64,000 bases of DNA from NCBI GenBank assembly GCA_021399435.1, contig JAJTUP010000054.1, positions 248,001 to 312,000 on the forward strand, in the 5' to 3' direction. The notes under the pieces were generated by a model that was not told the origin of the DNA, ran no database searches, and saw only the letters and a list, made by a program, of their open reading frames with translations. Positions 1 to 64,000 of this stretch are shown one piece after another (position 1 is the first letter of the stretch; each line of letters begins with the position of its first letter). The position numbers were made by a program, and so were the translations under genes. The stretch is from Diaporthe sp. PMI_573. Taxonomy: Eukaryota > Ascomycota > Sordariomycetes > Diaporthales > Diaporthaceae.

Positions 1-1697
1 ATGGCACGAGGCGCCTGGAGGAGCACATCGGTGCTGATGGTGCCCTCCGAAGGCCCGCGGTAGGAAACCGGCCTGGCGACGGTCTTGATGTAATTCATTA
101 CATTTGCTTTGGTGAATCTTCTCCTCGCCCATGGCGGGAACTTGCTCGCCGCACCGGTGGACCATCCCGTTGCGGGCGTCTTGATCAAAGAGTTTGCGCG
201 GTCAAACATGGTTTCGGGAGCGGCAAAAACGAGCAAGGGGATCGAGATGACTTGAAAGACTGCAAGGATCTCGAACTGCAGGCTGAAGCCTGCCCGGTTC
301 TGGGAGGTGACTCCCCCGATAAGGGGCGGGCCCCAGAGTGACGCAGCAGAGACGATACGGTGGGTGGCTAGTTTGGTAGAACGTTCATGTTCCTGTGAAT
401 GTTTTGTTAGCAGCGGTGAGGCTAGAAGCTGAGGCTCAGGAGTACTTACAAAGTAGGTGTCGATGATGGAACCGACCAGCAACGTGTCGAAAGGGCCCCA
501 TCCCAACCCCTGGAAAATCCTGGCCGCCATGAATTGCCCGTAACTTGTGGTCACCCTGGTGTTCCACACCAAACCTGTGAAAATCATTACCATAGATGCA
601 AGGAAAACTGGTCTTCTGCCCCAGATCCTGGCTGCAACGGAGCCTGCTAGGCCCGTAATTGCTGAGAGCATGAGCGGCACTCCAGTGAGGGCCGCCACAG
701 CTGTGTAAGAGGTAGAAAATTGTTGGGTCAAATCCACGTTCACGCTGACCAGTGCCGTTTTCATGACATTGCAGATGACCACGGTTGCCAGCAGAGCATA
801 CAAGTTGAGCTCTTTCTTGAGAGTTGACCAGCTCTGTGTGGCGTCAGTATGGGTTTCATACTATACAGAATTGGAAGGGGAGGGGGTAACTCTCACCAGT
901 GGGTCCTCAGGGTCATCACTGGGCTGTGGAATCAACTCGGTGGTGGCATACTTGCCCCGTCCAAACTTGATACGACCGCCCTTCCCTGTGGTTGAAGTGC
1001 TGTACGTGGTATATGAAGTTTTCAGTTGGGACCGGTTCGACGTCGAGGTAGATGGTCTGCTTGAGTCGACGATTACAACCCTGTCCGTCGTGAGCGGCCC
1101 ATCTCGGGTCAACGAGGACAGCCGTAGCGAGGACGGCCTCGACGGCCTTGCCGGCTTCGTTGGTGCCGGGATTGTAACTTGGTCTGGCGGTGACATGCCC
1201 AGCGGGTGGGGTGCAAGCATCGTCTCCTTTGGCGTCGTCTCTTTCGGTTTCGTCTCTTTTTGTTTCGTCGTTGGAAATATGTTCAGTGTTGAAGCAGTAA
1301 TCCCAATTGGTATGGCAGCAGACGTTGCTGAAGTCCATCTCGCCAGGTCACTACTGTCAAAGGTCTCCTGTTCGCTGTCGTCTTCCGTCCTCACGTCCAG
1401 TCTCCCTTGACCTGCCCTAGGACTGCCTGCCTGGCCCTCTGTGTCATCTACTTTTCGCTTGATATAGATACTGTCTTTTGCCGGCACCGGCGGTGGAGGT
1501 CCATAGGCGGATTCACGGGGTAATACTGCAGACTCGGCGAAAGATTCTGCTGCTGACTCTCTCGTGTCTGGTTTTGGCTTGGGTGCTGTGCTGTCCCGGT
1601 CGGCCAGGCCCAGCTTCACGTCGGCGTTGGCCAGGTACGACAGGTCCCGCAGGTCGTCCCCATCATGAGCCATGGTGGTCGATGGCAAGGACGGCAA
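1..1697 (-). CDS. MFS transporter, 3'-truncated by the window edge
   Basis: Plasma-membrane or vesicle transporter of the major facilitator superfamily, DHA1-like; substrate unknown. I read three exons on the minus strand: 1697-897, 833-450 and 392 to the window edge, with introns of 63 and 57 bases that have GT and AG ends and keep the frame. Exon 1 encodes a long polar N-terminus (about 267 residues, rich in S/T/P) ending in PSDDPEDPL, the usual lead-in to the first membrane segment of fungal MFS proteins. Exon 2 continues with SWSTLKKELN, hydrophobic helices, a loop GRRPVF typical of the conserved MFS loop 2-3, and RIFQGLGWGPFDTL. Exon 3 starts EHERSTK and contains LAVFQVISIPLLVF. The C-terminal half lies outside the window. 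The N-terminal tail is longer than usual and its start (MPSLPSTTMAH) is uncertain; the second Met is 9 codons in. Confidence 0.85.
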
Positions 1698-3067
1698 GAC
1701 GGTGGGGGTATCTCGAGATTACAAATTAAATAAGAGAAGGTGCCGCCAGCAGCATATCACGTCGACAGCCCGGTCAACGGATCAAGGGAGGAGCAATGAG
1801 ATCCAAGGAGGGAGGCATATGGGGTGAAGGATAGCAAAGGGTAGCAACGAAGCAACAGTGTGTTCGGCTGGGTGACACCGGAAGGCAGCAGGAGTAGGTA
1901 TTGGGTGTAGGAACACGGCCGACCTCTCAGGCAGGATGGCCCAGAGTGAAACGGGCATTGACGCAACGGTGCGGATGGGAGCGCGGGTGGTCATGGCGCT
2001 GGTGTTATAGAATCATTGCGGGTCGGGCGTGCAGGAATGGCGTCGTCGGGCGCACCCTGGTCGATTTCCTCTCTTGTCCAATGTGCGCATTGCATGCATT
2101 GGTTTGGTTTGAATAGTTCATGTAGGCTTAAGGCCGTGCCCTCCGGCCAGAAGGCAGCGGGACAGATAGGCTGAAGGGGATGGGACGAGATGAGATGAGA
2201 CTTGGCGCCACATAGCGACCGGGGCAGACGACCCACATGGTGACTGGCACCAAGCGAGTAGGGCGGGGCGGGCGAGGCGACCGAGGCGAGGTAGGTGCAG
2301 ACTGCGAAGCGATGCTGAGTCGCAACCTTGTCGCTCACGGAACGTGGCAGACGAGCTGGTGGAGGCGGGCCCGCAAGGCCCCGGGGGGGAGTGACGTCTT
2401 GAGAAACACGAGTGGAGTCGAAGTTGTCAGTCTGTCAGGCTGTCAGTCAGGTTCAGACAATCAGAGGTTGACGTTGGAACCCTGATGGACAATGGTGAAT
2501 GAAGGTGCGTGCCTCACCCTTGGTGACTGACCCTGCCGGGCGTGCCCACCTCAGTACTGTGTAGGAGGTGACAGAGCTCGGGCCTTGCATGCGGCTGAAA
2601 CAAGCTTGACGTGGGCCCGTCGTCGCGGTGAGGGGTGATCAACGGCCGGCCTGGGAGACCATTTGGAGATGATGCACATCGTCCTGACCACCGACCGTGG
2701 GACCGCCAGCCAAGACGTGCAGCCTAGTGGGCCATTGACAGTTCTATGGGCCATTACCAGTTCTCGCCGAGCAGTTCAGACACAGCAGATCGGCAAGATC
2801 AGGACAAAGGACGGGCAGGGTTTTCTGTGACAGCTCCCGCCGCCTCTGACACAGGGCCCAGAGCTTCATGTGGGGCTGACATGTCCCGGCCAGGGATCTA
2901 AGCTCTCGGCAAGGCGCCCGAGGTGACAGGACCGACGAGTCACAGGAATCCTCCGAGTGGCCGGAGTGGAGTTTCTCTCGTCTTGACTCTGCACTCTCTT
3001 CGACGCTGGCATCGAGGAAAACAAAAGATCATGAACATGTCTCGCCACTGCCGTCGTCTGTGTGCCC

Positions 3068-3099
<32 letters not shown>

Positions 3100-4415
3100 T
3101 TTGACTTTTCCCCCTCCTGACCTCGTCTCGGCTTATCCAGTTCGCCGGGAACCCCCCCCCCCCCGCGTTGCTCGCCGTCCAGCCGTGAGGATCAAATGCA
3201 CCGCAAAAACCCATCGTGATGCTCCCCGCTCTCACCCTCACCGAGAAACAAAGGCATTACCAAGCGTCCCTAGGCGCTGCACGGCTTGCTAAGGCCGAAA
3301 CTCCCGTGCTCATGGGCCAGGCCCTCCCAGCAAAGCGAGATCCGCTCGCCAGATGCTTGTCGCACATCTCCAGGCACGCTTCTTCGGCCCAGTCCTGCCC
3401 GTCTCTCGTTTGCTACTGTATCCGGCCGGATTCTTCAGCACCCAGGGCCTGCAGGAGCGAACCCGTGATCAGGCTGAATTGCACCGTCGCCCTCGCGAGA
3501 TGAGTGGCTGTGCCTAGCCAAGGCGGGCGAAAGGTCCGGGACCAAGCTCCGTGGCGTGCAGGCCAAGCCGTCAAGCTGTTCTCGTCATCCGAACACCTCG
3601 ACCGCCCACGATGCCGTACCTGTGACACTCAGACCCTTTAGCACCGCACCATCCGATAAAGCTGCATACCCTCAGACGCTTCGACGGAACGGCACTATCA
3701 TGCAGGCACAACGGCTCCGTCGTGCAATTCCGGCCAACGCCACTGCAAACAAGCCTGTTTCCGTCTGGTCGCTGCGTTGGAGGTCGCGATTGGCCCACCA
3801 GCCTCTTTTACATCTGCATTCGCATCTGCACCTGCACCTGCACCTGCACCTGCATCTTGGATCACAGCTATTCCGGCTCGGGCGCCGAGTGACGGTCCAG
3901 TCTAGTCCGATAGCCATCATTAGATAAACTATCAGTCAACCACGTAGCCGTTAATGGACGGACTTCAGGCCAACACTAGCATTGTATGGGATGGTTTGGT
4001 AGCAGTCCACCTGAAGTCCTGTATTTCGGGCCAACTTGCATATGATGCGTGTCGTCTTCCGACTTTACCACCCACCATCCCTAGGAGGACTAGTCTTGCT
4101 CGTATAAGAGGTGCCTACTGCCCATGCACCATGTGGCTCTAGCTGTCACTACGGTAGTGCTAGTCACCTGTCAACCTCAATACCGGTATCTATTGTGATC
4201 GACAAATGTACGTGTATTCTCTCGCGCGGCGCGGCCAACTATATCTGGGCATCATAATGCCAAGTGAGAACGACACACAAGACAATTGAACCCGACTTGT
4301 GCGTTGAAGAAACACTAGGTACCCCTCACGGCTCCCTCCCTTTTCTCCTTACAAACAAACTCAGAAAAGCGTTTGTTGCGGCAGGACCCGTCACAGGCGA
4401 AGAGGTTACTCTGCA
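1698..4415. other. Intergenic, no gene recognised; low-complexity tracts
   Basis: None of the short open frames here resembles a known protein or carries convincing splice structure. A run of 11 C followed by 27 T lies at 3065-3102, and a CACCTG hexamer repeat at about 3824-3856. Open frames crossing these tracts encode only homopolymers or dipeptide repeats and were not annotated. Confidence 0.5.
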
Positions 4416-4417
4416 TA

Positions 4418-4454
4418 CCGTATATACTCGACAAATTCACGATACCCCCGGTCG
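4418..4454 (+). repeat. Left terminal inverted repeat of the pogo-like element
   Basis: Pairs with the reverse complement of 6292-6328. Position 27 differs (A versus C), and there are one or two further differences near the inner end. Preceded by TA. Confidence 0.9.
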
Positions 4455-4597
4455 CCTAATTAGGCCTAATCTTACCTAGGCTGAAGCTATAGCCACCTTA
4501 CTAATCTACGCTAGGTTTAGCCCCCCAGAGATGCCCATCACGTCTCTAACGCGTCGATCTTGAAGTTATTTGTTTACTGCTGGTCTCATGGGTCACA

Positions 4598-6232
4598 ATG
4601 CCTCCCCTAGGCCCAATCTCAACCAACATCCTACAAAAAAAGCCAGGGCCAAAGCCCAAGCCCCTTCATGAGCGAAAAGCTCCTTCATTTAAGCCAGTTA
4701 CACGGGTAGAACGGTCATACAAGCAGAAAAAACGTGTTGAAGTTCTTCTATTTCTTTTGAACCACCGTATCCCAGGAACTACTGGAGGTAGAGGTGGCCA
4801 TTATCGACAAGACCTCCCACCTTCCCAAGATGGCTTCCGTCCTCCTACACTATTTGAAGCCTCCCAGTTCTTCAAGATCCCTGAAGCAACTATAAGGACT
4901 TGGTGGAAAAAGCGGGATCAGCTTGTACGCAAAGAGGATCAACGAAGGTATCACCCTAGATGGCCAGAGTTGGAAGACAAGCTTTACACCTGTTTTCTTA
5001 CACGGCGAACAGAAAATAGAATTGTTTCTATCGGCTGGTTTCGACGAGAATCAAAAAGGCTATTTAAGGACACCTACCCTGAAAGCGTTCACCTCTGGGT
5101 ATTCTCTACCGGCTGGTTTAGAGGCTTTCTACATCGACATAGGATTTCACATAGAAGGGTTACTAAGAAGGCCACCAAGCTTCCTGCAGAGTACCTTGAA
5201 GTTGTGAATAACTTCGTCAAGTTCATTAGACGTATATCTCAACCAAGAGATTCTCTCTCAGTACCAGTATCAGCACCAGCACCAGCACCAGCACCAGCAC
5301 CAGCACCAGCACCAGTTGTCAACAACTCACCTCCTCGGCGGTTCTCCAAATCAGCAATCCTAAATCTGGACGAAACTCCTATTCCATTTGAGTATAATTC
5401 TGGATGTACATATACTTCTACAGGCTCGAAGTCAGTACAGGCAAAAACAGAACGGAGTGGATGGGATAAACGACAAGCTACTCTTATTCTCTACATCTCT
5501 GCAGATGGCATACAGAGATTCAAGCCGAAGATTATATTCCATGGTACTTCAGGACCTGCAGGAAGGATATACAATCAGGAATCCTCATCCTACAGTCCTG
5601 ATGTTACTGTGGAATTCAATCCTACAGCTTACAATAATGAGGAATTATTCGGTAAATGGATTACTGAAGAACTAGACGCAGTAGCTAAGGATATGAAGGA
5701 TTTCCTATTGGTTATGGATGTTGCTAGATTCCATGTAACTGACACTATCAAGCAACAGTTGAAGGATCTAGGGGTTACTATTGCATTGATACCAGCTGGC
5801 TGTACTAGTCTCCTTCAGCCATTGGATACTGCAGTCAACCATCCCTTCAAGCTTTGGCTTCAGGAATTTACTGACGAATATATGACAGAGAAAGAGAAGG
5901 GAAGCCCTGGACATATATGGACAGTCTCTGACATGCGTATAATGACTACCTGGGTAGTAGCCAGGGCAGTAAAACGTCTGGAAGAAAGGCCAGAGTTGGT
6001 TCAGAATGCCTTCATTCACACTGGAATTTCTATTCGTCCTGATGGAAGCCAGGTTAACATGGTCCGTATCAAGGATATAGAGCCTTCTCAAATCAACTGG
6101 GAAGGCTGGGAAACGGCTAAGGAACCTACCATGAAGATGGAGTATGAGGAAGTGTCTGTAACACCTCTGGAAGAGATGGACCTCTTTGTGAAGGAAGAGG
6201 AGGTTCAAGACTGTATTACTGTAGCTTGTTAG
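4598..6232 (+). CDS. pogo/Fot1-like DDE transposase, 544 aa
   Basis: Catalyses cut-and-paste transposition of the surrounding element. The N-terminal part (about residues 25-200) is basic and contains two helix-turn-helix-like stretches: FEASQFFKIPEATIRTWWKK, then a CENP-B-like region ending RGFLHRHRISHRR. The DDE domain starts near residue 250: first Asp in LNLDETPIPF, second in LLVMDVARFH, third in SLLQPLDTAVN. These match the DDE_1 arrangement of Fot1/Tigger transposases. A proline-alanine repeat (about residues 226-238), coded by a GCACCA microsatellite at 5270-5314, lies just before the catalytic domain. The start is the first ATG after the left repeat, and the stop lies 96 bases before the right repeat. 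No break is visible. Confidence 0.92.
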   Translation: MPPLGPISTNILQKKPGPKPKPLHERKAPSFKPVTRVERSYKQKKRVEVLLFLLNHRIPGTTGGRGGHYRQDLPPSQDGFRPPTLFEASQFFKIPEATIRTWWKKRDQLVRKEDQRRYHPRWPELEDKLYTCFLTRRTENRIVSIGWFRRESKRLFKDTYPESVHLWVFSTGWFRGFLHRHRISHRRVTKKATKLPAEYLEVVNNFVKFIRRISQPRDSLSVPVSAPAPAPAPAPAPAPVVNNSPPRRFSKSAILNLDETPIPFEYNSGCTYTSTGSKSVQAKTERSGWDKRQATLILYISADGIQRFKPKIIFHGTSGPAGRIYNQESSSYSPDVTVEFNPTAYNNEELFGKWITEELDAVAKDMKDFLLVMDVARFHVTDTIKQQLKDLGVTIALIPAGCTSLLQPLDTAVNHPFKLWLQEFTDEYMTEKEKGSPGHIWTVSDMRIMTTWVVARAVKRLEERPELVQNAFIHTGISIRPDGSQVNMVRIKDIEPSQINWEGWETAKEPTMKMEYEEVSVTPLEEMDLFVKEEEVQDCITVAC

Positions 6233-6291
6233 TGTATCCAAAACCCTGGCCATGGTGGCTTCAAACTAGACCAAAATAGGACTAGTCTTAG

Positions 6292-6328
6292 TGACCGGGG
6301 GGATCGTGAATTTGTCGAGTATATACGG
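6292..6328 (-). repeat. Right terminal inverted repeat of the pogo-like element
   Basis: Reverse complement of the left repeat at 4418-4454 with one to two mismatches; followed by TA at 6329-6330. Confidence 0.9.
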
Positions 6329-6342
6329 TAGAATCTGCTCAC

Positions 6343-7247
6343 TTGGTTCCAGTCAATCAGACTTTTTGGTTTAATACGAATTCAATGGACAGGTTTCAAC
6401 AACAGACGGGCCAGGAAAATATCAACTGGATCAATCAGCCCGATAATAAGTGTCTGCTGACAAAGACCTCCATGCCCTCTCCGGCCAAGGCTATCTGGTT
6501 TTTGTTCCCCGTCCCTGTACAAAACCTGGCGGCGAGTCGAGCGGGATTGCTACTTACACTTCATCTCAGCCTCATCCGGGCTCTGCATCCTCCTACGTGC
6601 CGCCACGTCAACTAGCACTTGTCAACTACATACTAAGGCCCAATCCTTTCCACGAGCTTGTCGACCTCTACCATCTCCGTTCCTTAGAACCCATCCAGGG
6701 TATTCCACCTGAATATATCTTCGCCCATTTCGCATACTCTATCTTCGGTACGTGCGTCTTCTTTAAGGACGATGGTTGGGCCCGGAAATGTATTCAGCTG
6801 GAGGTGGAGGCCGGACGCCCCCGGTATAAGACCAGGGACAATCCGCAGACAGACTTCAAGAAGCCCGGCAGGAGCCCGACCAAGCGACGCACAACTTCGT
6901 ACAGCTCACCTATAGGAAAGCGGACTCGCAGTAGCAGCACCAGCAGGCAAGGCGTCGCCGAATGGCTCTCATTTGTCCACGAGATAGACTCGAGCGAAGA
7001 GGATGAGCCGCCACGTGGTCGCTCACTCCAGCGGCATGGGAGGGTGCCAGGGCTTACTCGGTCCCCGTACTCACCAGAGCTCGATCACCTAGCGTTGAAT
7101 ACCAGCCGCACCGTCACGGAAGAACCGTTTCCGGTCGTTGTGGATGACGATGGATTTGGTCTTGGGGCGCCTGCCGGTGACGGGCGGAAACGCTCCCGCT
7201 CCCACTCACGCCCGAGGAAACGCCTCAGGCGAGAAACAGATGCATAA
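6343..7247 (+). pseudogene. Relic of a fungal HNH-nuclease-domain protein (C-terminal half)
   Basis: From 6450 to 7247 the frame encodes about 265 residues that resemble the C-terminal half of fungal proteins carrying an HNH endonuclease-like domain. DLHALSGQGYLVFVPRP is followed by LVNYILRPNPFHELVDLYH and GIPPEYIFAHFAYSIFG, then a disordered basic, serine-rich tail with SRSHSRPRKRLRR. The upstream part (6343-6450) is in another frame and ends INQPDNKCLLTK, which would join naturally to the HNH helix before DLHAL. A stop (TAA at 6447-6449) precedes the downstream frame, so at least one frameshift is present. The N-terminal half and HNH catalytic residues are not visible; the pogo element may have inserted upstream. 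Family assignment comes from memory of the conserved pattern. Confidence 0.55.
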
Positions 7248-10088
7248 TGTAATGGTATGGAGGGCACATCAGTCTGATTGCAAGAACCTGCAACTTCGAG
7301 AATGACTTAAACGTGGATATACTTCTCAAGCGCAGAGAAAACGCGTATACTACGCTTCTCAAAGTCGTTGAGAAATTGGAGATTACCAAAGCGCTGGGGG
7401 TTGTTCAAATCAGGATATGGAGCCCGGGATACCAAGAGCGCAGTCAGAGTTGCAGTTGCGTTGATGGGGACTGCTTGCTAGTACACACTGTAGTCACTGG
7501 ATGGACTAAGACTATTTTTTATCCATAGTAGGCAATGTGCGAAGCAAGTTGAATGGTTAGGGCTGCTTTGGGGCACAACTTTACGCTTTACCCGATCGCT
7601 TCAGCAGTTTCGGCCATGAACGCTCGCCCAATGATTCCTGTAATGGTCCAATTAAAGAAAGAAGAGGAAGGACTGAGTAAAGCAATGAAAGCGACTAAGG
7701 CCATTACAAAAGGCAAATTGCCTTTGGAGGAGACGAGGGCTGCAGCGGGCACGGTGGACGAGGAATTGGTCACAAGGAAGAGAGCTATAGGGTCACCCGA
7801 ATCCACCGCATGGAAGAGGCGCTAATCCCCACGGCGAGGCTTTCCTATCGACACGTCCTGCTCTCCTTAATATTAGCTAGGATTTGAGAGGTCTTACACG
7901 GCCGGTCTCGTGGCTACGCTTCGTCACCTGTTCGACAAATGATTACCAGCTCTAGACCGATGGGCCGGAGCCTAGATTCACCATTACTATGGGCTGGCAT
8001 GAGAGGCAACTTGCGAGCCCTAATCTCTCTTCACATCGCCCTTCCCAAGAGATTAATTCCTTTCCCGTTCACCGGCAAGCTCAGATCAGGGTAATGGACG
8101 TTGAAAGGCAATGGTGCGAAAGCCAAGGCTCATCCAGCAATATAATGTCCGTAGTGTCAGTATCAGCAACCCCAATCCTTTCAAACTCTAGCTCCTTATT
8201 AGTTCTTTGCCTGAGCAACAGCAGGACGGCCCATGATGGCGTTCTAAAAAGTGGGAGGTATTTGACGCAATCGAGGAAGAGTTCAGCACGGAAATCAAAC
8301 CTAAATTCAGAGGCACTCCTGCCACCACATTAGAACACCCGCATCTGTGAAGGCCGGCGTTTCCAACAGGTGGACGAGTCCCGACGGCCCGAGCTCCCGT
8401 ATGTCATTGCAGCCAGCATACACGCAGCACCGGCAAACTACTCATAATTGACAAACGATCGGGGAGGTGAAAGTCACGTTTTACAGCCGCGTGAATGATC
8501 GAGCAGGTGCATTTGAAATTGCATTGGATTTTGCCTTCGCTTCAGTCGGGTCCTTGCGAAATGCTGCGAAGACTGCTTGCGCAATAATGCGCAATACCCA
8601 GATAATCAACAGAATCACAGTATTTTGGGCGATGTTCTGGTACTGTCGACAGTACTCGACTTGACTTACGCAACATCATCTCTGATGAAAAATGGGCTTG
8701 CGATGTGAGGTGGGAGTATTGCCAAGCGCAGAAGAAGCAGGATGAACCCCTGCCAAGACGTTGGCGCCACATTGAGAGACGAGAGCTGAACAAGAAGTTC
8801 TTATCGAACTTCAAAGCTGACTACCAACAAAAAGGGCGTACTTTTGTGATGGTGGCGTACTTCTATGAAGGGCTTCACAGCACAAGTCCAGGGCTGTAGA
8901 AAGTTCTCAAAAGCACAGTATTTGTCTGATCACAGGCTTTAGTGAGTGACTAATGAACGGGAGTAGCTACTGTACAATAACATGAATTTTGGACTCGGGG
9001 AAAGAACGGCGATCCAATAGCGACAGCAGATACTGTAACGCGGGGGCTTTCGGTTGGAAATATTCTGTTGACCGCTTCTGCCTTGCTTCCGTCAGTACGA
9101 GGGGTTACAGGCTTCTTATGCGTTCATCATAAAGGTAGTTTCGGGATTGGAACAACAATTCAGCAACACCTTGGGGCCTTTTCCCCCCTGATTCTTTAGA
9201 GTAAGGGTAGAGGGAATGTTAAGTATGCCAAAAAAAATATATATATATCCTTTTAATAATTCTTTGCATACCAACCCACTGAAGTGCGGTCCCTCGCGGG
9301 ATCTGTTGAGACAAAATACTCCGTCTCTTCATCTTGTGCCTCAAAAGCCGATTTAAGGAAAGACGCGCTTGAGATGTAAGCCTGGCGATTGCGTGGAACC
9401 CGGGCTTCCAATTAGGATCATAGTCCTGACTGCAGTGCCAATCACGATAACGTTCAATGCCTTTGCCCCGTTGCCCCTACGTCCCGCAATTTTTAGCCTC
9501 TTGGATGGGGCGCATCCTCCACGCTGGGCATAATATTGGTGACTTGAGACTATTGTCCCAGAATTCACTCGTCGCAAAGAGACACCCAAGCTTAGATAGT
9601 CTGACCACTTTCGACGACCAAGATCCATGTTGTTTTTGGCTTGACGGAGGAAGCCTGTATTTATATCCTGAATAGGTATGCCATTTGGTGCGAAGTAAAA
9701 AAAGCTGTGTCCAGGGTTGAAGGTGCCGAGTTCTTGCTCATCTCTCGCGTTGGGGCGTCCCCCAATAATGGCGAAGTCTGCAGTGGCAGCGGCTGCCAGC
9801 GGAAACGAAGACTCTGCCACTGTAACTGGATGTTGCGACTATGTCTGAATCCTCTATAGCCTTTTTATTATCGGTTGTAAAGTACAACATACGTTTAGCA
9901 CACGAGAATAGACTTCGGAGTGCATGTTTGGGGATAGGAGTAATATATCACCTATTGGGAGGGTTCGGCTCATAGATTTAAATTAGTCTGAGCTGCGAGT
10001 TTGTCCATGCTATAGCTTGGCGCCAAGAATCGTCCAGGTAACAAATTCCCGCCAACTAGCCGCTGTCAATCATCCCTAGCAATCCGCT
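7248..10088. other. Intergenic, no gene recognised
   Basis: Several open frames of 60-155 codons occur, the longest on the minus strand at 9353-9820, but none shows recognisable domains, paired exons or clear coding character. An AT-rich patch lies at 9230-9262. I see no repeat with matched ends. Confidence 0.4.
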
Positions 10089-11064
10089 TCAAATCTCCGG
10101 ATGCTCTTCTAGCCACTCCTCCCAGGACTTTGGCTTGATATGGCCCCAGGCTCTGCTATGGATGGGATCAAACCATTGGGACCCCTTTTTAGCGATTATC
10201 CTGGCGTATGATAGCGGCATGTACTCTTGGTGCCGATGGAGGGGAGTCTTTGACCTAGCCTCTGCCAGCTTCCTTTCTGCTTCTTCTGCCGAGATGGTAC
10301 TCTCTACACGGAGTTGGACACCGCGAACCTTCTCGTAGACTCTGAAGAGATCTCTAGCGGTGAGCTGAAAGCTTGCCACGTAGTAGAGTCCTTCATTTGT
10401 AGCATCTGGGTCGGAAACCGCCTGTACTGCATATGCGGCAAGGTCGTCAACAGTTGTGAATGTCCAGATATCATTTCCTTCGCCGATGACGGTGGCAGCC
10501 CTGGTCTCCTTACGTATCGGGGGGCCAAATTTCTCATCATAGGAGAACATGTAGTCGAGGATAACACCTGTGAAGCCAAACACGAGCTTCAAAGGAGAAG
10601 TGAGACGCGCAAAGCGGTAGAACAGGATCAATGGGTCGTATTGCTCCGCGTACCCGATTGGTAACTCGGTCCAGTCAATGTTCCAACTGGCCCCATGGAA
10701 AACCTATCCACGCGGTCAGTAGTTTTCGACCTAGCATTCTAGGTAAATAGGTAGGTCATGTCATGCTTACTTTGACACCTGCTCTCTCAGCTGCGCGCAG
10801 GAGATGGATCTGGCCTACAACAGCCGTGTCGGGTAGGGCAATGCAAGCCGAAATGACAGCGTCGACGTTTTCGCAAGCTCTGTTGAAGGCGGGCAAGTCG
10901 TCAACTCCGTCCATCCTGGTAAAGCCCTCAAGTCTCTCTAGGAGGTCCCTGTCGATCTTGTCGGGGTTGCGGGCCAGCCCACGAACTTGATGACCGGCGG
11001 TGAGCGCAGCGCGAGCAGCCGCCTGGCCGACAAGTCCTGTGATTCCGTAGATCAGAATGAGCAT
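10089..11064 (-). CDS. NmrA-like NAD(P)-binding oxidoreductase, 302 aa
   Basis: Cytosolic atypical short-chain dehydrogenase of the NmrA/isoflavone-reductase type; substrate unknown. Two exons, 11064-10771 and 10703-10089, are separated by a 67-base intron (GTAAGC donor, GATAG acceptor) with the frame kept. The start MLILIYGITGLVGQAAARAAL places the dinucleotide-binding GxxGxxG motif at residues 7-12, with ARNPDKI after the second strand as in this family. Exon 2 opens VFHGASWNIDWTELP and carries the usual TFTTVDDLAAYAVQAVSDP segment. An upstream in-frame GTG extension of 46 residues is open but looks non-coding. Length is normal for the family and the gene looks intact. An NmrA relic lies 1.2 kb downstream in window coordinates. 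Confidence 0.85.
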
Positions 11065-12305
11065 ATTGATAAACTTCTCGTCTGGATTCTGTGATTTTGA
11101 TAAGATGGAAATCGGCAAGATACAGAACAGAGCAAGGTGATAAAGGAATCGAACGTTAATATAGTAGTCGTGCTCAGAGTTCAGGAACCTCCGGATGAGC
11201 AAAACTCATTTCCCCTCTCTTACCTACCTACTACGTATGCAGAACTCAAATCGATCATCCTTGTAGTTACAACTGCCCCTGCAAGGGGGGGCTTGTAAAA
11301 TGGGCCAATGCTTTGTGAATAATGGTAAGATTAGTAATAAAAGTCTGACATAGCTTATAACCCAGGGAGCGCTGGCATGGATTCAAGATGTATCCCTTTG
11401 AGTGCCGTACGGGCACTTTGCACTAGTGACGAGGTTCTAAACCAATAAAGATAGCATAAACGAAGGTACCTCTCCCTCCACATATCTGAAGTGGTAATAG
11501 AAGTCACGGCTCTTAGAGATCTACATTGCACTGCTTCTCATGGGTACGCAGCTTTTCTAGGTCAATCAGCGTACCGTTGATCTCTCGGGCCTGCGTGGGG
11601 CGCCAAGCCCAAGTGTGCCCTTACGACACTAAAAGGGATAGATGCTGCACCGTGCATGTCGGCCGGATAACTTTGAAACCCCGTGTCCGAGATGGTAGTA
11701 CTACGGTGGGGCGTAATGCGCTTGTATCCTTGTTCTGTATTGGGTCCGCTATCTAGCCCGAATTGCTCGGCAGTTTGACAGGGCCTAGAATTTGAGTTAA
11801 TACTGTTGGATACCTCGTGTGGCACTAAGTTGACCTCGTTGTGGAGAGGCTCTCTCCACAACCTGGGTAAGAAAGTCAGTCCTTTCTACCTTTCTCATGA
11901 AGCTGGACTTCGCCGATCGGTTGCCGAGTCCAGCCCTGGGAGAGGACTAGTCGAATAACGGCACCCATACGGAACTCCGTTGGGGTGAGCCTCGATATCT
12001 TCGTGTTCATCCTCGGCAGAGCAATCTCCAATATCTTTGCCCAAGATTCTTGAACGTTAGGAGCTGTAGCCACCAGCGACGTCGTCTGCGTCAACATCAT
12101 CTCTGGGCCCTCATCCAGCTCTAGTCTAAGACAACGGAGTTCTAGCTTGGCCCTTATACATCCAACTTTGCCTACATGCAGGCTATGAAGTTCATACAGA
12201 TCGTAAGTTTGAGCCCCCACGCACGTATCTTCAAGAAGGTTAACAACATCTTAGCCCGCGTGTGGCGCCTATGCCCTCATGCTGCCATTTAAGCTTTAGG
12301 GCATA
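11065..12305. other. Intergenic, no gene recognised
   Basis: A minus-strand frame at 11876-12220 is open for 114 codons but has no recognisable domain. I see no repeats with matched ends. Confidence 0.35.
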
Positions 12306-12700
12306 TTGCCAATCGCAGGGGATGCGGAGCATAACACCGGCGTGGTCGTCGGGGGCATTCTGAACAGTGGGCCCAAAGCCCTTGGAAAGGTCGCCGTGCT
12401 TGTGACCGACTACCTTTCTTGCACCGACGTTGTCAAGACTTTCGAGAAGGTGACGGGCAGCCGTGCCTCATACGTTGAGGTGTCTGACGAGTTGTGGACA
12501 AGATGTGGGGAGACCTAGGCCTTGAGCTCGCCTCACAGATGCATTGGAGTGAGGAATACCCAGACTGGCACAAGCTCGAGCCAGATAGAGTTATCAGTAT
12601 GGAGGAGCTAGGCGTTCAGGATAAGCTGGTAGGGTTTGAGGAGGCGCTGACGGCTCTTAAGGACCAGATCGTTTGGGGGCGTGGTTGCTCTCATTGGTCT
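12306..12700 (+). pseudogene. NmrA-like oxidoreductase relic (C-terminal part)
   Basis: Two consecutive frames together read as the C-terminal half of an NmrA-like protein. The first has GDAEHNTGVVVGGILN, VTDYLSCTDVVKTFEKVTG and YVEVSDEL. The second continues VDKMWGDLGLELASQMHW and ends EELGVQDKLVGFEEALTALK. The join is at about 12493-12497, where one missing base turns the expected LVDKMW into LWTRCG followed by a stop. No N-terminal Rossmann motif is found upstream. It differs clearly from the intact NmrA gene at 10089-11064 on the other strand, so it is not a simple duplicate. Confidence 0.65.
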
Positions 12701-12958
12701 TGCGAAGGAGTAAGGCGTAGACAAGCAATTCAACCTGCTGTACTACGATTAGAGCCGACGGAAATACTTTAAAAGGGTTCACTTATCAAATACAATGTTT
12801 CTGTACCGAACGTTGAGAACAAACTTAAAAAGGGGTTAAGACCTCCCTCTCTGTACTGTCGATATCTAATGTGTATTCACTGCAGGTGTTTCCCTGCAAA
12901 GGTGCAGGGACGCGACAGAAGCATACCGCACTATGCCATGCTGCGCACTCCCTTCCAT

Positions 12959-13516
12959 TTAAGCACCAGAAACCCTTACTCGCTCCTCAATGGGTTTGAA
13001 CTCCTTTTCAACAGCCTCACCGCCATTGCCGCCGAAGACAAGCTGGGCGTTCAGCTTCCAGCTAGCAGGCAAATTCCACGTCTCGGCAACCTTCTGGTCG
13101 ATGAGTGGGTTGTAATGCTGTAGATTGGCGCCGAGTCCCTCGAGCTCAAGAGATGTCCACACCAGCCACTGCTGCATGGCGAGGCTCTGGGTGGCAAAGA
13201 TGGGGAATTTGTCGGCATAGGCAGGGAACTGCTCTTGCATGCCGTTGACGACATCGTTGTCGTTGAAGAAAAGAACTGTTCCTGCGCCGGCCTTGAACAT
13301 TGCCATGCGGTCGGCAGGAACGATGGGGCGGAGCGTGTCGGTGGTGATGTCCCAGAGCTTGTCGTGCTCGGCGCCGAAAAGGACGAGAAGGCCGTTGGAT
13401 TGGGAATTGAAGGAGGAGGGGGTGTGGAGGGTGGTGTCTTTGACAATCTCCTGAATGCGCTGCGACGTGACGGAGCCGAGGTCCTTGGTGAGCTGGTAGA
13501 CAATGGGCCGCTCAGG
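12959..13516 (-). CDS. Nitroreductase-family protein (Frm2/Hbn1-like), 5'-incomplete
   Basis: Open frame of 185 codons resembling the fungal nitroreductase-like FMN proteins related to yeast Frm2/Hbn1. It begins RPIVYQLTKDLGSVTSQRIQ, then SSFNSQSNGLLVLFGAEHDKLW, AGAGTVLFFNDNDVVN, FPIFATQSLAMQQWLVWTSLE and GLGANLQHYNPLID, ending in KPIEERVRV. The protein would bind FMN and act in redox or lipid-signalling roles in the family. Usually about 20 residues with the first arginine motif precede the region seen here. A stop (TAA, 13517-13519) lies directly upstream and I cannot find a convincing first exon, so the gene is either split by an intron I missed or 5'-truncated. Confidence 0.65.
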   Translation of the reverse strand, partial: PERPIVYQLTKDLGSVTSQRIQEIVKDTTLHTPSSFNSQSNGLLVLFGAEHDKLWDITTDTLRPIVPADRMAMFKAGAGTVLFFNDNDVVNGMQEQFPAYADKFPIFATQSLAMQQWLVWTSLELEGLGANLQHYNPLIDQKVAETWNLPASWKLNAQLVFGGNGGEAVEKEFKPIEERVRVSGA

Positions 13517-13519
13517 TTA

Positions 13520-15119
13520 TAACGTGCCCAGTGGCGCAGGCCGACAAGGCCCACCACCGCCACCAATAACATCACGACCAGGGGAAACTCTGCGTCGGGC
13601 GGTCACGTGACTTGTCACATGACACAAGGATCACCAAGGATCACGGTGAGCCACCGGTGGTCCAGCAAGAACCAACAACTATATAGACCACAGTCATTAC
13701 CATAGCAACTGAGGAGCTCGACTCTCCAGTGATCAATCTAAGCATTCACTTGACTCTTCATATGAATGGAATAAATATCCTGACGTGCTATCTACGCCAA
13801 TACTCTACTGCTCGTTACCTTATAAGTCATTGCCTGACTTCTCCAGTTCAGACTCCAAACGAAGTCTACCCTACGGTACGCATCGTTACACCCCACCCCA
13901 TTCTCAGGACCATGATAAACCAAACCGGAATCGATAAAGTAGCGTTCAGTGGAGCTCAGGGACTCCGGTAGCCCCCGTTGTACCGTACTAGTAGCCCATA
14001 GCCTCAAAACTCAGCTTCAAAAATGTCTCCACACCTGCCTCTATCCTCTAGTTCTGATGCTGCTGGCGGGGCCGATCTGCTGGCTGCGGAGTTGGTGATT
14101 GATTCTGCAATCGTCAACATCGAGAACGCCTACCCACCAGCAAGCTCCGTCATTCGAGGCGGAGGGGAAGAGAGGTCCAAACTCGAGGCTAGTAACTGCC
14201 GAGATGGCGCCCCACCAAGAAATCTTTGTGGGCTTAAACTGGCCTCATCAAAGCTTTTTATGCCATCACATTATGCGACCAATACGTACTGTACAGTACA
14301 GAGTACAGTACCGAGCCCTAATAAATGCGCAGCATTCTCCATGCGTGAATCCGAGTCACCAGTTCATTCCTTCCCCTAGCTCCATGCTGGCCATCCCTGC
14401 TCCCCTCGCCCTGATATATTGTGGTTGGAGAGCATCATCAGACTTACGGCCAGAACGCAGCACAATCCCGTCTGTCCGCTGACAGCCTCTCATGTGGTTG
14501 CATCTAGTATTTAACCCCACATCCCGTAGTACGATTATGCAAGACTCAGGACTATCAATATACTTGACATTCCCACTAATAATGAGATTGAAGTAAGATG
14601 CTCTCAAGAGCCATCGTGGTGGAGCTTTCGACTGCAACATGGCCCGTACTTCTCTGTTGATATGGTCATTTGTTTGGTACGCGGGGAACTTTAGCTGGCG
14701 TCTGGCCAGCCTAAGCCAGATCTGAGAGGAAGATTCACCTCAGAAGTTGACAAACTTCTCATAACAGTCAACGCAGAGGGGAAGAGGCATTCCGGGTGGG
14801 AGGTCGGAGGGCGCAAGAAGCGCCAAAGAAGACCGTCCCCTCATCAAGTTGAGGGGAAGGCGGAACAAGTTCTCCTGGTTGGAGATTCACAAGCAGTTCA
14901 GTGCTACTTATCATAGGCGTTCTCAGAAATGATAGTGGCATTGGAGAAGGCTTGTCAGGCATCAACGAAACTCGATCAATCCGTTGAAAGCATGATCAAT
15001 CTATTTCTCGTGAAATTTGAAGACATGCTATATAATAAAAGAGCGAAGTTCAGGTAAGAGGCGGAAACAAACAATGCTGTCTGAAGAGCCATGGCTCTCC
15101 CTGACCGTAATTTCACTAA
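13520..15119. other. Intergenic; possible LTR-like stretch, no gene recognised
   Basis: The stretch 13609-13890 looks LTR-like (starts TGTCACATG, has a TATATAG box, ends GTTACA), but I find no flanking duplication or second copy in the window. Open frames at 14023-14482 have no recognisable domain. Confidence 0.25.
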
Positions 15120-15921
15120 TCACCATGGATTAACACCATTTTTGTGAATGAATTTCCCAACATCCGCGTCTCGTTGCCCCTCCACCACGCTGCAAACCCA
15201 CTCTGCCCCAACTACAGCATCTACACCCCCTAATGATCTAAGATGATCTGGTCCGAACTGATCCATCATCTTCGTCGCAAGAAGCCCGGGACAGATGGCA
15301 AACACTTTGACCCCTTTCTGACCCAAGGTCCTATGATACCAAATCATAAACATATTCAAAGCTGCTTTGCTGGCTCGATATTCTGGGTATGGATCCCCGT
15401 AGCAGTGACAAGTGGGATCCATAGCGCCGCCTAGAGAACCCAAGGTGCTCGATATAAAGAGCAGTCGCGGTGCTTGGGACCGAAGCAGCAAAGACGTGAA
15501 TGCTTCAGTCGTCTCTGCTGAACCAAAGACATTGGTCTCGAACACTTCTCGAAGATTTTCTCGCATTGGAACAGCCGGGTTGACCGTGATGGCAGCATTG
15601 TTGATAAGGACATCCAGGCGGCCGAACTTTTCTTCTACCTCCTCAGCCGCTTTTGCAATTGAGGAGTCGTCCTTCACATCAAGTTGCATGAGCGAAATAG
15701 ACCCTTTGAGTCCTTCAGCTTCCAGCTTCGAGATGGCCTCGCTTCCACGCTCAACTGAGCGGCTGCCGAGCAACACATGATAATTAGAAGGAGATGAAGA
15801 TAGAATCCTCACTATCTCATATCCTAAGCCCTGATTTGCACCTAGCAAGGGTTAATTAGAGGCCAGTGAGGTAGTAAGGTAAAACTTTACCCGTTATTAG
15901 GACAACAGTTCTGTCCGACAT
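15120..15921 (-). CDS. Short-chain dehydrogenase/reductase (SDR), 250 aa
   Basis: Classical SDR enzyme using NAD(P)H; substrate unknown. A tiny first exon (15921-15891, 31 bases) encodes MSDRTVVLIT, then a 49-base intron (GTAAAG donor, GCTAG acceptor) splits the first glycine codon of the cofactor motif. The second exon runs 15841-15120. Motifs in order: GANQGLG (cofactor), LDVLINNAA, and catalytic YRASK (YxxxK), followed by CPGLLATKM. A serine in LLFISSTLG is the likely catalytic Ser. Length is normal for a single-domain SDR. Without the mini-exon the frame would start inside the cofactor site. Confidence 0.88.
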
Positions 15922-16269
15922 CGTATTCCCGGGTTGAGTGATTATTTGAATGATTCAACATGTTGCGGATATGACCGTTTGCCGTAAGCCTTTATATTTC
16001 TTTCTCGGAGGATGTGAAGGTTGTTAATTCCGTCCCGGACCGAGAATATCACCGCCACTCCGGGTTTCAAGAGTTAGTTCAGCTCTGCCCCGAGAAATCT
16101 CGGCCGCAAACGGCCGTCCGACCCGACATGTCGCACTTCGGAGGTTCGGCAACATTTCAAAGCCGAAGCGCGAGATAACCGCATCTCTAATCGAGTATCA
16201 CGCCACATGACAAATCCCCAAGACTTCTCCCCTCATCATACCATATCATCACCAGCCAAAGCAACCGCC

Positions 16270-17190
16270 ATGTCGTTAATCAAGAGCAGACCATTACCTT
16301 TGACGGCAGCAACTGGCAAGATTTGACTCGACTGGTGACGGCCTGCCAATTCAAGTTCCTATAAGAGTCCGCCCGAGACAAGGACATTTATGCTACCTCC
16401 GGGGGCAAACGTGCTTATCTCTCCTCCTTCTTCCGAGGCCCCGCACTTGACTGGGTGGGGACCATCTATGACGCCAACAACGCCATCTTCAACGATTACG
16501 ATGGGTTCGTGGCGGCGTGCAGAAATGCCTTTGGCATTTCAGTCGAAGGGCTCAGCGCCCAACGGCGGGGCGAACCGGCTAAAATGGCAGCCTGACCTGC
16601 CGGCCTTCTTCGTGGAGTATGACCGGCTTACCACTCTCCTGTCCCTGACAGGGGATGAGACCAAGATCGCGCTCCTCCGGAACAAGCTCCCTCAGCACGT
16701 TCAGAAACTCCTGGCTGAACAAGCCCTGAAACTTCACCTCATACGACACCATGAGGGAGCGACTCCTGACGATGTGGTCCTTCGATCCGGGTCGCTCCAT
16801 CTCCCATGGCTCGCCAGACTCGCGAATGGCTTGACAAAGGAGTGGTCGAGAAGATGAGACGTGCCATTTGGACCAACAACCCTGTCATCGTGGCGAAAGC
16901 TGACGGAGCCATTCGGACGTGCATCGACTGCCGCGCCGCCAACGCAGTAACAAAAGGATTTTGACTGGCCCTTGCCGCGCTTGCAGGACCTGCGCCATAA
17001 ACTTACGCGGATGGATCCCAAGGACGCATTCTTCCACATAAGGTGCCAGCCCGCCCAATGGAGATTCCTCACCGCGTTCCGGTCGGGGGGGGGGGGGATG
17101 CCTACCAATTCCGACGAATGGCTTTTGGGCTGAAGACAGCCCCTTCAACATTCCAACTGTTCATGGATCATCTCCTCGCCGCATTTATTT
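16270..17190 (+). pseudogene. Ty3/gypsy retrotransposon relic (gag plus reverse transcriptase fragments)
   Basis: Degenerate coding remains in several frames. The gag part reads SSFFRGPALDWVGTIYDANN, DGFVAACRNAFGIS and, after a frame change, DLPAFFVEYDRLTTLL. Directly after it comes part of a reverse transcriptase: ARQTREWLDKG, IWTNNPVIVAKADGAIRTCID, RMDPKDAFFHIR and QFRRMAFGLKTAPSTFQLFM. The protease and much of pol between them are missing, so the element has a large internal deletion plus stops and frameshifts. A run of 12 G interrupts the reverse transcriptase near 17088-17098. The active-site YxDD region is not present. Confidence 0.8.
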
Positions 17191-18699
17191 ATTTTTGTTT
17201 CTGCTACAGTACACCGAATCACAGCGGCCGCTAGACAATCTTTTTATTATGATTGTGCTCAACTTGCCTTCCAATATCCTCCGCTCGCAAGCTTTGAGGC
17301 TTATATTCTGGTCATCAGTGTCAAATAAATAGAAACGTTTCATGACGTACTCCTTAGCAACCTCATTTGCCTGTCGTCGGTCGCGCAACTTGTTAGTTAC
17401 CAAAGGGTTTCATCGACGTTATAGTATCGCAAATAATTGTAGGCGCCTGTATGTTGGACTTCTGAGTGACCATCCACCGCCGTTGGGGACAAGTCGCTCA
17501 CGTAGCTGAAGCTATTCAGAGAATCTAGAAAAAGTATTGTTAGCCTGTCTTTTTCTGGATAGGCCAAATGGTTACTGTATCTGATGAACAGTGGATTTGC
17601 ATACCAGTTCTGCCTGCATATCGCAAACAGCTATTATGGTGTGCCATATAGTCAAATGGGCCGTCTTTATGGGCAGAGCCATGAATGCTCCGTACATAGA
17701 AATCCGTTGACTGGACTGACCTAACTGGATGAGTTGCACGTAGACAGAATAGATCTGGCTCCTGTGTAAGTGGAACTTAGAGCTGAAACTGCCACACATC
17801 CACAGTCTGGTCGAAATCAGCAGCTTCAGTGGGCTCAGGGCACTCAGGAAAAGGATTGACGAGATCGTGTTGCTGATCATCTTTCGATGATAGAGATATG
17901 TCTTCAACCCCCGAAGCTACCCTTTGAGCCATAACACAAGAACCAGAGACAGCATTGTAATCGACATGAGCAGCCACTGCCTCCTTCTTTGGCCCAGGGG
18001 CAATGGGTTGAGCGCCTGAATTAGCAAGCGGATACTGTTGCATGTCGATGTAATTTGGGGGTGCTATGCTTAAACCAGAGCCGGGTTCAGCATAGGTAGA
18101 AAGATAGGGACGTTCCTTTTTCGTGGTGATCCTTTCGAGGCACCTGCCAGAGAAATAATCCAACCCCGCCCGAAACGCAGATATATAATGGTTTTTACTA
18201 CCATATTTCGACAGCCTTCTTCTCGCCCAAAAAGTGCACTGGTTCAGGCGGGCTTGTTCTCGTCGCCAGCATTGTTACACAAACCATTCTGTTGCCTATC
18301 TTTCCCCTGCCCGCAGCAAAATAAGCAGGGGCGGCTTCCTGCAGAGCGCAAATTGATTGGGTAGAAGGTTTCGGAAAAGCACACTGGTAAGGTTCGTGAG
18401 TCATATCGAGCATCCTGCAGTATAGTACCGTACATTTATTGGATAACAGGTTGACAAATTTCAGGAATGCGTAGCTGGTATGGGCCCTCTCTATCGGCTG
18501 CGAACTCGCGCGTTTGTGATACCAAGACACACAAGATAACCTTTGGCCCGTTTTCCCTATAACCTTTGTGAAAATCCGATCGGAACAGCTTCGGAGGAAC
18601 ACCCATTCCCTGGACATATCCCTTCGCCCTACACCTCACGGCATTACTGCGGTGCATTTCCTTTGCCAGCTAAATGTTTTGAGCTCCGAAGTGGCAAGA
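17191..18699. other. No gene recognised
   Basis: Minus-strand frames at 17777-18163 and 18198-18617 are open for about 130 codons each. One alternative frame contains a cysteine cluster (CLFCCGQGKDRQQNGLC), but no family or complete exon structure could be supported. Confidence 0.3.
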
Positions 18700-19035
18700 C
18701 TATGTTGCGAAGTGGACTGTGTGTCTACTTTCAACTGAGCTACTTTCATTCTGGCGATTAGTCGCCACATTTTTTAGCAAAGGTCTTCCTGAGTCTAGCC
18801 TGGGTGATCGGGGATGCCTACAGCTTTTGTCCCTTGTTGTAGTGCTGAAGGAAATTGTGGGAGGGTATGGCGTTGGCGGTCTGTAAGTCTGGCGTTGTGA
18901 GGCAGCTGGCGATGAAATGTGAAGCCGCGGAGGTCTGCCTCGGCGCGGACGTTTGGCGTTGCCCCCGGCCTTCTGGTGACCAGATTCAACTCGGATGAAG
19001 CAAAGGCACATCAAGATTACTGCCAGCAGCTTCAT
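18700..19035 (-). CDS. Hypothetical small secreted protein, 111 aa
   Basis: The frame starts MKLLAVILMCLCFIRVES, a good signal-peptide shape (Lys then a hydrophobic core, small residue before the likely cut near VES/G). A basic, proline- and serine-rich stretch follows, including RPRRGRPPR and PPTPYPPT. There are few cysteines after the signal, so it is not a typical cysteine-rich effector. I do not recognise a family. An in-frame extension of 7 codons exists upstream; the Met at 19035 was chosen because it places the signal peptide at the terminus. Chance signal-like ORFs are common, so confidence is low. Confidence 0.25.
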   Translation of the reverse strand: MKLLAVILMCLCFIRVESGHQKAGGNAKRPRRGRPPRLHISSPAASQRQTYRPPTPYPPTISFSTTTRDKSCRHPRSPRLDSGRPLLKNVATNRQNESSSVESRHTVHFAT

Positions 19036-19339
19036 TGGGAATATGTCGAGGCGCAAGTGTGTTTACACATCCGATATATTGTTCAGACGATAGGATGCTT
19101 GTTTACATTTTCGACCATGCAACAATATTCGAGTCACCGAGGAAAATGCTGATCAGCTCACCTCCCTAAGTACCCCTGAAGACATAACGTCTGTGGGTAG
19201 CGGAGAACAAGGACTCGGGGGACCGAGGGGGACGAGGGGGACATCATAAAACAATCCGATCACCCGATAGTGTGGCAGGAAACACTCCCATTCCTGCAGT
19301 AGCTGCTGAAAACCGAGAGAATGGAGCAAATAACGGCTC

Positions 19340-19861
19340 AGCGAAGCGAGCGTTGGACGACATTCCAGAGTTCAGGCCCGAGGGTCGGTAGATGGACCCG
19401 TATTCACCGCTTGTTACGACACTGGCGCATCTCGGTGCGCGGTGTCACGGGCATACCTAGGCTACTTCCCAGACGCCACCGTCAATTGGCAAGCAAAAGC
19501 CAACATCAGAGGCGTCGGCCACACCAAGGCACTAGGATGGGCCGAATTCAACATCTACCACCAAGGCAACGTCAGCGGCCAGAAGATGGTCCTGGCCGTT
19601 CGCCTTGGCGCCTGTGTACTGGATCGACTAGATGCTGGTCTCTTGGTCGGCCAGGAATTCATGGTGCCGCACCAAGTGGACGTGTTGAACAGCTCGGGCG
19701 AGATCGCGTTCGGATGTTTCGGCGGCGCCACGGTGGATGCCGCTATCTTTGCCAAGGTTCCTGAAAGGACTCATGTGGTAAGAGCAGCCGCAAACACTAT
19801 AATTCCGCCGCGATCCCATCGCATCGTTCCCGTCTTTACCGGGAACTTGGAAAAACAGTAG
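19340..19861 (+). pseudogene. Gypsy-type retropepsin fragment
   Basis: The frame contains GPVFTACYDTGASRCAVSRA, with the retroviral-type aspartyl protease active site DTGAS, followed by VGHTKALGWAEFNIYH, LAVRLGACVLDRLDAGLLVG and IIPPRSHRIVPVFTG. This is the protease region of a Ty3/gypsy pol. After the stop at 19859-19861 another frame continues AFLFRPEQEGWVNSL and NQSPYPIRI up to 19964, where the hAT-like element begins. Gag and reverse transcriptase are absent, so this is a fragment with at least one frameshift. Confidence 0.7.
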
Positions 19862-19964
19862 CCTTCTTGTTTAGGCCCGAACAAGAAGGCTGGGTGAACA
19901 GCCTAGTGGGCCGACAAACATGCGGAGTCATGGCGGTAAACCAGTCGCCGTACCCAATACGCAT

Positions 19965-21135
19965 CAGTGATGTTATTGGATTGGATTGGAGCTGGATCCG
20001 AGCCTCGATCCAATCCAGTCCAGACGTGGGGACAGGCAGCCTCCAGGATATCCAGAACCGATCCAGTTCATATTTTTACCCTTTTGGGACAATCAATGAG
20101 CCGCTGAATAAGCAGACTTGGAGTAGAACTGTTCTTGTCCTTGGGTTATGACACCACCTAACTACGGAGCTCATGTTCTCTAGCAACTTGCGTCTCCAGT
20201 ATGTTCTTCTCGCTTCCATTATCTTCGCCGCCTTCCTCTCCCTCACCCAGCCCATCCGCCCCAACTGTACTCCCTGCCTCACCCTCCATCAAACCGATGG
20301 CAGAGTCATCAAATGCCTTCTGCTCCGGGCGACCATACCAAGCTCGTAAGCACTCGCTGGCTTCAATGACGTCCATCCGGAGCCGTGAGCGATGATTTGG
20401 TGTTTCGATTCCAGGTGGTTTAAGGTAGTACAATTGCCCTTGCCGGAAATAGGAAGTCCCTGTTGGCGCTGCTGCTGTTCGCACAGATAACAGTACCAGA
20501 ACGTCTTCGTCGGGTCCTGCTTGAGTTGTATGTCTTCACCATACTGCCAGACGACTGATGTCCTTTTCTTGGTGTGCTTTTGGGACTTTGCCACAACAGA
20601 GTAGCGTACATATTGCTTCCCATTCAGCTTGAATTCGTCGGGTTCGATCAGGGTTCCGTCGGGGTCGTTTGGGCGAGGACTAATATATGTTGGAGCAAGA
20701 ATAACTCTGTCAGAATCAGGACGGCGACCGCTGGCAGCACCGAAATAGCTGGAGATAGTGGCCATGGTGTAGCTGGTGAGTGGACTGTTCAGACACGTCT
20801 GCCACAGTAGAAGGACTGCTGAAGTCGCGAGCGACGCGTTTGCCTCCGTGCTTTTAATAGCGTAGCAATCTGCACGCGTTGGATGTTAACCCAATAGCGG
20901 AACGATAGTTCGCGCGTCGTGTCGTGGTCTGCGACGGCAGCTGCGACGGGAGACTCCTCATGACCACTCAATTAGGCTTAGCTCTTGCCTTATCAGGTTA
21001 GACCATTGGAGCTCCAGGAGCTGGTTGCCAATCAATCCAATCCAGTCCAAATCTTCGAGAAACCCAAATCCAGTCCAGCCATTTTCCGACAAATCCAGTC
21101 CAATCCAAATTGCCTCCAATCCAATAACATCACTG
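19965..21135 (-). mobile_element. hAT-like transposon, internally deleted (Ds-like)
   Basis: The two ends are inverted copies of CAGTGATGTTATTGGATTGG (19965-19984, and the complement of about 21116-21135). Just inside both ends are many copies of a GGATTGG / CCAATCC subterminal motif, as in hAT elements. No matching 8-bp target duplication is seen (ATACGCAT on the left, GTGGCGGG on the right). The inner 600 bases encode only the start and the end of a hAT transposase, fused out of frame. Confidence 0.65.
20158..20765 (-). pseudogene. hAT transposase remnant: BED zinc finger fused to C-terminal tail
   Basis: The minus-strand frame from 20765 starts MATISSYFGAASGRR and carries a BED-type zinc finger: a CysxxCys pair in WYCYLCEQQQ, then LNHLESKH giving the two His ligands. 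About 40 bases later a second frame (20484-20158) reads RSRLRMDVIEASECLRAWYG, resembling the motif that closes hAT dimerisation domains, and runs on into an acidic glycine-rich tail. The DDE core and most of the dimerisation domain between them are missing. This looks like a deletion derivative that could only move if an autonomous relative supplied transposase. Confidence 0.6.
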
Positions 21136-21603
21136 GTGGCGGGTGTTCCCGTCTGTGATACTTCCAAAAGTCCTGTATCTGAACACCACGTGCTTTGTGT
21201 ACCACTCGCGTCTATATGTCGCAAATGCTCATCGGCTGCCATATAGTTAAGTCCACAATCTTTGTGGGTAAAGCCGTAAATATTAGGGACATGCATGAAA
21301 CATCTGCTGCTTAGTCTGTCTAGGTTGGCTGGTAACTGCACCCAAAACTCGTCGTTTGTGCACTTGGGAATGGAGCTGACGGTTATTTTAGGCTCAAAAT
21401 TCGATGCTAAGGTCGGGCCGCCCGAACCATGTCGTCCCTGGTCTTTAGCAGTCGGGCTTCTGCTCCAGTATCACAAAGGGCTTTGATCGGCACTTCTTCA
21501 CTATGCTTCTTAAGTTGAGCATTAATGAGGAAGGAGGTGGGATTCTCTCTCCCGATCTGGACTGTTGTGTACATAGGGACCACCGTAGAGACTTCCGGTG
21601 GTC

Positions 21604-23037
21604 CTACTCGTTTTCCGACTCATCGCTCGAGCTCGTTTCCTCTACCTTAGCATCCTTCTCCTTAGCCTTGATAGACTTGACTGTCGGGAGCTTCTCGCGG
21701 TCCGGGCAAGCAGCGCCTTTGTGGCCAACCTTGCCGCAAATGAAGCAGGAGTTAGCATCCCAGTGGACGCGCTTTTCATCCTCCGTGAGGGCGCGGTGAG
21801 CGGTTAGGACGGTAACAGGTTTGCCGTTAGAAGCCTTTGGGTTGGAATCGGGTTTAGGTCGGTGGTTGTTACGAGACTTAGGCAAATGAGAAGATGATTT
21901 ACGGTCGTTGGGGTCGTTGGTATTAGAGCTATCCTTCTTACGGCGACGCTCCTGGTTCAGTTCGTAATGGCGTTGTTGGCTGTGGGCGGCGTCGGCGACG
22001 TTACGGGTGAAGCGTTCGTAGGAAATGTCGGGGTCTTTGCTGTCACTAAGCAGACGGTTGTCAAGACCAGGTGGGATGTGTTCCCATAGGGTGGCTTTAC
22101 GTTCAGCGTCGGCGATGCCAGCTTCGTCGGCTAGGGCGTTGATGTCCGAAATAAACTGGAAGATATCGGTTTTGCTTCCCGGCTCATACATCATCTTAGC
22201 CAGAGCCTTACGAGCGTCGGAAGCTTGGTTCGAGTTGTGGTACACCGTTGCTAGTACCTGGATCATTTCGGCCACGCCCGAATAAGGGTTAGTCTCAGAT
22301 AGGTATCGAGTTTTGATCATCTTATTGGCACGATCGGTCGTCAGGCTATGGACGAGAGCCATCCGGGCATATTCGTTCTTGAATGTGTCATTATCGATCT
22401 TAAACTTGTCAGCCAATCGGGCAACCCAACTGTCAAACTCGTTCTTGTCACCCCAAAACCTGCCAGGGTCGGTGGCCGTAGGTTTAGCCTTTCGGTCGTA
22501 GTCGGGGTTAACAGCGTCTTGGTCCTTGCCATAGGGTTTGAAGGCAGCCCGCGCGGCTATACCAATCGGGGTGAAGGTCTTGCCACCAAACGCACTCACG
22601 TCGGGGGTAGCCTCACGTGGTCGGGCATTGTTGCGACCATTGCCGTTGTCATTACCGTTGCTGTCGATTGCAGCCTTGAGCTGCACGTTCTCGGCGCGTA
22701 GGCGTGTGAGCTCAGCTTGGATCTGCGCGAGCTGAGCTTGGACTTCGTCGTCGGCCATCTCAGGTGCAGTGTCGTGTTCACTTGGGGTCGGTATCGGTGT
22801 GGTGGTCCCGCTAGTCCTTGCTGAATCGGACTCGTCGTTCGAGTCGTCAGGAATGACTTCAATGCTGGGGAGCACCAGACTTGCGTCGTTGGCTGAGTCT
22901 TCTTGCTCAATGGTCGAGTCGGTATCAGGGGCCGTCCCTCCTACACTTTCTAAGCCGTTGATCGCTCCTCCAGCAGACTCGCGGTTCAGTCGGACGGATC
23001 GTCGGCTTGCGAGCGGATAGGTCTTCCTCGGCGGCAT
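21604..23037 (-). CDS. Gag polyprotein of chromovirus-type element, 477 aa
   Basis: Structural protein that would form retrotransposon particles. The N-terminal 95 residues are acidic and S/T-rich. A coiled-coil stretch follows (about 95-120, AQLAQIQAELTRLRAENVQL). The capsid-like domain (about 165-350) contains DPGRFWGDKNEFDSWVARLA and typical gag helices. A CCHC zinc knuckle, CFICGKVGHKGAAC, lies near residue 440 and the tail is acidic. No break is visible. The same N-terminal plan and a VPIGVAA/TPIGIAA signature occur in the partial gag at 37948-38619. Pol starts downstream in another frame but is truncated. Confidence 0.88.
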   Translation of the reverse strand: MPPRKTYPLASRRSVRLNRESAGGAINGLESVGGTAPDTDSTIEQEDSANDASLVLPSIEVIPDDSNDESDSARTSGTTTPIPTPSEHDTAPEMADDEVQAQLAQIQAELTRLRAENVQLKAAIDSNGNDNGNGRNNARPREATPDVSAFGGKTFTPIGIAARAAFKPYGKDQDAVNPDYDRKAKPTATDPGRFWGDKNEFDSWVARLADKFKIDNDTFKNEYARMALVHSLTTDRANKMIKTRYLSETNPYSGVAEMIQVLATVYHNSNQASDARKALAKMMYEPGSKTDIFQFISDINALADEAGIADAERKATLWEHIPPGLDNRLLSDSKDPDISYERFTRNVADAAHSQQRHYELNQERRRKKDSSNTNDPNDRKSSSHLPKSRNNHRPKPDSNPKASNGKPVTVLTAHRALTEDEKRVHWDANSCFICGKVGHKGAACPDREKLPTVKSIKAKEKDAKVEETSSSDESENE

Positions 23038-23090
23038 CTAGGTCGGCCGGGTCGTTGATCGGTGTCAGTTAGTCGACTAGCCAATCATTA

Positions 23091-23131
23091 GTCGTTGGTC
23101 GTTGGTCGTTGGTCGTTGGTCGTTGGTCGTT
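23091..23131. repeat. Tandem GTCGTTG repeats in the gypsy leader
   Basis: About six near-perfect heptamer copies lie in the leader between LTR and gag. A second leader repeat follows: a unit of about 35 bases containing TTATTTATTGATCGCTA occurs twice at about 23168-23237. Confidence 0.8.
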
Positions 23132-23250
23132 CGGTCGGATGCGTATGAACGACGTGAAATAGGGCAGCTTATTTATTGATCGCTAAGCCAGCGAAAAGGG
23201 TACCTTATTTATTGATCGCTAGGTCAGCGAGTAAAGAGAGAGTAGAATAG

Positions 23251-23451
23251 TGTCACGGCCAGCGTTGCAGAGGGCGTGAACACCTTGAATTGGCACTATG
23301 GACGAAGATTCTACTCTAGGGAAGCAAGAGAAAGAAAAGGCCGCAGCCTTTACCGCGGGCGCGACAAGTCAAGCGCGTTGGCCTGCACGCTAGATCGCGT
23401 GCTTGCATGCCCCACCTGGCCATCCAGGGTTAGGGTTCCGTCGTCGTCACA
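23251..23451 (-). repeat. 5' LTR of the chromovirus-type element
   Basis: 201 bp, begins TGTGACGACG and ends GGCCGTGACA on the minus strand. It matches the solo LTR at 29006-29209 almost throughout; the latter has a 3-base insertion (CGACAAG versus CGACGAGAAG) and one clear substitution. Confidence 0.9.
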
Positions 23452-23636
23452 ATTCCCATTAACCTTCACTAACACAAATAGTTTCACACATTTCTAGACG
23501 ATATTGTCGATTTAGTAAAAACTTGTTCAGGATTATAGAGATTGAAATTAAGAAGTAGACTGCTATAGAGTTTATATTACTTATTCCAACTCTTGCTATA
23601 CTTATAAAGTATGCACAATAGTGTATTTATTATAAT

Positions 23637-23829
23637 TGTCAGATTATCACCCTTTTAGGTATATGGGACGTGTAATTATGGTCCAATTGATGGGGTGGTC
23701 ACTGTGTGTATTGTGATGATGTCTTGTCTTGGTTCCTTGGTGGGACCCCACCCGTAAGGGGCTGGTTTTGTCATGATTCAACCATTGATGCCTCAGGCAC
23801 CTAACCCAAAGCACCCGTTACATCTGACA
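23637..23829 (-). repeat. 3' LTR of Copia element 1
   Basis: 193 bp, TGTCAGA...TCTGACA with a 7-bp inverted terminus; identical by eye to 28689-28881. Confidence 0.95.
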
Positions 23830-23866
23830 CACCCCCTCAGACTCGCAGGCACTGGGAGTCTGCGTT

Positions 23867-26800
23867 TTACTCCCTTTCAACTGCTTTCAGTCTGTTATTT
23901 ATGGGGTCTTCCCGTAGCGTTGTCTCTCCATGTCTTGTTTTCACATCTTTTAGGCCCAACTGGTGGAGGAATCCTTTCCACTTTCCAGCCGGTAATGCCT
24001 TTGTCAACCCATCTGCCATCATTTCTGCTGAAGGTGTGTATTCAACCTTGATCGTGCCTTTTTGTGTTTCTTGCCGTAGCCAGTGATTGTGTATATCCAC
24101 ATGTCGTAATTTGGTCTTGAGTGTTGTGACTTCTGAGTTGACCAGTTTGATTGTTTGTGTGTTGTCACATTCGATCTTGATTCGCTTGTTGTCCAGGTCC
24201 ACTGAAAGTTCTGTGAGGAGCCGGCTCACAAATAGTGTTTCTTTTGCTGCTTGAGCAAGAGCTAGAAGCTCTGCCTCCGTTGTTGATGTAGTGACCGTGT
24301 CTTGCTTGTTTGCTCTCCATCCAATCAGGCCTCCAAACAGTTTCATTGCGAATGCCTGGGAACTTTTCCGATCGAGGGTGTTGTCTGCGAATGAAGCATC
24401 GCTTGCGACAACCAACTCTTCGGTGTCCTTGAAGCAAAGAGCAAGGTGTTTGGTGCGTTCGAGGTAGAGCAGCACGCGGTCGGCAGCATCTTGGTGTTTT
24501 CGGCTCGGATTGGTTAGGAATCTTGCAAGTCTTGATGTAGCGAATGCAGTGTCTGGTCGTGTGGAAATGGCGGCGAATAGGAGCGACCCGATCTTTCGTT
24601 GGTAGGTCTGGACTTCAGCTTCTGTGGCGGCGTCGATTCGAGGCACCAGCTCTTCGGCTGTCATGGGGACTGTGTGGGAGAGATTTTTCTTGTTAGCCAG
24701 TTTGGCAATCTTCTCAATGTATGCGGTCTGAGCCAGCCAGATCCGTCTGTTTGGACGATCTCTGAGGATCTCCATGCCCAGGAACCATTGAATCGGGTCC
24801 CCTCCACTGATTTTATACTTCTCTTGGAGCTGGTGGGCCAGTTCATCGACTTGATCTTGTCGGTTCTTTCTATACGCAACGATAATATCGTCTACGTAGA
24901 AGAAGACCAGGATGCCGTTCTTGGTGTAGCAGCAGGGTTCATGTGGGACTTGTTTGTATCCACATTGGGCAAGTGTCTTTGTGAATTCCTTTTCCCAGAG
25001 CAGTGGTGAAATCCGCAGCCCATAGAGTGCTTTGTTCAGCATCAAGATTGTGCCCTTCTTCTCGTATCCTCGAGGCATTCTCATGAAGATATCTTGATCG
25101 ATAGGAGCGTGCACGAACGCATTGACAACGTCGTATTGGATCAGCTCGAGATCAAATTTGTTGGCAATGGCGATCAGTGTTCGGAATGACCGTCCCGCGA
25201 GAGTTGCTGCGTAGGTTTCTTGTGTTTGTCCTCGCGCTTGTTGATCTCCGCGGACCACGAGTCTTGCTTTGCATTTCTGAAGAACGCCATGCTTGTTGAA
25301 TTTGTAGACATACACCCACATGCAGTCCAGGATTTGTTTTCCTGCTGCGCGGCGGTCTTTCTTGAGGATTTCGGTCCATGACTTCATTTCAATGTGACTC
25401 TGCAAATGGTCAGCTTCTGCTTGTCTGAATATTGGTCCAAGTGGATGATTATCCAGGTCATTGTGCCATCTTGGCGGTTCGGGGAGGTTGCTTCTTTTCA
25501 ACTTCACCCCCTGACGCAAGCGTCTTTCAATTTGTGCCTTCGTCAGGTATTTTCCTTCTGACTTGGCCATCCAGGCAGATTTTGTGCCAGCGATGAATGC
25601 GGCCTGCCACGGGCTTGTCTTTTGATTTTCTTCAGTAGACGGCATTTCTTCGTCAGACTGGGTTTGAATTGTGTGTGCGAGCAGGGCTGACGGCGGCGAT
25701 CGAGGAGGAGTAGGTAGCAGGGTGAATTTGGCTTCTGTGTAGGGGCCGTTTTCTCGGTCCGCCTCGGAGCGATCATCCTCTGCAGTCTCTACGTCTGCCT
25801 CCTGGGCGCTATCGGCATCAAGTCCCTCAAATTCGCGGTCGTGTTCGGAATCTTCTGCCGGGGAGCTTTCTTCAATCAGATCTTCTCCTTCCGGTTCCGA
25901 TATTGTGTCATTGTCTGGGAGGGCGTATTTTCTTGTCCACTCCGCGAGACGATTGATGTCTGTGGTGAGAAGCTCATCTTTGAAGCCTTCCCAATTCCCA
26001 TCAAACACTTCGTGCTCATTAAAGATCACGTCTCTTGTATTGACAATCTTTCCGGTAGAGGGAATCCATATCCGGTAGATGTTCGATGATCGGTATCCAA
26101 CAAGGTAACCAATCCATGCACGTGGCTCGAGACGTTGACGTCTTCTTTTCTTGAGCTGTGCGTCTGAGGTCATCGCGTAGGCCTTGCAGCCAAATACGCG
26201 AAGATGAGTTTGATCTGGTCTTGGATCTGGTCGTGGGATACCCAAGCGTTTGGCAATCGCTGAGTGAAATTGGTAGTAGGGTGCCTTCCAGTCCAGTCCG
26301 TAATTTGGTGTTCGGTTGTTGAGATAGACGGTTGTTCGTCCAATTTCGGGCCAAAGAGAGTGTGGGAGTTTTGAGCTTGTTCGCATTGCACGCATCTTCT
26401 CCTTGATCACACCCCCTGAGCGCTCGGCTCCTCCGTTTTGTGCTTGTGTGTTGGGTGCTGAGGGCTCGATCTTGATATGTTTTGACTCGAGAAATTCTCT
26501 GACGGCTCGTCTGCGGCTGAACAGTTCTCCGTCACATTCGATGATCTTGACCTTGGTGTTGTATTGCGTCTTCATCATCCCCAGGAATGATTTCATAACC
26601 GTGAGGAGGGTTTCGCTATCACGACTTTCGAGGTAGTAATCCCAGATGAGTCCTGATGCTCTGCAGGTGAGCAATAGTTGCGACGTATAGTTGTTGATCC
26701 CTGGTTCATAGTCGTGAAAGTCAAGTGCTATCCTTTCGCCTTCTCGTTCGAGGATCTCCCTCGGTGCTCGACGGATTTGCCTCGTGATCTTGGCTAAGGC

Positions 26801-27421
26801 ACAAGCTTCACATTCGACTGTTGTTGGTCCCTGGATGCGCACCCCCTGAGATGAAGAAACGAGGTGTTCAAGCGCGCTGGGGCCTGGGTGACCAAGACGG
26901 CCGTGCCAGAGGATGGCTTCGCCTGTGAGTGGTCTCCTTTTGGTGTAGGTAGTGTGTTTCTTCCTCCATGTGTTGAAGGAACTTTGTATTTCGTGTGGTT
27001 GGTACTCGATGACATATTGGCCGTGAATATCCCTGAGTTTGCACAGGGTCGACCTGTCACGTCGTTTCAGTGTTGTTGGGTCATGTTCGTTATCCCAGAA
27101 GATGCCCTTCCTTCGGAGTTGTCTGAGAGAGACGAGTGTTGTGAGGAGTCGCGGGCAGAGGGCAACGTTTTCGAGGTGTAGGATTGTTGGTCCGCTGCGG
27201 ACCGCCATTGTACCGTACGCCAGTACTGGCAGCTGTCTGTCTCCGGCCCACAGGTAGTCATCGTGTGTGGCTGGTCTCGTGTTGAACAGACGCTCGTTGT
27301 TGTTCGTGATCGAGATCGTACTCGCTGGGTCAAGTATCACCGAGTGTCGAAGAGGGTATTCTTCTGCGTTTATGGCAAAAGCTCCCCTAGCTTCTATACT
27401 GGCAACACAGTACCCCGGGAG
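23867..27421 (-). CDS. Copia pol polyprotein (protease region, integrase, RT, RNase H)
   Basis: Open for about 1,184 codons after the gag stop and in the same frame as gag, so no frameshift is needed. Domains in order: protease-like N-terminus with VILDPASTISITN; GAG-pre-integrase region with GRLGHPG and CEACALAK; integrase core with Asp in ALDFHDYEPG, Asp in IIECDGELF and Glu in QNGGAERSGG. RT follows with QYDVVNAFVHAPIDQDIFM, LNKALYGLR and the active site FFYVDDIIVAY. RNase H carries VVASDASFAD and STTEAELLALAQA. No internal stop is visible, and length and order are normal for Copia. The protease site reads DPAS rather than the usual D[ST]GA. The first ATG-like codon of the separate pol frame is a GTG at 27340, which also argues against independent initiation. 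Confidence 0.92.
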   Translation of the reverse strand, partial: LPGYCVASIEARGAFAINAEEYPLRHSVILDPASTISITNNNERLFNTRPATHDDYLWAGDRQLPVLAYGTMAVRSGPTILHLENVALCPRLLTTLVSLRQLRRKGIFWDNEHDPTTLKRRDRSTLCKLRDIHGQYVIEYQPHEIQSSFNTWRKKHTTYTKRRPLTGEAILWHGRLGHPGPSALEHLVSSSQGVRIQGPTTVECEACALAKITRQIRRAPREILEREGERIALDFHDYEPGINNYTSQLLLTCRASGLIWDYYLESRDSETLLTVMKSFLGMMKTQYNTKVKIIECDGELFSRRRAVREFLESKHIKIEPSAPNTQAQNGGAERSGGVIKEKMRAMRTSSKLPHSLWPEIGRTTVYLNNRTPNYGLDWKAPYYQFHSAIAKRLGIPRPDPRPDQTHLRVFGCKAYAMTSDAQLKKRRRQRLEPRAWIGYLVGYRSSNIYRIWIPSTGKIVNTRDVIFNEHEVFDGNWEGFKDELLTTDINRLAEWTRKYALPDNDTISEPEGEDLIEESSPAEDSEHDREFEGLDADSAQEADVETAEDDRSEADRENGPYTEAKFTLLPTPPRSPPSALLAHTIQTQSDEEMPSTEENQKTSPWQAAFIAGTKSAWMAKSEGKYLTKAQIERRLRQGVKLKRSNLPEPPRWHNDLDNHPLGPIFRQAEADHLQSHIEMKSWTEILKKDRRAAGKQILDCMWVYVYKFNKHGVLQKCKARLVVRGDQQARGQTQETYAATLAGRSFRTLIAIANKFDLELIQYDVVNAFVHAPIDQDIFMRMPRGYEKKGTILMLNKALYGLRISPLLWEKEFTKTLAQCGYKQVPHEPCCYTKNGILVFFYVDDIIVAYRKNRQDQVDELAHQLQEKYKISGGDPIQWFLGMEILRDRPNRRIWLAQTAYIEKIAKLANKKNLSHTVPMTAEELVPRIDAATEAEVQTYQRKIGSLLFAAISTRPDTAFATSRLARFLTNPSRKHQDAADRVLLYLERTKHLALCFKDTEELVVASDASFADNTLDRKSSQAFAMKLFGGLIGWRANKQDTVTTSTTEAELLALAQAAKETLFVSRLLTELSVDLDNKRIKIECDNTQTIKLVNSEVTTLKTKLRHVDIHNHWLRQETQKGTIKVEYTPSAEMMADGLTKALPAGKWKGFLHQLGLKDVKTRHGETTLREDPINNRLKAVERE

Positions 27422-28654
27422 TCAATCATCGACTTCCTCGACGGCTTCTTCTTTCGTCGGACGAGGGGTTTTGGACTTGGATTTCGATCTCGGACCCTTG
27501 AGGGCTCGGACCTGTGCTTGAAAATCAGCATCGTTTTCGAGTTTTTCACGAACTCTTTCTTTGACATCCTGATTTGGCTTCCACCTTGGAAATGCCTTCT
27601 CAGGGAATACATAGTAGCATTCTGCAAGGGCGTGGGGATTTGCACATGCGAGGCAGCCTTTTTGACCCGAGGAATAACGTCCCGGATCGGCTCGAATCCC
27701 GCGCTTTCCACCACGTGAACCAGTCGCACCTCTACGTGGCGGCTTCGAATCTTCAACGACATGGGCGTCCCCATTTTCCTCATCATGACTACCAGAGCCA
27801 TCGTAGGTAGTTGTAAAAGCTCCTTTCGCGACCTTTCCCTTTTGGGGGTCGTGGCTTTCCAACTCCTGACGGAAGTCTTGCCCGATATCACGATATTCGA
27901 GGCTCCCATCTGCTGAAGCGTGTTTTTGTGCTTGTTTATAGGAGGTGGCCCAGATAGGCATTACTCCCCGTATTGCAAGTAGGAAGTCTGAAAACCAGAT
28001 TGTTGTATGCTGTGTTTCTGGGAGTTTCTTTTGGATCCCTTTGGACATCATCTCTTCCCACTTATCGATCCAGTTGTACGCCTCTTTGGTTGTACGAGGT
28101 GGTTTGAGGACCTTCTTGTATTCTTGATGAAGATGTAGCATCTCGTCGTGAGTGCTTTGGCCACATCTCTTTTGTAAGTTGTCATGCCATTTCCAGAGTG
28201 GTTCTCCTGCTTGGCAGCATGTTGACTTGTATGCAGGGGCAACAGTTTGGAGCAGCCACCTTGTGAGCTTCTCTACTGACTGCCGTTCCTCCTTGTACGA
28301 TGCGTCAAGTTGTTTATACCAGGTGAGGTCAAGATTAAATGCCTTAAGACCATTGTCGGTCAGATCGGTCATCATCCATTGTCCATTGTTCTTTTCTTGG
28401 ATTGTTTCTTCGTCCTCTTCCTCGTCGTTGGTCATCTGTGATCTCGCATTTCGCTGTGCGTGTGGTTTCTTGGTGTATTTCTTCTTTCGAATATCCGGCA
28501 TCTCCGGCTGAGGGAGTAGGGAAGTCTTATTCGTTATGTGGGATTCAAGTCCAAACGTTTGGGCCTGGAGCTCGAATTCGTGGTGCCAATCGTTCCAGTC
28601 GCCTGGTTTCGCTAGTATCGCGTTGAGGGTCTTCGTGTTTACGTAATCTGCCAT
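27422..28654 (-). CDS. Copia gag protein, 410 aa
   Basis: Retrotransposon structural protein. ATG at 28654 lies 34 bases inside the 5' LTR end and starts MADYVNTKTLNAILAKPGDW. The middle resembles the Copia gag helical domain (LTRWLLQTVAPAYKST, YNWIDKWEEMM). A knuckle-like CLACANPHALAEC (CxxC...H...C) lies near residue 340. The last residues EEAVEEVDD end in TGA followed by C. Translation past this stop continues directly into pol with LPGYCVASIEARG, consistent with a gag-pol readthrough product. Confidence 0.9.
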   Translation of the reverse strand: MADYVNTKTLNAILAKPGDWNDWHHEFELQAQTFGLESHITNKTSLLPQPEMPDIRKKKYTKKPHAQRNARSQMTNDEEEDEETIQEKNNGQWMMTDLTDNGLKAFNLDLTWYKQLDASYKEERQSVEKLTRWLLQTVAPAYKSTCCQAGEPLWKWHDNLQKRCGQSTHDEMLHLHQEYKKVLKPPRTTKEAYNWIDKWEEMMSKGIQKKLPETQHTTIWFSDFLLAIRGVMPIWATSYKQAQKHASADGSLEYRDIGQDFRQELESHDPQKGKVAKGAFTTTYDGSGSHDEENGDAHVVEDSKPPRRGATGSRGGKRGIRADPGRYSSGQKGCLACANPHALAECYYVFPEKAFPRWKPNQDVKERVREKLENDADFQAQVRALKGPRSKSKSKTPRPTKEEAVEEVDD

Positions 28655-28688
28655 GTTTGAATCGGCTTGAGGCAGTGAGACTCTTAAT

Positions 28689-28881
28689 TGTCAGATTATC
28701 ACCCTTTTAGGTATATGGGACGTGTAATTATGGTCCAATTGATGGGGTGGTCACTGTGTGTATTGTGATGATGTCTTGTCTTGGTTCCTTGGTGGGACCC
28801 CACCCGTAAGGGGCTGGTTTTGTCATGATTCAACCATTGATGCCTCAGGCACCTAACCCAAAGCACCCGTTACATCTGACA
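28689..28881 (-). repeat. 5' LTR of Copia element 1
   Basis: 193 bp, identical by eye to the 3' LTR at 23637-23829. It carries the promoter for the minus-strand transcript. Confidence 0.95.
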
Positions 28882-29005
28882 ATAATAATTGAGTCATTTC
28901 TTTAAAACTATGGTACTTTTAAAAGCAGTGTCGTCCGAGGATCATCAACGTCAGCAGCCCACGCAATGCCTTGAATGACCCCCATCGCGCCGTTGACTAG
29001 GCCAG

Positions 29006-29209
29006 TGTCACGGCCAGCGTTGCAGAGGGCGTGAACACCTTGAATTGGCACTATGGACGAAGATTCTACTCTAGGGAAGTAAGAGAAAGAAAAGGCCGCA
29101 GCCTTTACCGCGGGCGCGACGAGAAGTCAAGCGCGTTGGCCTGCACGCTAGATCGCGTGCTTGCATGCCCCACCTGGCCATCCAGGGTTAGGGTTCCGTC
29201 GTCGTCACA
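29006..29209 (-). mobile_element. Solo LTR of the chromovirus family
   Basis: 204 bp flanked by GCCAG on both sides (29001-29005 and 29210-29214), as expected after recombination between the two LTRs of one insertion. Nearly identical to the LTR at 23251-23451. Confidence 0.93.
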
Positions 29210-29524
29210 GCCAGCGTGTGTCCAGGGCGAAGAGACTGGACTCAGTCCGGGGCCCAGCTCAGTAGCCGCTGCTGTAAAGAATACCCCTACTGAGCTCCTT
29301 TCGCCCAAGGGCATCCTCGGGGGACACCTCGTCGCGCCTGCGCTTAGCCAGCCTCTTTTCACTTGTCAAGGGCTGGGGCATCCACTAGTCACAGGGTAGA
29401 GCCTTCCTTCGCGTTCTGTCAGCGGGCACACCGATGTTAGCGCGTGCGTCAAAGGCTATGCACTTTTCGACAATTCCGCCTCTAGATGTCGATACAGGTC
29501 TCGGCGCAGCACGTTCCACAGCAT

Positions 29525-29875
29525 ACCTAGCAATGCCAATACTCCTTGTATATCTCGATTGGATTCTGGTCGTAAAAAGGCGGATAGCTAACTATAAACT
29601 CGTACATCAAAATACCGAGTGCGCACTAGTCTACGGCTGTGGTGTGCCCCTGATTGTATATGATCTCCGGCGCTATGTACTCGGGCGTGCGACATAACGT
29701 GTGTTTTTCTGATGCACCGTCGCGTCCGCCGAGTCGTTTCGCAAAGCCAACCACAACCTTGATGTGCCCTTCCCCGTCCAAGAGAAGGTTTTCGGGCTTG
29801 AGATCGCGGTATGCGACCGCCGGCTAGTTGTTCGTGTAGATATCCTAAGACCAGGACAATATCTGCGGTGTAAAA
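29525..29875 (-). pseudogene. Relic of a PKA-like AGC protein kinase catalytic domain
   Basis: One minus-strand frame reads, with stops, [64 protein letters not shown] and ALGILMYEF, ending near YPPFYDQNPIEIYK. This is the catalytic loop (YRDLKPEN), activation segment (TPEYIAPE) and following helices of AGC kinases closest to cAMP-dependent kinase. Stops appear after LHEQ and in place of the conserved tryptophan (AVDW read as AVD-stop), and the DFG motif is replaced by VVG. The glycine-rich loop and N-lobe are not identifiable. The gene is clearly dead. Confidence 0.75.
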
Positions 29876-31520
29876 ACACGTAATTACCGTAGAACAGCTC
29901 TAAATTCCGATAAGGCCTCGTATGGCGCATGGTGGACCTCTTCCCCGAATACCCTAGCCGCCAAATGTCCTGTCTGCCACGTTGTCCTCTATAAGGGAAT
30001 GAATTGTCTGACATCCCTTGATTGTGAGGAATTTCGCGATAGGTTCTCCCTCTCTGAAACCCGGAAAGCGCACACGGCCACATCCCGCTACGGTGCTTGC
30101 CATCTTGGGACTTTCGGAAGGTAGTTTTTAGGCCGTTATAGCATAACCAGGTCCAAGGAGCTCCGGCTTGACTGCCAATAGACGGTCTCCTTAAGGTAGG
30201 AATACCATATTGCAGCCAGATGAATGGGAGGCAAGTACATAAAGTAATAGGAGATCATAGATGGCAAAAAGTACGTACCACTATATTTATTCTCTTATGG
30301 TAACTGTGTACTGTACATACAGTATTGTGGCTGCTGATAACATATGGAATATAGAGGCGGCCGCGAGCAGGAGAACATAGATTTGATCAAAAAAGCAACC
30401 CATCTGCCCTAGACCAGCAATCTACAGCGTCTACATGATCGTTGTAGTGTTGCTACGTAGGGACGGGTTACGATACACAATGTTATTTCGGGCCATGCTC
30501 ATAAGTCACTAGGCACTTATGTAAGCTGCGCGATCAACCTTGTTCTCAATCCCGCATACACGGCTGTATGCGCAAATATACCGCCACAGGACCTCCCGTG
30601 GGATGCTAGCATACCGGAAGTTGGTCGGTGTGATGTACGGAGTACATAATTCGCATTGTGCTTCTCAGGCATGTTGAGCCCTTGTTTCACAAAATACAAG
30701 GTTCGGGAAAGATGCTAAATTGAATGTGGAAAATGCCTCAACGAGATATCGCTGTCTCCAGAAATGACTTAGCCGAACCAGCTCGGTCCGGCGTGCTTCT
30801 GAAGCAAATGTCGACATGATGAAACTAATTAAAGTAAATCAAAAACTCCCGAGACCTCATGCAAAGCTGGACTTAGTTGTATATAGTCATTTAGCCGTTC
30901 ACGGTTCTTTAGGCTATGCTACATATTGTGTTCCTTATTTTGTTAAATGCAATTCATGATTTAACGTTAAAGGACTTGCGTAGAGCATTCTACAATCCGA
31001 ACACCTTAGTATGAGAAACTAGAGAAAAGTATGTGCGCAGTGAGGTGGCGTATTTCAAGCATCGAGACACTTCACAAAGATATGCTGCATTTACAAGCGC
31101 CTCCACGACGATTTCCTCTGGCGTTTCGTTGCCCCCGCCGCCGTCGCCGACGTCGTTGACGGTTAGGTCTATAGAAAGCAGCTGATTGACAGTCCCGCAT
31201 CCACTGCCCAGAAACCCCAAAAAGACTCGTTAGAGGTCAAAGCCGCCCGAAACGACCAAACAGACAGGGGAAGGATCCAAATGTTACTCCTTCGTCAAGC
31301 GAGAAATCCTCAGCACCGCTCAATGTGAGCCATTCTCAACCATGCGCAATGACTGTCTACTCGTATGTTCCCTCTTTCCCGCTTCGAGTTCCTCTTGCGA
31401 TATGGTATCCATGCCAGGTCTGACGACAACATGGAACCGTCGAAAACTTACACTGCCGATTGTAAGTCTTTCTGTACCTTGTTTTGAATTAAAAGCGTTC
31501 CAGTTATGTCTTGCCTGTCC
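29876..31520. other. Intergenic, no gene recognised
   Basis: Sequence upstream of the kinase relic (to about 30100) may hold further decayed kinase exons, but no motif is readable. The rest shows only short frames. Confidence 0.3.
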
Positions 31521-31534
31521 TCAACGCGCAGCCT

Positions 31535-31800
31535 GAATCCTCAAAACGGAGGTTCTCCCTACAAAGAATTGTGCATAGGGCCGAGACTCGGCCTGCATCA
31601 GCTTTATAGCCATACGAAACAGTCCCCCAGTCTTGTTAGACACCATTTTGAGGTACTCATCCTCAGTTGGGCATTTGAGTGTGTCTCGCCAGTACAACTC
31701 TTGGCCCTGTCCTCGGTGAAGGTTGAGGATCTCGTCCATGAACAGTCGAGGCCGATCAGCTTCAAAAACAGTGGCTAATGAGAGGGCTGGTAGTCTAAGT
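31535..31800 (-). pseudogene. Fragment of a geranylgeranyl diphosphate synthase-like prenyltransferase
   Basis: Minus-strand frame with [37 protein letters not shown] and [13 protein letters not shown], the middle part of fungal GGPP synthases (trans-prenyl chain elongation of FPP with IPP). Both aspartate-rich motifs are missing, since the frame stops before the second DDxxD and begins after the first. Only about 85 residues remain, with unrelated sequence on either side. No terpene cyclase or P450 partner is seen nearby. Confidence 0.75.
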
Positions 31801-31899
31801 ACGTTAGTAGTTCCTGCGTAGAAGAGCAAAAAGGGTTTCATTGTATCCTGTAACCAGCCAGGAAATCATTTTAATTGCACTGGTAAAACCTCGGTATGG

Positions 31900-32026
31900 G
31901 GCTATCAGACCGACCTAGACCGACCGGCCGCGCACCCAGACAGACCAAGACCGACCGACCGGGAGCCTTGACCAACCCAAACCGACAGACCGAAGGGGCC
32001 GGTCTAGGTCGGTCGGTTTGTTAGCC
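31900..32026. repeat. Short inverted-repeat element (MITE-like), 127 bp
   Basis: Ends are inverted: GGCTATCAGACCGACC on the left, and GGCTAACAAACCGACC as the complement of the right end. Many further GACCGACC/GGTCGGTC motifs lie inside. No target duplication is seen. It overlaps the 3' end of the Crypton-like reading frame. Confidence 0.5.
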
Positions 32027-33331
32027 ACACTGTGTAAGAGTACTATACGCAGGCACCGCATCAGCTTAAGGAAGCCATCGGCGGCTAGGTCGTCGTCGTC
32101 GAGGCCGCCTTCTGCCCAGCATTGCCGGCGCGCGCGTGCCTCAAAGCGGGGCTCCCACTCCTCGATCCACGGCCAGAGCTGCTTTTGTAAGACGTACGGC
32201 GGTTCGTGGGCCGCACGCGCGAGGAAGTAGTCCCCCGGGGACGCCGAGAAGCCAGCGACGATACGCATGAACTGGCGCGGTAGGTGCTCCTTCCTCGCCG
32301 TCTTATTTAGCTTGCCGTCTCGTAAAAGGCTGACGAGGCAGCCACAGGGGGTCGGGCCTTCCGAAGGCGGATAGTCGAGTAGGGATAGGTCTGCAAGCTC
32401 CATCTTACGGCGGTTCTCCCCTCGTAAGAGGTAGTAGTGGCCGAAGAGGAGGTCGACTCGCGTACGGAGATTTTGCGGCGTATACGCGGCCCCGCTGAGA
32501 AGGAGATCCTGGATCCGGAGCCATTCATCGGGGGAATAGCCGGCCTGGATCCCGTCGGCTCCGCGGTCTTTAAACGAGGCACGGTCGTGCTTCCCCCGCT
32601 GCCGGCCCCGTTGCTCAAGGATGCCTCGTACGGCGGCGCCCCGGGGGTTCTCCGTATTCGAGTTGCCGTGGGCCACCTGGAGCCGCCAGAGCTCGATAAC
32701 GGCCGCGATATAGGCGTCGATAGTGCCCCTCATAAGCAGGGGTCCCTCGGTAAGGTCTACTGCAGCCGGCGCAAGGGCCGTGGGTGGCACGTAGCCCTCG
32801 CGGTCGTCCGCGAGCAGCTCGGCGGCCTCGGCCAGGGGAACCTCCAGGGCTTCGGCTAGGCTTTCGGCCTCTGCCAGGGCCGCGGCCTCGAGCTGCTCCT
32901 GTTCGAGCTGTTGCCGTAGCTGTGCGGCCTCGCCTTTGCCCTTACCCCTACCCCGCGCCCGTGGCTTCTTCCGCGGCGGCGCTACGCGTCGTGAGAGAAT
33001 ATCCTCTTTGAGCCACGCCGCCAGCTTGTCCGGCGTTACGAGCGAGCCGTCGGGCCAGCTATAGAGCGAGCCGTCTGCTGCAGCCCGGGGTGTATGGCAC
33101 CAGGCCTATAGGTATTCGTCTGTTAGCCGCCTAGGGGGCCCTACTTAAAAAGGGGCGGAAGGGGGGGGGGAAGGGGGGGCCGGCCGGGGGACGCGCCTTC
33201 CACTCCCGCTGCTTCGCCGCGTAACTCCGCGCCGTGTTCGCCGGCTGTTCGTCCTTCTTCGCCTGGAGGCCCGCCCTCCGGGCGGCACGGGCGCGCTCGT
33301 CCGCGGCCGTGTACGAGTCGTCCGCGGCCAT
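31915..33331 (-). pseudogene. Crypton-like (Ndc10 domain 2) protein, 3'-truncated
   Basis: Minus-strand coding region resembling fungal proteins with the Ndc10/CBF3 domain 2, considered Crypton tyrosine-recombinase relatives. The N-terminal frame (ATG at 33331) ends NTARSYAAKQREWK. After a gap of about 100 bases with a stop or intron (TAG at 33106-33108), a second frame is open to 31915. It reads AWCHTPRAAADGSLYSWPDG, LVTPDKLAAWLKEDILSRR, a charged coiled-coil, GTIDAYIAAVIELWRLQVAHG, LRTRVDLLFGHYYLLRGENRR and ADGFLKLMRCLRIVLLH. After that the family similarity stops and the frame runs into the 31900-32026 inverted repeat. The recombinase C-terminal catalytic residues are absent. Confidence 0.65.
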
Positions 33332-34364
33332 CTCGGCCGGTCGGGGCCTTCTACGTGGTGTTTTTCTGGGCTGGGTAGGCTGGGGACCTTGATAAGTCGA
33401 GGGGGACTTATCAAATGCACTTATCAGGCGTCGCGCATACGATTTCACGGGCTGCGTTTTGCGGGGGATAAGTCGTCACGTGGTCTAAGCGAATTACGAC
33501 GTAATTGCGGGCACCATCGATAAGCAGAAAGATCAGACCACGGCCAATGAGCCCTGGGACACATCCACCATATTATTTCCAAGTAATACGCGCGTTCGCA
33601 GCTGGGACGTTGCGTTGCTGTGGTTCGCTTGTGAAACTGACGACGCTCTCATGGCTATCATCCCAATCGAGACCGAGATCCCTACATGGAGAATCCTCTC
33701 GTTGGACTCAGAACAGACCCCTGAAGAAGCACTCAATTTCAGACTAGACATGACTACCATAAGTCTCTGCCCAGAAGGCTTGATTAGTTGACAAGCATAT
33801 TGTGTACCAACAGTTTATGAGACTTTTGGTGGGCATCTCCACCTGTGACGACTGGGAACGGCATGTTTGGATGAGCAAATACCATTCTCGTCAAATTCAC
33901 GGGACCATGAGGCCAGCCACACCCAACCAGGATTCGCTAAGACATTTATAATCTGCGAGGCATTGGAAGCGATTATAGATAGCGGAACAAAGAGATATAT
34001 TGCACAACAGGAAAACAAAGACTTGACTCCTGCCGGAGATCTCGCGCGATCGCGACAACGATGACTTTGTGTGGATTATTGCTATACCACTGTCTTGGGA
34101 CAGCAGACGGGTAAACACAGCACCTTGCCGGTTCCTCTGAGCTCGGTGCTGAGTCAGTTGACTAGTCGGATCCCAGTTTGCAGTTGCCTTCCAGAGGGAA
34201 AAATGATGAATGGGTCTATCAGGAAGACCAGAGATGTGAAGGTGGCAACACGCAGCGCATATCTAGGACTTGGCTGTCATCTCCGCGAATCTGATATGCA
34301 GCGAGGACACTACCGTGTTGTGGCTGTGTCCTATCGTACCTCGTGAGGCTTGGTATAATGATTG
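33332..34364. other. Intergenic; one unassigned open stretch
   Basis: On the plus strand 33541-33790 is open without an ATG and reads as plausible coding (PWDTSTILFPSNTRV, SWDVALLWFACETDDALMA), ending at a stop near 33789. I cannot assign it. G and C homopolymers lie at about 33160-33180. Confidence 0.3.
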
Positions 34365-36382
34365 TCACTGATTGGCGGCGTTGCTTCTCATCTGGACCTT
34401 TAGCTGATCAAATCGCTCGTAGCTGTCGCTGGGAACCCTCGTATCATGCCTATCCCGTTCCACTTCAGGTACACCCAGACGGATACTTCCAGATGTTGCT
34501 CTCTCAACTGCTCGGAGAGCATTTTCACTCCGTAAGAGCTGTTGATCAAACGCAGCAGCGCTGACCACGGGGTTTGCATCTTGCTTTCTGGTACTACTCT
34601 GCCCAGTGCTCGATGCCGATGAGTCGTGATCATGAGCAGAGGGTCTACCGGTAGCGCGTAGCTCCTGATCCTCACTTTCGTTTCCGGAAGTATCCTCTTT
34701 ATTCGAATGTGATGCTGATCCTGAAGGAATGACGATGCAGTCGGGTTCATCCTGGTTAGAGCCAAGATTAGCGATGAGATAGTGGCCTCTCTTGTCGCTA
34801 AGGGCGCTGTGCGGCTCGGGCTGAGCGGCAGCAACTTGACGCTCCATGTCGCGGGGCTTCGCTTGTGCTTTCCTGAAGTTTTGCTGTTGACTGTTTCCAT
34901 CATTCGACAAATTGGACAGCTCTGCCGCGACTGATTGATTGCTTGTCTTATTTGTTGGCTTCAAGATCTTGTACCCGTTTTTCAACGCTTCCTCGAACAC
35001 AGTGTTGTTCAGGTTTGCAAGTTCCGCCGTACAATCCTTCACGAGAAAGCCACAATTCTGAATAGCAAGATGATGCGTCTTCTCCAATCTACCATGCTGA
35101 GGGCTGTGCAAGTGTTTGGCAGCGCCATGCAAGGGATTCCCAAGCCCAAAATGCATTTCATGCTTATCACACTTGACGATGTACCAATTACCGGAACCTT
35201 CCTTATACTCGAAGATCTTGTGCTTGAATTTGGCCTCTCCTTGTTGATAAACCTCCTCGAAGGTCACGACGCGATGTGTTGCTTTTTCCTGGGCTAGATC
35301 TGGTCGTGAAGATGTGCTATGTTGCTGTTCCGCTGAACTTTCCGCCGCCGAGGTCTGCTGCACTACTGCAGCTGATCCTTCCATGCGTCGGCGTTTCGGC
35401 ACAACCATGGTGCTTTCAGCTGGTAACTCAACAGTCCTCCTTTTTACGTTCTGGCGGGATTGAGTTGCCGAAGCAGGCGTTCGTTGTCGTGCATTGCCCA
35501 TGGGTTCATCAGGTATCGACGGTGGACGCGGAGGTCGAGCAGAGCATGATGGTTCAGGATTTGGGTTTGACGGCTTTCCTTGCAACGCAGGTTTGGACGG
35601 CGCTGACGTGATATAATCCTTTTTATGCATGTCTGCTAAGGGGGTCGGATCCTGGGGCGGGAGTTCTCCGGACATTGACGTTTGGAGAGGGGAAGCTTGT
35701 GGCGTCGATGCTGGCCGGGAAGGTGTAAGCAGAAGTGTTTGAGGCGTGGGCGCATGAACGTCTGCGCCGGGAGGTCTGGCCTCGATAGACCGGGTCGCAT
35801 TGAAGTAGTGTGGTCGAGGCGTCCGATTCCATCTGGCTGGTGACACGGATTGGTCCATAGTAGTGACCTGTTTATTGTCGTTGGTCAGCATTGATGGTAT
35901 GAACTATCCACTCGTAAGCTTACCGCGATGGTAGATGAGGTCGATGCCGTCTCCTCAAGCACGGAGCCAAGGGTTGTATTTTGCTCGGCGGCCGAACCGG
36001 TAATCAATTCTCGGACCTTGTTAAGCAGATTCGCTTCGGCCTTTGTTTTCGTCCCTTCATATTCGCGATGTAGTTCGTTCTTTTTCAGGTGAAGGTCTAC
36101 TTGTTTCGCGACTGCTAAACTGAAGGACTGTTGGACCGTCACAAAAGCCTCGCGCACCATTCGGGCGGTCTGATCCAAGTCCGAACCAAATTGGTCCTCC
36201 ACGTGGCACAGTTGTGCATCGAGTTCCGCCTTCCTAGCTTCGTACTCGTTGTCCAGGCGCATGCGATCCGCTGTGTGCTGTTCCTTCAACTGCTCGAACT
36301 GCGACTTCTGCGGGTCTAGTACGTCATTCGTTGGGTCCGCGGCAGATGGCCTGGCTGGCGGAGATTCCAAATTGCGATCCAT
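34365..36382 (-). CDS. Conserved fungal hypothetical protein, coiled coil plus CHHH-like motif, 653 aa
   Basis: Two exons: 36382-35924 and 35867-34365, with a 56-base intron (GTAAGC donor, AACAG acceptor) that keeps the frame. Exon 1 (from MDRNLESPP) encodes a charged heptad-like coiled coil (EQLKEQHTADRMRLDNEYEA and on). Exon 2 has a long disordered P/S/T region with a basic KRRRMEG patch. A compact domain follows: FEEVYQQGEAKFKHKIFEY, GNWYIVKCDKHEMHFG, then HGAAKHLHSPQHG, with Cys and His spaced like a zinc site. I recall this compact domain in many uncharacterised fungal proteins, sometimes with chromatin-like tails. The reading frame extends 42 codons upstream without ATG, so a further 5' exon is possible. 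Function unknown. Confidence 0.7.
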
Positions 36383-37615
36383 TAAAGCGGAACATGGATG
36401 TACCAGTGATAGAAAGCTTGTGTTGGGAGTCTGTGAAGCATAAGTGTCGGGCGAGTGTGGCGAATGACTCCTTTCGTCCGTGGAAGACGCGAAGTGAATT
36501 GAGGTCACGTGCGGGTAAACGGCACTAACCCGATTAACGTCTGCCTAGGCGTCTCTACCCCGCTTACTCCCCTGCGGGAGAAAATCTCTCACTCACACCG
36601 CCACCCATGGGCCAAAAGACCGTCGGTACATCGATCTCCCCGTGCCTGTCATAGGATTCAGATGACCGGGGTACGTGTCAGAGCGCAAGCTAGCATTACT
36701 GGGCAATTGGCGGTTTGACTCAGAAATGGCAGAACATTTGGTTTAGGTTAGGACGTCTGAGAACATCTTAGCAACCAGTCTGAATACCGCTGCCTGCGAT
36801 ACAGTTGTGCTTGATGATGTCGGAAAGCTAGCGTGGCACTCTGATATTAATCGTGTATATTATCTGTATCTTCTCCTCTTCTCTTCTTATTCTGAGGTAT
36901 CAGTGCAAGCTTTATATACCTGTTCTGTGCTGTGTGGAATCAGCTAGAAGCTGATTCCTAAGCCTTGTGGCAAAATGCTAGGCAACTGATCACATGACCC
37001 ACCCGGTCTGATGCCGGGTGCATAGTCCAATCTAACAGATGACGGCTCCAACTGGTCGATATTTAAAGTGTATTAACTATAAACGTGTGCATATTCCGAG
37101 AATGTCGAATAGTTATCGAAATCCGGTGCTATATAACATTTAGCGGTAACTAACAGCGGTCAAGACGATAAACAATGCAGACCGATAAACATGGCTGTTG
37201 GACATTAGAATGCTAGTATTGCTGGCGATGTATGTGCATGGATTGATGTCTTCGGCTTGATACTTGAGGACGAAAATTTTCAAATGTAAGTATTTGCACT
37301 CCCTTCTTCATCGAGTTGACAGATTACCGGTCCTGACTTATACTTGTTTGTAGGGATTAGGGTTCCGTCGAGGTAATTTACCGAACGGTAATTTACCTAT
37401 CTGATCAAGGTTTTTGGCGTCAGAAACCTCGAGGTATTTTACATGTCAAAAACTTCTCATTGGCCAATGTCCATTTCATCTCCACTATTTTCCATATCGG
37501 TCTCCCCCCAACCCCAGCCATCCACAACAAAGGAGTCTTGGAAGGCGTCGTCTTCTTTATCAGCCGAGCAACATCAACTGTCTCCCAGTTTTTGACAGCC
37601 ATCGGTTCTGCCGGA
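36383..37615. other. Intergenic; candidate solo LTR of a Copia-like element
   Basis: On the minus strand, 37037 down to about 36842 starts TGTTAGATTGG, has a TATATAAAG box near 36911-36919 and an AATAAGAAGAG-like signal. Just downstream lies GGTATTCAGACTGG, similar to a primer-binding region. No target duplication could be matched. A palindrome AATCAGCTAGAAGCTGATT lies at about 36940-36958. Confidence 0.35.
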
Positions 37616-37818
37616 TGTGACGGCAGCCACGGTCAAGCAAACCCTGGCCGTCACAAGGCCCTAACCCTGAGCCCCACAGTCGCGTCAAGACTTTTACGCA
37701 GTCCAGGGATCGCATGAGCTTCGCTCTCCCTTTTTCCTTCTTTCCCTTTAGCTGAGAATATTCGTTGATAGCGCCAATAGACCCAGCTCCCATGCTGCAT
37801 CTCGTGCTGGCCGTGACA
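37616..37818 (+). repeat. 5' LTR of truncated chromovirus-type element
   Basis: 203 bp, TGTGACGGCAGCC...CTGGCCGTGACA. Its last 60 bases match 57391-57450 (complement) almost exactly, while the middle differs by substitutions and small indels. Confidence 0.85.
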
Positions 37819-37947
37819 CTATTCTAAGCTCTCCAATTCCCTCGCTGACCGAGCGATCAATAAATACGGAACCCGAACCCCACGTCGACGCGACCGACGG
37901 AAAAGACCTCGCCCAAGACCCAAGACCCGAGACCCGCGTGTTACCAC

Positions 37948-38619
37948 ATGCCCAAGAAGAATGACTGGGGATCGACGAGTCGACAGTCAGCTCGACTCAA
38001 TCCGATCGGAAACCCAGCACAGTCTGAGACAGCAGAAGACAACGCGTTTCTCGGAGAGCCAGACTCAGAGCTCACCTCAGATCAGACCAGTCCAGATATA
38101 AGGACCCCAGAAGACCAAGAGGAGGACAACAGCAACTTGTTCCAATCCACCCTTGAAGCAGCTAGTATAGCTGAAGAAGACCAGACCGTCCTGCCGTCCG
38201 TAGAGCCGACAGAGACCCAAGACCAAGACCCGAACAGACACCTTCAGAGAGAGGCGATGTCTGACTACAGCAACAACCAGGCCCGGCTAGACGAGCTTGC
38301 AATGCTCCGAGCGAGGATTGCAGAGCTCGAGGCCCAAGAAAGAACCGCAAGCCCACCTCGACGAGAACGCGAGCCGACAGCAGCCAGCGCATTCGGCGGC
38401 AACCCGAACGACTTTGTACCCATAGGGGTAGCCGCATGGGCTGCCTTTAAGAGGTACCCTGGCGATGTTAACCCCGACTACAACCGCAAAGAGAAATCCC
38501 GCGTCCCCGACCCAGAAAAGTTCACTGGCAACCGCAAGCTTTTCACCACCTGGCTACGATCAATGGCCGACAAGTTTGAAGCTGACGGTATCACGTACCG
38601 CAACGAGAACACTATTTGA
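37948..38619 (+). pseudogene. Gag fragment, 223 aa (chromovirus-type)
   Basis: Starts MPKKNDWGSTSRQSARLN, followed by an acidic region, a coiled-coil stretch LARLRARIAELEAQ-like (read LAMLRARIAELEAQE), then SAFGGNPNDFVPIGVAAW and PDPEKFTGNRKLFTTWLRSM. These parallel, in the same order, the full gag at 21604-23037. The frame ends EADGITYRNENTI-stop, where the full gag continues for about 250 more residues including the zinc knuckle. So this copy is 3'-truncated at about 38615. Confidence 0.8.
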
Positions 38620-38717
38620 TAGCTGCCCGAGTGAAGTGATACGACAGCACAAGCAGCTACATATCTAGCGCTCCGAGTAGTAAATCGAGAGTCATATTTA
38701 GATCCATAGGTATCTTC

Positions 38718-39023
38718 CTAAAAATGCGGGAAAAAATCCAACCACTCCACTGACGAGTATGCGCCTTCTGGTAAGCTCCTGACGCTCACATATGCTTCAA
38801 CTGTTAGATACGCAATACTTATGACATACCCAAAAATACACAGGCAGCCCGCCCCAACTTGAAGACACCGCGCCCAGATTGGTAGCCAAGTTGGCAATCC
38901 TATGCTCTCTTCATTTTGTTGTCGACCCAGTTGATTGATGTTCACTATGTGACCCACCAGTTGGAATAGCTGATGGCGGAAACTGTCGTCGCAAAATCGG
39001 TGATTATAAGTTGCCCATATTGC
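38718..39023 (-). pseudogene. C-terminal exon of a fungal integral-membrane protein (fragment)
   Basis: An exon-like frame begins after a TTAG acceptor at 39024 and reads AIWATYNHRFCDDSFRHQLF, then GLPTWLPIWARCLQVGAGC, one hydrophobic segment LCIFGYVISIAYLTVEAYV, and ends SLPEGAYSSVEWLDFFPHF. This ending (R-S-L/V-P-x-G-x-Y...W...FPH) is familiar from uncharacterised fungal multi-pass proteins. Upstream exons would lie toward 39500, but I can only see plausible coding pieces, such as VTNRIRKRSQEDVDLIQADF near 39170. Probably a decayed gene. Confidence 0.35.
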
Positions 39024-39998
39024 CTAAGGCTCTTGAACCTCAATCTGTGCCATTCTAAAGTGCCCTCGAGCTATCTTCTTATCCTCTCCCACGATCCTGA
39101 TCTGCATTTGGAGATAAGATTTGAAGTCTGCCTGGATGAGATCTACATCCTCCTGGGACCTCTTCCTGATGCGATTCGTCACCTGCAACAAATATACAGC
39201 TTTCAGCCGAATCGGAAGACCCGAAGGAAGGGATCACGCCGATGCTGAGTTTGTCATCTACAGCGCAGTCGTCACCGCTGTGTTTCTTAAACGCTTTGCA
39301 TTTCCGTCAAAAGCTCCAGCTGTCTCAAACGTGCAAGGCCGCGGCCTGAATATAAATCTCACCAGGGTACAGATCTGGCCTCTTCTCGGTCTGAAAGAGC
39401 GGCTTGCCAAAGCTCTAGGCCCTCAAATTGCTGGTGATTTGGCGTGTCAGGACACAGCAGACAGCGACATCGAGACATGGGAGACGGACAAAGACCGCAA
39501 GCTTCGCTTCAGGAATCTCAAGAGGAAGGTGGCAGCCCCATTTATCTGAGACAGCGGCGGTCTCATCCGAGGGAGAGGTAGACCGCTGTGTAGTGGGTTG
39601 GAAGCGCTGCGAATTCTTTACGATCGGACGGCCTGGCTGGAGGTTGGACAGGCAGTTTAAGCGGACGACTGGCAAGAAGTAAGGCCAATAGGGAGCAGAT
39701 CACCAGTGCTGGGCCATAGAATCCTTTTGACACCAGCAGCATAGAACGCCATATCACGCAAGTAGCATGAAATAAGCTGCTGAATCCAACGAAATGGATA
39801 TTTGAGAGGTACCTTACTCTAGCAAGAGACCAAAAGGTTTCCAAAGCTTGGGCAGCATCTCTTCGTAGGACAGCTTTTCAGCCTCGAGCGTGTTAGCCCG
39901 CTCAAAGCTGGCATCCAACGGGGTCCGCAAGACGTTGTAGACCGCGATTGTCGAAGCCGTTATGGATAAAAAGACCCTGATTCCTTGTTTTGGTCTAG

Positions 39999-40033
<35 letters not shown>

Positions 40034-41870
40034 AACCGACGATGGCCAAACCATAGCCCACAGTGCTCAAGATTCACGTCGTTTGCATATCGACGAAGCT
40101 CTGGCTCACAGCCGGCAGGTTGTACATACTATGATCTCGTCCTCCGCTTTGCCGTCGCGGTCATTACCAGCCATATTCCCTTTCATCCGCAGGCTGTCGA
40201 TGCTCTTGCTAGGTCCTGTATGCTGCTCTTCCGCGGCTTGGGCCTTGTTTGCGCTCGAAACCCATGATGAAGTAGACTTCTGCTTGTTCAGGCTGTGGTT
40301 GAGTTGCACAATCCGATGGACAGCATCGTCCTTGCTAAACTGCCTGTTGCTAGATCTGGTCGCCTGGGTAAGCGCGGTTTGGTGCGCCGACCGGGCGGCT
40401 GAATACTATCGATCAGCCCATCTTAGCCACACAAAGGATCGTGAATACTCAGAATACCAACCTTCCTCCGCTTCACGGAAAAGCTGATCACTCGGGGATG
40501 GGGAACGAGACATGTCAAAAGACGTGTTGTTGGTTGGGCAAGAAAATGTCGCCAGGGATAGTAGAGACATTAAATATGCGACTACAACACTGTCGACTAA
40601 GTTGCAGTAATTTAACGCCGATTAGGGTAAAAACTACTTGTTGTGGATAAATGACTATGGGCCTTATTTGTGTAATAGAATACTGTAAGATTGAATAGAT
40701 TTGGAAATAAGAAAGTGAGGTAATGTGAATCGCAAAAGTGAAGGGAGACTACAGAAAGGCTTTGATGACGATGGAGGCTGCGCGAAAAGGAAGCAAAGTT
40801 AATATGCGGCCTCGGAGTGACTGGAGACGCTTAGTCAGCATGCAGCCTGAGAACCCTCTATTTCTGCCGGCGCGTATTTCCGTTCCTTTTGTCTGGTGCC
40901 CGAACAGAAGCCGGGCACGGCAGGATAGCCGTCATCAATCGTTCGCATTTCTGTTTGTATATGCTTCGATTTTGCAATTGGAGATCGCAATTAAAGCACC
41001 AGGTTGAAGTACATTACATATCAGAGAAAGACCGGAATCTTTTGATTCTTGCCACTATTAGTGGTGCTGAATCCTACATACTCCTGCTTACTGATGTAGC
41101 ACTTCATTGGTCAATCTATGCACGTACAGTACAAGAATTCGTGTGCCGATCGGAGGAGAACGGAAGTACACAAGTTGTGAGCATGGATGTGGCAGTTCTC
41201 TGGGATTGGCTCCAGTACCCGACCAATGAAAATAGGTCATAATTGTCTGTTCTCCCACGCTCCCATTCCGCCATACATACTAGACTAGATTCCGGTCCAA
41301 TTGTGTTTATCTGTATCTATGCCGAGGAATGGATGGACAGCTGACAGATATCTTATGCACATTGTCGAAGTCCTGGCGTTATAAATCTAACACATTCTAG
41401 AAGTACTGAGGGACTTTTAAAAGTATCTATGTTGCCATCCGAGAATCATTGTCTTTATGCAAAGTACAGTTTTCCGAAACTGTAGGCGAATGAGCAGCAA
41501 ATTAGTTCAGGAACTTGCGAAAGCAGTCCTTGGTCCAAAGGGTCAATGACCACAGCTCTGGTGGCGTGTAGGGGAGCCGTTGCCTAAGACGACTACATGA
41601 CTACTGCGTCGTATTCCTTTGGACCTGTCAAATCCCTAGGTCCTTACAGAAGTACACAAGTTATGACAGTTGAGTGGACACAGAGACTTCTGTTAGAAAT
41701 AGTTCTGGATTTGGGTAGAGCACGAAAATTATAATACATAAAACCCATGGTCGACCTTCAGCCAGAGAAATCGTCGTCCTTAAGGACATATTGTCATTCG
41801 ATAACTATATTCAACAATCGCTGAAGAAATAAACCCCTCCTTCCAAAACTCAAGTCCTTTACATTTTATC
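39024..41870. other. Mostly unassigned; poly-T tract, short open frames
   Basis: A plus-strand frame ending at 39549 looks coding (IWPLLGLKERLAKALGPQIAG, DSDIETWETDKDRKLRFRN) but I cannot assign it. A run of 30 T lies at 40002-40031. Minus-strand frames near 39814-40077 and 40106-40520 are open but unrecognised. Confidence 0.3.
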
Positions 41871-43799
41871 ATGTCACTCGCGGGATCCCTTGATTCAAAC
41901 ATGCATGGCAGCTTTAGTGGTGACAACCATAGGGGCACTTCAAACCCTTGTCGCACTGCAATTGTTTTACCTACTGCTCAGGACTCGTTCAGCACTGATT
42001 CATATAACGATTCCGGAACACCTAGCAGTTCTCAGCGCGAGGCGTTTGTGTGCACACCAAATCAAGCCACACCATGGAATCCTACAATCTTGGTTGCAAG
42101 ATCTCCTAATGCGACACAAAATGCGACACAAAGGCCTGTTCGCAGCAGGAACTATGCCACCCCGGAAGGCTGGGAGCGCCATCGAGAAAGGATAACTCAG
42201 ATGTACTTGAAGAAGACGCTGAAAGAGGTCCTTGAAACAATGGAACAGGACCACAACTTCGTCGCCACCGAGAGGATGTATAAAGCACGTCTTAAGGAGT
42301 GGGGTGTCACAAAAAACATAACAGCAGATTACATTGCCAGTCTGCCATCAGAGGAACAGCGGAATGGTCTAGGGCCGGCACAACAGCAAACATCTCCTCA
42401 CAACCATCTACAAGATCTCCTGACTACTACTGACCATCCAGATGTCGAGCGAATCCGAAAATATATTAGCAGGGGAGCCGTCGGCCTCAATAAGCTAGAG
42501 ATAAAAGATCGCAATCGTGTGTTAGCCGTCTTTGGGTCGCCAGAGGTCAAGGGTATTCGTAAGAATGCACGACGCAGGGCCTTGCAACCTCACGGCCGAC
42601 CTGACCGGCGAGCCCCCGACGTCGGACGCCCGCCATCTACGAGAAAACTCCCGCGGGTTGCAGTTCCCAGTCCTCAGCACGTCATAAACACGCTGGAGTG
42701 TTTATTCTCTTCTCAGAACTCAGCTCGCTCCCTCACCACTTCTACTACAGCCACGCCGTTCGACAATCCCCTATCCCTATACCCGGATCCAAACTATTTC
42801 AACTCATCGAATCTTTGGTCATCTCGCAATTCTGCGTTCTCCATCCAGGAGGTACATGTGCTAGACTTTGTAGTAAGGTTTCGGCTTGTACATATTCTGC
42901 GCAAGGAATGCGACCACCACGGGGAATCACCTCTTCTGCAGGCTTGCCTGGATGATCTGTCCCATGCACTTCGACTGACAGGCCCGGACAACGCGGGCGC
43001 TATCACATGTTTTATCTACGTGATCTTATGCGCACTTGAGATCGCAACGAGCTTTAATTCTGTGGGCACCCTCTCTTGGCTCTTTGATCAGCTCGCTCTT
43101 ATTTGTACGCAACACTGTCCTCTCATCGCCAATGTTGCTATCCAAATATCTCGGTATGACAGCAATGAAAGCCTCCTAGATCTCCTGAAGAAGGCAAGGC
43201 ATATAATCCCCACAGGTCCTGGGAGCAACGTTGCCGCAAGCATAGCATTACAGGTTTACCTCGAGATAGTAGACGTTGCTGCCAATACGGGATCACCCAC
43301 AGAGGTGTACAGCACACTGCAGGAATCGACGAATAAGCTTTTCGCTGGCACATCACCGTCAGCATCGGAGACCTTGACCGTCTGGATCGAGGTGCGGTGT
43401 GCTCTTGCTGTATACGAGGCAAAAACATCGTCGGGACAACACGTATCTTCACCACAGTCTCACGGTGACCACATTGAGCTTCGAACCAACGCAATCAGCT
43501 GCATTCTGGACTACCTTCAGGCGCAGAGAGATGTATATGAAAAGATTGAGGGATGGGCGATTGCGGGGAGGCTAGACAGGGAGGTGCGAGAGATACCAAG
43601 GCTCCTTGACGGTGGGAGCAGCGAAGCTACAGGGAACGTGGCTAGTTCAGAGGTGGCGAAAGAGTGCCTGGGTGGCACCACTGAAGGGCCTCGACGAGCA
43701 TGTAGAGGCTGTGGAGACATCGGACACAACATTCAGACGTGCAAAAGTACCAATCGGGCTGCATATCCGACACGCATACCTAGCGCGCCGGCTGATTAG
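41871..43799 (+). CDS. Clr5-domain protein with C-terminal zinc knuckle, 642 aa
   Basis: Single-exon gene with ATG at 41871. Residues about 98-152 match the fungal Clr5 domain (named for S. pombe Clr5, a silencing factor): EGWERHRERITQMYLKKTLK followed by VLETMEQDHNFVATERMYKA and RLKEWGVTKN. The middle (about 290-560) is helical, LVHILRKECD and ISRYDSNESLLDLLKKAR. A CCHC knuckle CRGCGDIGHNIQTC lies about 20 residues from the end. In many fungi Clr5 proteins are numerous and uncharacterised. A role in DNA or RNA binding or silencing is inferred only from the domains. No break is visible; the stop is followed by non-coding sequence. Confidence 0.8.
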   Translation: MSLAGSLDSNMHGSFSGDNHRGTSNPCRTAIVLPTAQDSFSTDSYNDSGTPSSSQREAFVCTPNQATPWNPTILVARSPNATQNATQRPVRSRNYATPEGWERHRERITQMYLKKTLKEVLETMEQDHNFVATERMYKARLKEWGVTKNITADYIASLPSEEQRNGLGPAQQQTSPHNHLQDLLTTTDHPDVERIRKYISRGAVGLNKLEIKDRNRVLAVFGSPEVKGIRKNARRRALQPHGRPDRRAPDVGRPPSTRKLPRVAVPSPQHVINTLECLFSSQNSARSLTTSTTATPFDNPLSLYPDPNYFNSSNLWSSRNSAFSIQEVHVLDFVVRFRLVHILRKECDHHGESPLLQACLDDLSHALRLTGPDNAGAITCFIYVILCALEIATSFNSVGTLSWLFDQLALICTQHCPLIANVAIQISRYDSNESLLDLLKKARHIIPTGPGSNVAASIALQVYLEIVDVAANTGSPTEVYSTLQESTNKLFAGTSPSASETLTVWIEVRCALAVYEAKTSSGQHVSSPQSHGDHIELRTNAISCILDYLQAQRDVYEKIEGWAIAGRLDREVREIPRLLDGGSSEATGNVASSEVAKECLGGTTEGPRRACRGCGDIGHNIQTCKSTNRAAYPTRIPSAPAD

Positions 43800-44315
43800 G
43801 CATGATCCGCCATTGAGATTCAGACCGTGATTTCCCTGGGAAGGGGTCATTGACACAATTGAACGAAACATTGGGTTGCATAACGTTCGAAATGTCACAG
43901 ACCTACCTGTACAATGCAGTTGCTCACGAAGTGAGAAGTTAGGCGTATAGCTTTGCAACGTGTTACAAGGACAGGTAGAACTCAATAGATGATCTGGGGA
44001 TGGACTCTCATGAAGAGAAAGATGGAGGTGGTCAGAGTGAATTCGACATCTCTTAACAATTCTACGTTTCTGCCGTTGGCCACAGCCTTTGCGCGCTGTG
44101 CTCGACCAATGCACGAATAAGTGCTTTGTCAACTTTGCGGTTGAGATTTCCAACTACGTTCACATCAACAAGACAATCCAGGTCGACAAGTACCGCAAGC
44201 TCATCGCCGCACCTGCTGACGCCTCTATACCTTGTCATTGCACATGCTGACTTAATGCCTGCCCAGTTGAGCAATGCATCAGCTTCTATAGGCTTATCAG
44301 AAAGCCCGGTCCAGA
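43800..44315. other. No gene recognised
   Basis: Short overlapping frames only. Sequence from about 44135 (VEISNYVHINKTIQVDKY) could be further remains of the helicase relic that follows, but is not identifiable. Confidence 0.3.
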
Positions 44316-44475
44316 ATATATTGAGATGCAAGGTGTTGATCGCGCCTATCGGATTGGTCAGCAGAAGCTGGTGAAAGTCCATCGCCTACTTGTTCAAGGA
44401 ACTGTCGAGGACCGAATTGCCGATCTTCAACAGCAAAAGCGGAAATTCGTCGACGATCTCGTTAACCTGTGTCGT
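44316..44475 (+). pseudogene. SNF2-family helicase fragment (C-terminal motif VI)
   Basis: About 50 residues: [20 protein letters not shown] then [20 protein letters not shown] and KRKFVDD. This is the conserved DRAYRIGQ motif VI region and following helix of SNF2/Rad5-like DNA-dependent ATPases. Nothing of the ATP-binding lobe is present and the frame is truncated on both sides. It is therefore a relic or a captured fragment. Confidence 0.75.
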
Positions 44476-44884
44476 ATGTTGCACTGTACTTTTGCATTGA
44501 AACCAAAAACAGAAACATGGGTACCCACACATACTTTTACATAGCAAAGTACCTAGCAAAAGGATTCTACGTAGTACTATATTCAGCGGAAGCGCATTTA
44601 GATTATAAAATGGTATTACTGTTATGCATAGTACTTATATACCGGTAGTACCTGGGTCTACATGGTGCTTCAAGTAGCGGTCAGCACTGGCAAACCATCC
44701 CCGCCGATGTAGCACCATACTACTTATACAGTCAGCGTTCCACGCAAACCAAACAAAGCAAATGGGATAGTCCCGCTTGATTTGCTTTGCAAATATAGCC
44801 CATTTGCGGACTTGCCTCTAATTTTTTCGCCTTGTTGACTTGGTTGACTTGCCCATTTGCCACTGGAAAGGCCCCACAACTTTC

Positions 44885-46930
44885 CTAAATAGGAAGGTAT
44901 GATAGCTCCTCTGGGTTGGTCATCATCGCCATCTCTGCCGCCGGCCCAGCCATAGTCCCTTTCTTCAGCCAGTCCTTTAAACAAAGCAGCATTTCGAGTG
45001 TTGCCCCCTTCATTCTGTGCCTCTGTGAGGTTATCGTGAGCTTCCCTTGGCTAAAGACCCGCTCGCACTCTGATGACATCGCAGGCACAGATAGCACGTC
45101 TATGGCCATTTGTGACAGAACAGGGAACTCTGTACGATGGTCTCGCCACCAGTAAAGAGGGTTAAGAGGAACCTCACGCCCGGCTTTGTCTCTCTGCCGA
45201 GGGATCCTCATCGCGACATAATTCTTATACTCCATTTCTGGCGTCAACGGCTGTTGTTGTGCCTCTGGTTCAGGCGATGGCGATGGCTCCATAAACGCCG
45301 TTCTTCGCTTCTCCATAACTGATAGCTGAGGATTAGCAACAACAGGCTGGGGAGGCTGTGACTGTTGTGGAGGAGGAGTTGTTGCTTTATCAGAGACCCA
45401 GTACTTCCGTAAGAAGTTCTTGAACTGTTGTTCGGCCTCATCCAACAATAGCGGCGCCGCTTTCCTGATACCACCTGTGCGATAACGAGGATGAAGAATC
45501 GTAGCCGCTAAGTAAATCGGGCAGCCTCGCAACCTCCTCTTGTATTTGGCCACCAAACATAAAGCCTCTTGGACCGAGACCTGGAGAAAGAGAGCGCCTT
45601 CAAAGCCATATTCAGCCTCCCGTTGCTTCTGCCGCCACGATGTGCCCCGCGATGTAGATGTATCAGACTCTTCAGCCTCCTCTTGTTGCTGCCGCTGGCG
45701 CGATCTAGGCCGCGATGATGACTGTGATGATGATGATGGGAAGGCCGCTGCCGCTGTGGGGATAACCTCTGTACTGGAGGCTGTGATCTCGTCAACAATT
45801 TCTTCTTCAGCATGTGTCTCTTTGCCACCAAATCGTTGAAGCCATACGCGTAGGTGCTGTTCCAAATCCCATAGCGAGGAGAAGACATCGTGAATCGCCG
45901 CACTGTTACCTTCGTGAAGCTTCGTATGGTACAGAAACGGTTGAAGAAGATCGCGTACCGACTCAATCACTCGCCATTCCTGAACAGAGAGAGGTTGTAT
46001 ATCCTCACCCGCATCAGCGCGTTTCTGGGTGTAATAATCGACGGCCTTGCGCAACTTCAACAGCCGATCTAGCTCCGCCGCATCCGAATTCCATCGTGTA
46101 TCGTTTGCCATCTTGACGCTGAGCCCAGATATATCGCCAGTCTGTGGCTCCGTTGGGTCTGTAGGTCGCGGGGAGGCGCCATCGCGAAATCCATCGCCGT
46201 GGGTTCAGCCTGAGCCTCATCGAAAAAGGCGATAGCTTCGTTACGGTCTACTGCTGCAGGGGCGAACTCTGGGTTGGTTGTGAGGGCTTTGAACGATTCG
46301 AGGCGAGCTTGGCTACCCTTAATGAAGACGACGATCTTATGGGCATGGTAAAGAGGGCTTGATCTCTTTCGCCAGTCTTTCAACTCGGCCTCACAGCGTT
46401 CCCGTTCCTACACGTGTAGGCATTACCAGTTAGCACGTGATATCGCGATGGGTTCGCGGGGTTGCCTGCCGACGAGGCAGAGCCTCAACTTACCACTGGG
46501 TCTTCAATGCTCTCCGCGTTAACTACCTTCCTTCCATCGCCAGCCAGAAAAGACTTTACGATGAGATTGATAATATGGCCCCAGCAGCGGCAGCGCCTTT
46601 CGATCCTGACCTTGTCGGCTGCATCGTCGCCAAGATTAAGGAGCTTGCGAAAGAGAAGCCGGGTAGCCTTGTCGTTGGTTTCGTCGTTGTCGAAGGTAAG
46701 CCAGCCCAACAAATCTTGAAGGCCATAATCGCTGATAACCTGGTGTAGGTGATATTGAAGGTTCTCGCCAGTGTGCCTACCGTTGACGACCCTCAGCCCA
46801 ATCAAGCGGTTCCTCACATTATAGTCAAGATCCACGAAATGCGCAACCACGGCTACCAACGCCTTGCTGTTGGGCGAAGTACTGTATGCATTAAACTTTT
46901 AATGCGTGCTAGGAATTGCGTCAGAGATGA
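44885..46930 (-). pseudogene. hAT transposase, N-truncated and frameshifted
   Basis: Three coding blocks on the minus strand. Block 1 (about 46900-46494) has SPNSKALVAVVAHFVDLDYN, GRHTGENLQYHL and LLGWLTFDNDETNDKATRL, the start of the RNase H-like DDE domain. A clean intron (GTAAGT donor at 46493, GTGTAG acceptor at 46408) leads to block 2, ERERCEAELKDWRKRSSPLY. Block 3 from 46132 reads VKMANDTRWNSDAAELDRLL and runs to the dimerisation domain ending PLYWWRDHRTEFPVLSQMAI and VFSQGKLTITSQRHRM. Blocks 2 and 3 are in different frames (shift near 46150-46210) and no intron fits. The BED finger is absent. Three CCCATTTGC-type motifs at 44758-44860 may be subterminal repeats. Confidence 0.78.
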
Positions 46931-47076
46931 ACAAGAGGTACCTTGAAAGTACTTGATTGTATCCTACCCAAAGTTTGTTAATTACAGCTTTCATTGTCCT
47001 CTGGCCCTCTGGCCCAATTCGCCCTCTGGCCTAATTCGCCCCTGCCCATTTGTCTCTCGCCGTCCTGCCTCCTGAT
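46931..47076. other. Spacer with short direct repeats
   Basis: Contains repeats of CTCTGGCC(C/T)AATTCGCC and one CCCATTTG motif, possibly part of the degraded right end of the hAT element. Confidence 0.25.
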
Positions 47077-47482
47077 CTATTCCGGGATTACCTGTCCCTC
47101 CACTTCAGATTTAATCCCTGCTATCCTCTTTTCAAGTGCGGCCAGTTCATTCTCTGCCTCCACAAGCACTTGCTTTGCTTTTTCTACGTCCTTATTTTTA
47201 CCGTCGCCGACCCTCTCCAAATTCCTCTTCAGGACCTCCATATTCTGCCTCCTCTGCTTCGCGTGTTTTTGGGACTCTTTTGACAAGTCATCCAGCCTCT
47301 TCCTAGCTTTCGCTGAGTGTTCAGATCCCAAAACCTTTTGTTCCTCCGAGGATGGCGTTTTCAACTCGTGTAGGGCTTTTTCCAACTCGATGGTCTTTTT
47401 GAGGACTTCTTTCATATCAAACTTTGACTGCTTCTGCGGTGAGAGTGTCCTATGTGCGTCGATGCTTTCGGTGAAACCTTTC
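47077..47482 (-). pseudogene. Coiled-coil protein fragment
   Basis: An exon-like frame opening after a GATTAG acceptor-like site at about 47483 reads KGFTESIDAHRTLSPQKQSK, then a long charged helix with heptads (ELEKALHELKTPSSEEQKVL; RKRLDDLSKESQKHAKQRRQ) to VEGQVIPE-stop. The helix suggests a coiled-coil, but no family is recognised. The 3' end of the Myb-like gene lies only 53 bases upstream, so no 5' exons can be present in place; this is probably a relocated or truncated piece. Confidence 0.35.
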
Positions 47483-47534
47483 TAATCAACATGGCACAGC
47501 TGCCTACCCAACGCGACCGGAATGCCCGTGATGA

Positions 47535-49408
47535 TTAGTGCTGTAAATGGTGGTCCAGCCTGTCCTTCTTGACCTGGTCCTCGCTGGTGACCATCAGGTA
47601 CTCCCACCTCTTGCGCACGGTGGTGTAGCCAAAGTGGTAGGAGCCGCCGTGGCCGACCATGTACTCGGAGACCAGCTTCCACGGGACGTTGTCGCGGGTG
47701 ATCTCGTCGACGTCCTTGGTGAGCTTGATCACGCCGCGCTTGAGCAGCTTGTCCTGTTTTGTTGGAGGAAAGAGGTTAGTTCTTGCATGGAAAACAAAGC
47801 TGGGTGGTGCCGCAAAGTGAGTAGCTGGTAGAGCGTGGCCGATGAATAACTAGCAGCCACAAATTGCTACGGGGGGCAGGAACTTGAACACTCACATCAA
47901 TCTCCTGAAACTCAGGCTTCCGCACCCTGGCCTCCTTGGGCTTGGTCAGAGTGCGGAAGCGGCCCCGCAGCGTTGACTCGGCCTCGGTGAAGCCGCCCTG
48001 CTTGCGGATCTCCTTGTACGTCATGCCCAACCGCTTGGACCGCACCAGGTAGTCATCTCTCTCGGAGCGGGGCGGAGAGGTGGTCCTGGAGGTTGATGCC
48101 CCCACGGCAGTGGCGCTGGGGTCGGCAACGCTCGTACCTGTGCTGAACTTAGAAGACGATGGCGATGCCTTACGACGGGTGCTGCCGCCCTTACTGCTGT
48201 GGTCGGATCCACCTACGTGCTGGTAACGGTGGGAGTGGTGAGAGGACGACTGGGGTTTGGGCTGGGAGTGTGAGGACGGCGAGGTCAATTTAGCCTTTGA
48301 CTTCGACTTCTTTGAGCTGGGCGCCGAAGCCTTGTCAGCAGCGTTGTCACCTCCGTGTCGACGCTTTGATCCACCGCTGGAACCACTCGTCTTGGAGTGG
48401 TGGGCTTTATCGGGCAGCTGCTTGCGGCCAGCTGTGTTAAGCTTCGAGTTCGACTGCGACTCAGAAGACGAGGAGCTGGGGAGGCTAGCCGCTGTGTTGA
48501 GGTGTAGCATCTTCGGAGAGACTGTCTCGGCCTCTGGGAAGACGGCGCGTTGATTGGCAGGGGAACTGGACAAGAACGCCTGCGGTATGGGGCCCGTGTT
48601 GTGGCACAGCGGTACCTCAGGTGGGAAGACAGGGCTGTGGAAGCACTCCTCTCTCATGTCCTTGTCCACCATGTCAGGGGGCCCGATGGAGGATGAGAAG
48701 CTGCCGAACACGGTGTTGGGCGAGCTCCCGTTCACGCGACAGCTGGACGAGGAGGAGCTGTCAATGTTAGCATCCCGTCCATCGTCGGGCCCAAGTCGAA
48801 CGATGGAGAGAAACCCTTGGTCGTCTAGGAAGACGGCGAGGCCATGAGGTAGACCTTCATGGAGACCGTATGCCTGCATGCACTCATTACCAGTGACGGG
48901 GACAGGACGCCACCGCTGTGAGCCTCGAGCGTTGATGGGCTTGGAGAAGTTCTGATGGACGTTTGCTGAGTCCATAGGGACATTCCGCACGTCCTCCGTG
49001 TTGGCGGCGTTCGCTTCCACCTTCAAGGCGCCAGTGCTGGGGTTCGCATTAGTCTGGTGGCGGGCATGGGTATTGCCATGATTGCTGTTACTCAATGACA
49101 GAAGCGAGATAAGGTTTGAGTTCTGGGCTGGTGCCAATGTGAAGTCGTTGGGAGCAGTACGAGGCTTATTGCCAGTCGGTCCACGGAATGCTTCGTTGGG
49201 GTCTTCCATCTAAACCCGAGGTCAGTGTCCGCACTTTTCCCGAGACATGAGACAAAGGATCAAAGGAAAACCAGAGTAGAGGGCGTCTCACGTTCTGAAA
49301 CCACACCATGGACTGGTCAAAGTCGTTGGCCCGAAGATGGTACTGTTCAGACTCGGTTCTCAGCCCCTTGTAATTACTATGAATGTTCTGGCCGCGACCG
49401 GTGGCCAT
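47535..49408 (-). CDS. Myb/SANT-like DNA-binding protein, about 549 aa
   Basis: Three exons: 49408-49292 (perhaps extending 5'), 49209-47896 and 47753-47535. Introns of 82 and 142 bases have GTGAGA/TTTAG and GTGAGT/AACAG ends, all phase 0. Exon 1 reads NIHSNYKGLRTESEQYHLRA and DQSMVWFQN. Exon 2 is disordered and serine-rich with KKSKSKAKL-type basic tracts. The second half of the domain, ERDDYLVRSKRLGMTYKEIR plus EAESTLRGRFRTLTK, is a Myb-like helical repeat. Exon 3 adds a second one, VPWKLVSEYMVGHGGSYHFG and VRKRWEYLM. Likely a nuclear DNA-binding regulator. The exon 1 frame is open about 55 codons upstream of the chosen ATG, to about 49585 (LANPNFFLKQNLHSLYLLSG looks coding), so the true start may be in an unseen exon. 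Confidence 0.75.
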
Positions 49409-49649
49409 GTTCTGAAGGCCGACACGAAACGCAGCCTGTTTTCCTGACAAGAGGTAGAGGCTGTGGAGATTCTGCTTCAGGAAAAAGTTCGGGTTTGCAA
49501 GGTCGAATGCAAATGCTGCAGCTGGCGATGGACCCCAGAGACCCTGCCCTTGGTTCGAAACCACCCCCACGGGACCTTCGCTTCTGGTGTGGTGACAAAC
49601 CTGGCCAATCAGCCTGCATTAATGCCGGGGTGGCAGGCAAGAGTTCGGG

Positions 49650-49995
49650 ATGGCCACAAGTACCTCAATTTCCTCACCAAAACAAAGGCTTCCAACAGAA
49701 AATATTGCGCGAGCGTGCAGACTCGGTCACTCGAGGGTCAAGGAGTTGAGCAGATGGACAGTCCCGGGAAGTGGCCTCGACCTTGCTAATTGCGCTGAAG
49801 CTATTCTCCAGCAAACTCCAAGCGTGCGAAATGCCACTGCTACGGTGGAAGACATTGATGCTCTCCTTCACGCCTTGGCAGCCAGAAACTCGTCAGTGCG
49901 CCGTCAGTGAGGTCTTCGGGCAAGCCGTCCATTGAGTCCTCCAGTTCAAAGCATGATGGGCCGCTTGAAACACTGTTCAGCAGAGGTCTGGCGAT
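49650..49995 (+). pseudogene. Relic of a fungal ATP-dependent DNA-ligase-like protein (N-terminal part)
   Basis: Plus-strand frame reads QRLPTENIARACRLGHSRV, ELSRWTVPGSGLDLANCAEA, ILQQTPSV and TVEDIDALLHALAAR, which follows the pattern of the N-terminal helical region of an uncharacterised fungal DNA-ligase-domain family. After a frame change at about 49893 another frame continues VSAPSVRSSGKPS and GPLETLFSRG, as expected for the next segment. Then stops appear. The adenylation motif KxDG lies further downstream in the family and is absent here. The 5' end overlaps the upstream region of the Myb-like gene. Confidence 0.5.
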
Positions 49996-50020
49996 GGATC
50001 TACCTCTTCGGACCTAGCTG

Positions 50021-50689
50021 TCAGGGACTGACGGGTACAGGATTGTTGAGTCGCGACGCCGTCACAAAATCCGGAAGGAGTAGATTATCGCAGAAATATT
50101 GAAGTGATGTTTGAATAAGGAAAGACCTGTGTTGGTGGGCGAAATTCAATCCAAGCTCCGTGCGGGCTTCATTTGATTCTTCTGCTAAGCTTGAAATGGC
50201 TGATGATAGTTCTGATCGGCGGATCAGTTTTGAGACTGTCAATCTTCCTTTTGCATTTTCAGTGAACGTGTCTAAAATCTCTGCGAATCGCGGGTCCTCG
50301 TTGTCTTCCGTGACGATAACGATATGGGGCCTGAAACGAGACGCCGCAAATGGTGACCGAGCCCAGCGTCGTAGTATATGTGCTGTTCTCAATGGACCAA
50401 GCCATGCGACAAACATCACAATCACATCGCTGAACGGGGCAAGGACCTCCCAGTAAAGATCAAAGCAGAAATCGGAAACTTCTTCCTCGTTAGGTCGCTG
50501 GGGCAGCCTGTGCGCTAAGGTAAGCTCACGATATGGCGATGCCGGGTCTCCGTAATCAGCAGCCGGCGATGGCGCGGTGTGAAGTTGGCAATTTACGATT
50601 TGATAAATATTACCTTTCGTTACTGTAATTGTGCGAGCGGGTAAGGCAACCGGGGCGCTGGCCGCGGGCAGAGCGTCGCCGATGCTCAT
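50021..50689 (-). pseudogene. N-terminal domain of a patatin-associated fungal protein, truncated
   Basis: Open frame of 222 codons: IYQIVNCQLHTAPSPAADYG, then ASPYRELTLAHRLPQRPNEE, FCFDLYWEVLAPFSDVIVMF, FRPHIVIVTEDNEDPRF, then LGLNFAHQHRSFLIQTSLQY and ASRLNNPVPVSP-stop. This order resembles the region that precedes the patatin-like phospholipase domain in large fungal proteins. The upstream RING/ZZ-like zinc part and the downstream lipase domain (GxSxG) are absent, so only a middle portion is left. Identification is from memory of the pattern and moderately secure. Confidence 0.45.
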
Positions 50690-50854
50690 GACGAAGCGAG
50701 CCGGCAGTTCTACACCTGGGTTTCGGTAAAAGGCAGGTCAACCACACATTATTCATGTCAGTCTCTCCTAACTAGCGGCATTTTTCCCAAGCAATTTTTG
50801 TGCTTTTAGCAATTGGTTTATATAGGCTGATGCCAATTTACACAAACCTGTAAT

Positions 50855-51057
50855 TGTTGAATGGCCTTTGCCATATGGCGATAGTACGTACGTACGTAGG
50901 GGTCTGTTGGTTGGTTCTGATTGTATTGCTTGCTTAGGGAAACGGGTGTACTTCGTACGAAGGGGAAGAGGCCACTCTTCCCCAGCCGGGCCCCCGGCTG
51001 ACTAAGCACACCCAACCTATCGAACTACGTGCGATCCAACCAGGTGCTATTCCAACA
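50855..51057 (-). repeat. 3' LTR of Copia element 2
   Basis: 203 bp. On the plus strand it starts TGTTGAATGG and ends TGCTATTCCAACA. Contains GTACGTACGTACGTAG and TTCGTACGAAG. Confidence 0.93.
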
Positions 51058-51497
51058 CAGACTCTCTTTTCTTTTTGAGATCGCACGCCCTGAAAACCAT
51101 GAATTTGAGCAAGTTGAATTGCTCGTACGATAGCTCTTTTCCAGAGCTATCTTTTGCAACCAAGGTCAGGTTGCACTGACCAGTTTTGACCAAGTTCGGT
51201 GTAAGTGACGTACGGTACACCAGGAAAACCGTTTGGCCCCCGGGTATCACGACGACACTTTTCTCCCCCTTTTCTTCCTCCTTTTCGCACGGCAACAACT
51301 TCTCAAGCAGCAGACAAAGGAAACTTTCTTGCAGCACTTTCAGCAGCATTTTCCTTTGCCGTCAGTGATTCATTCGTACGGGTGAGCACTTGCCCAGCCG
51401 TAAAGGGAAGATACGGCGACAGCGCACACTTGCACGCTGTCCCGGCGAATGTTAAACACCCTTCCTCTCCCTTTCTTCCCTCGACTTCTTTCTTCCT

Positions 51498-53800
51498 TCA
51501 TCGCACGGTAGCTTCCTTTGCTTCGTGCGGTTCCTTTTTGTCCAGCCTATCCACAAACGCTTCGATTCGAATTCTGAGCGTATTTGTAGATATGAGGCGT
51601 TCCAGGGCCTGGTTGGGGGTCTTCTTCGTACAGGCATCTGCCGGGTTGTCTTTGCCATCGATCCATCGTACCTCTGAGATCTCTTTCTTTTCGTACGACT
51701 CTCGGAGGGACATGATATCTATCATCAGTCTCTTCTCATCTGTAGTTCCTAGCTTGACTAGGCATTCGTACAGAGATCGTGAGTCTGAGCAGATCACCAG
51801 TGGGACTCGTGGTATGTTCAAAGAGTCTAGTATCCGGTTGAGCGTCGTACTAAGGGCAATCCCACTATCAAAGCCCGTAGTCATGCCATAGAGTTCACTA
51901 GCCAGAACGCTTCGTGTAACTCTTTTACACTTCGTAGAGCTCCAGTGGATGATATTGCCCTGGATCTCAAAGTCATTCTCCGTACGACCTGTTTCCGTAG
52001 CCAGCACGATGATGAACCCTAGCTGTGAGCTTAGGTCCTTGTTGTTTGCAAAAGATCCATCTGTGAAGATGTACAGTTTTGCTCGTGCGAGGTCAAGTGG
52101 CACATATGTTAGACCCCTGGATGGGTTCCTCATTTGCCACTCTATTCGCGCGTTCAGAGCCTCGATGTCTTTTTCCTCTGGCTCTTTGACTTGTGCTGCT
52201 GCTGATAGGTCGTACGAAGCCTCGGGTTGGCAGATGGAAGCAATGTATGCTCCCCTTGCCCTTTGGGCTATGTACTGTTGAGGTGCGTCTTCCGCACGAG
52301 GGTCAACCAGGCTGAGTTGACTCGCCTGTCCCTTTTGTACGAAGGTGATGTTCTCCCCTTCGAGACTAATTCTGCCTCCGTTGAACTCAATTGGTTGTTC
52401 TGGGGTCAGAATAGTCTTGGGCTTCGCACGGAAGTTCTTCTTCCTCAACTCCTCCTCCTCCTTGTGCGAGAAGGGCTCAGTTGCAAAAGTAAAGGTATCG
52501 TCTGTTTGCATACCTGTGATAGCAAAGTTCTCTGGGCCATCTGTGGTATATAGCAAACATGGGTCGTACGTAGAGATCTTCATCCCTAGGGCCTCTGTGT
52601 GGTGCGAATGGTATGTTTTGAACCAGTAGAGCCCTGATTCTGCAAGTCCGTACAATGGTTTCGAGATCAAGAGGACTGTTCCTTCGGGGTACCTCTCCTC
52701 AAGCTCTGTAGGCAATCGTGCGATGATCGTTCTGGTCAACCTGTCCTCAGATTGAGTATATGCTTGGGTGATATCCCTGAGTTCCCCTTGTGCCCCAAAG
52801 TCTCGTACGAGGGTAGGGCCTAAGGCAAAGATCAGCCTCTGGCTCATCCTCTGAATAGTTGGGGCCTGGGTGAGGATGGCTTGTTTTTCTTTATCCCCAT
52901 AGCCTTGTACGACCAGCCTGGATTTCTCTATAGGCTTGGTAGACTTGTTCTTGATCTCTCGTACCATTCGCGTCTTGTATACTCGAAGCCCTTTGTGAAT
53001 TCCCTCTGGTTTGTATCGTACGAAGGAAAACACATTTTCATTTGCAAGGGCATTCAGTTCCAGAGCATCTGATTCCTCAAAGGGACCTCCTGGCACATTG
53101 ATAACGTTATCCGCACGGAGTTTGAGGGCTAACTCGAAGTTATCCTTCTCCTTCTGGGTCAAGAATACTTGGAAGTATCGTGCGGTTGTTTTCCGAGGTC
53201 GTCCTCGCCTCCTTGGCTGCTCTGGCTCTGGTCGCACGACGATCTCGTCTTGGACCTCATCAGGCTGTGTCTCCGCACGATGATATGCCTTAGCTTGGGT
53301 AGCTCGAAAGGTTGCAGGTCCATTGACTGTTTCGATAGTCAAATTGTGCTCATCTTTGGCCTTGAGTTCGTGCGGTCCAGTCCATCCCTTGTTTTCTCTC
53401 CAAATCATCACTTCGGCGCCTAATGGTAGGGAGAGAACTTCGTGTAGATCTGGGCCGTTTCTTGTGTTGATCGCGCGGTTGATCTCTACCTCTGCGCGAA
53501 TCTTTCGGAGCATCTTCATGGCCTTCTGAATTGCTTCCGCACGAAGTGTGATTTCCGGCGATGGTGGTGAGTCTTGGTTGATTCGGGGGTATGCCCCGAA
53601 AACAAGAAGGGTTGGGACGATACCATTTGGGCCAGCAGTATCGTTGAGAGCTTTGACTGCCATCTGGAGTATAGTCTCCTTGTCTGTAATATGGCCGATT
53701 TCTTGGGTAAGAATATCGTACGCCCTCCGGAGAGGAGCGTGTAGTCTCTCAACTTTCCCAACTGCCCAATGTGCCTCAACTGGCATCTCTTGGGGTCCAT
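51498..53800 (-). CDS. Copia pol remnant: integrase end, reverse transcriptase, RNase H
   Basis: The frame is open further upstream (to 54131) but becomes recognisable only from about 53795: PQEMPVEAHWAVGKVERLHA, the segment holding the third catalytic residue (E) of integrase, then MAVKALNDTAGPNGIVPTL. RT is complete: TQAPTIQRMSQRLIFALG, ELRDITQAYTQSEDRLTR, ISKPLYGLAESGLYWFKTYH and the active-site variant GMQTDDTF (QTDD instead of YVDD). RNase H follows with IFTDGSFANNKDLSSQLGF and ICSDSRSLYECL, ending near the 3' LTR. The first two integrase Asp residues and the zinc domain are missing because protease joins straight to this segment. The product could not integrate DNA by itself. Confidence 0.85.
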
Positions 53801-55914
53801 GAGATCTTCGCGCGAGGGTTCTCACGTAAATATGCAAGCACTTGGGCCTTGCCAACTGTCGAGACCTTCGCAGCTCCAGTATCCCACAGTTCTCCCTGAT
53901 ACTTCGTACTATAGGGATTGTGTAGCACGAATTGGGTTGCTTCTGTGGTCTTTGGGGCTGTGTATATGTCTTCTCCGGTCGTACGGTGGAAGAAAGCAGC
54001 ATCGAGGAGGTAACTAGAGGAGCCCTCGGTTGCCTGGCCCTCAGAGTCCTCCTCGTCCGAGCTCTCTGCCATGCTCCGCACTTGGTTCTCACCTTCGTAC
54101 TTAAGAAGAAAGCTCTCAAAGCCTTTCTCACCTAAGTCGTACGGAGGTTCCTCCCCCATAACCTGACAGGCTTGGAGGTATTGGTCTCTCGTACGCTTCC
54201 TCTCAGCCTCTGGATGGTTTGTAGACCAACAGCCTTCCTTCTTGCACACAAAGCACCTCTTGTTTTTGAAGGTGCGGCTTCTGAAGGGCTGTCTGGAAGA
54301 AGATCCTGCACGATAGGGAATGGTTGCCTGTCCCTGATAGTTCACAGGCCTCCCTTTTCCGTACGATATCCTCTGGCGGTCTTTGAAAGGTGCTCTGTAC
54401 CGCCTGTCCACAAAGTTGATTTCAGGGGCTGCTTCGTGCGCAAACTGGCGAGTAGTTGTCTTCCTGTCTTGGGCTACTTGAATAGCTCCTCGAAGGTCTG
54501 AAAAGAGACCTTCGCACGTAGGCTTTTGCTGCATGATAGCCAGTTCGAACTCCGGCACTCCTCGGCATGCTCGAACTACAGCCGTGCGAAGGGGGATCTC
54601 TCCTTGGTACCCTTGTCCTAGGGCCCTTTGTACGAGCTGTAGTCGATCCAAGAGCATCTCTAGTACCTCGACTTGTTTCTTGTCGGGATTCTCCTGTTTG
54701 AGTTGTACGAAAGAGAGCGTAGTCCAGTCTGCCCAGTATTGGTTGTGATTGGTGTTGGTGTTAAAGTGCATATCCATGAGGGTATATACTTCGTCCCAAC
54801 GCCTTTCTGGGCCAATATGTTCTAGCCAGAAGTCGTACGCACGGTCTTCTAAGATAATAGGGAAGACAGCGTGATATTGATCCTCTCGTACGCCGGTGTG
54901 GCGACATGTTGCGATGAATGCTCGAGTCTTATCGTATAGCAAATCGTACGGCTTCCCAGTATAGTTTCGCTTCTTGTTCCAATGCTTTGAAAATTGTGAG
55001 CTTTGCTGTGGCTCAATTGGGCTATTGTAAACAATCCGTGTTGGGGGAAGGTCGTACCCATTGCTCCGAGCAGGTATAGGTCGCGTTATGTCTTCCGTGC
55101 GAGGTAGTTGTGGGTATGCTTCCACCTCGTGCGAAAACCGTGCTCCCGGGGGTGCTTGTCGTACAGCCTGTGAATCCACCGTTTGTGGCCTCGGCATATA
55201 TCCTGGCTCTTGACTTCCATTATATACGCTTCGTGCGGGTGGGCTTCTGTACTCGGCTGGTGCTGGGGGACTCTGGTGTGTCTCTACCGTAGGCTGAATG
55301 TTCTCAGAATATACGCCTTGCGGTTCTGTTCGCGCGAGGGACTCTTGGGCAACACGGTCACCTGGTTCTTCCCCAGCGAGAGGGTCTCGGGTTTGTATCG
55401 GAACAGGAGTTCGTTCCTGGAACCGTACGGGTTGTTTCCCCTTGCTAGCCCGTGCCTGGGCCTCCCGAGCTTCCTCTTCTTCGATTTCCTCTAGGGTCTT
55501 CTCTACCAGGCGGCGTATTCGTTCTCCATATCTTCGTGCGGGTGGGACTTCGATTCCCTTGTTTGTAAGGGCCTCAATCAGCTCCTTTAGGAACAGACGA
55601 TCCACTGTGTTGTATTGGACCTCGGTCCATCCCTCAAAGTCCTCGCACAAAGATATTTGGAGATTTCTTCTAGATATTCCCATTGTTCTTATTTCCCATG
55701 TAAGCCGTGCGATGTATGTGTTCAGCTCGGCTTCCGTGGGAGCGTTGTGAGGGTCAATTGGGTTAAACCATATCTCGAGGTTCGTACGGCTCCGCCATAC
55801 TGACATCGGGATAGTGCTTTCCCCTCGAACTTCTTCGTATGTCAGCTGGTGATGGATTTGGCTATTGCTCGCCTCAGTCTGGGACTGTTCTTCCGGAGTT
55901 GTCGGGTTTGACAT
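53776..55914 (-). CDS. Copia element 2 gag-protease, 712 aa
   Basis: Starts MSNPTTPEEQSQTEASN. The N-terminal 150 residues are helical; a long proline-rich linker follows (PPAPAEYRSPPARSVYNG). The capsid-like domain (about 330-480) contains DLLYDKTRAFIATCRHTGV and YDFWLEHIGPERRWDEVYTL. A zinc knuckle variant CFVCKKEGCWSTNHP lies near residue 580. An aspartyl protease site YQGELWDTGAAKVSTVGKAQ (DTGA) is near residue 680. The frame then ends after 30 more residues (KISWTPRDAS-stop) at the deletion junction. Much larger than the gag of Copia element 1 and not visibly similar to it. Confidence 0.85.
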   Translation of the reverse strand: MSNPTTPEEQSQTEASNSQIHHQLTYEEVRGESTIPMSVWRSRTNLEIWFNPIDPHNAPTEAELNTYIARLTWEIRTMGISRRNLQISLCEDFEGWTEVQYNTVDRLFLKELIEALTNKGIEVPPARRYGERIRRLVEKTLEEIEEEEAREAQARASKGKQPVRFQERTPVPIQTRDPLAGEEPGDRVAQESLARTEPQGVYSENIQPTVETHQSPPAPAEYRSPPARSVYNGSQEPGYMPRPQTVDSQAVRQAPPGARFSHEVEAYPQLPRTEDITRPIPARSNGYDLPPTRIVYNSPIEPQQSSQFSKHWNKKRNYTGKPYDLLYDKTRAFIATCRHTGVREDQYHAVFPIILEDRAYDFWLEHIGPERRWDEVYTLMDMHFNTNTNHNQYWADWTTLSFVQLKQENPDKKQVEVLEMLLDRLQLVQRALGQGYQGEIPLRTAVVRACRGVPEFELAIMQQKPTCEGLFSDLRGAIQVAQDRKTTTRQFAHEAAPEINFVDRRYRAPFKDRQRISYGKGRPVNYQGQATIPYRAGSSSRQPFRSRTFKNKRCFVCKKEGCWSTNHPEAERKRTRDQYLQACQVMGEEPPYDLGEKGFESFLLKYEGENQVRSMAESSDEEDSEGQATEGSSSYLLDAAFFHRTTGEDIYTAPKTTEATQFVLHNPYSTKYQGELWDTGAAKVSTVGKAQVLAYLRENPRAKISWTPRDAS

Positions 55915-56029
55915 GGTGGTGGTCTTCGCGTCGTATCGTGCGAATCGAGTTGTTGATATATATATTGACTATGTCGTCTCGTATAGTCTGGGGTTGTATA
56001 GTTGTGCAATGGCGCACACCTTGCTACTC

Positions 56030-56168
56030 TTTCTCGTACGATCTCAGCCTTCACAATAGTGAAGACCTTCTCAAGCAAAAGAATTGAGTAGTTTAGTCGT
56101 CTAGAAGTGCTTCTTTCTCGTACGATCTCAGCTTCTACCGTAGTAGACGCCTTCTCAAGCAAAAGAAA
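56030..56168 (-). repeat. Two 84-base-spaced leader repeats with hairpins
   Basis: In the 5' leader of Copia element 2, TTTCTCGTACGATCTCAGC recurs at 56030 and 56114, and CTTCTCAAGCAAAAGAA recurs near 56067 and 56151. Between these conserved parts lie different short hairpins: CTTCAC-AATA-GTGAAG and TCTAC-CGTA-GTAGA. Confidence 0.85.
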
Positions 56169-56316
56169 GAAGTACTCCTGGGATTTAGCACAAGCGCACG
56201 ATTCCCGACTCTCCCGAGGCAGCACTGCTGCAATCTCCTCAGGCTAGTCGTCTTTGTGCGAGCCTCGTCTCTTCACTCTTGCCAATCTGTGAATTGCCAA
56301 GCAATCCACTGATCAG

Positions 56317-56519
56317 TGTTGAATGGCCTTTGCCATATGGCGATAGTACGTACGTACGTAGGGGTCTGTTGGTTGGTTCTGATTGTATTGCTTGCTTAGG
56401 GAAACGGGTGTACTTCGTACGAAGGGGAAGAGGCCACTCTTCCCTAGCCGGGCCCCCGGCTGACTAAGCACACCCAACCTATCGAACTACGTGCGATCCA
56501 ACCAGGTGCTATTCCAACA
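56317..56519 (-). repeat. 5' LTR of Copia element 2
   Basis: 203 bp, one difference from 50855-51057. Drives the minus-strand transcript. Confidence 0.93.
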
Positions 56520-56727
56520 GATAAGGGTTATAGAAATCATGAGGGAATTCGTAGCAATGGTGGGCTGACCATGCTGTTTGGTATTCTTCTGACAAGACAT
56601 CTAACTGGACGTTTGGCTTAAATAATACCCACAATTCCTGTAATTTGGGAATGAGGTCAAGAAAGTCGAAGACGCTGTCGCCGTGGTCCAGAACAATCCT
56701 CTCGAGGCAGAGAACATTTTCTGTCAT
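56520..56727 (-). pseudogene. Unidentified coding fragment ending at the Copia LTR
   Basis: Minus-strand frame MTENVLCLERIVLDHGDSV, FDFLDLIPKLQELWVLF and SAHHCYEFPHDFYNPYL continues into the LTR and stops after two residues. It looks like real protein with leucine-rich spacing, possibly the end of an F-box/LRR-like protein, but this is a guess. No continuation is found on the other side of the element at 50854. Confidence 0.25.
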
Positions 56728-56744
56728 CCAAAATTAGCCTTCTA

Positions 56745-56873
56745 ACACAGATTGCTCTACACACACCACTCGAATCCAGATAATCTGGGTACCAAAAGAT
56801 AGAGCACATTTGTAGCTATCCTTTGGTACCCAGATTCCTTGGATTCGGGTAGTCTGTGTAGAGCAATCTGTGT
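56745..56873. mobile_element. Foldback MITE, 129 bp, with TA duplication
   Basis: Nearly the whole element is an inverted repeat: 56745-56802 pairs with 56817-56873 with about 85-90 percent identity around a spacer of about 15 bases. Both ends read ACACAGATTGCTCTACACA inward and are flanked by TA (56743-56744, 56874-56875), as in Tc1/mariner/pogo-derived MITEs. Its ends do not match the pogo element at 4418-6328. Confidence 0.85.
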
Positions 56874-57390
56874 TATGCTGTTGAAATGACAGTGTGCATA
56901 CAAATTGGGCGTGCGACGACACGTCCGTGTCACTAGTGTGGTTCTGGTACTGTCGAATACAAACCAGTGTAATTCCGATGTGACGAGGCGATAAGGTTAG
57001 CCTACACATCTGTCAGCTCACGTAAATTGAAGACCAAGCACATGGCCGAATAAGAGGCCTAAATGAGACTTTTTTTAAACCAAAAACATTATACAATACT
57101 ATACTATACTGTAGCAAGATAGGTAGAGTCTATATGCAGGGTCTATATTTCTCTTTACTTAGATGAAATCCTCGGTATCCTGGAACACTTAGCTTTTCCT
57201 CCTGTAGATAAACCTCATTATCTTAAAAAGGCTGAAATTAAAGGTTGGAAAAAGTAAGAAAAAAAGTACTATACTGTATGTAGTTTATTTACGAAACGGA
57301 ATTTGTGTTATGTACTTTGCTTTCAAGTCTATGTAAATCAAAAGATATGAATGTTCATGAAATTATTTAGCAAAGGTAACCTCTGTACAG

Positions 57391-57590
57391 TGTCACGGCC
57401 AGCACGAGATGCAGCATGGGAGCTGGGTCTATTGGCGCTATCAACGAATATTCTAAGCTGAGGAGAGGAGAAGAAGGGGAGAGCGAAGCTCTGGCGGTCT
57501 CTGGCTCGCGAAGTCTTGACGCGACTGTGGGGCTAAGGGTTAGGGTCCTTGTGACGGCCAGGTGGCTTGCCTACCATGGCTGCCGTCACA
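57391..57590 (-). repeat. 3' LTR of chromovirus-type element
   Basis: 200 bp, TGTGACGGCAGCC...CTGGCCGTGACA on the minus strand; related to 37616-37818. Confidence 0.88.
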
Positions 57591-57642
57591 CTACCCCCCT
57601 CCAAAACGCAGACACCGGGACGGTTTCGCGTAGCTAGTGACG

Positions 57643-58809
57643 TTATGTATGCCGTCTAGACCTGCTCTGCTTGCCTGTCTTTTCTGCCCTGTTATCGTCC
57701 GGGTGGTCGTCGTCTTCCTCGTCTGCTGCTGCAGACCGAATCCATTTTTGCAGTCGTAGCGGTGGACCGGGCGCTTCTGGGTGTTCTCGATGGAAGGTCT
57801 CTAGGGCTATTGCCGCGTTCTTGAAGTTCTCGGCAGGGTACCAAGTGTCGTCAGGGTCGCATCCTCGCCAGGCCACCTGGTACTGCAGTTCTCTGTTGCG
57901 GCCGTGGAGTCGGCTCTGTTTGATTTGTTCGACCTCGAACTCTGGTTCGCCATTGATTTCTTCTGGCGGGGGTGGTACCTGCACCTGCTGTGGCAACGGG
58001 TCGTCGTCGGCCTTCCTGAGCCGGTCGGCGTGGAACAGGTTGGGCATCTTATACGAAGCTGGAAGGTCGAGGACGTAACTGTGGCCTCTTTCCTCTAGAA
58101 TCTCAAAGGGGCCTACGAACTGCGAGTCGAGGCGGGTGGTTGGAGTCTGTGTTGAGAATCCCTTCTTTCGCAGGAAGACCTTGTCGTGAACCTTAAAGTT
58201 CACCGGGCGACGCTTCTTGTTTGCCTGGGCCTTCTGTTTCTCCTGCGTGCTGGCGGCGGCACGCCGGGCGAGTTCCTGCACCTCCTTGGTCTGTCTGACC
58301 AGCTTAAGGGCCCTCTCGGCTGGTCCTGCTGTTGCCTCTGCTGTGCTTGGGTCCAAAGACAACGGGTTCCGTATGTCCTTGCCTAGCATGACCTTTAGTG
58401 GTGACATATCGATTGCGGAGTGCCACGACGAGTTGTGCGCGAAATCAAGGGCTGGCAGGTGTACACTCCAATCGTCTTGGTACTTGTCGATGTAAAACCG
58501 TAGCCGCTGGTCCAGCTCCTGGTTCGTGAACTCAATCGCACCTTGAGTCTGGGGGTGGTAGGTGCTCCCGCGCCGATGCTTTGTTCCCGTCAGCTCGTTC
58601 AGCTTTGCGAGAAAGGCTGAGACAAAAGGTCCGGCATTATCACTGATCCAGATCGTCGGCAATCCTAGGAAACGGTACAGATAGCGATAGTATCTCGTGG
58701 CCAGTGTCTCCGCTGTATCGGTCTTCTTCCCCGGAAGTGTGGCCAGGAGTCTGCTTAGCTTGCACACAAAGCCCCATACGTAGTCGTACCCAAATCGGTC
58801 CTTAGGCAT
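57643..58809 (-). CDS. Pol fragment: integrase C-terminal half plus chromodomain, 388 aa
   Basis: Begins MPKDRFGYDYVWGFVCKLSR, inside the integrase core just after its first Asp. The second Asp lies in TIWISDNAGPFVSAFLAKL and the Glu position in TYHPQTQGAIEFTNQELDQ. The GPF/Y region VGPFEILEERGHSYVLDLP follows. A C-terminal chromodomain reads EFEVEQIKQSRLHGRNRELQ then YQVAWRGCDPDDTWYPAENF, the hallmark of chromoviruses, which target chromatin marks when integrating. The first catalytic Asp, RT and protease are missing. Confidence 0.9.
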   Translation of the reverse strand: MPKDRFGYDYVWGFVCKLSRLLATLPGKKTDTAETLATRYYRYLYRFLGLPTIWISDNAGPFVSAFLAKLNELTGTKHRRGSTYHPQTQGAIEFTNQELDQRLRFYIDKYQDDWSVHLPALDFAHNSSWHSAIDMSPLKVMLGKDIRNPLSLDPSTAEATAGPAERALKLVRQTKEVQELARRAAASTQEKQKAQANKKRRPVNFKVHDKVFLRKKGFSTQTPTTRLDSQFVGPFEILEERGHSYVLDLPASYKMPNLFHADRLRKADDDPLPQQVQVPPPPEEINGEPEFEVEQIKQSRLHGRNRELQYQVAWRGCDPDDTWYPAENFKNAAIALETFHREHPEAPGPPLRLQKWIRSAAADEEDDDHPDDNRAEKTGKQSRSRRHT

Positions 58810-58812
58810 TGT

Positions 58813-59362
58813 CTTGCCGTCAACGACAACATATTCCCAGACAACCAGTATGTCTTGGGAGTGTCAGGGCGAGAGTACCTCACGATCGGGTACATTTCAT
58901 CTTTCATGTACGAAAAATCTGGAGGACAGAAGGCGTCAGGGGCAGGGCGTGCTCATGGTCGGAGGGGAGAGACGTACATGCGCAAAGCAAGCTGCGCGAA
59001 CTACTATCGATGTCTTCAGGGAACTTGATGAAAGTGAACATGTCGGCAGTACCGGGGACCATTTCTACATGTCTGATGCGGGCCAGAGCATCCTCGTCAG
59101 AGTCGAGCAGCTCACTTCGTGTCCGAGCTCCGTGGGACTCTTCAGAAGAATCACTGTCTCCTGCAGCATGCTGCGGCCGTTGTATTCCCACAGCGGTAGC
59201 CGGGGAACGGCCCTTCACTCGACCAGGAAGAGCTCGTGTACGGGTATTCTTCCCCCGCATGACGTGACTCCGTATGAGCTTACGATCTCCAGCAGCCGTC
59301 TGACCATGGGCGTCGGCGGTGACAAAGACAAACCCCTTAGCCGCTCGTGGCCCCTTGAGCAT
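58813..59362 (-). pseudogene. Fungal regulator-like gene, 3'-truncated by the chromovirus fragment
   Basis: Exon 1 from ATG 59362 reads MLKGPRAAKGFVFVTADAHG then AAGDRKLIRSHVMRGKNTRT. This F-V-F-V...RSHVMRGKN pattern starts many fungal proteins related to C6-type transcription factors that lack the zinc cluster. It goes on with acidic D/E-rich spacers and PGTADMFTFIKFPEDIDS. A GTACGT donor near 58977 and a TCCAG acceptor near 58922 (intron of about 55 bases) lead to exon 2, YFSYMKDEMYPIVRYSR and KTYWLSGNMLSLTARQ, which then meets the retroelement at about 58812. Most of the protein is missing. Confidence 0.55.
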
Positions 59363-61097
59363 CGTTCCGTTGGAATGTACCGGTACCTTTGGACGGGGAT
59401 AGAATCTACCCGGGCACACCGTTGCAAAGCTGTTTGCCGGCAAGAAGTAAGTTTGCCAAGGTGCCAGTATCACTCAGATGGAAGCTAAACCACGGGTATC
59501 TGCCCAGGTGGGGCTGCAAGCGTGCTCCTGTCCGTATGGAGAATGTATATGGTGCCAAATATCGGCATAAAAATGGCGATGGGATGGGTGGCGGTATGTT
59601 CGGCTGGTTGTCGTCCGAATTAGGGAAACAATTGAAGGAGGTAAGTTGCAGAGAAATTCAGAAGATCCTTGCTGGGATATTTAGTTAGCCCCGGAGATAA
59701 GAGATAAGGCACTTCAACACCGGCGTGCCAAGATTCAGATTGTTTCCCTTTTGTGGCCTTAGCGTAAACGCTATGCCACCACCCGACGGTTTCGGATCCT
59801 CCTCCCTGCGAATCTAGTAGGTACCTTATGTCAGAGCTGTTCTCCAGCAAGGCTCTTTAGCTGTCACTATTCGTACTCGAAACTTTTCAAGTCTTACTCT
59901 CTGGTACCGGCTATGCAAAGCCCTTCTCTTAATTATGGTGTAAAGGCTTCCTATAGTACGTGTCCTGGATCCAACGACTGTCTACGAGGTTATGGTAGAG
60001 GATTCGAACTTCTGCTGCAGTATCTCCTCGACATTCCACTGTGGGTACTTTACAACTTACCTTTCAAGGTATTGTAGGGGTGGAGGATCTAATGGCAGAT
60101 TAAACATATCTTTGCATGTGACAGGTCTGTCGCAGCCCGCGACGCAGCTACTACGTAGATCTTGGGCACCGTCGCTTTATTAATAACTTCTTACCGTTTT
60201 AGGGAAACAATCAACTGGGCTTATAAAGCAGTGCCATGGCTTAGTGCAAAATGCTAGTCGCAGGTAGAGTTTTTGGATTGTTTACTTAATGAGGATAGGA
60301 TATTCGGTGCAAGCTAAGGCAAAACTAAGTTAGTCTAATCCAGGCATAGAAGCATGCAAGAGCCAAAGGTCCATGTTGTTTTTCACCTTGTAAATATTGA
60401 GCAGGCGGCCGGTTTCGAGCCCTCTTATACTGAAAAGTATTTCGCAGTAATGTAAATTCGGCAATTAGATGATGTCTTTCTAGTACGACTTAATCACTCT
60501 GTTTTGTCGTTAATTTGTTCAACTTTGACTGAGCTGTGGCAGAGCGCCAACTGTGATAAATTGTGGGCAAAGGTACGGCCAGCTGTCTCAAGTTCTCAAC
60601 CATGGGAGCCTGAACACAATCGTGTCTGCAGAGTGCAGACCTCAGCTTCTCCGTTCAATCTAGTAGTGCCTCAGAACGACGTGTTCCAAGATTTCCATAC
60701 CCACTTATCTAACACCGACAGCTCCATCGTGTCGTTGCATTTTCTCAGGATTGCGTCAAGAGCAGAGCGTCACCGCCCCATGCGCCCCACACCAGTGGCT
60801 GTTGATGAGAACACGCCATGGCAGTGGGATTTGAGTTATCCACCCCCATAATTTACGGGTCATAGACATGACACAGACACTTCATGTGCTTCGAGGCTTC
60901 CGGTTCCAGGCATGTGTGAGCTTGAGCTTATAAATCCGGCATTTAGTGGAACCGCTCTGTGGGAGCTCACACACACTGCTGGTGTAAAACGACTTGCTTC
61001 CTCTCTCAAACTGACAGTCACACATCATCAACCCACCACAGCAACACCATCCCATCCTCTTACTGCACAAGCCAGACTCCATAAGAAATCCATCGCA
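59363..61097. other. Intergenic, no gene recognised
   Basis: No recognisable coding region. Two tRNA B-box-like stretches (complement near 60000-60016; plus strand near 60406-60416) are not accompanied by a foldable tRNA. The last 130 bases hold the likely promoter of the SDR that follows. Confidence 0.35.
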
Positions 61098-62119
61098 ATG
61101 TCTAGATACACCGCCTCCCACGCTAACCCCAGGGTCCTGGAGATGCGCGGCCCACGGCTCTTCAGGTCGTTGAGGACGAAGGCCTCATCGGCAAGCTCAC
61201 CGGCAAGGTCGCCCTTGTGACCGGCGCAAACTCTGGTATCGGTATCGAAACAGCGCGAGCTCTCCACGCCGCCGGTGCCACTCTCTACCTCACTGCCAGA
61301 GACGCCGTCAAGGCCCAGCAGGCCGTCGACAAAGTCAAGAACGGACCCGGCCCCAAATCTGATGCGCCCGTCCACGGCATAGAGCTGCGGCTGGATTCCC
61401 TCGCCTCGGTGCGAGCAGCTGCCAAGGCCTTCCACGAGAAGAGCGACAAGCTTAATCTGCTCATCCTCAATGCGGGCGTTATGGCCACGCCTGAAGGGAG
61501 GACCGAGGATGGCTTCGAGACACAGTTTGGCACGAACCACTTAGGCCACTTCCTCCTCTTCCAACTGTTAAAGCCCGATCTGCTCGCAGCCTCCACGCCT
61601 GAGTTCCAATCGCGGGTAGTTGTCGTGGCCTCCGCTGGCCATCGTTACGGCAAGGTCCGCTTCCATGACTTCAACTTCGAAAAGGACCCTTACGACCCCT
61701 GGGCGTCATATGGCCAATCCAAGACGGCCACTATCTACCTCGCCAACGAGATCGAAAGACGGTCCGGGTCCAAGGGACTGCACGCCCTCGCTGTGCACCC
61801 GGGTATTGTCGCCACCAATCTCTCTCAGTATCTCAGCCAGGAGATAGTAGAGGGGATGCTGAAGGATGAAACAAGGCACAAGACCATAAAGAGCGAACCC
61901 CAGGGAGCGGCCGCGGCTGTTTATGCTGGGCTGAGTAGGGAATGGGAAGGTCGAGGCGGCAAGTACCTCAGCAACCTCGTCGACGAGGGACCGGCGGATA
62001 CTACGGGAGACTGGTTGAATAACGAGGTTGGATATGCCCCGTGGATTTACGACGAGGAGTCTGCAAGCAAGCTTTGGAAGGCATCGAACGAGCTGGTAGG
62101 CTTTGAGAGCGAGCGATAG
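61098..62119 (+). pseudogene. SDR (retinol-dehydrogenase/WWOX-like), one-base frameshift near the start
   Basis: From 61130 to the stop at 62119 a full SDR is open: GDARPTALQVVEDEGLIGKL, VTGANSGIGIET (cofactor motif), LNLLILNAGVMATP, VVVASAGHRYG and YGQSKTATIYLANE (catalytic YxxxK), ending LVGFESER. It is about 340 residues long, as usual for fungal oxidoreductases of this type. ATG 61098 starts MSRYTASHAN, the expected N-terminus, but the run of four C at 61127-61130 puts the rest out of frame. One more base there would restore the frame. So this is either a recent pseudogene, a homopolymer sequencing error, or an intact gene with an unusual start. Confidence 0.8.
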
Positions 62120-62431
62120 GATCGGCCCTAGCACACTCGGTTCTTGGTCTACGTATCTGCCATGTATCCTTCCGGACCAAAACGCGGGAACAGAGCCAGT
62201 AGCATTTATCTAGTTCTACCTTTAAATTTAGTTTTGGTGTTTCGGTACCTCTTGCTTTCTCCATATGCTGTAGCAGTCAGCATGTCTGTCTCGTTATTGG
62301 CAGGGTCCACACATCTGTACTGCAAACATCCAGCACCGTGTACGTTCCCCATCTGCGGGATGCCTTTTTGGGGATATCCTGTATAAAGCTGCCTAATGGA
62401 AAAAGTGTCACGGTGGTTCGTGGCAGGGGTA
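62120..62431. other. Short intergenic gap
   Basis: Convergent 3' ends of the SDR and the Nudix gene; no feature recognised. Confidence 0.3.
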
Positions 62432-62934
62432 TCACGTGCACTTCTTAAACAGCCCCGGTCGGTCTTTTTCCCCTGGTGTGTTTTGTTGCCAGATTTCTCC
62501 GCCTTGCTGGCTGCCATCGACGGCGCCCTGGACGTAACATGCAAGGCGGGCGCAGATGTTGATCTCATGCTTTCGGAATTCAGCTAGTGTTTCCATGATT
62601 TTAGCAGTCGGAATAGCAATTGCAATACTGATTTCGTCGACTTCCTTTTCCGTCTTGCCTGTAATAATCCAGTTGTCCAAAATCTTGGCTCCCGACTTGA
62701 GTTTCCCAGTGCCGACGAACAGTTGGCTATGCTCGTTGGTAATGCCGGAGCTAGTGACCGCTGATATAGGCGGGATAGCCTTGGGATCGCACGAAAACTG
62801 GACTGGCATCTCCTCCTTGGTTTCGCGGACTGCTGCCTGGGCGCCTCCCTCGCCAGCATCAACAAGTCCACCTGCTGGCCCCACCTCCCATCCTTCAGTC
62901 GCCGGGCGAAACTGAATTTGCAGCGCAACACACT
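62432..62934 (-). CDS. Nudix hydrolase-like protein, 5'-incomplete
   Basis: Nudix enzymes hydrolyse nucleoside diphosphates linked to other groups, such as ADP-sugars. An exon after a GACAG acceptor (62935-62939) reads CVALQIQFRPATEGWEVGP, then the Nudix box GLVDAGEGGAQAAVRETKEE followed by MPV. The GX5EX7REUXEE core is complete but the final G of the box is replaced by P. After it: AVTSSGITNEHSQLFVGTGK and TEKEVDEISIAIAIP, ending in LFKKCT. No N-terminal exon could be found upstream to about 63050, so it is 5'-truncated or has a distant first exon. Closest in layout to ADP-ribose/ADP-sugar pyrophosphatases. Confidence 0.65.
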
Positions 62935-63320
62935 CTGTCAGCTACCACTATATCATTGGAGCGTTGGATGGCACCCAGAGAATCATATCACTTGCGTGAG
63001 TATTACACCATAGGTTCCTACTCAAAGTACCTTGGAGGCCTCACCTGATGGTTCTCGCCGCTTCCAGGCTTCCTTGTTTTTCGATTGGCTGCCGAGTATA
63101 TATAACAGCTCAACTTCCACTCACAAGGCACTTCTCACAATCTCTGTCCGCCACACGCTCTTACCTCCCCAAGATTCGAGTCCTACAATCTTTCTACCTG
63201 GTCAACCACACAGCCCGTCTTAGCCTCAGACAGCGCACCGACATCTGCGATTGCTTACCTTCTTGTTTGCAATTCATAGCATTCTAGAATTTGATTCGCA
63301 AAAGAACCACGCAACCAGTC

Positions 63321-63593
63321 ATGAGGATCGACTCTGTATTCGCAGCCTGCACCGCCGTCCAATTAGGCGTCTCGGCTGTTGCTATAACCGAGACGTCCAG
63401 CCATACATCATCGCTCGTCCCCGCATCACAAAATCAACAACATGATTTTGAGAACTTGCCCTACGGCGACCTTTGGAAGCGTAAGGACGGCGGCGGCGGC
63501 GGAGGTGAAAAGGGAGGAGGTAGATCGGGGATCACCGTCCTTAGAATAACCATGAGGCAGCAGTTAGACTTTGAGATCCAGCTGCCCGTCTAG
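63321..63593 (+). CDS. Hypothetical secreted Gly/Ser-rich protein
   Basis: Starts MRIDSVFAACTAVQLGVSAV, a plausible signal peptide, followed by LWKRKDGGGGGGEKGGG with a dibasic KRK site and glycine run. In another frame starting near 63583 comes SSGSGKSSCGSSSGRSSSSR, which fits the Ser/Gly-rich continuation seen in many fungal cell-surface proteins of this style. No GT/AG pair I tried joins the two in frame, so an unseen intron or a frameshift is likely. A TATATATAAC box lies at about 63098-63107. Function unknown. Confidence 0.4.
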   Translation: MRIDSVFAACTAVQLGVSAVAITETSSHTSSLVPASQNQQHDFENLPYGDLWKRKDGGGGGGEKGGGRSGITVLRITMRQQLDFEIQLPV

Positions 63594-64000
63594 CTCAGGC
63601 AGCGGCAAGTCTTCTTGTGGTTCTAGTTCTGGAAGGTCATCATCTTCCCGGCAAAACAATGTCCTCCTTAAGGTTGTGGCGATGGTCATCAGAGGAAAGG
63701 TTTGCCTTCAGAGTTATGTCGAAACTTTCGGTTTTGAGATTATTGGAACATTTCCAGCACATATTACGTTTGACTGTCCATATTTTGGATTTATAACGCC
63801 GAGGTCATTACTTTCTCTGGCCAACGCGCTGTGGAATATCAAACCTATTGTGGGACGGAACATCGTGCAAGAGAAGGGGTTCTGCTTCTGACGGTGTCTC
63901 CTTCGTTACCGGCGGGCATCTCCGCGTCAAAATCGGCGTGTGGAGTGTTGTCATTGTTCTATGAGTCAACCGACAAATAGGAGATGGCGGGAAGATTAGA

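Follow-up and report, generated by a model that had tools for sequence, protein, structure and literature searches.

An evenly spaced array of palindromic sites along a fungal GalEa-clade Copia retrotransposon, a candidate for reading on double-stranded DNA

Introduction

The locus analysed here raises the question of why one retrotransposon should carry, through its genes and its non-coding parts alike, dozens of copies of a single short palindrome, CGYRCG. The element lies in a 64-kb stretch of DNA (hereafter the window), and the initial annotation had listed several possible meanings for its sites, among them a distributed binding site for a dimeric element or host protein and a packaging signal.

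Element structure and classification

The features of the element were as follows:

50855..56519, minus strand: whole element, assigned to the fungal GalEa clade of Copia retrotransposons, 58 CGYRCG sites
56317..56519, minus strand: 5' LTR, TGT...CA ends, 4 sites
56308..56316, minus strand: conserved hairpin sequence 1 of fungal GalEa (CHSeq1), CTGATCAGT, abutting the 5' LTR, by comparison with PMC5445492
55915..56316, minus strand: untranslated leader, 4 sites
56028-56090 and 56112-56174, minus strand: 63-nt tandem duplication in the leader, one site per copy
53776..55914, minus strand: gag-protease open frame, zinc finger C2-C4-C4-H, protease DTGA, 20 sites
53781..53791, minus strand: junction of an internal deletion in the protease-integrase region, about 0.7 kb missing relative to other copies (3792-4502 of copy L033), from alignments
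51498..54131, minus strand: pol open frame, integrase end, reverse transcriptase (RT) with QTDD, RNase H with CQPEA and ADxxTK
51058..51497, minus strand: 3' untranslated region, 5 sites
50855..51057, minus strand: 3' LTR, 4 sites

The two LTRs (203 bp each) differed at one mismatch (BLAST). The available part of the description of fungal GalEa elements (PMC5445492) gives LTRs of 138-311 bp with TGT...CA ends, CHSeq1 (CTGATCAGT or CTAATTAGT in most families) adjoining the 5' LTR without a primer binding site, a 5-bp target site duplication, and a single large ORF whose integrase has HHCC and DDE. The window element resembled these elements in CHSeq1, in its 203-bp LTR (sense-strand TGTTGG...AACA), in the QTDD, CQPEA and ADxxTK motifs of the pol frame (present as MQTDD, CQPEA and ADACTK) and in the CFVCKKEGCWSTNH zinc finger of gag; its RVT_2 match was weak, under the cut-off. 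The window copy had no target site duplication (GTAAT / GATAA), and of 14 lone LTRs that were read, 6 had an exact 5-bp duplication (L003, L012, L019, L024, L028 and L030). The single large HHCC/DDE-integrase ORF was absent from the window copy, which is internally deleted there as judged by alignment to other copies; these had a single open frame of up to 1821 aa. On the remaining clade features and an RT tree (123 of 124 rows used), the sequence is that of a GalEa Copia. The same available part of the GalEa description contains no dispersed motif, and its palindrome, CHSeq1, is a different, single site.

Site counts against shuffled sequence

CGYRCG occurred 58 times in 50855-56519: 50 times in 51058-56316 and four times in each LTR, exactly as had been estimated by eye, and the ten positions first given as examples were all real sites. 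The other Copia element of the window (23830-28688), credited with about one site, had 1, and the 58.3 kb outside the decorated element had 26. Chance expectation was lower than the five or so sites first suggested: dinucleotide shuffles of the element (n=1000) gave a mean of 2.92 and a maximum of 9. The opinion that a protein repeat or simple codon bias was insufficient to account for the sites held, since synonymous-codon shuffles (2000 per frame) stayed far below the observed counts, both in the gag-protease frame (20 sites; mean 2.7, maximum 8) and in the 2220 nt of the pol frame that were tested (20 sites; mean 2.1, maximum 7).

The coding stretches tested held 40 of the 58 sites, which were thus not confined to non-coding tandem repeats; the one 63-nt tandem duplication also bears sites. 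All three codon phases were occupied, and the non-coding parts exceeded their shuffle means as well (LTR 4 vs 0.17; leader 4 vs 0.33; 3' region 5 vs 0.29), so the counts bear out the reported occurrence in LTR, leader, gag and pol and at every codon position. Among CGnnCG words, 58 in the element had a central pyrimidine-purine step and 2 were of every other kind together; the corresponding numbers for the rest of the window were 26 and 172. The extension to YTCGYRCGAR that had been called usual proved to be a tendency toward TCGYRCGA, with T at -1 in 39 of 58 sites and A at +1 in 27.

Spacing and strand symmetry

The mean gap between sites was 91 bp in the window element and 93 bp in fam2, one of the related families described below. 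The coefficient of variation (CV) of the gaps in the window element was 0.54 against 0.97 for random placement in one comparison (0 of 5000 placements as even) and 0.50 against about 0.9 in another (0 of 2000); in fam2 it was 0.61 against about 0.9 (0 of 2000). Gaps shorter than 30 bp were few, and the tiling spanned the whole length, including both LTRs. Even spacing was not seen in stretches of fam3, whose ends were not delimited (CV 0.86-1.01), and the sites showed no clear period of helical phasing.

A matrix learned on the sense strand alone, from a GTAC seed, matched its own reverse complement (r 0.97 and 0.90). The claim of symmetry rests on this matrix; an earlier, palindrome-seeded matrix was symmetric by construction. 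Flank preference was nearly equal on both sides after composition correction, and a flank asymmetry on the sense strand, considered as an RNA signal, was largely gone once the A-rich sense strand was corrected for. Because the motif is reverse-complement symmetric, it looks as though it is read on double-stranded DNA.

Related families in the same genome

The palindrome TCGYRCGA was common to three families of this genome (fam1, fam2 and fam3) and absent from a fourth (fam4; 59-60% protein identity). GTACGA was the top word in each of fam1-3 and not in fam4, and the motif was present in all 13 fam1 loci fetched. Fam1-3 differ from one another at 55-63% of 4-fold synonymous sites, yet site number is maintained. 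Positions were shared only in part: in the alignable cases 5/13, 4/16, 5/11, 5/11, 4/7 and 5/6 sites coincided, against 21-22% for generic hexamers. Conservation in related copies, as the initial annotation had proposed it, thus applies to the number of sites and only partly to their places, and neither of the outcomes named as refuting (codon-preserving shuffles of similar density, or relatives that fail to maintain the sites) was found. Amino-acid identity was 54% (fam1) and 50% (fam2) at lineage-specific sites and 77% elsewhere.

Within fam1 (18 loci; internal columns with at least 3 copies), variable columns numbered 5 of 356 in the 8-mers and 163 of 4264 outside them (p 0.017), and the hexamer columns alone gave p 0.06 and 0.13; purifying selection on sites is only marginal at this level. 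One undecorated family is recent as well (its copies L051 and L052 match with identical scores), and the array is therefore not needed for survival in this host.

Traces of the motif in homologous proteins

In a peptide-level test on 225 homologs, 20 had TCGTACGA as the top-ranking one among 256 palindromes. Scoring covered 218 of 229 rows (the 225 homologs and four family representatives, fam1-4, which were labelled from their DNA); short RT matches were omitted, 15 ambiguous homologs (z 2-4) were left uncounted, and the two large protein searches supplied the best 120 of 359 and the best 120 of 701 matches. Protein-level traces (ghosts) of the motif were found both in relatives from Colletotrichum and Xylaria and in a distant second clade of GalEa (clade B), from which we infer that decorated DNA would be found outside this genome. 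Most GalEa rows (176 of 203 scored) had no trace. Positive and negative proteins occurred side by side in Colletotrichum tabaci and in C. truncatum, so decoration tracks the element lineage and not the host.

Ghost spacing was even in four of the five clade-B proteins tested and not in two Colletotrichum proteins (three of seven uneven overall). In two Colletotrichum proteins the ghosts coincided with DNA sites of fam1-3 in 6/8 and 5/7 cases (expected 0.9 and 0.8), and in two remoter proteins they did not (2/7 and 1/6). The test misses true cases, as in the gag frame of the window element (20 sites, z only 1.2, rank 24), and one homolog counted as positive is doubtful (P0105, Xylaria longipes: z 4.4 from one frame; 0, 0 and 14 hits). 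The runner-up palindrome, TCATATGA, has the peptide S-Y-[DE] in common with TCGTACGA. Among the matches scored in this genome there was no clade-B element, the best being fam4; viral contigs searched for DNA of the relatives gave 10 stretches with the pattern, none of them a relative. Where the records are limited to proteins, the ghost test offers a means of detecting hidden DNA codes.

RIP relics and CpG content

Seven RIP-mutated relics, fetched out of many more matches, contained GTACGA 35 times against 5.2 expected, together with likely decay products, and were also rich in words unrelated to the motif (CACACA, CCAGGA, GAGAGA); the number of AT-rich flanks that could serve as RIP-mutated control DNA was 0. 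Ancestors of the decorated families were thus RIP-mutated despite the array. RIP or CpG decay was rejected as a source of sites, because both remove sites and do not create them.

The observed/expected CpG ratio outside the motif was 0.55 in the element, 0.82-0.85 in host stretches and 0.86 in the rest of the window; by family it was 0.53-0.67 in fam1-3, 1.04-1.06 in fam4 and 0.87 in the other Copia. Plain deamination does not account for the CpG loss, as TpG and CpA showed no rise in fam1. Avoidance of half-sites was also discarded, the depletion outside sites being general and least after T.

Interpretation

Of the meanings first proposed, the best fit is the site distributed along the element and bound by a dimeric protein, which is partly supported: the palindromic symmetry, the concentration of the word in the element and the outcome of the shuffle and family comparisons agree with it. 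The analysis established the array itself, an even placement of its sites in two families, its persistence from family to family, a palindromic symmetry, a concentration in the element and, at the protein level, a trace in a second GalEa clade; from these we infer selection that keeps the array and a protein that reads it. A selected array of double-stranded DNA sites for a putative reader protein is likely. Some 58-75 sites (core GYRC, best TCGTACGA) would tile the element for one dimeric protein; selection would maintain their number and even spacing and not their exact places, and the density of the sites would provide the specificity.

Probably the reader is an ordinary protein of the element, Gag or integrase (the alternative being a conserved host protein), since a single genome contains both decorated and undecorated GalEa families and nothing in the decorated polyproteins points to an extra domain. 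Among polyproteins of 1400 aa or more, lengths were similar (decorated, n=12, median 1652; undecorated, n=97, median 1675), as were anchor distances, although values for the integrase-RT interval came from only 1 and 0 of them; within this partial comparison of lengths and anchors found, an extra DNA-binding domain in decorated elements was not indicated. On the integrated element, or on cDNA entering chromatin, the protein might hold the whole length open and unsilenced; a chromatin or anti-silencing function of this kind, VANC-like, is offered tentatively as the likeliest function, at somewhat less than an even chance. The chances are about even for the full account, in which two GalEa branches, genes included, would have become evenly spaced TCGTACGA self-recognition arrays with a dimeric double-stranded DNA reader and with spacing selected despite a protein cost.

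Action at the cDNA stage is unlikely: integrase or Gag would coat the element's own cDNA about every 90 bp, serving compaction, nuclear transport or avoidance of self-insertion (target immunity). The tiling of the whole length with few short gaps suits a coat or an immunity mark; a polyprotein with no sign of anything beyond the GalEa standard and a decoration that follows element lineage also speak for this reading. Most GalEa rows, however, lack the trace, and insertion targets are not marked: the 44 stretches (500 bp each) examined outside the 30 LTRs had 7 sites in total (0-2 per stretch), and no insertion preference for the motif was seen.

Binding by a transcription factor or general regulatory factor of the host, with the element as an enhancer or nucleosome-free tract, is less likely again. 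One palindrome, whether it arose anew or persisted, is present in two distant GalEa clades and several host genera, which would be expected of a site for a conserved host protein, and it resembles the binding site of plant SBP-domain proteins, which has a GTAC core. Against this, TCGTACGA is not enriched in the host genome (in 83.7 Mb it occurs 1074 times and the reversed word 1478 times), so that a host-wide motif was rejected, gag and pol are about as dense in sites as the other parts, unlike a promoter, and a recent undecorated family exists in the same host.

We regard it as very unlikely that the sites act in RNA, as dispersed packaging or dimerisation signals of the genome spaced in the manner of capsid contacts. 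RNA viruses have dispersed packaging signals in many spaced copies, strand-specific and free to shift position, and the array is like them in its regular, shifting placement along the genome and through coding sequence; it differs in being symmetric as double-stranded DNA. Pairing of RNA is disfavoured because CGCACG (30 in fam1 and fam2) is as common on the sense strand as CGTGCG (22), which wobble pairing would favour, and because neither the window element nor fam2 contains the self-complementary words CGATCG or CGGCCG; predicted RNA accessibility was not raised at sites (mean 0.020 vs 0.050, p 0.16). The packaging option of the initial annotation thus loses ground.

The prospects are just as slim for a mutational or copying bias that builds the motif, or for binding that merely shields its CpGs, without a selected function. 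The CpG depletion of decorated families outside the motif speaks for it, but retention cannot yield 58 sites where about 3 are expected, lineage-specific sites accompany changed protein sequence, two families are evenly spaced and the excess is restricted to words centred on YR; we know of no process that writes CGYRCG. An artefact of codon usage, protein repeat or base composition has practically no standing, given both kinds of shuffle, the non-coding sites, the three frames and the 13 of 13 fam1 loci.

Comparison with known systems

The preferred reading, a selected array read on double-stranded DNA, has partial parallels. DNA uptake sequences of Neisseria and Pasteurellaceae are a short word that labels self DNA at about one per kb across a whole bacterial genome. 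The array likewise consists of a short word that single gains have distributed over coding sequence; it differs in that its word is a palindrome and is concentrated, at some ten per kb, in a mobile element. In the available parts of two reports on VANDAL elements of Arabidopsis (PMC5735166, PMC10398659), the motif of VANC21, YAGTATTAY, is non-coding, often in tandem repeats, and is read by the product of an extra gene, VANC, whose binding leads to loss of DNA methylation. As far as those parts go, both systems have a short, family-specific motif built up in one group of transposable elements that distinguishes the element from the host genome; unlike VANDAL, the window element is an LTR retrotransposon with single, evenly spaced sites in coding and non-coding sequence. 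The initial annotation knew of no described system with such a layout, and the literature searched agrees: none was found, nor a DNA self-label of LTR elements.

If the preferred reading is right, the coding sequence of a retrotransposon can carry a further code at the DNA level, strong enough to accompany changed proteins, by which one protein could tell the element apart from other genomic DNA. This would open a direct approach to the resistance of transposons to silencing or to the handling of their own cDNA. Decorated families beside undecorated ones in one species are a natural experiment at hand.

The fold predicted for Gag had a mean pLDDT of 57, with an all-helical N-terminal domain (24-158), and the Gag sequence gave one match against solved structures (E 0.12).

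Element identity and surroundings

Its sequence signatures place the element among the Copia LTR retrotransposons, in the fungal GalEa clade. The assignment rested on its 203-bp LTRs, on CTGATCAGT immediately 3' of the 5' LTR, and on the QTDD, CQPEA, ADxxTK and gag zinc-finger signatures, described for this clade in PMC5445492. The element and its neighbours are as follows:

50855-56519 (-): GalEa element
56743-56875: inverted repeat adjoining the element (60 nt, 88% complementary, 13-nt loop), which may be a small hairpin or an insertion of MITE type
57646-58863: Gypsy-like pol fragment that includes a chromodomain and an SH3 domain like that of Tf2
23870-27421: second Copia element, nearly lacking the motif

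An LTR query gave 41 matches (98-100% identity) in the 83.7 Mb assembly. The window copy carries an internal deletion of ~0.7 kb in the protease-integrase region; other copies with a single long open frame exist in the genome. A 5-bp target duplication was not found flanking the window copy (50850-50854 versus 56520-56524), and an exact one was present in 6 of the 14 lone LTRs read elsewhere in the genome; its absence here suggests that copies have recombined or that a flank was rearranged. The gag N-terminal domain (55441-55845, residues 24-158) was modelled as all-helical and well predicted (pLDDT mostly 71-91).

Motif number, shape and spacing

The excess of the CGYRCG palindrome reported in the initial annotation was borne out: 58 sites were counted in the element (5665 bp) versus 26 in the remaining 58.3 kb of the window, and shuffles preserving dinucleotides, or protein and codon usage, stayed far below and never approached this count. 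The other Copia element was almost motif-free, as had been noted. The element uses the pyrimidine-purine centre only: its CGnnCG words were 58 YR-centred and 2 other, against 26 and 172 in the rest of the window. Expectation maximisation returned a GYRC core with outer C/G and T/A, and TCGTACGA as best word. This word occurred 1074 times genome-wide (1478 for the reversed word) and 9 times in the element, i.e. at ~120x the genome density; the motif is thus concentrated in the element. In the window copy, the two coding stretches had 9.2 sites per kb, and the LTR, leader and 3' region had 10-20. The leader contains a 63-nt tandem duplication (56028-56090 and 56112-56174, 81% alike) with CTCGTACGATCTC in each copy, so that the duplication also multiplies sites. 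Seven CGYRCG (3.3 expected, 65% GC) were seen at 32001-33000; this cluster is probably ordinary, because its flanks are unlike the element's motif.

Spacing was compared with 2000 random placements, using CGYRCG plus near sites. Mean gaps were 91 bp (window copy) and 93 bp (fam2, a related family), with a gap CV of 0.50 and 0.61, respectively, versus ~0.9 at random; none of the 2000 placements was as even. Gaps below 30 bp numbered 1 versus 12 expected in the window copy and 5 versus 14.7 in fam2. Even spacing was not found in stretches of a further family, fam3, whose ends are not delimited.

GalEa families of the same genome

An RT-region query gave 75 matches in the genome, and 30 loci were read.

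GalEa families (loci; protein identity; motif sites)
fam1 (with the window element): 13 loci; 97-100%; 22-43 sites per 4.2-4.9 kb locus, flanks included
fam2: 5 loci; 77%; 35 sites each
fam3: 2 loci; 73-74%; 21 and 22 sites
fam4: 3 loci; 59-60%; 2, 3 and 6 sites versus ~7 expected

In unbiased word counts, GTACGA came top and CGTACG within the top three in fam1, fam2 and fam3 (the decorated families). No motif-like word led in fam4 locus L051; ACGTAC led in fam4 locus L053 (11 versus 1.8), in part because several sites overlap over a short distance close to the edge of the locus. In one fam2 copy, of which a stretch of 8.7 kb was read, the first 1500 bases were free of sites; from there on, every 500-base block contained some, across gag, pol and the 3' region as far as the stretch end. 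The long 3' region after pol of fam2 (L061 and L047, ~7205-8716 of the joined stretch) held 20 sites, near sites included.

Conservation between copies was one of the tests proposed in the initial annotation: site number was kept, but positions shift and are only partly in place. When RT and RNase H were aligned by codon, 55-63% of 4-fold sites differed between fam1, fam2 and fam3, and motif sites were in place in 5/13, 4/16, 5/11, 5/11, 4/7 and 5/6 alignable cases (generic hexamers, 21-22%). Amino-acid identity at lineage-specific sites was 54% in fam1 (50 comparisons) and 50% in fam2 (22), versus 77% elsewhere; in fam3 it was 67% versus 75%, from 6 comparisons only. At two places, TAC within the motif of fam1-3 is a TTT codon in fam4. 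Either motif gain altered the protein, or new sites appear where its sequence can change freely. Among fam1 copies, 5 of 356 columns in 8-mer sites were variable versus 163 of 4264 elsewhere (p 0.017); hexamers alone gave 4 of 268 (p 0.06), and counting the sites of any copy gave p 0.04 (8-mers) and 0.13 (hexamers).

Protein-level traces in other fungi

Three translated readings of TCGTACGA (S-Y-[DE], [FILV]-V-R and x-R-T-[IKMNRST]) were scored against 256 palindromes. In frames of known DNA, the test gave z 3.4 and 3.2 (rank 1 of 256) for fam1 loci L034 and L037, z 3.2 (rank 2) for the window pol frame, z 4.0 (rank 1) for fam2, z 2.1 (rank 7) for fam3, and z -1.3 and -0.2 (ranks 245 and 148) for fam4. 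True cases are missed, such as the window gag frame (z 1.2, rank 24); on RT pieces, fam2 ranked 10 and fam3 ranked 4.

Among 225 homologs, TCGTACGA ranked first in 20 and reached z 5 in 17; in 14 of the 17, each of the three readings was raised. The remaining 255 palindromes together reached z 5 in 14 cases, 7 being the alias TCATATGA. Positives include Colletotrichum tabaci, C. truncatum, Xylaria palmicola and X. intraflava (gag). C. incanum ranked first with z only 3.3, and X. longipes is doubtful because its z of 4.4 comes from one reading only. The trace was not found in P0082 and P0180, two further C. tabaci elements, or in P0197, another element of C. truncatum.

On an RT tree (FastTree, 218 rows, 203 scored; positive, z >= 4), positives fell into two main groups. 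Clade A, which contains fam1-3, had 14 positives (fam1-3 counted from DNA, and the doubtful X. longipes included), 7 ambiguous rows and 3 negatives, one a close kin of fam3; clade B had 12, 1 and 1. The positive P0058 stood apart from both. Negatives made up 176 of the 203 scored rows, and the tree requires a minimum of 7 changes. Traces in the homologs P0003 and P0119 fell on fam1-3 DNA sites in 6/8 and 5/7 cases, against expectations of 0.9 and 0.8. In two more remote clade A proteins, the traces did not coincide with these sites (2/7, 1/6). Traces were evenly spaced in 4 of 5 clade B proteins tested (CV 0.52-0.63, p <0.02), and not in the fifth, P0003 or P0119.

Possible mode of reading

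Whole-length even cover fits a chromatin-level function or a coat on cDNA; a reader would have to reach each stretch of about a hundred bp of DNA. We tentatively favour the chromatin-level function, in which each nucleosome-sized stretch would be kept open or unmethylated. The cDNA coat, which the even cover fits as well, seems unlikely. Action on RNA is opposed by the sense-strand-only matrix, which was very similar to its own reverse complement (r 0.97 fam1, 0.90 fam2), by flank preferences that were unequal on the sense strand and nearly equal after correction for A-rich composition (left T 2.1-2.6 fold, right A 2.3-2.6 fold), by CGCACG (30) and CGTGCG (22) both being common, and by the absence of pairing-competent CGATCG and CGGCCG from the window element; these features point to a putative dimer on double-stranded DNA.

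The chromatin reading resembles the Arabidopsis anti-silencing system VANC/VANDAL in its whole-length action: the VANC effect spreads across whole VANDAL elements, according to PMC5735166 and PMC10398659. Decorated and undecorated polyproteins did not differ in length or measurable anchor distances (integrase-RT interval and small frames outside the comparison), and these measures gave no indication that decorated GalEa polyproteins carry an additional domain like VANC, which leaves a standard GalEa protein or a host protein as the candidate reader. No literature describing the word or layout was found in a search with subscription papers mostly outside its scope; the search did yield the VANC papers.

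CpG content and RIP-mutated relics

Outside sites, CpG o/e was 0.53-0.67 in decorated families, depleted in all contexts, versus 1.04-1.06 in fam4, 0.87 in the other Copia element and 0.82-0.85 in host stretches. Neither TpG nor CpA was raised in fam1. The CpG pattern may point to a connection with CpG-directed silencing, though it falls short of proof.

In 7 RIP-mutated GalEa relics (flanks included), GTACGA occurred 35 times versus 5.2 expected. Top words also included GTATAA, ATACAA and CGTACA, and GTACAA in the RT part, which are what TCGTACGA decay would leave; the motif-unrelated CACACA, CCAGGA and GAGAGA were likewise among them, in a comparison made without RIP-mutated control DNA. We read the relic words as suggesting decorated ancestors. 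The relics L054-L060 carry many TAG and TAA stops and few TGA, as CpA-directed RIP would leave.
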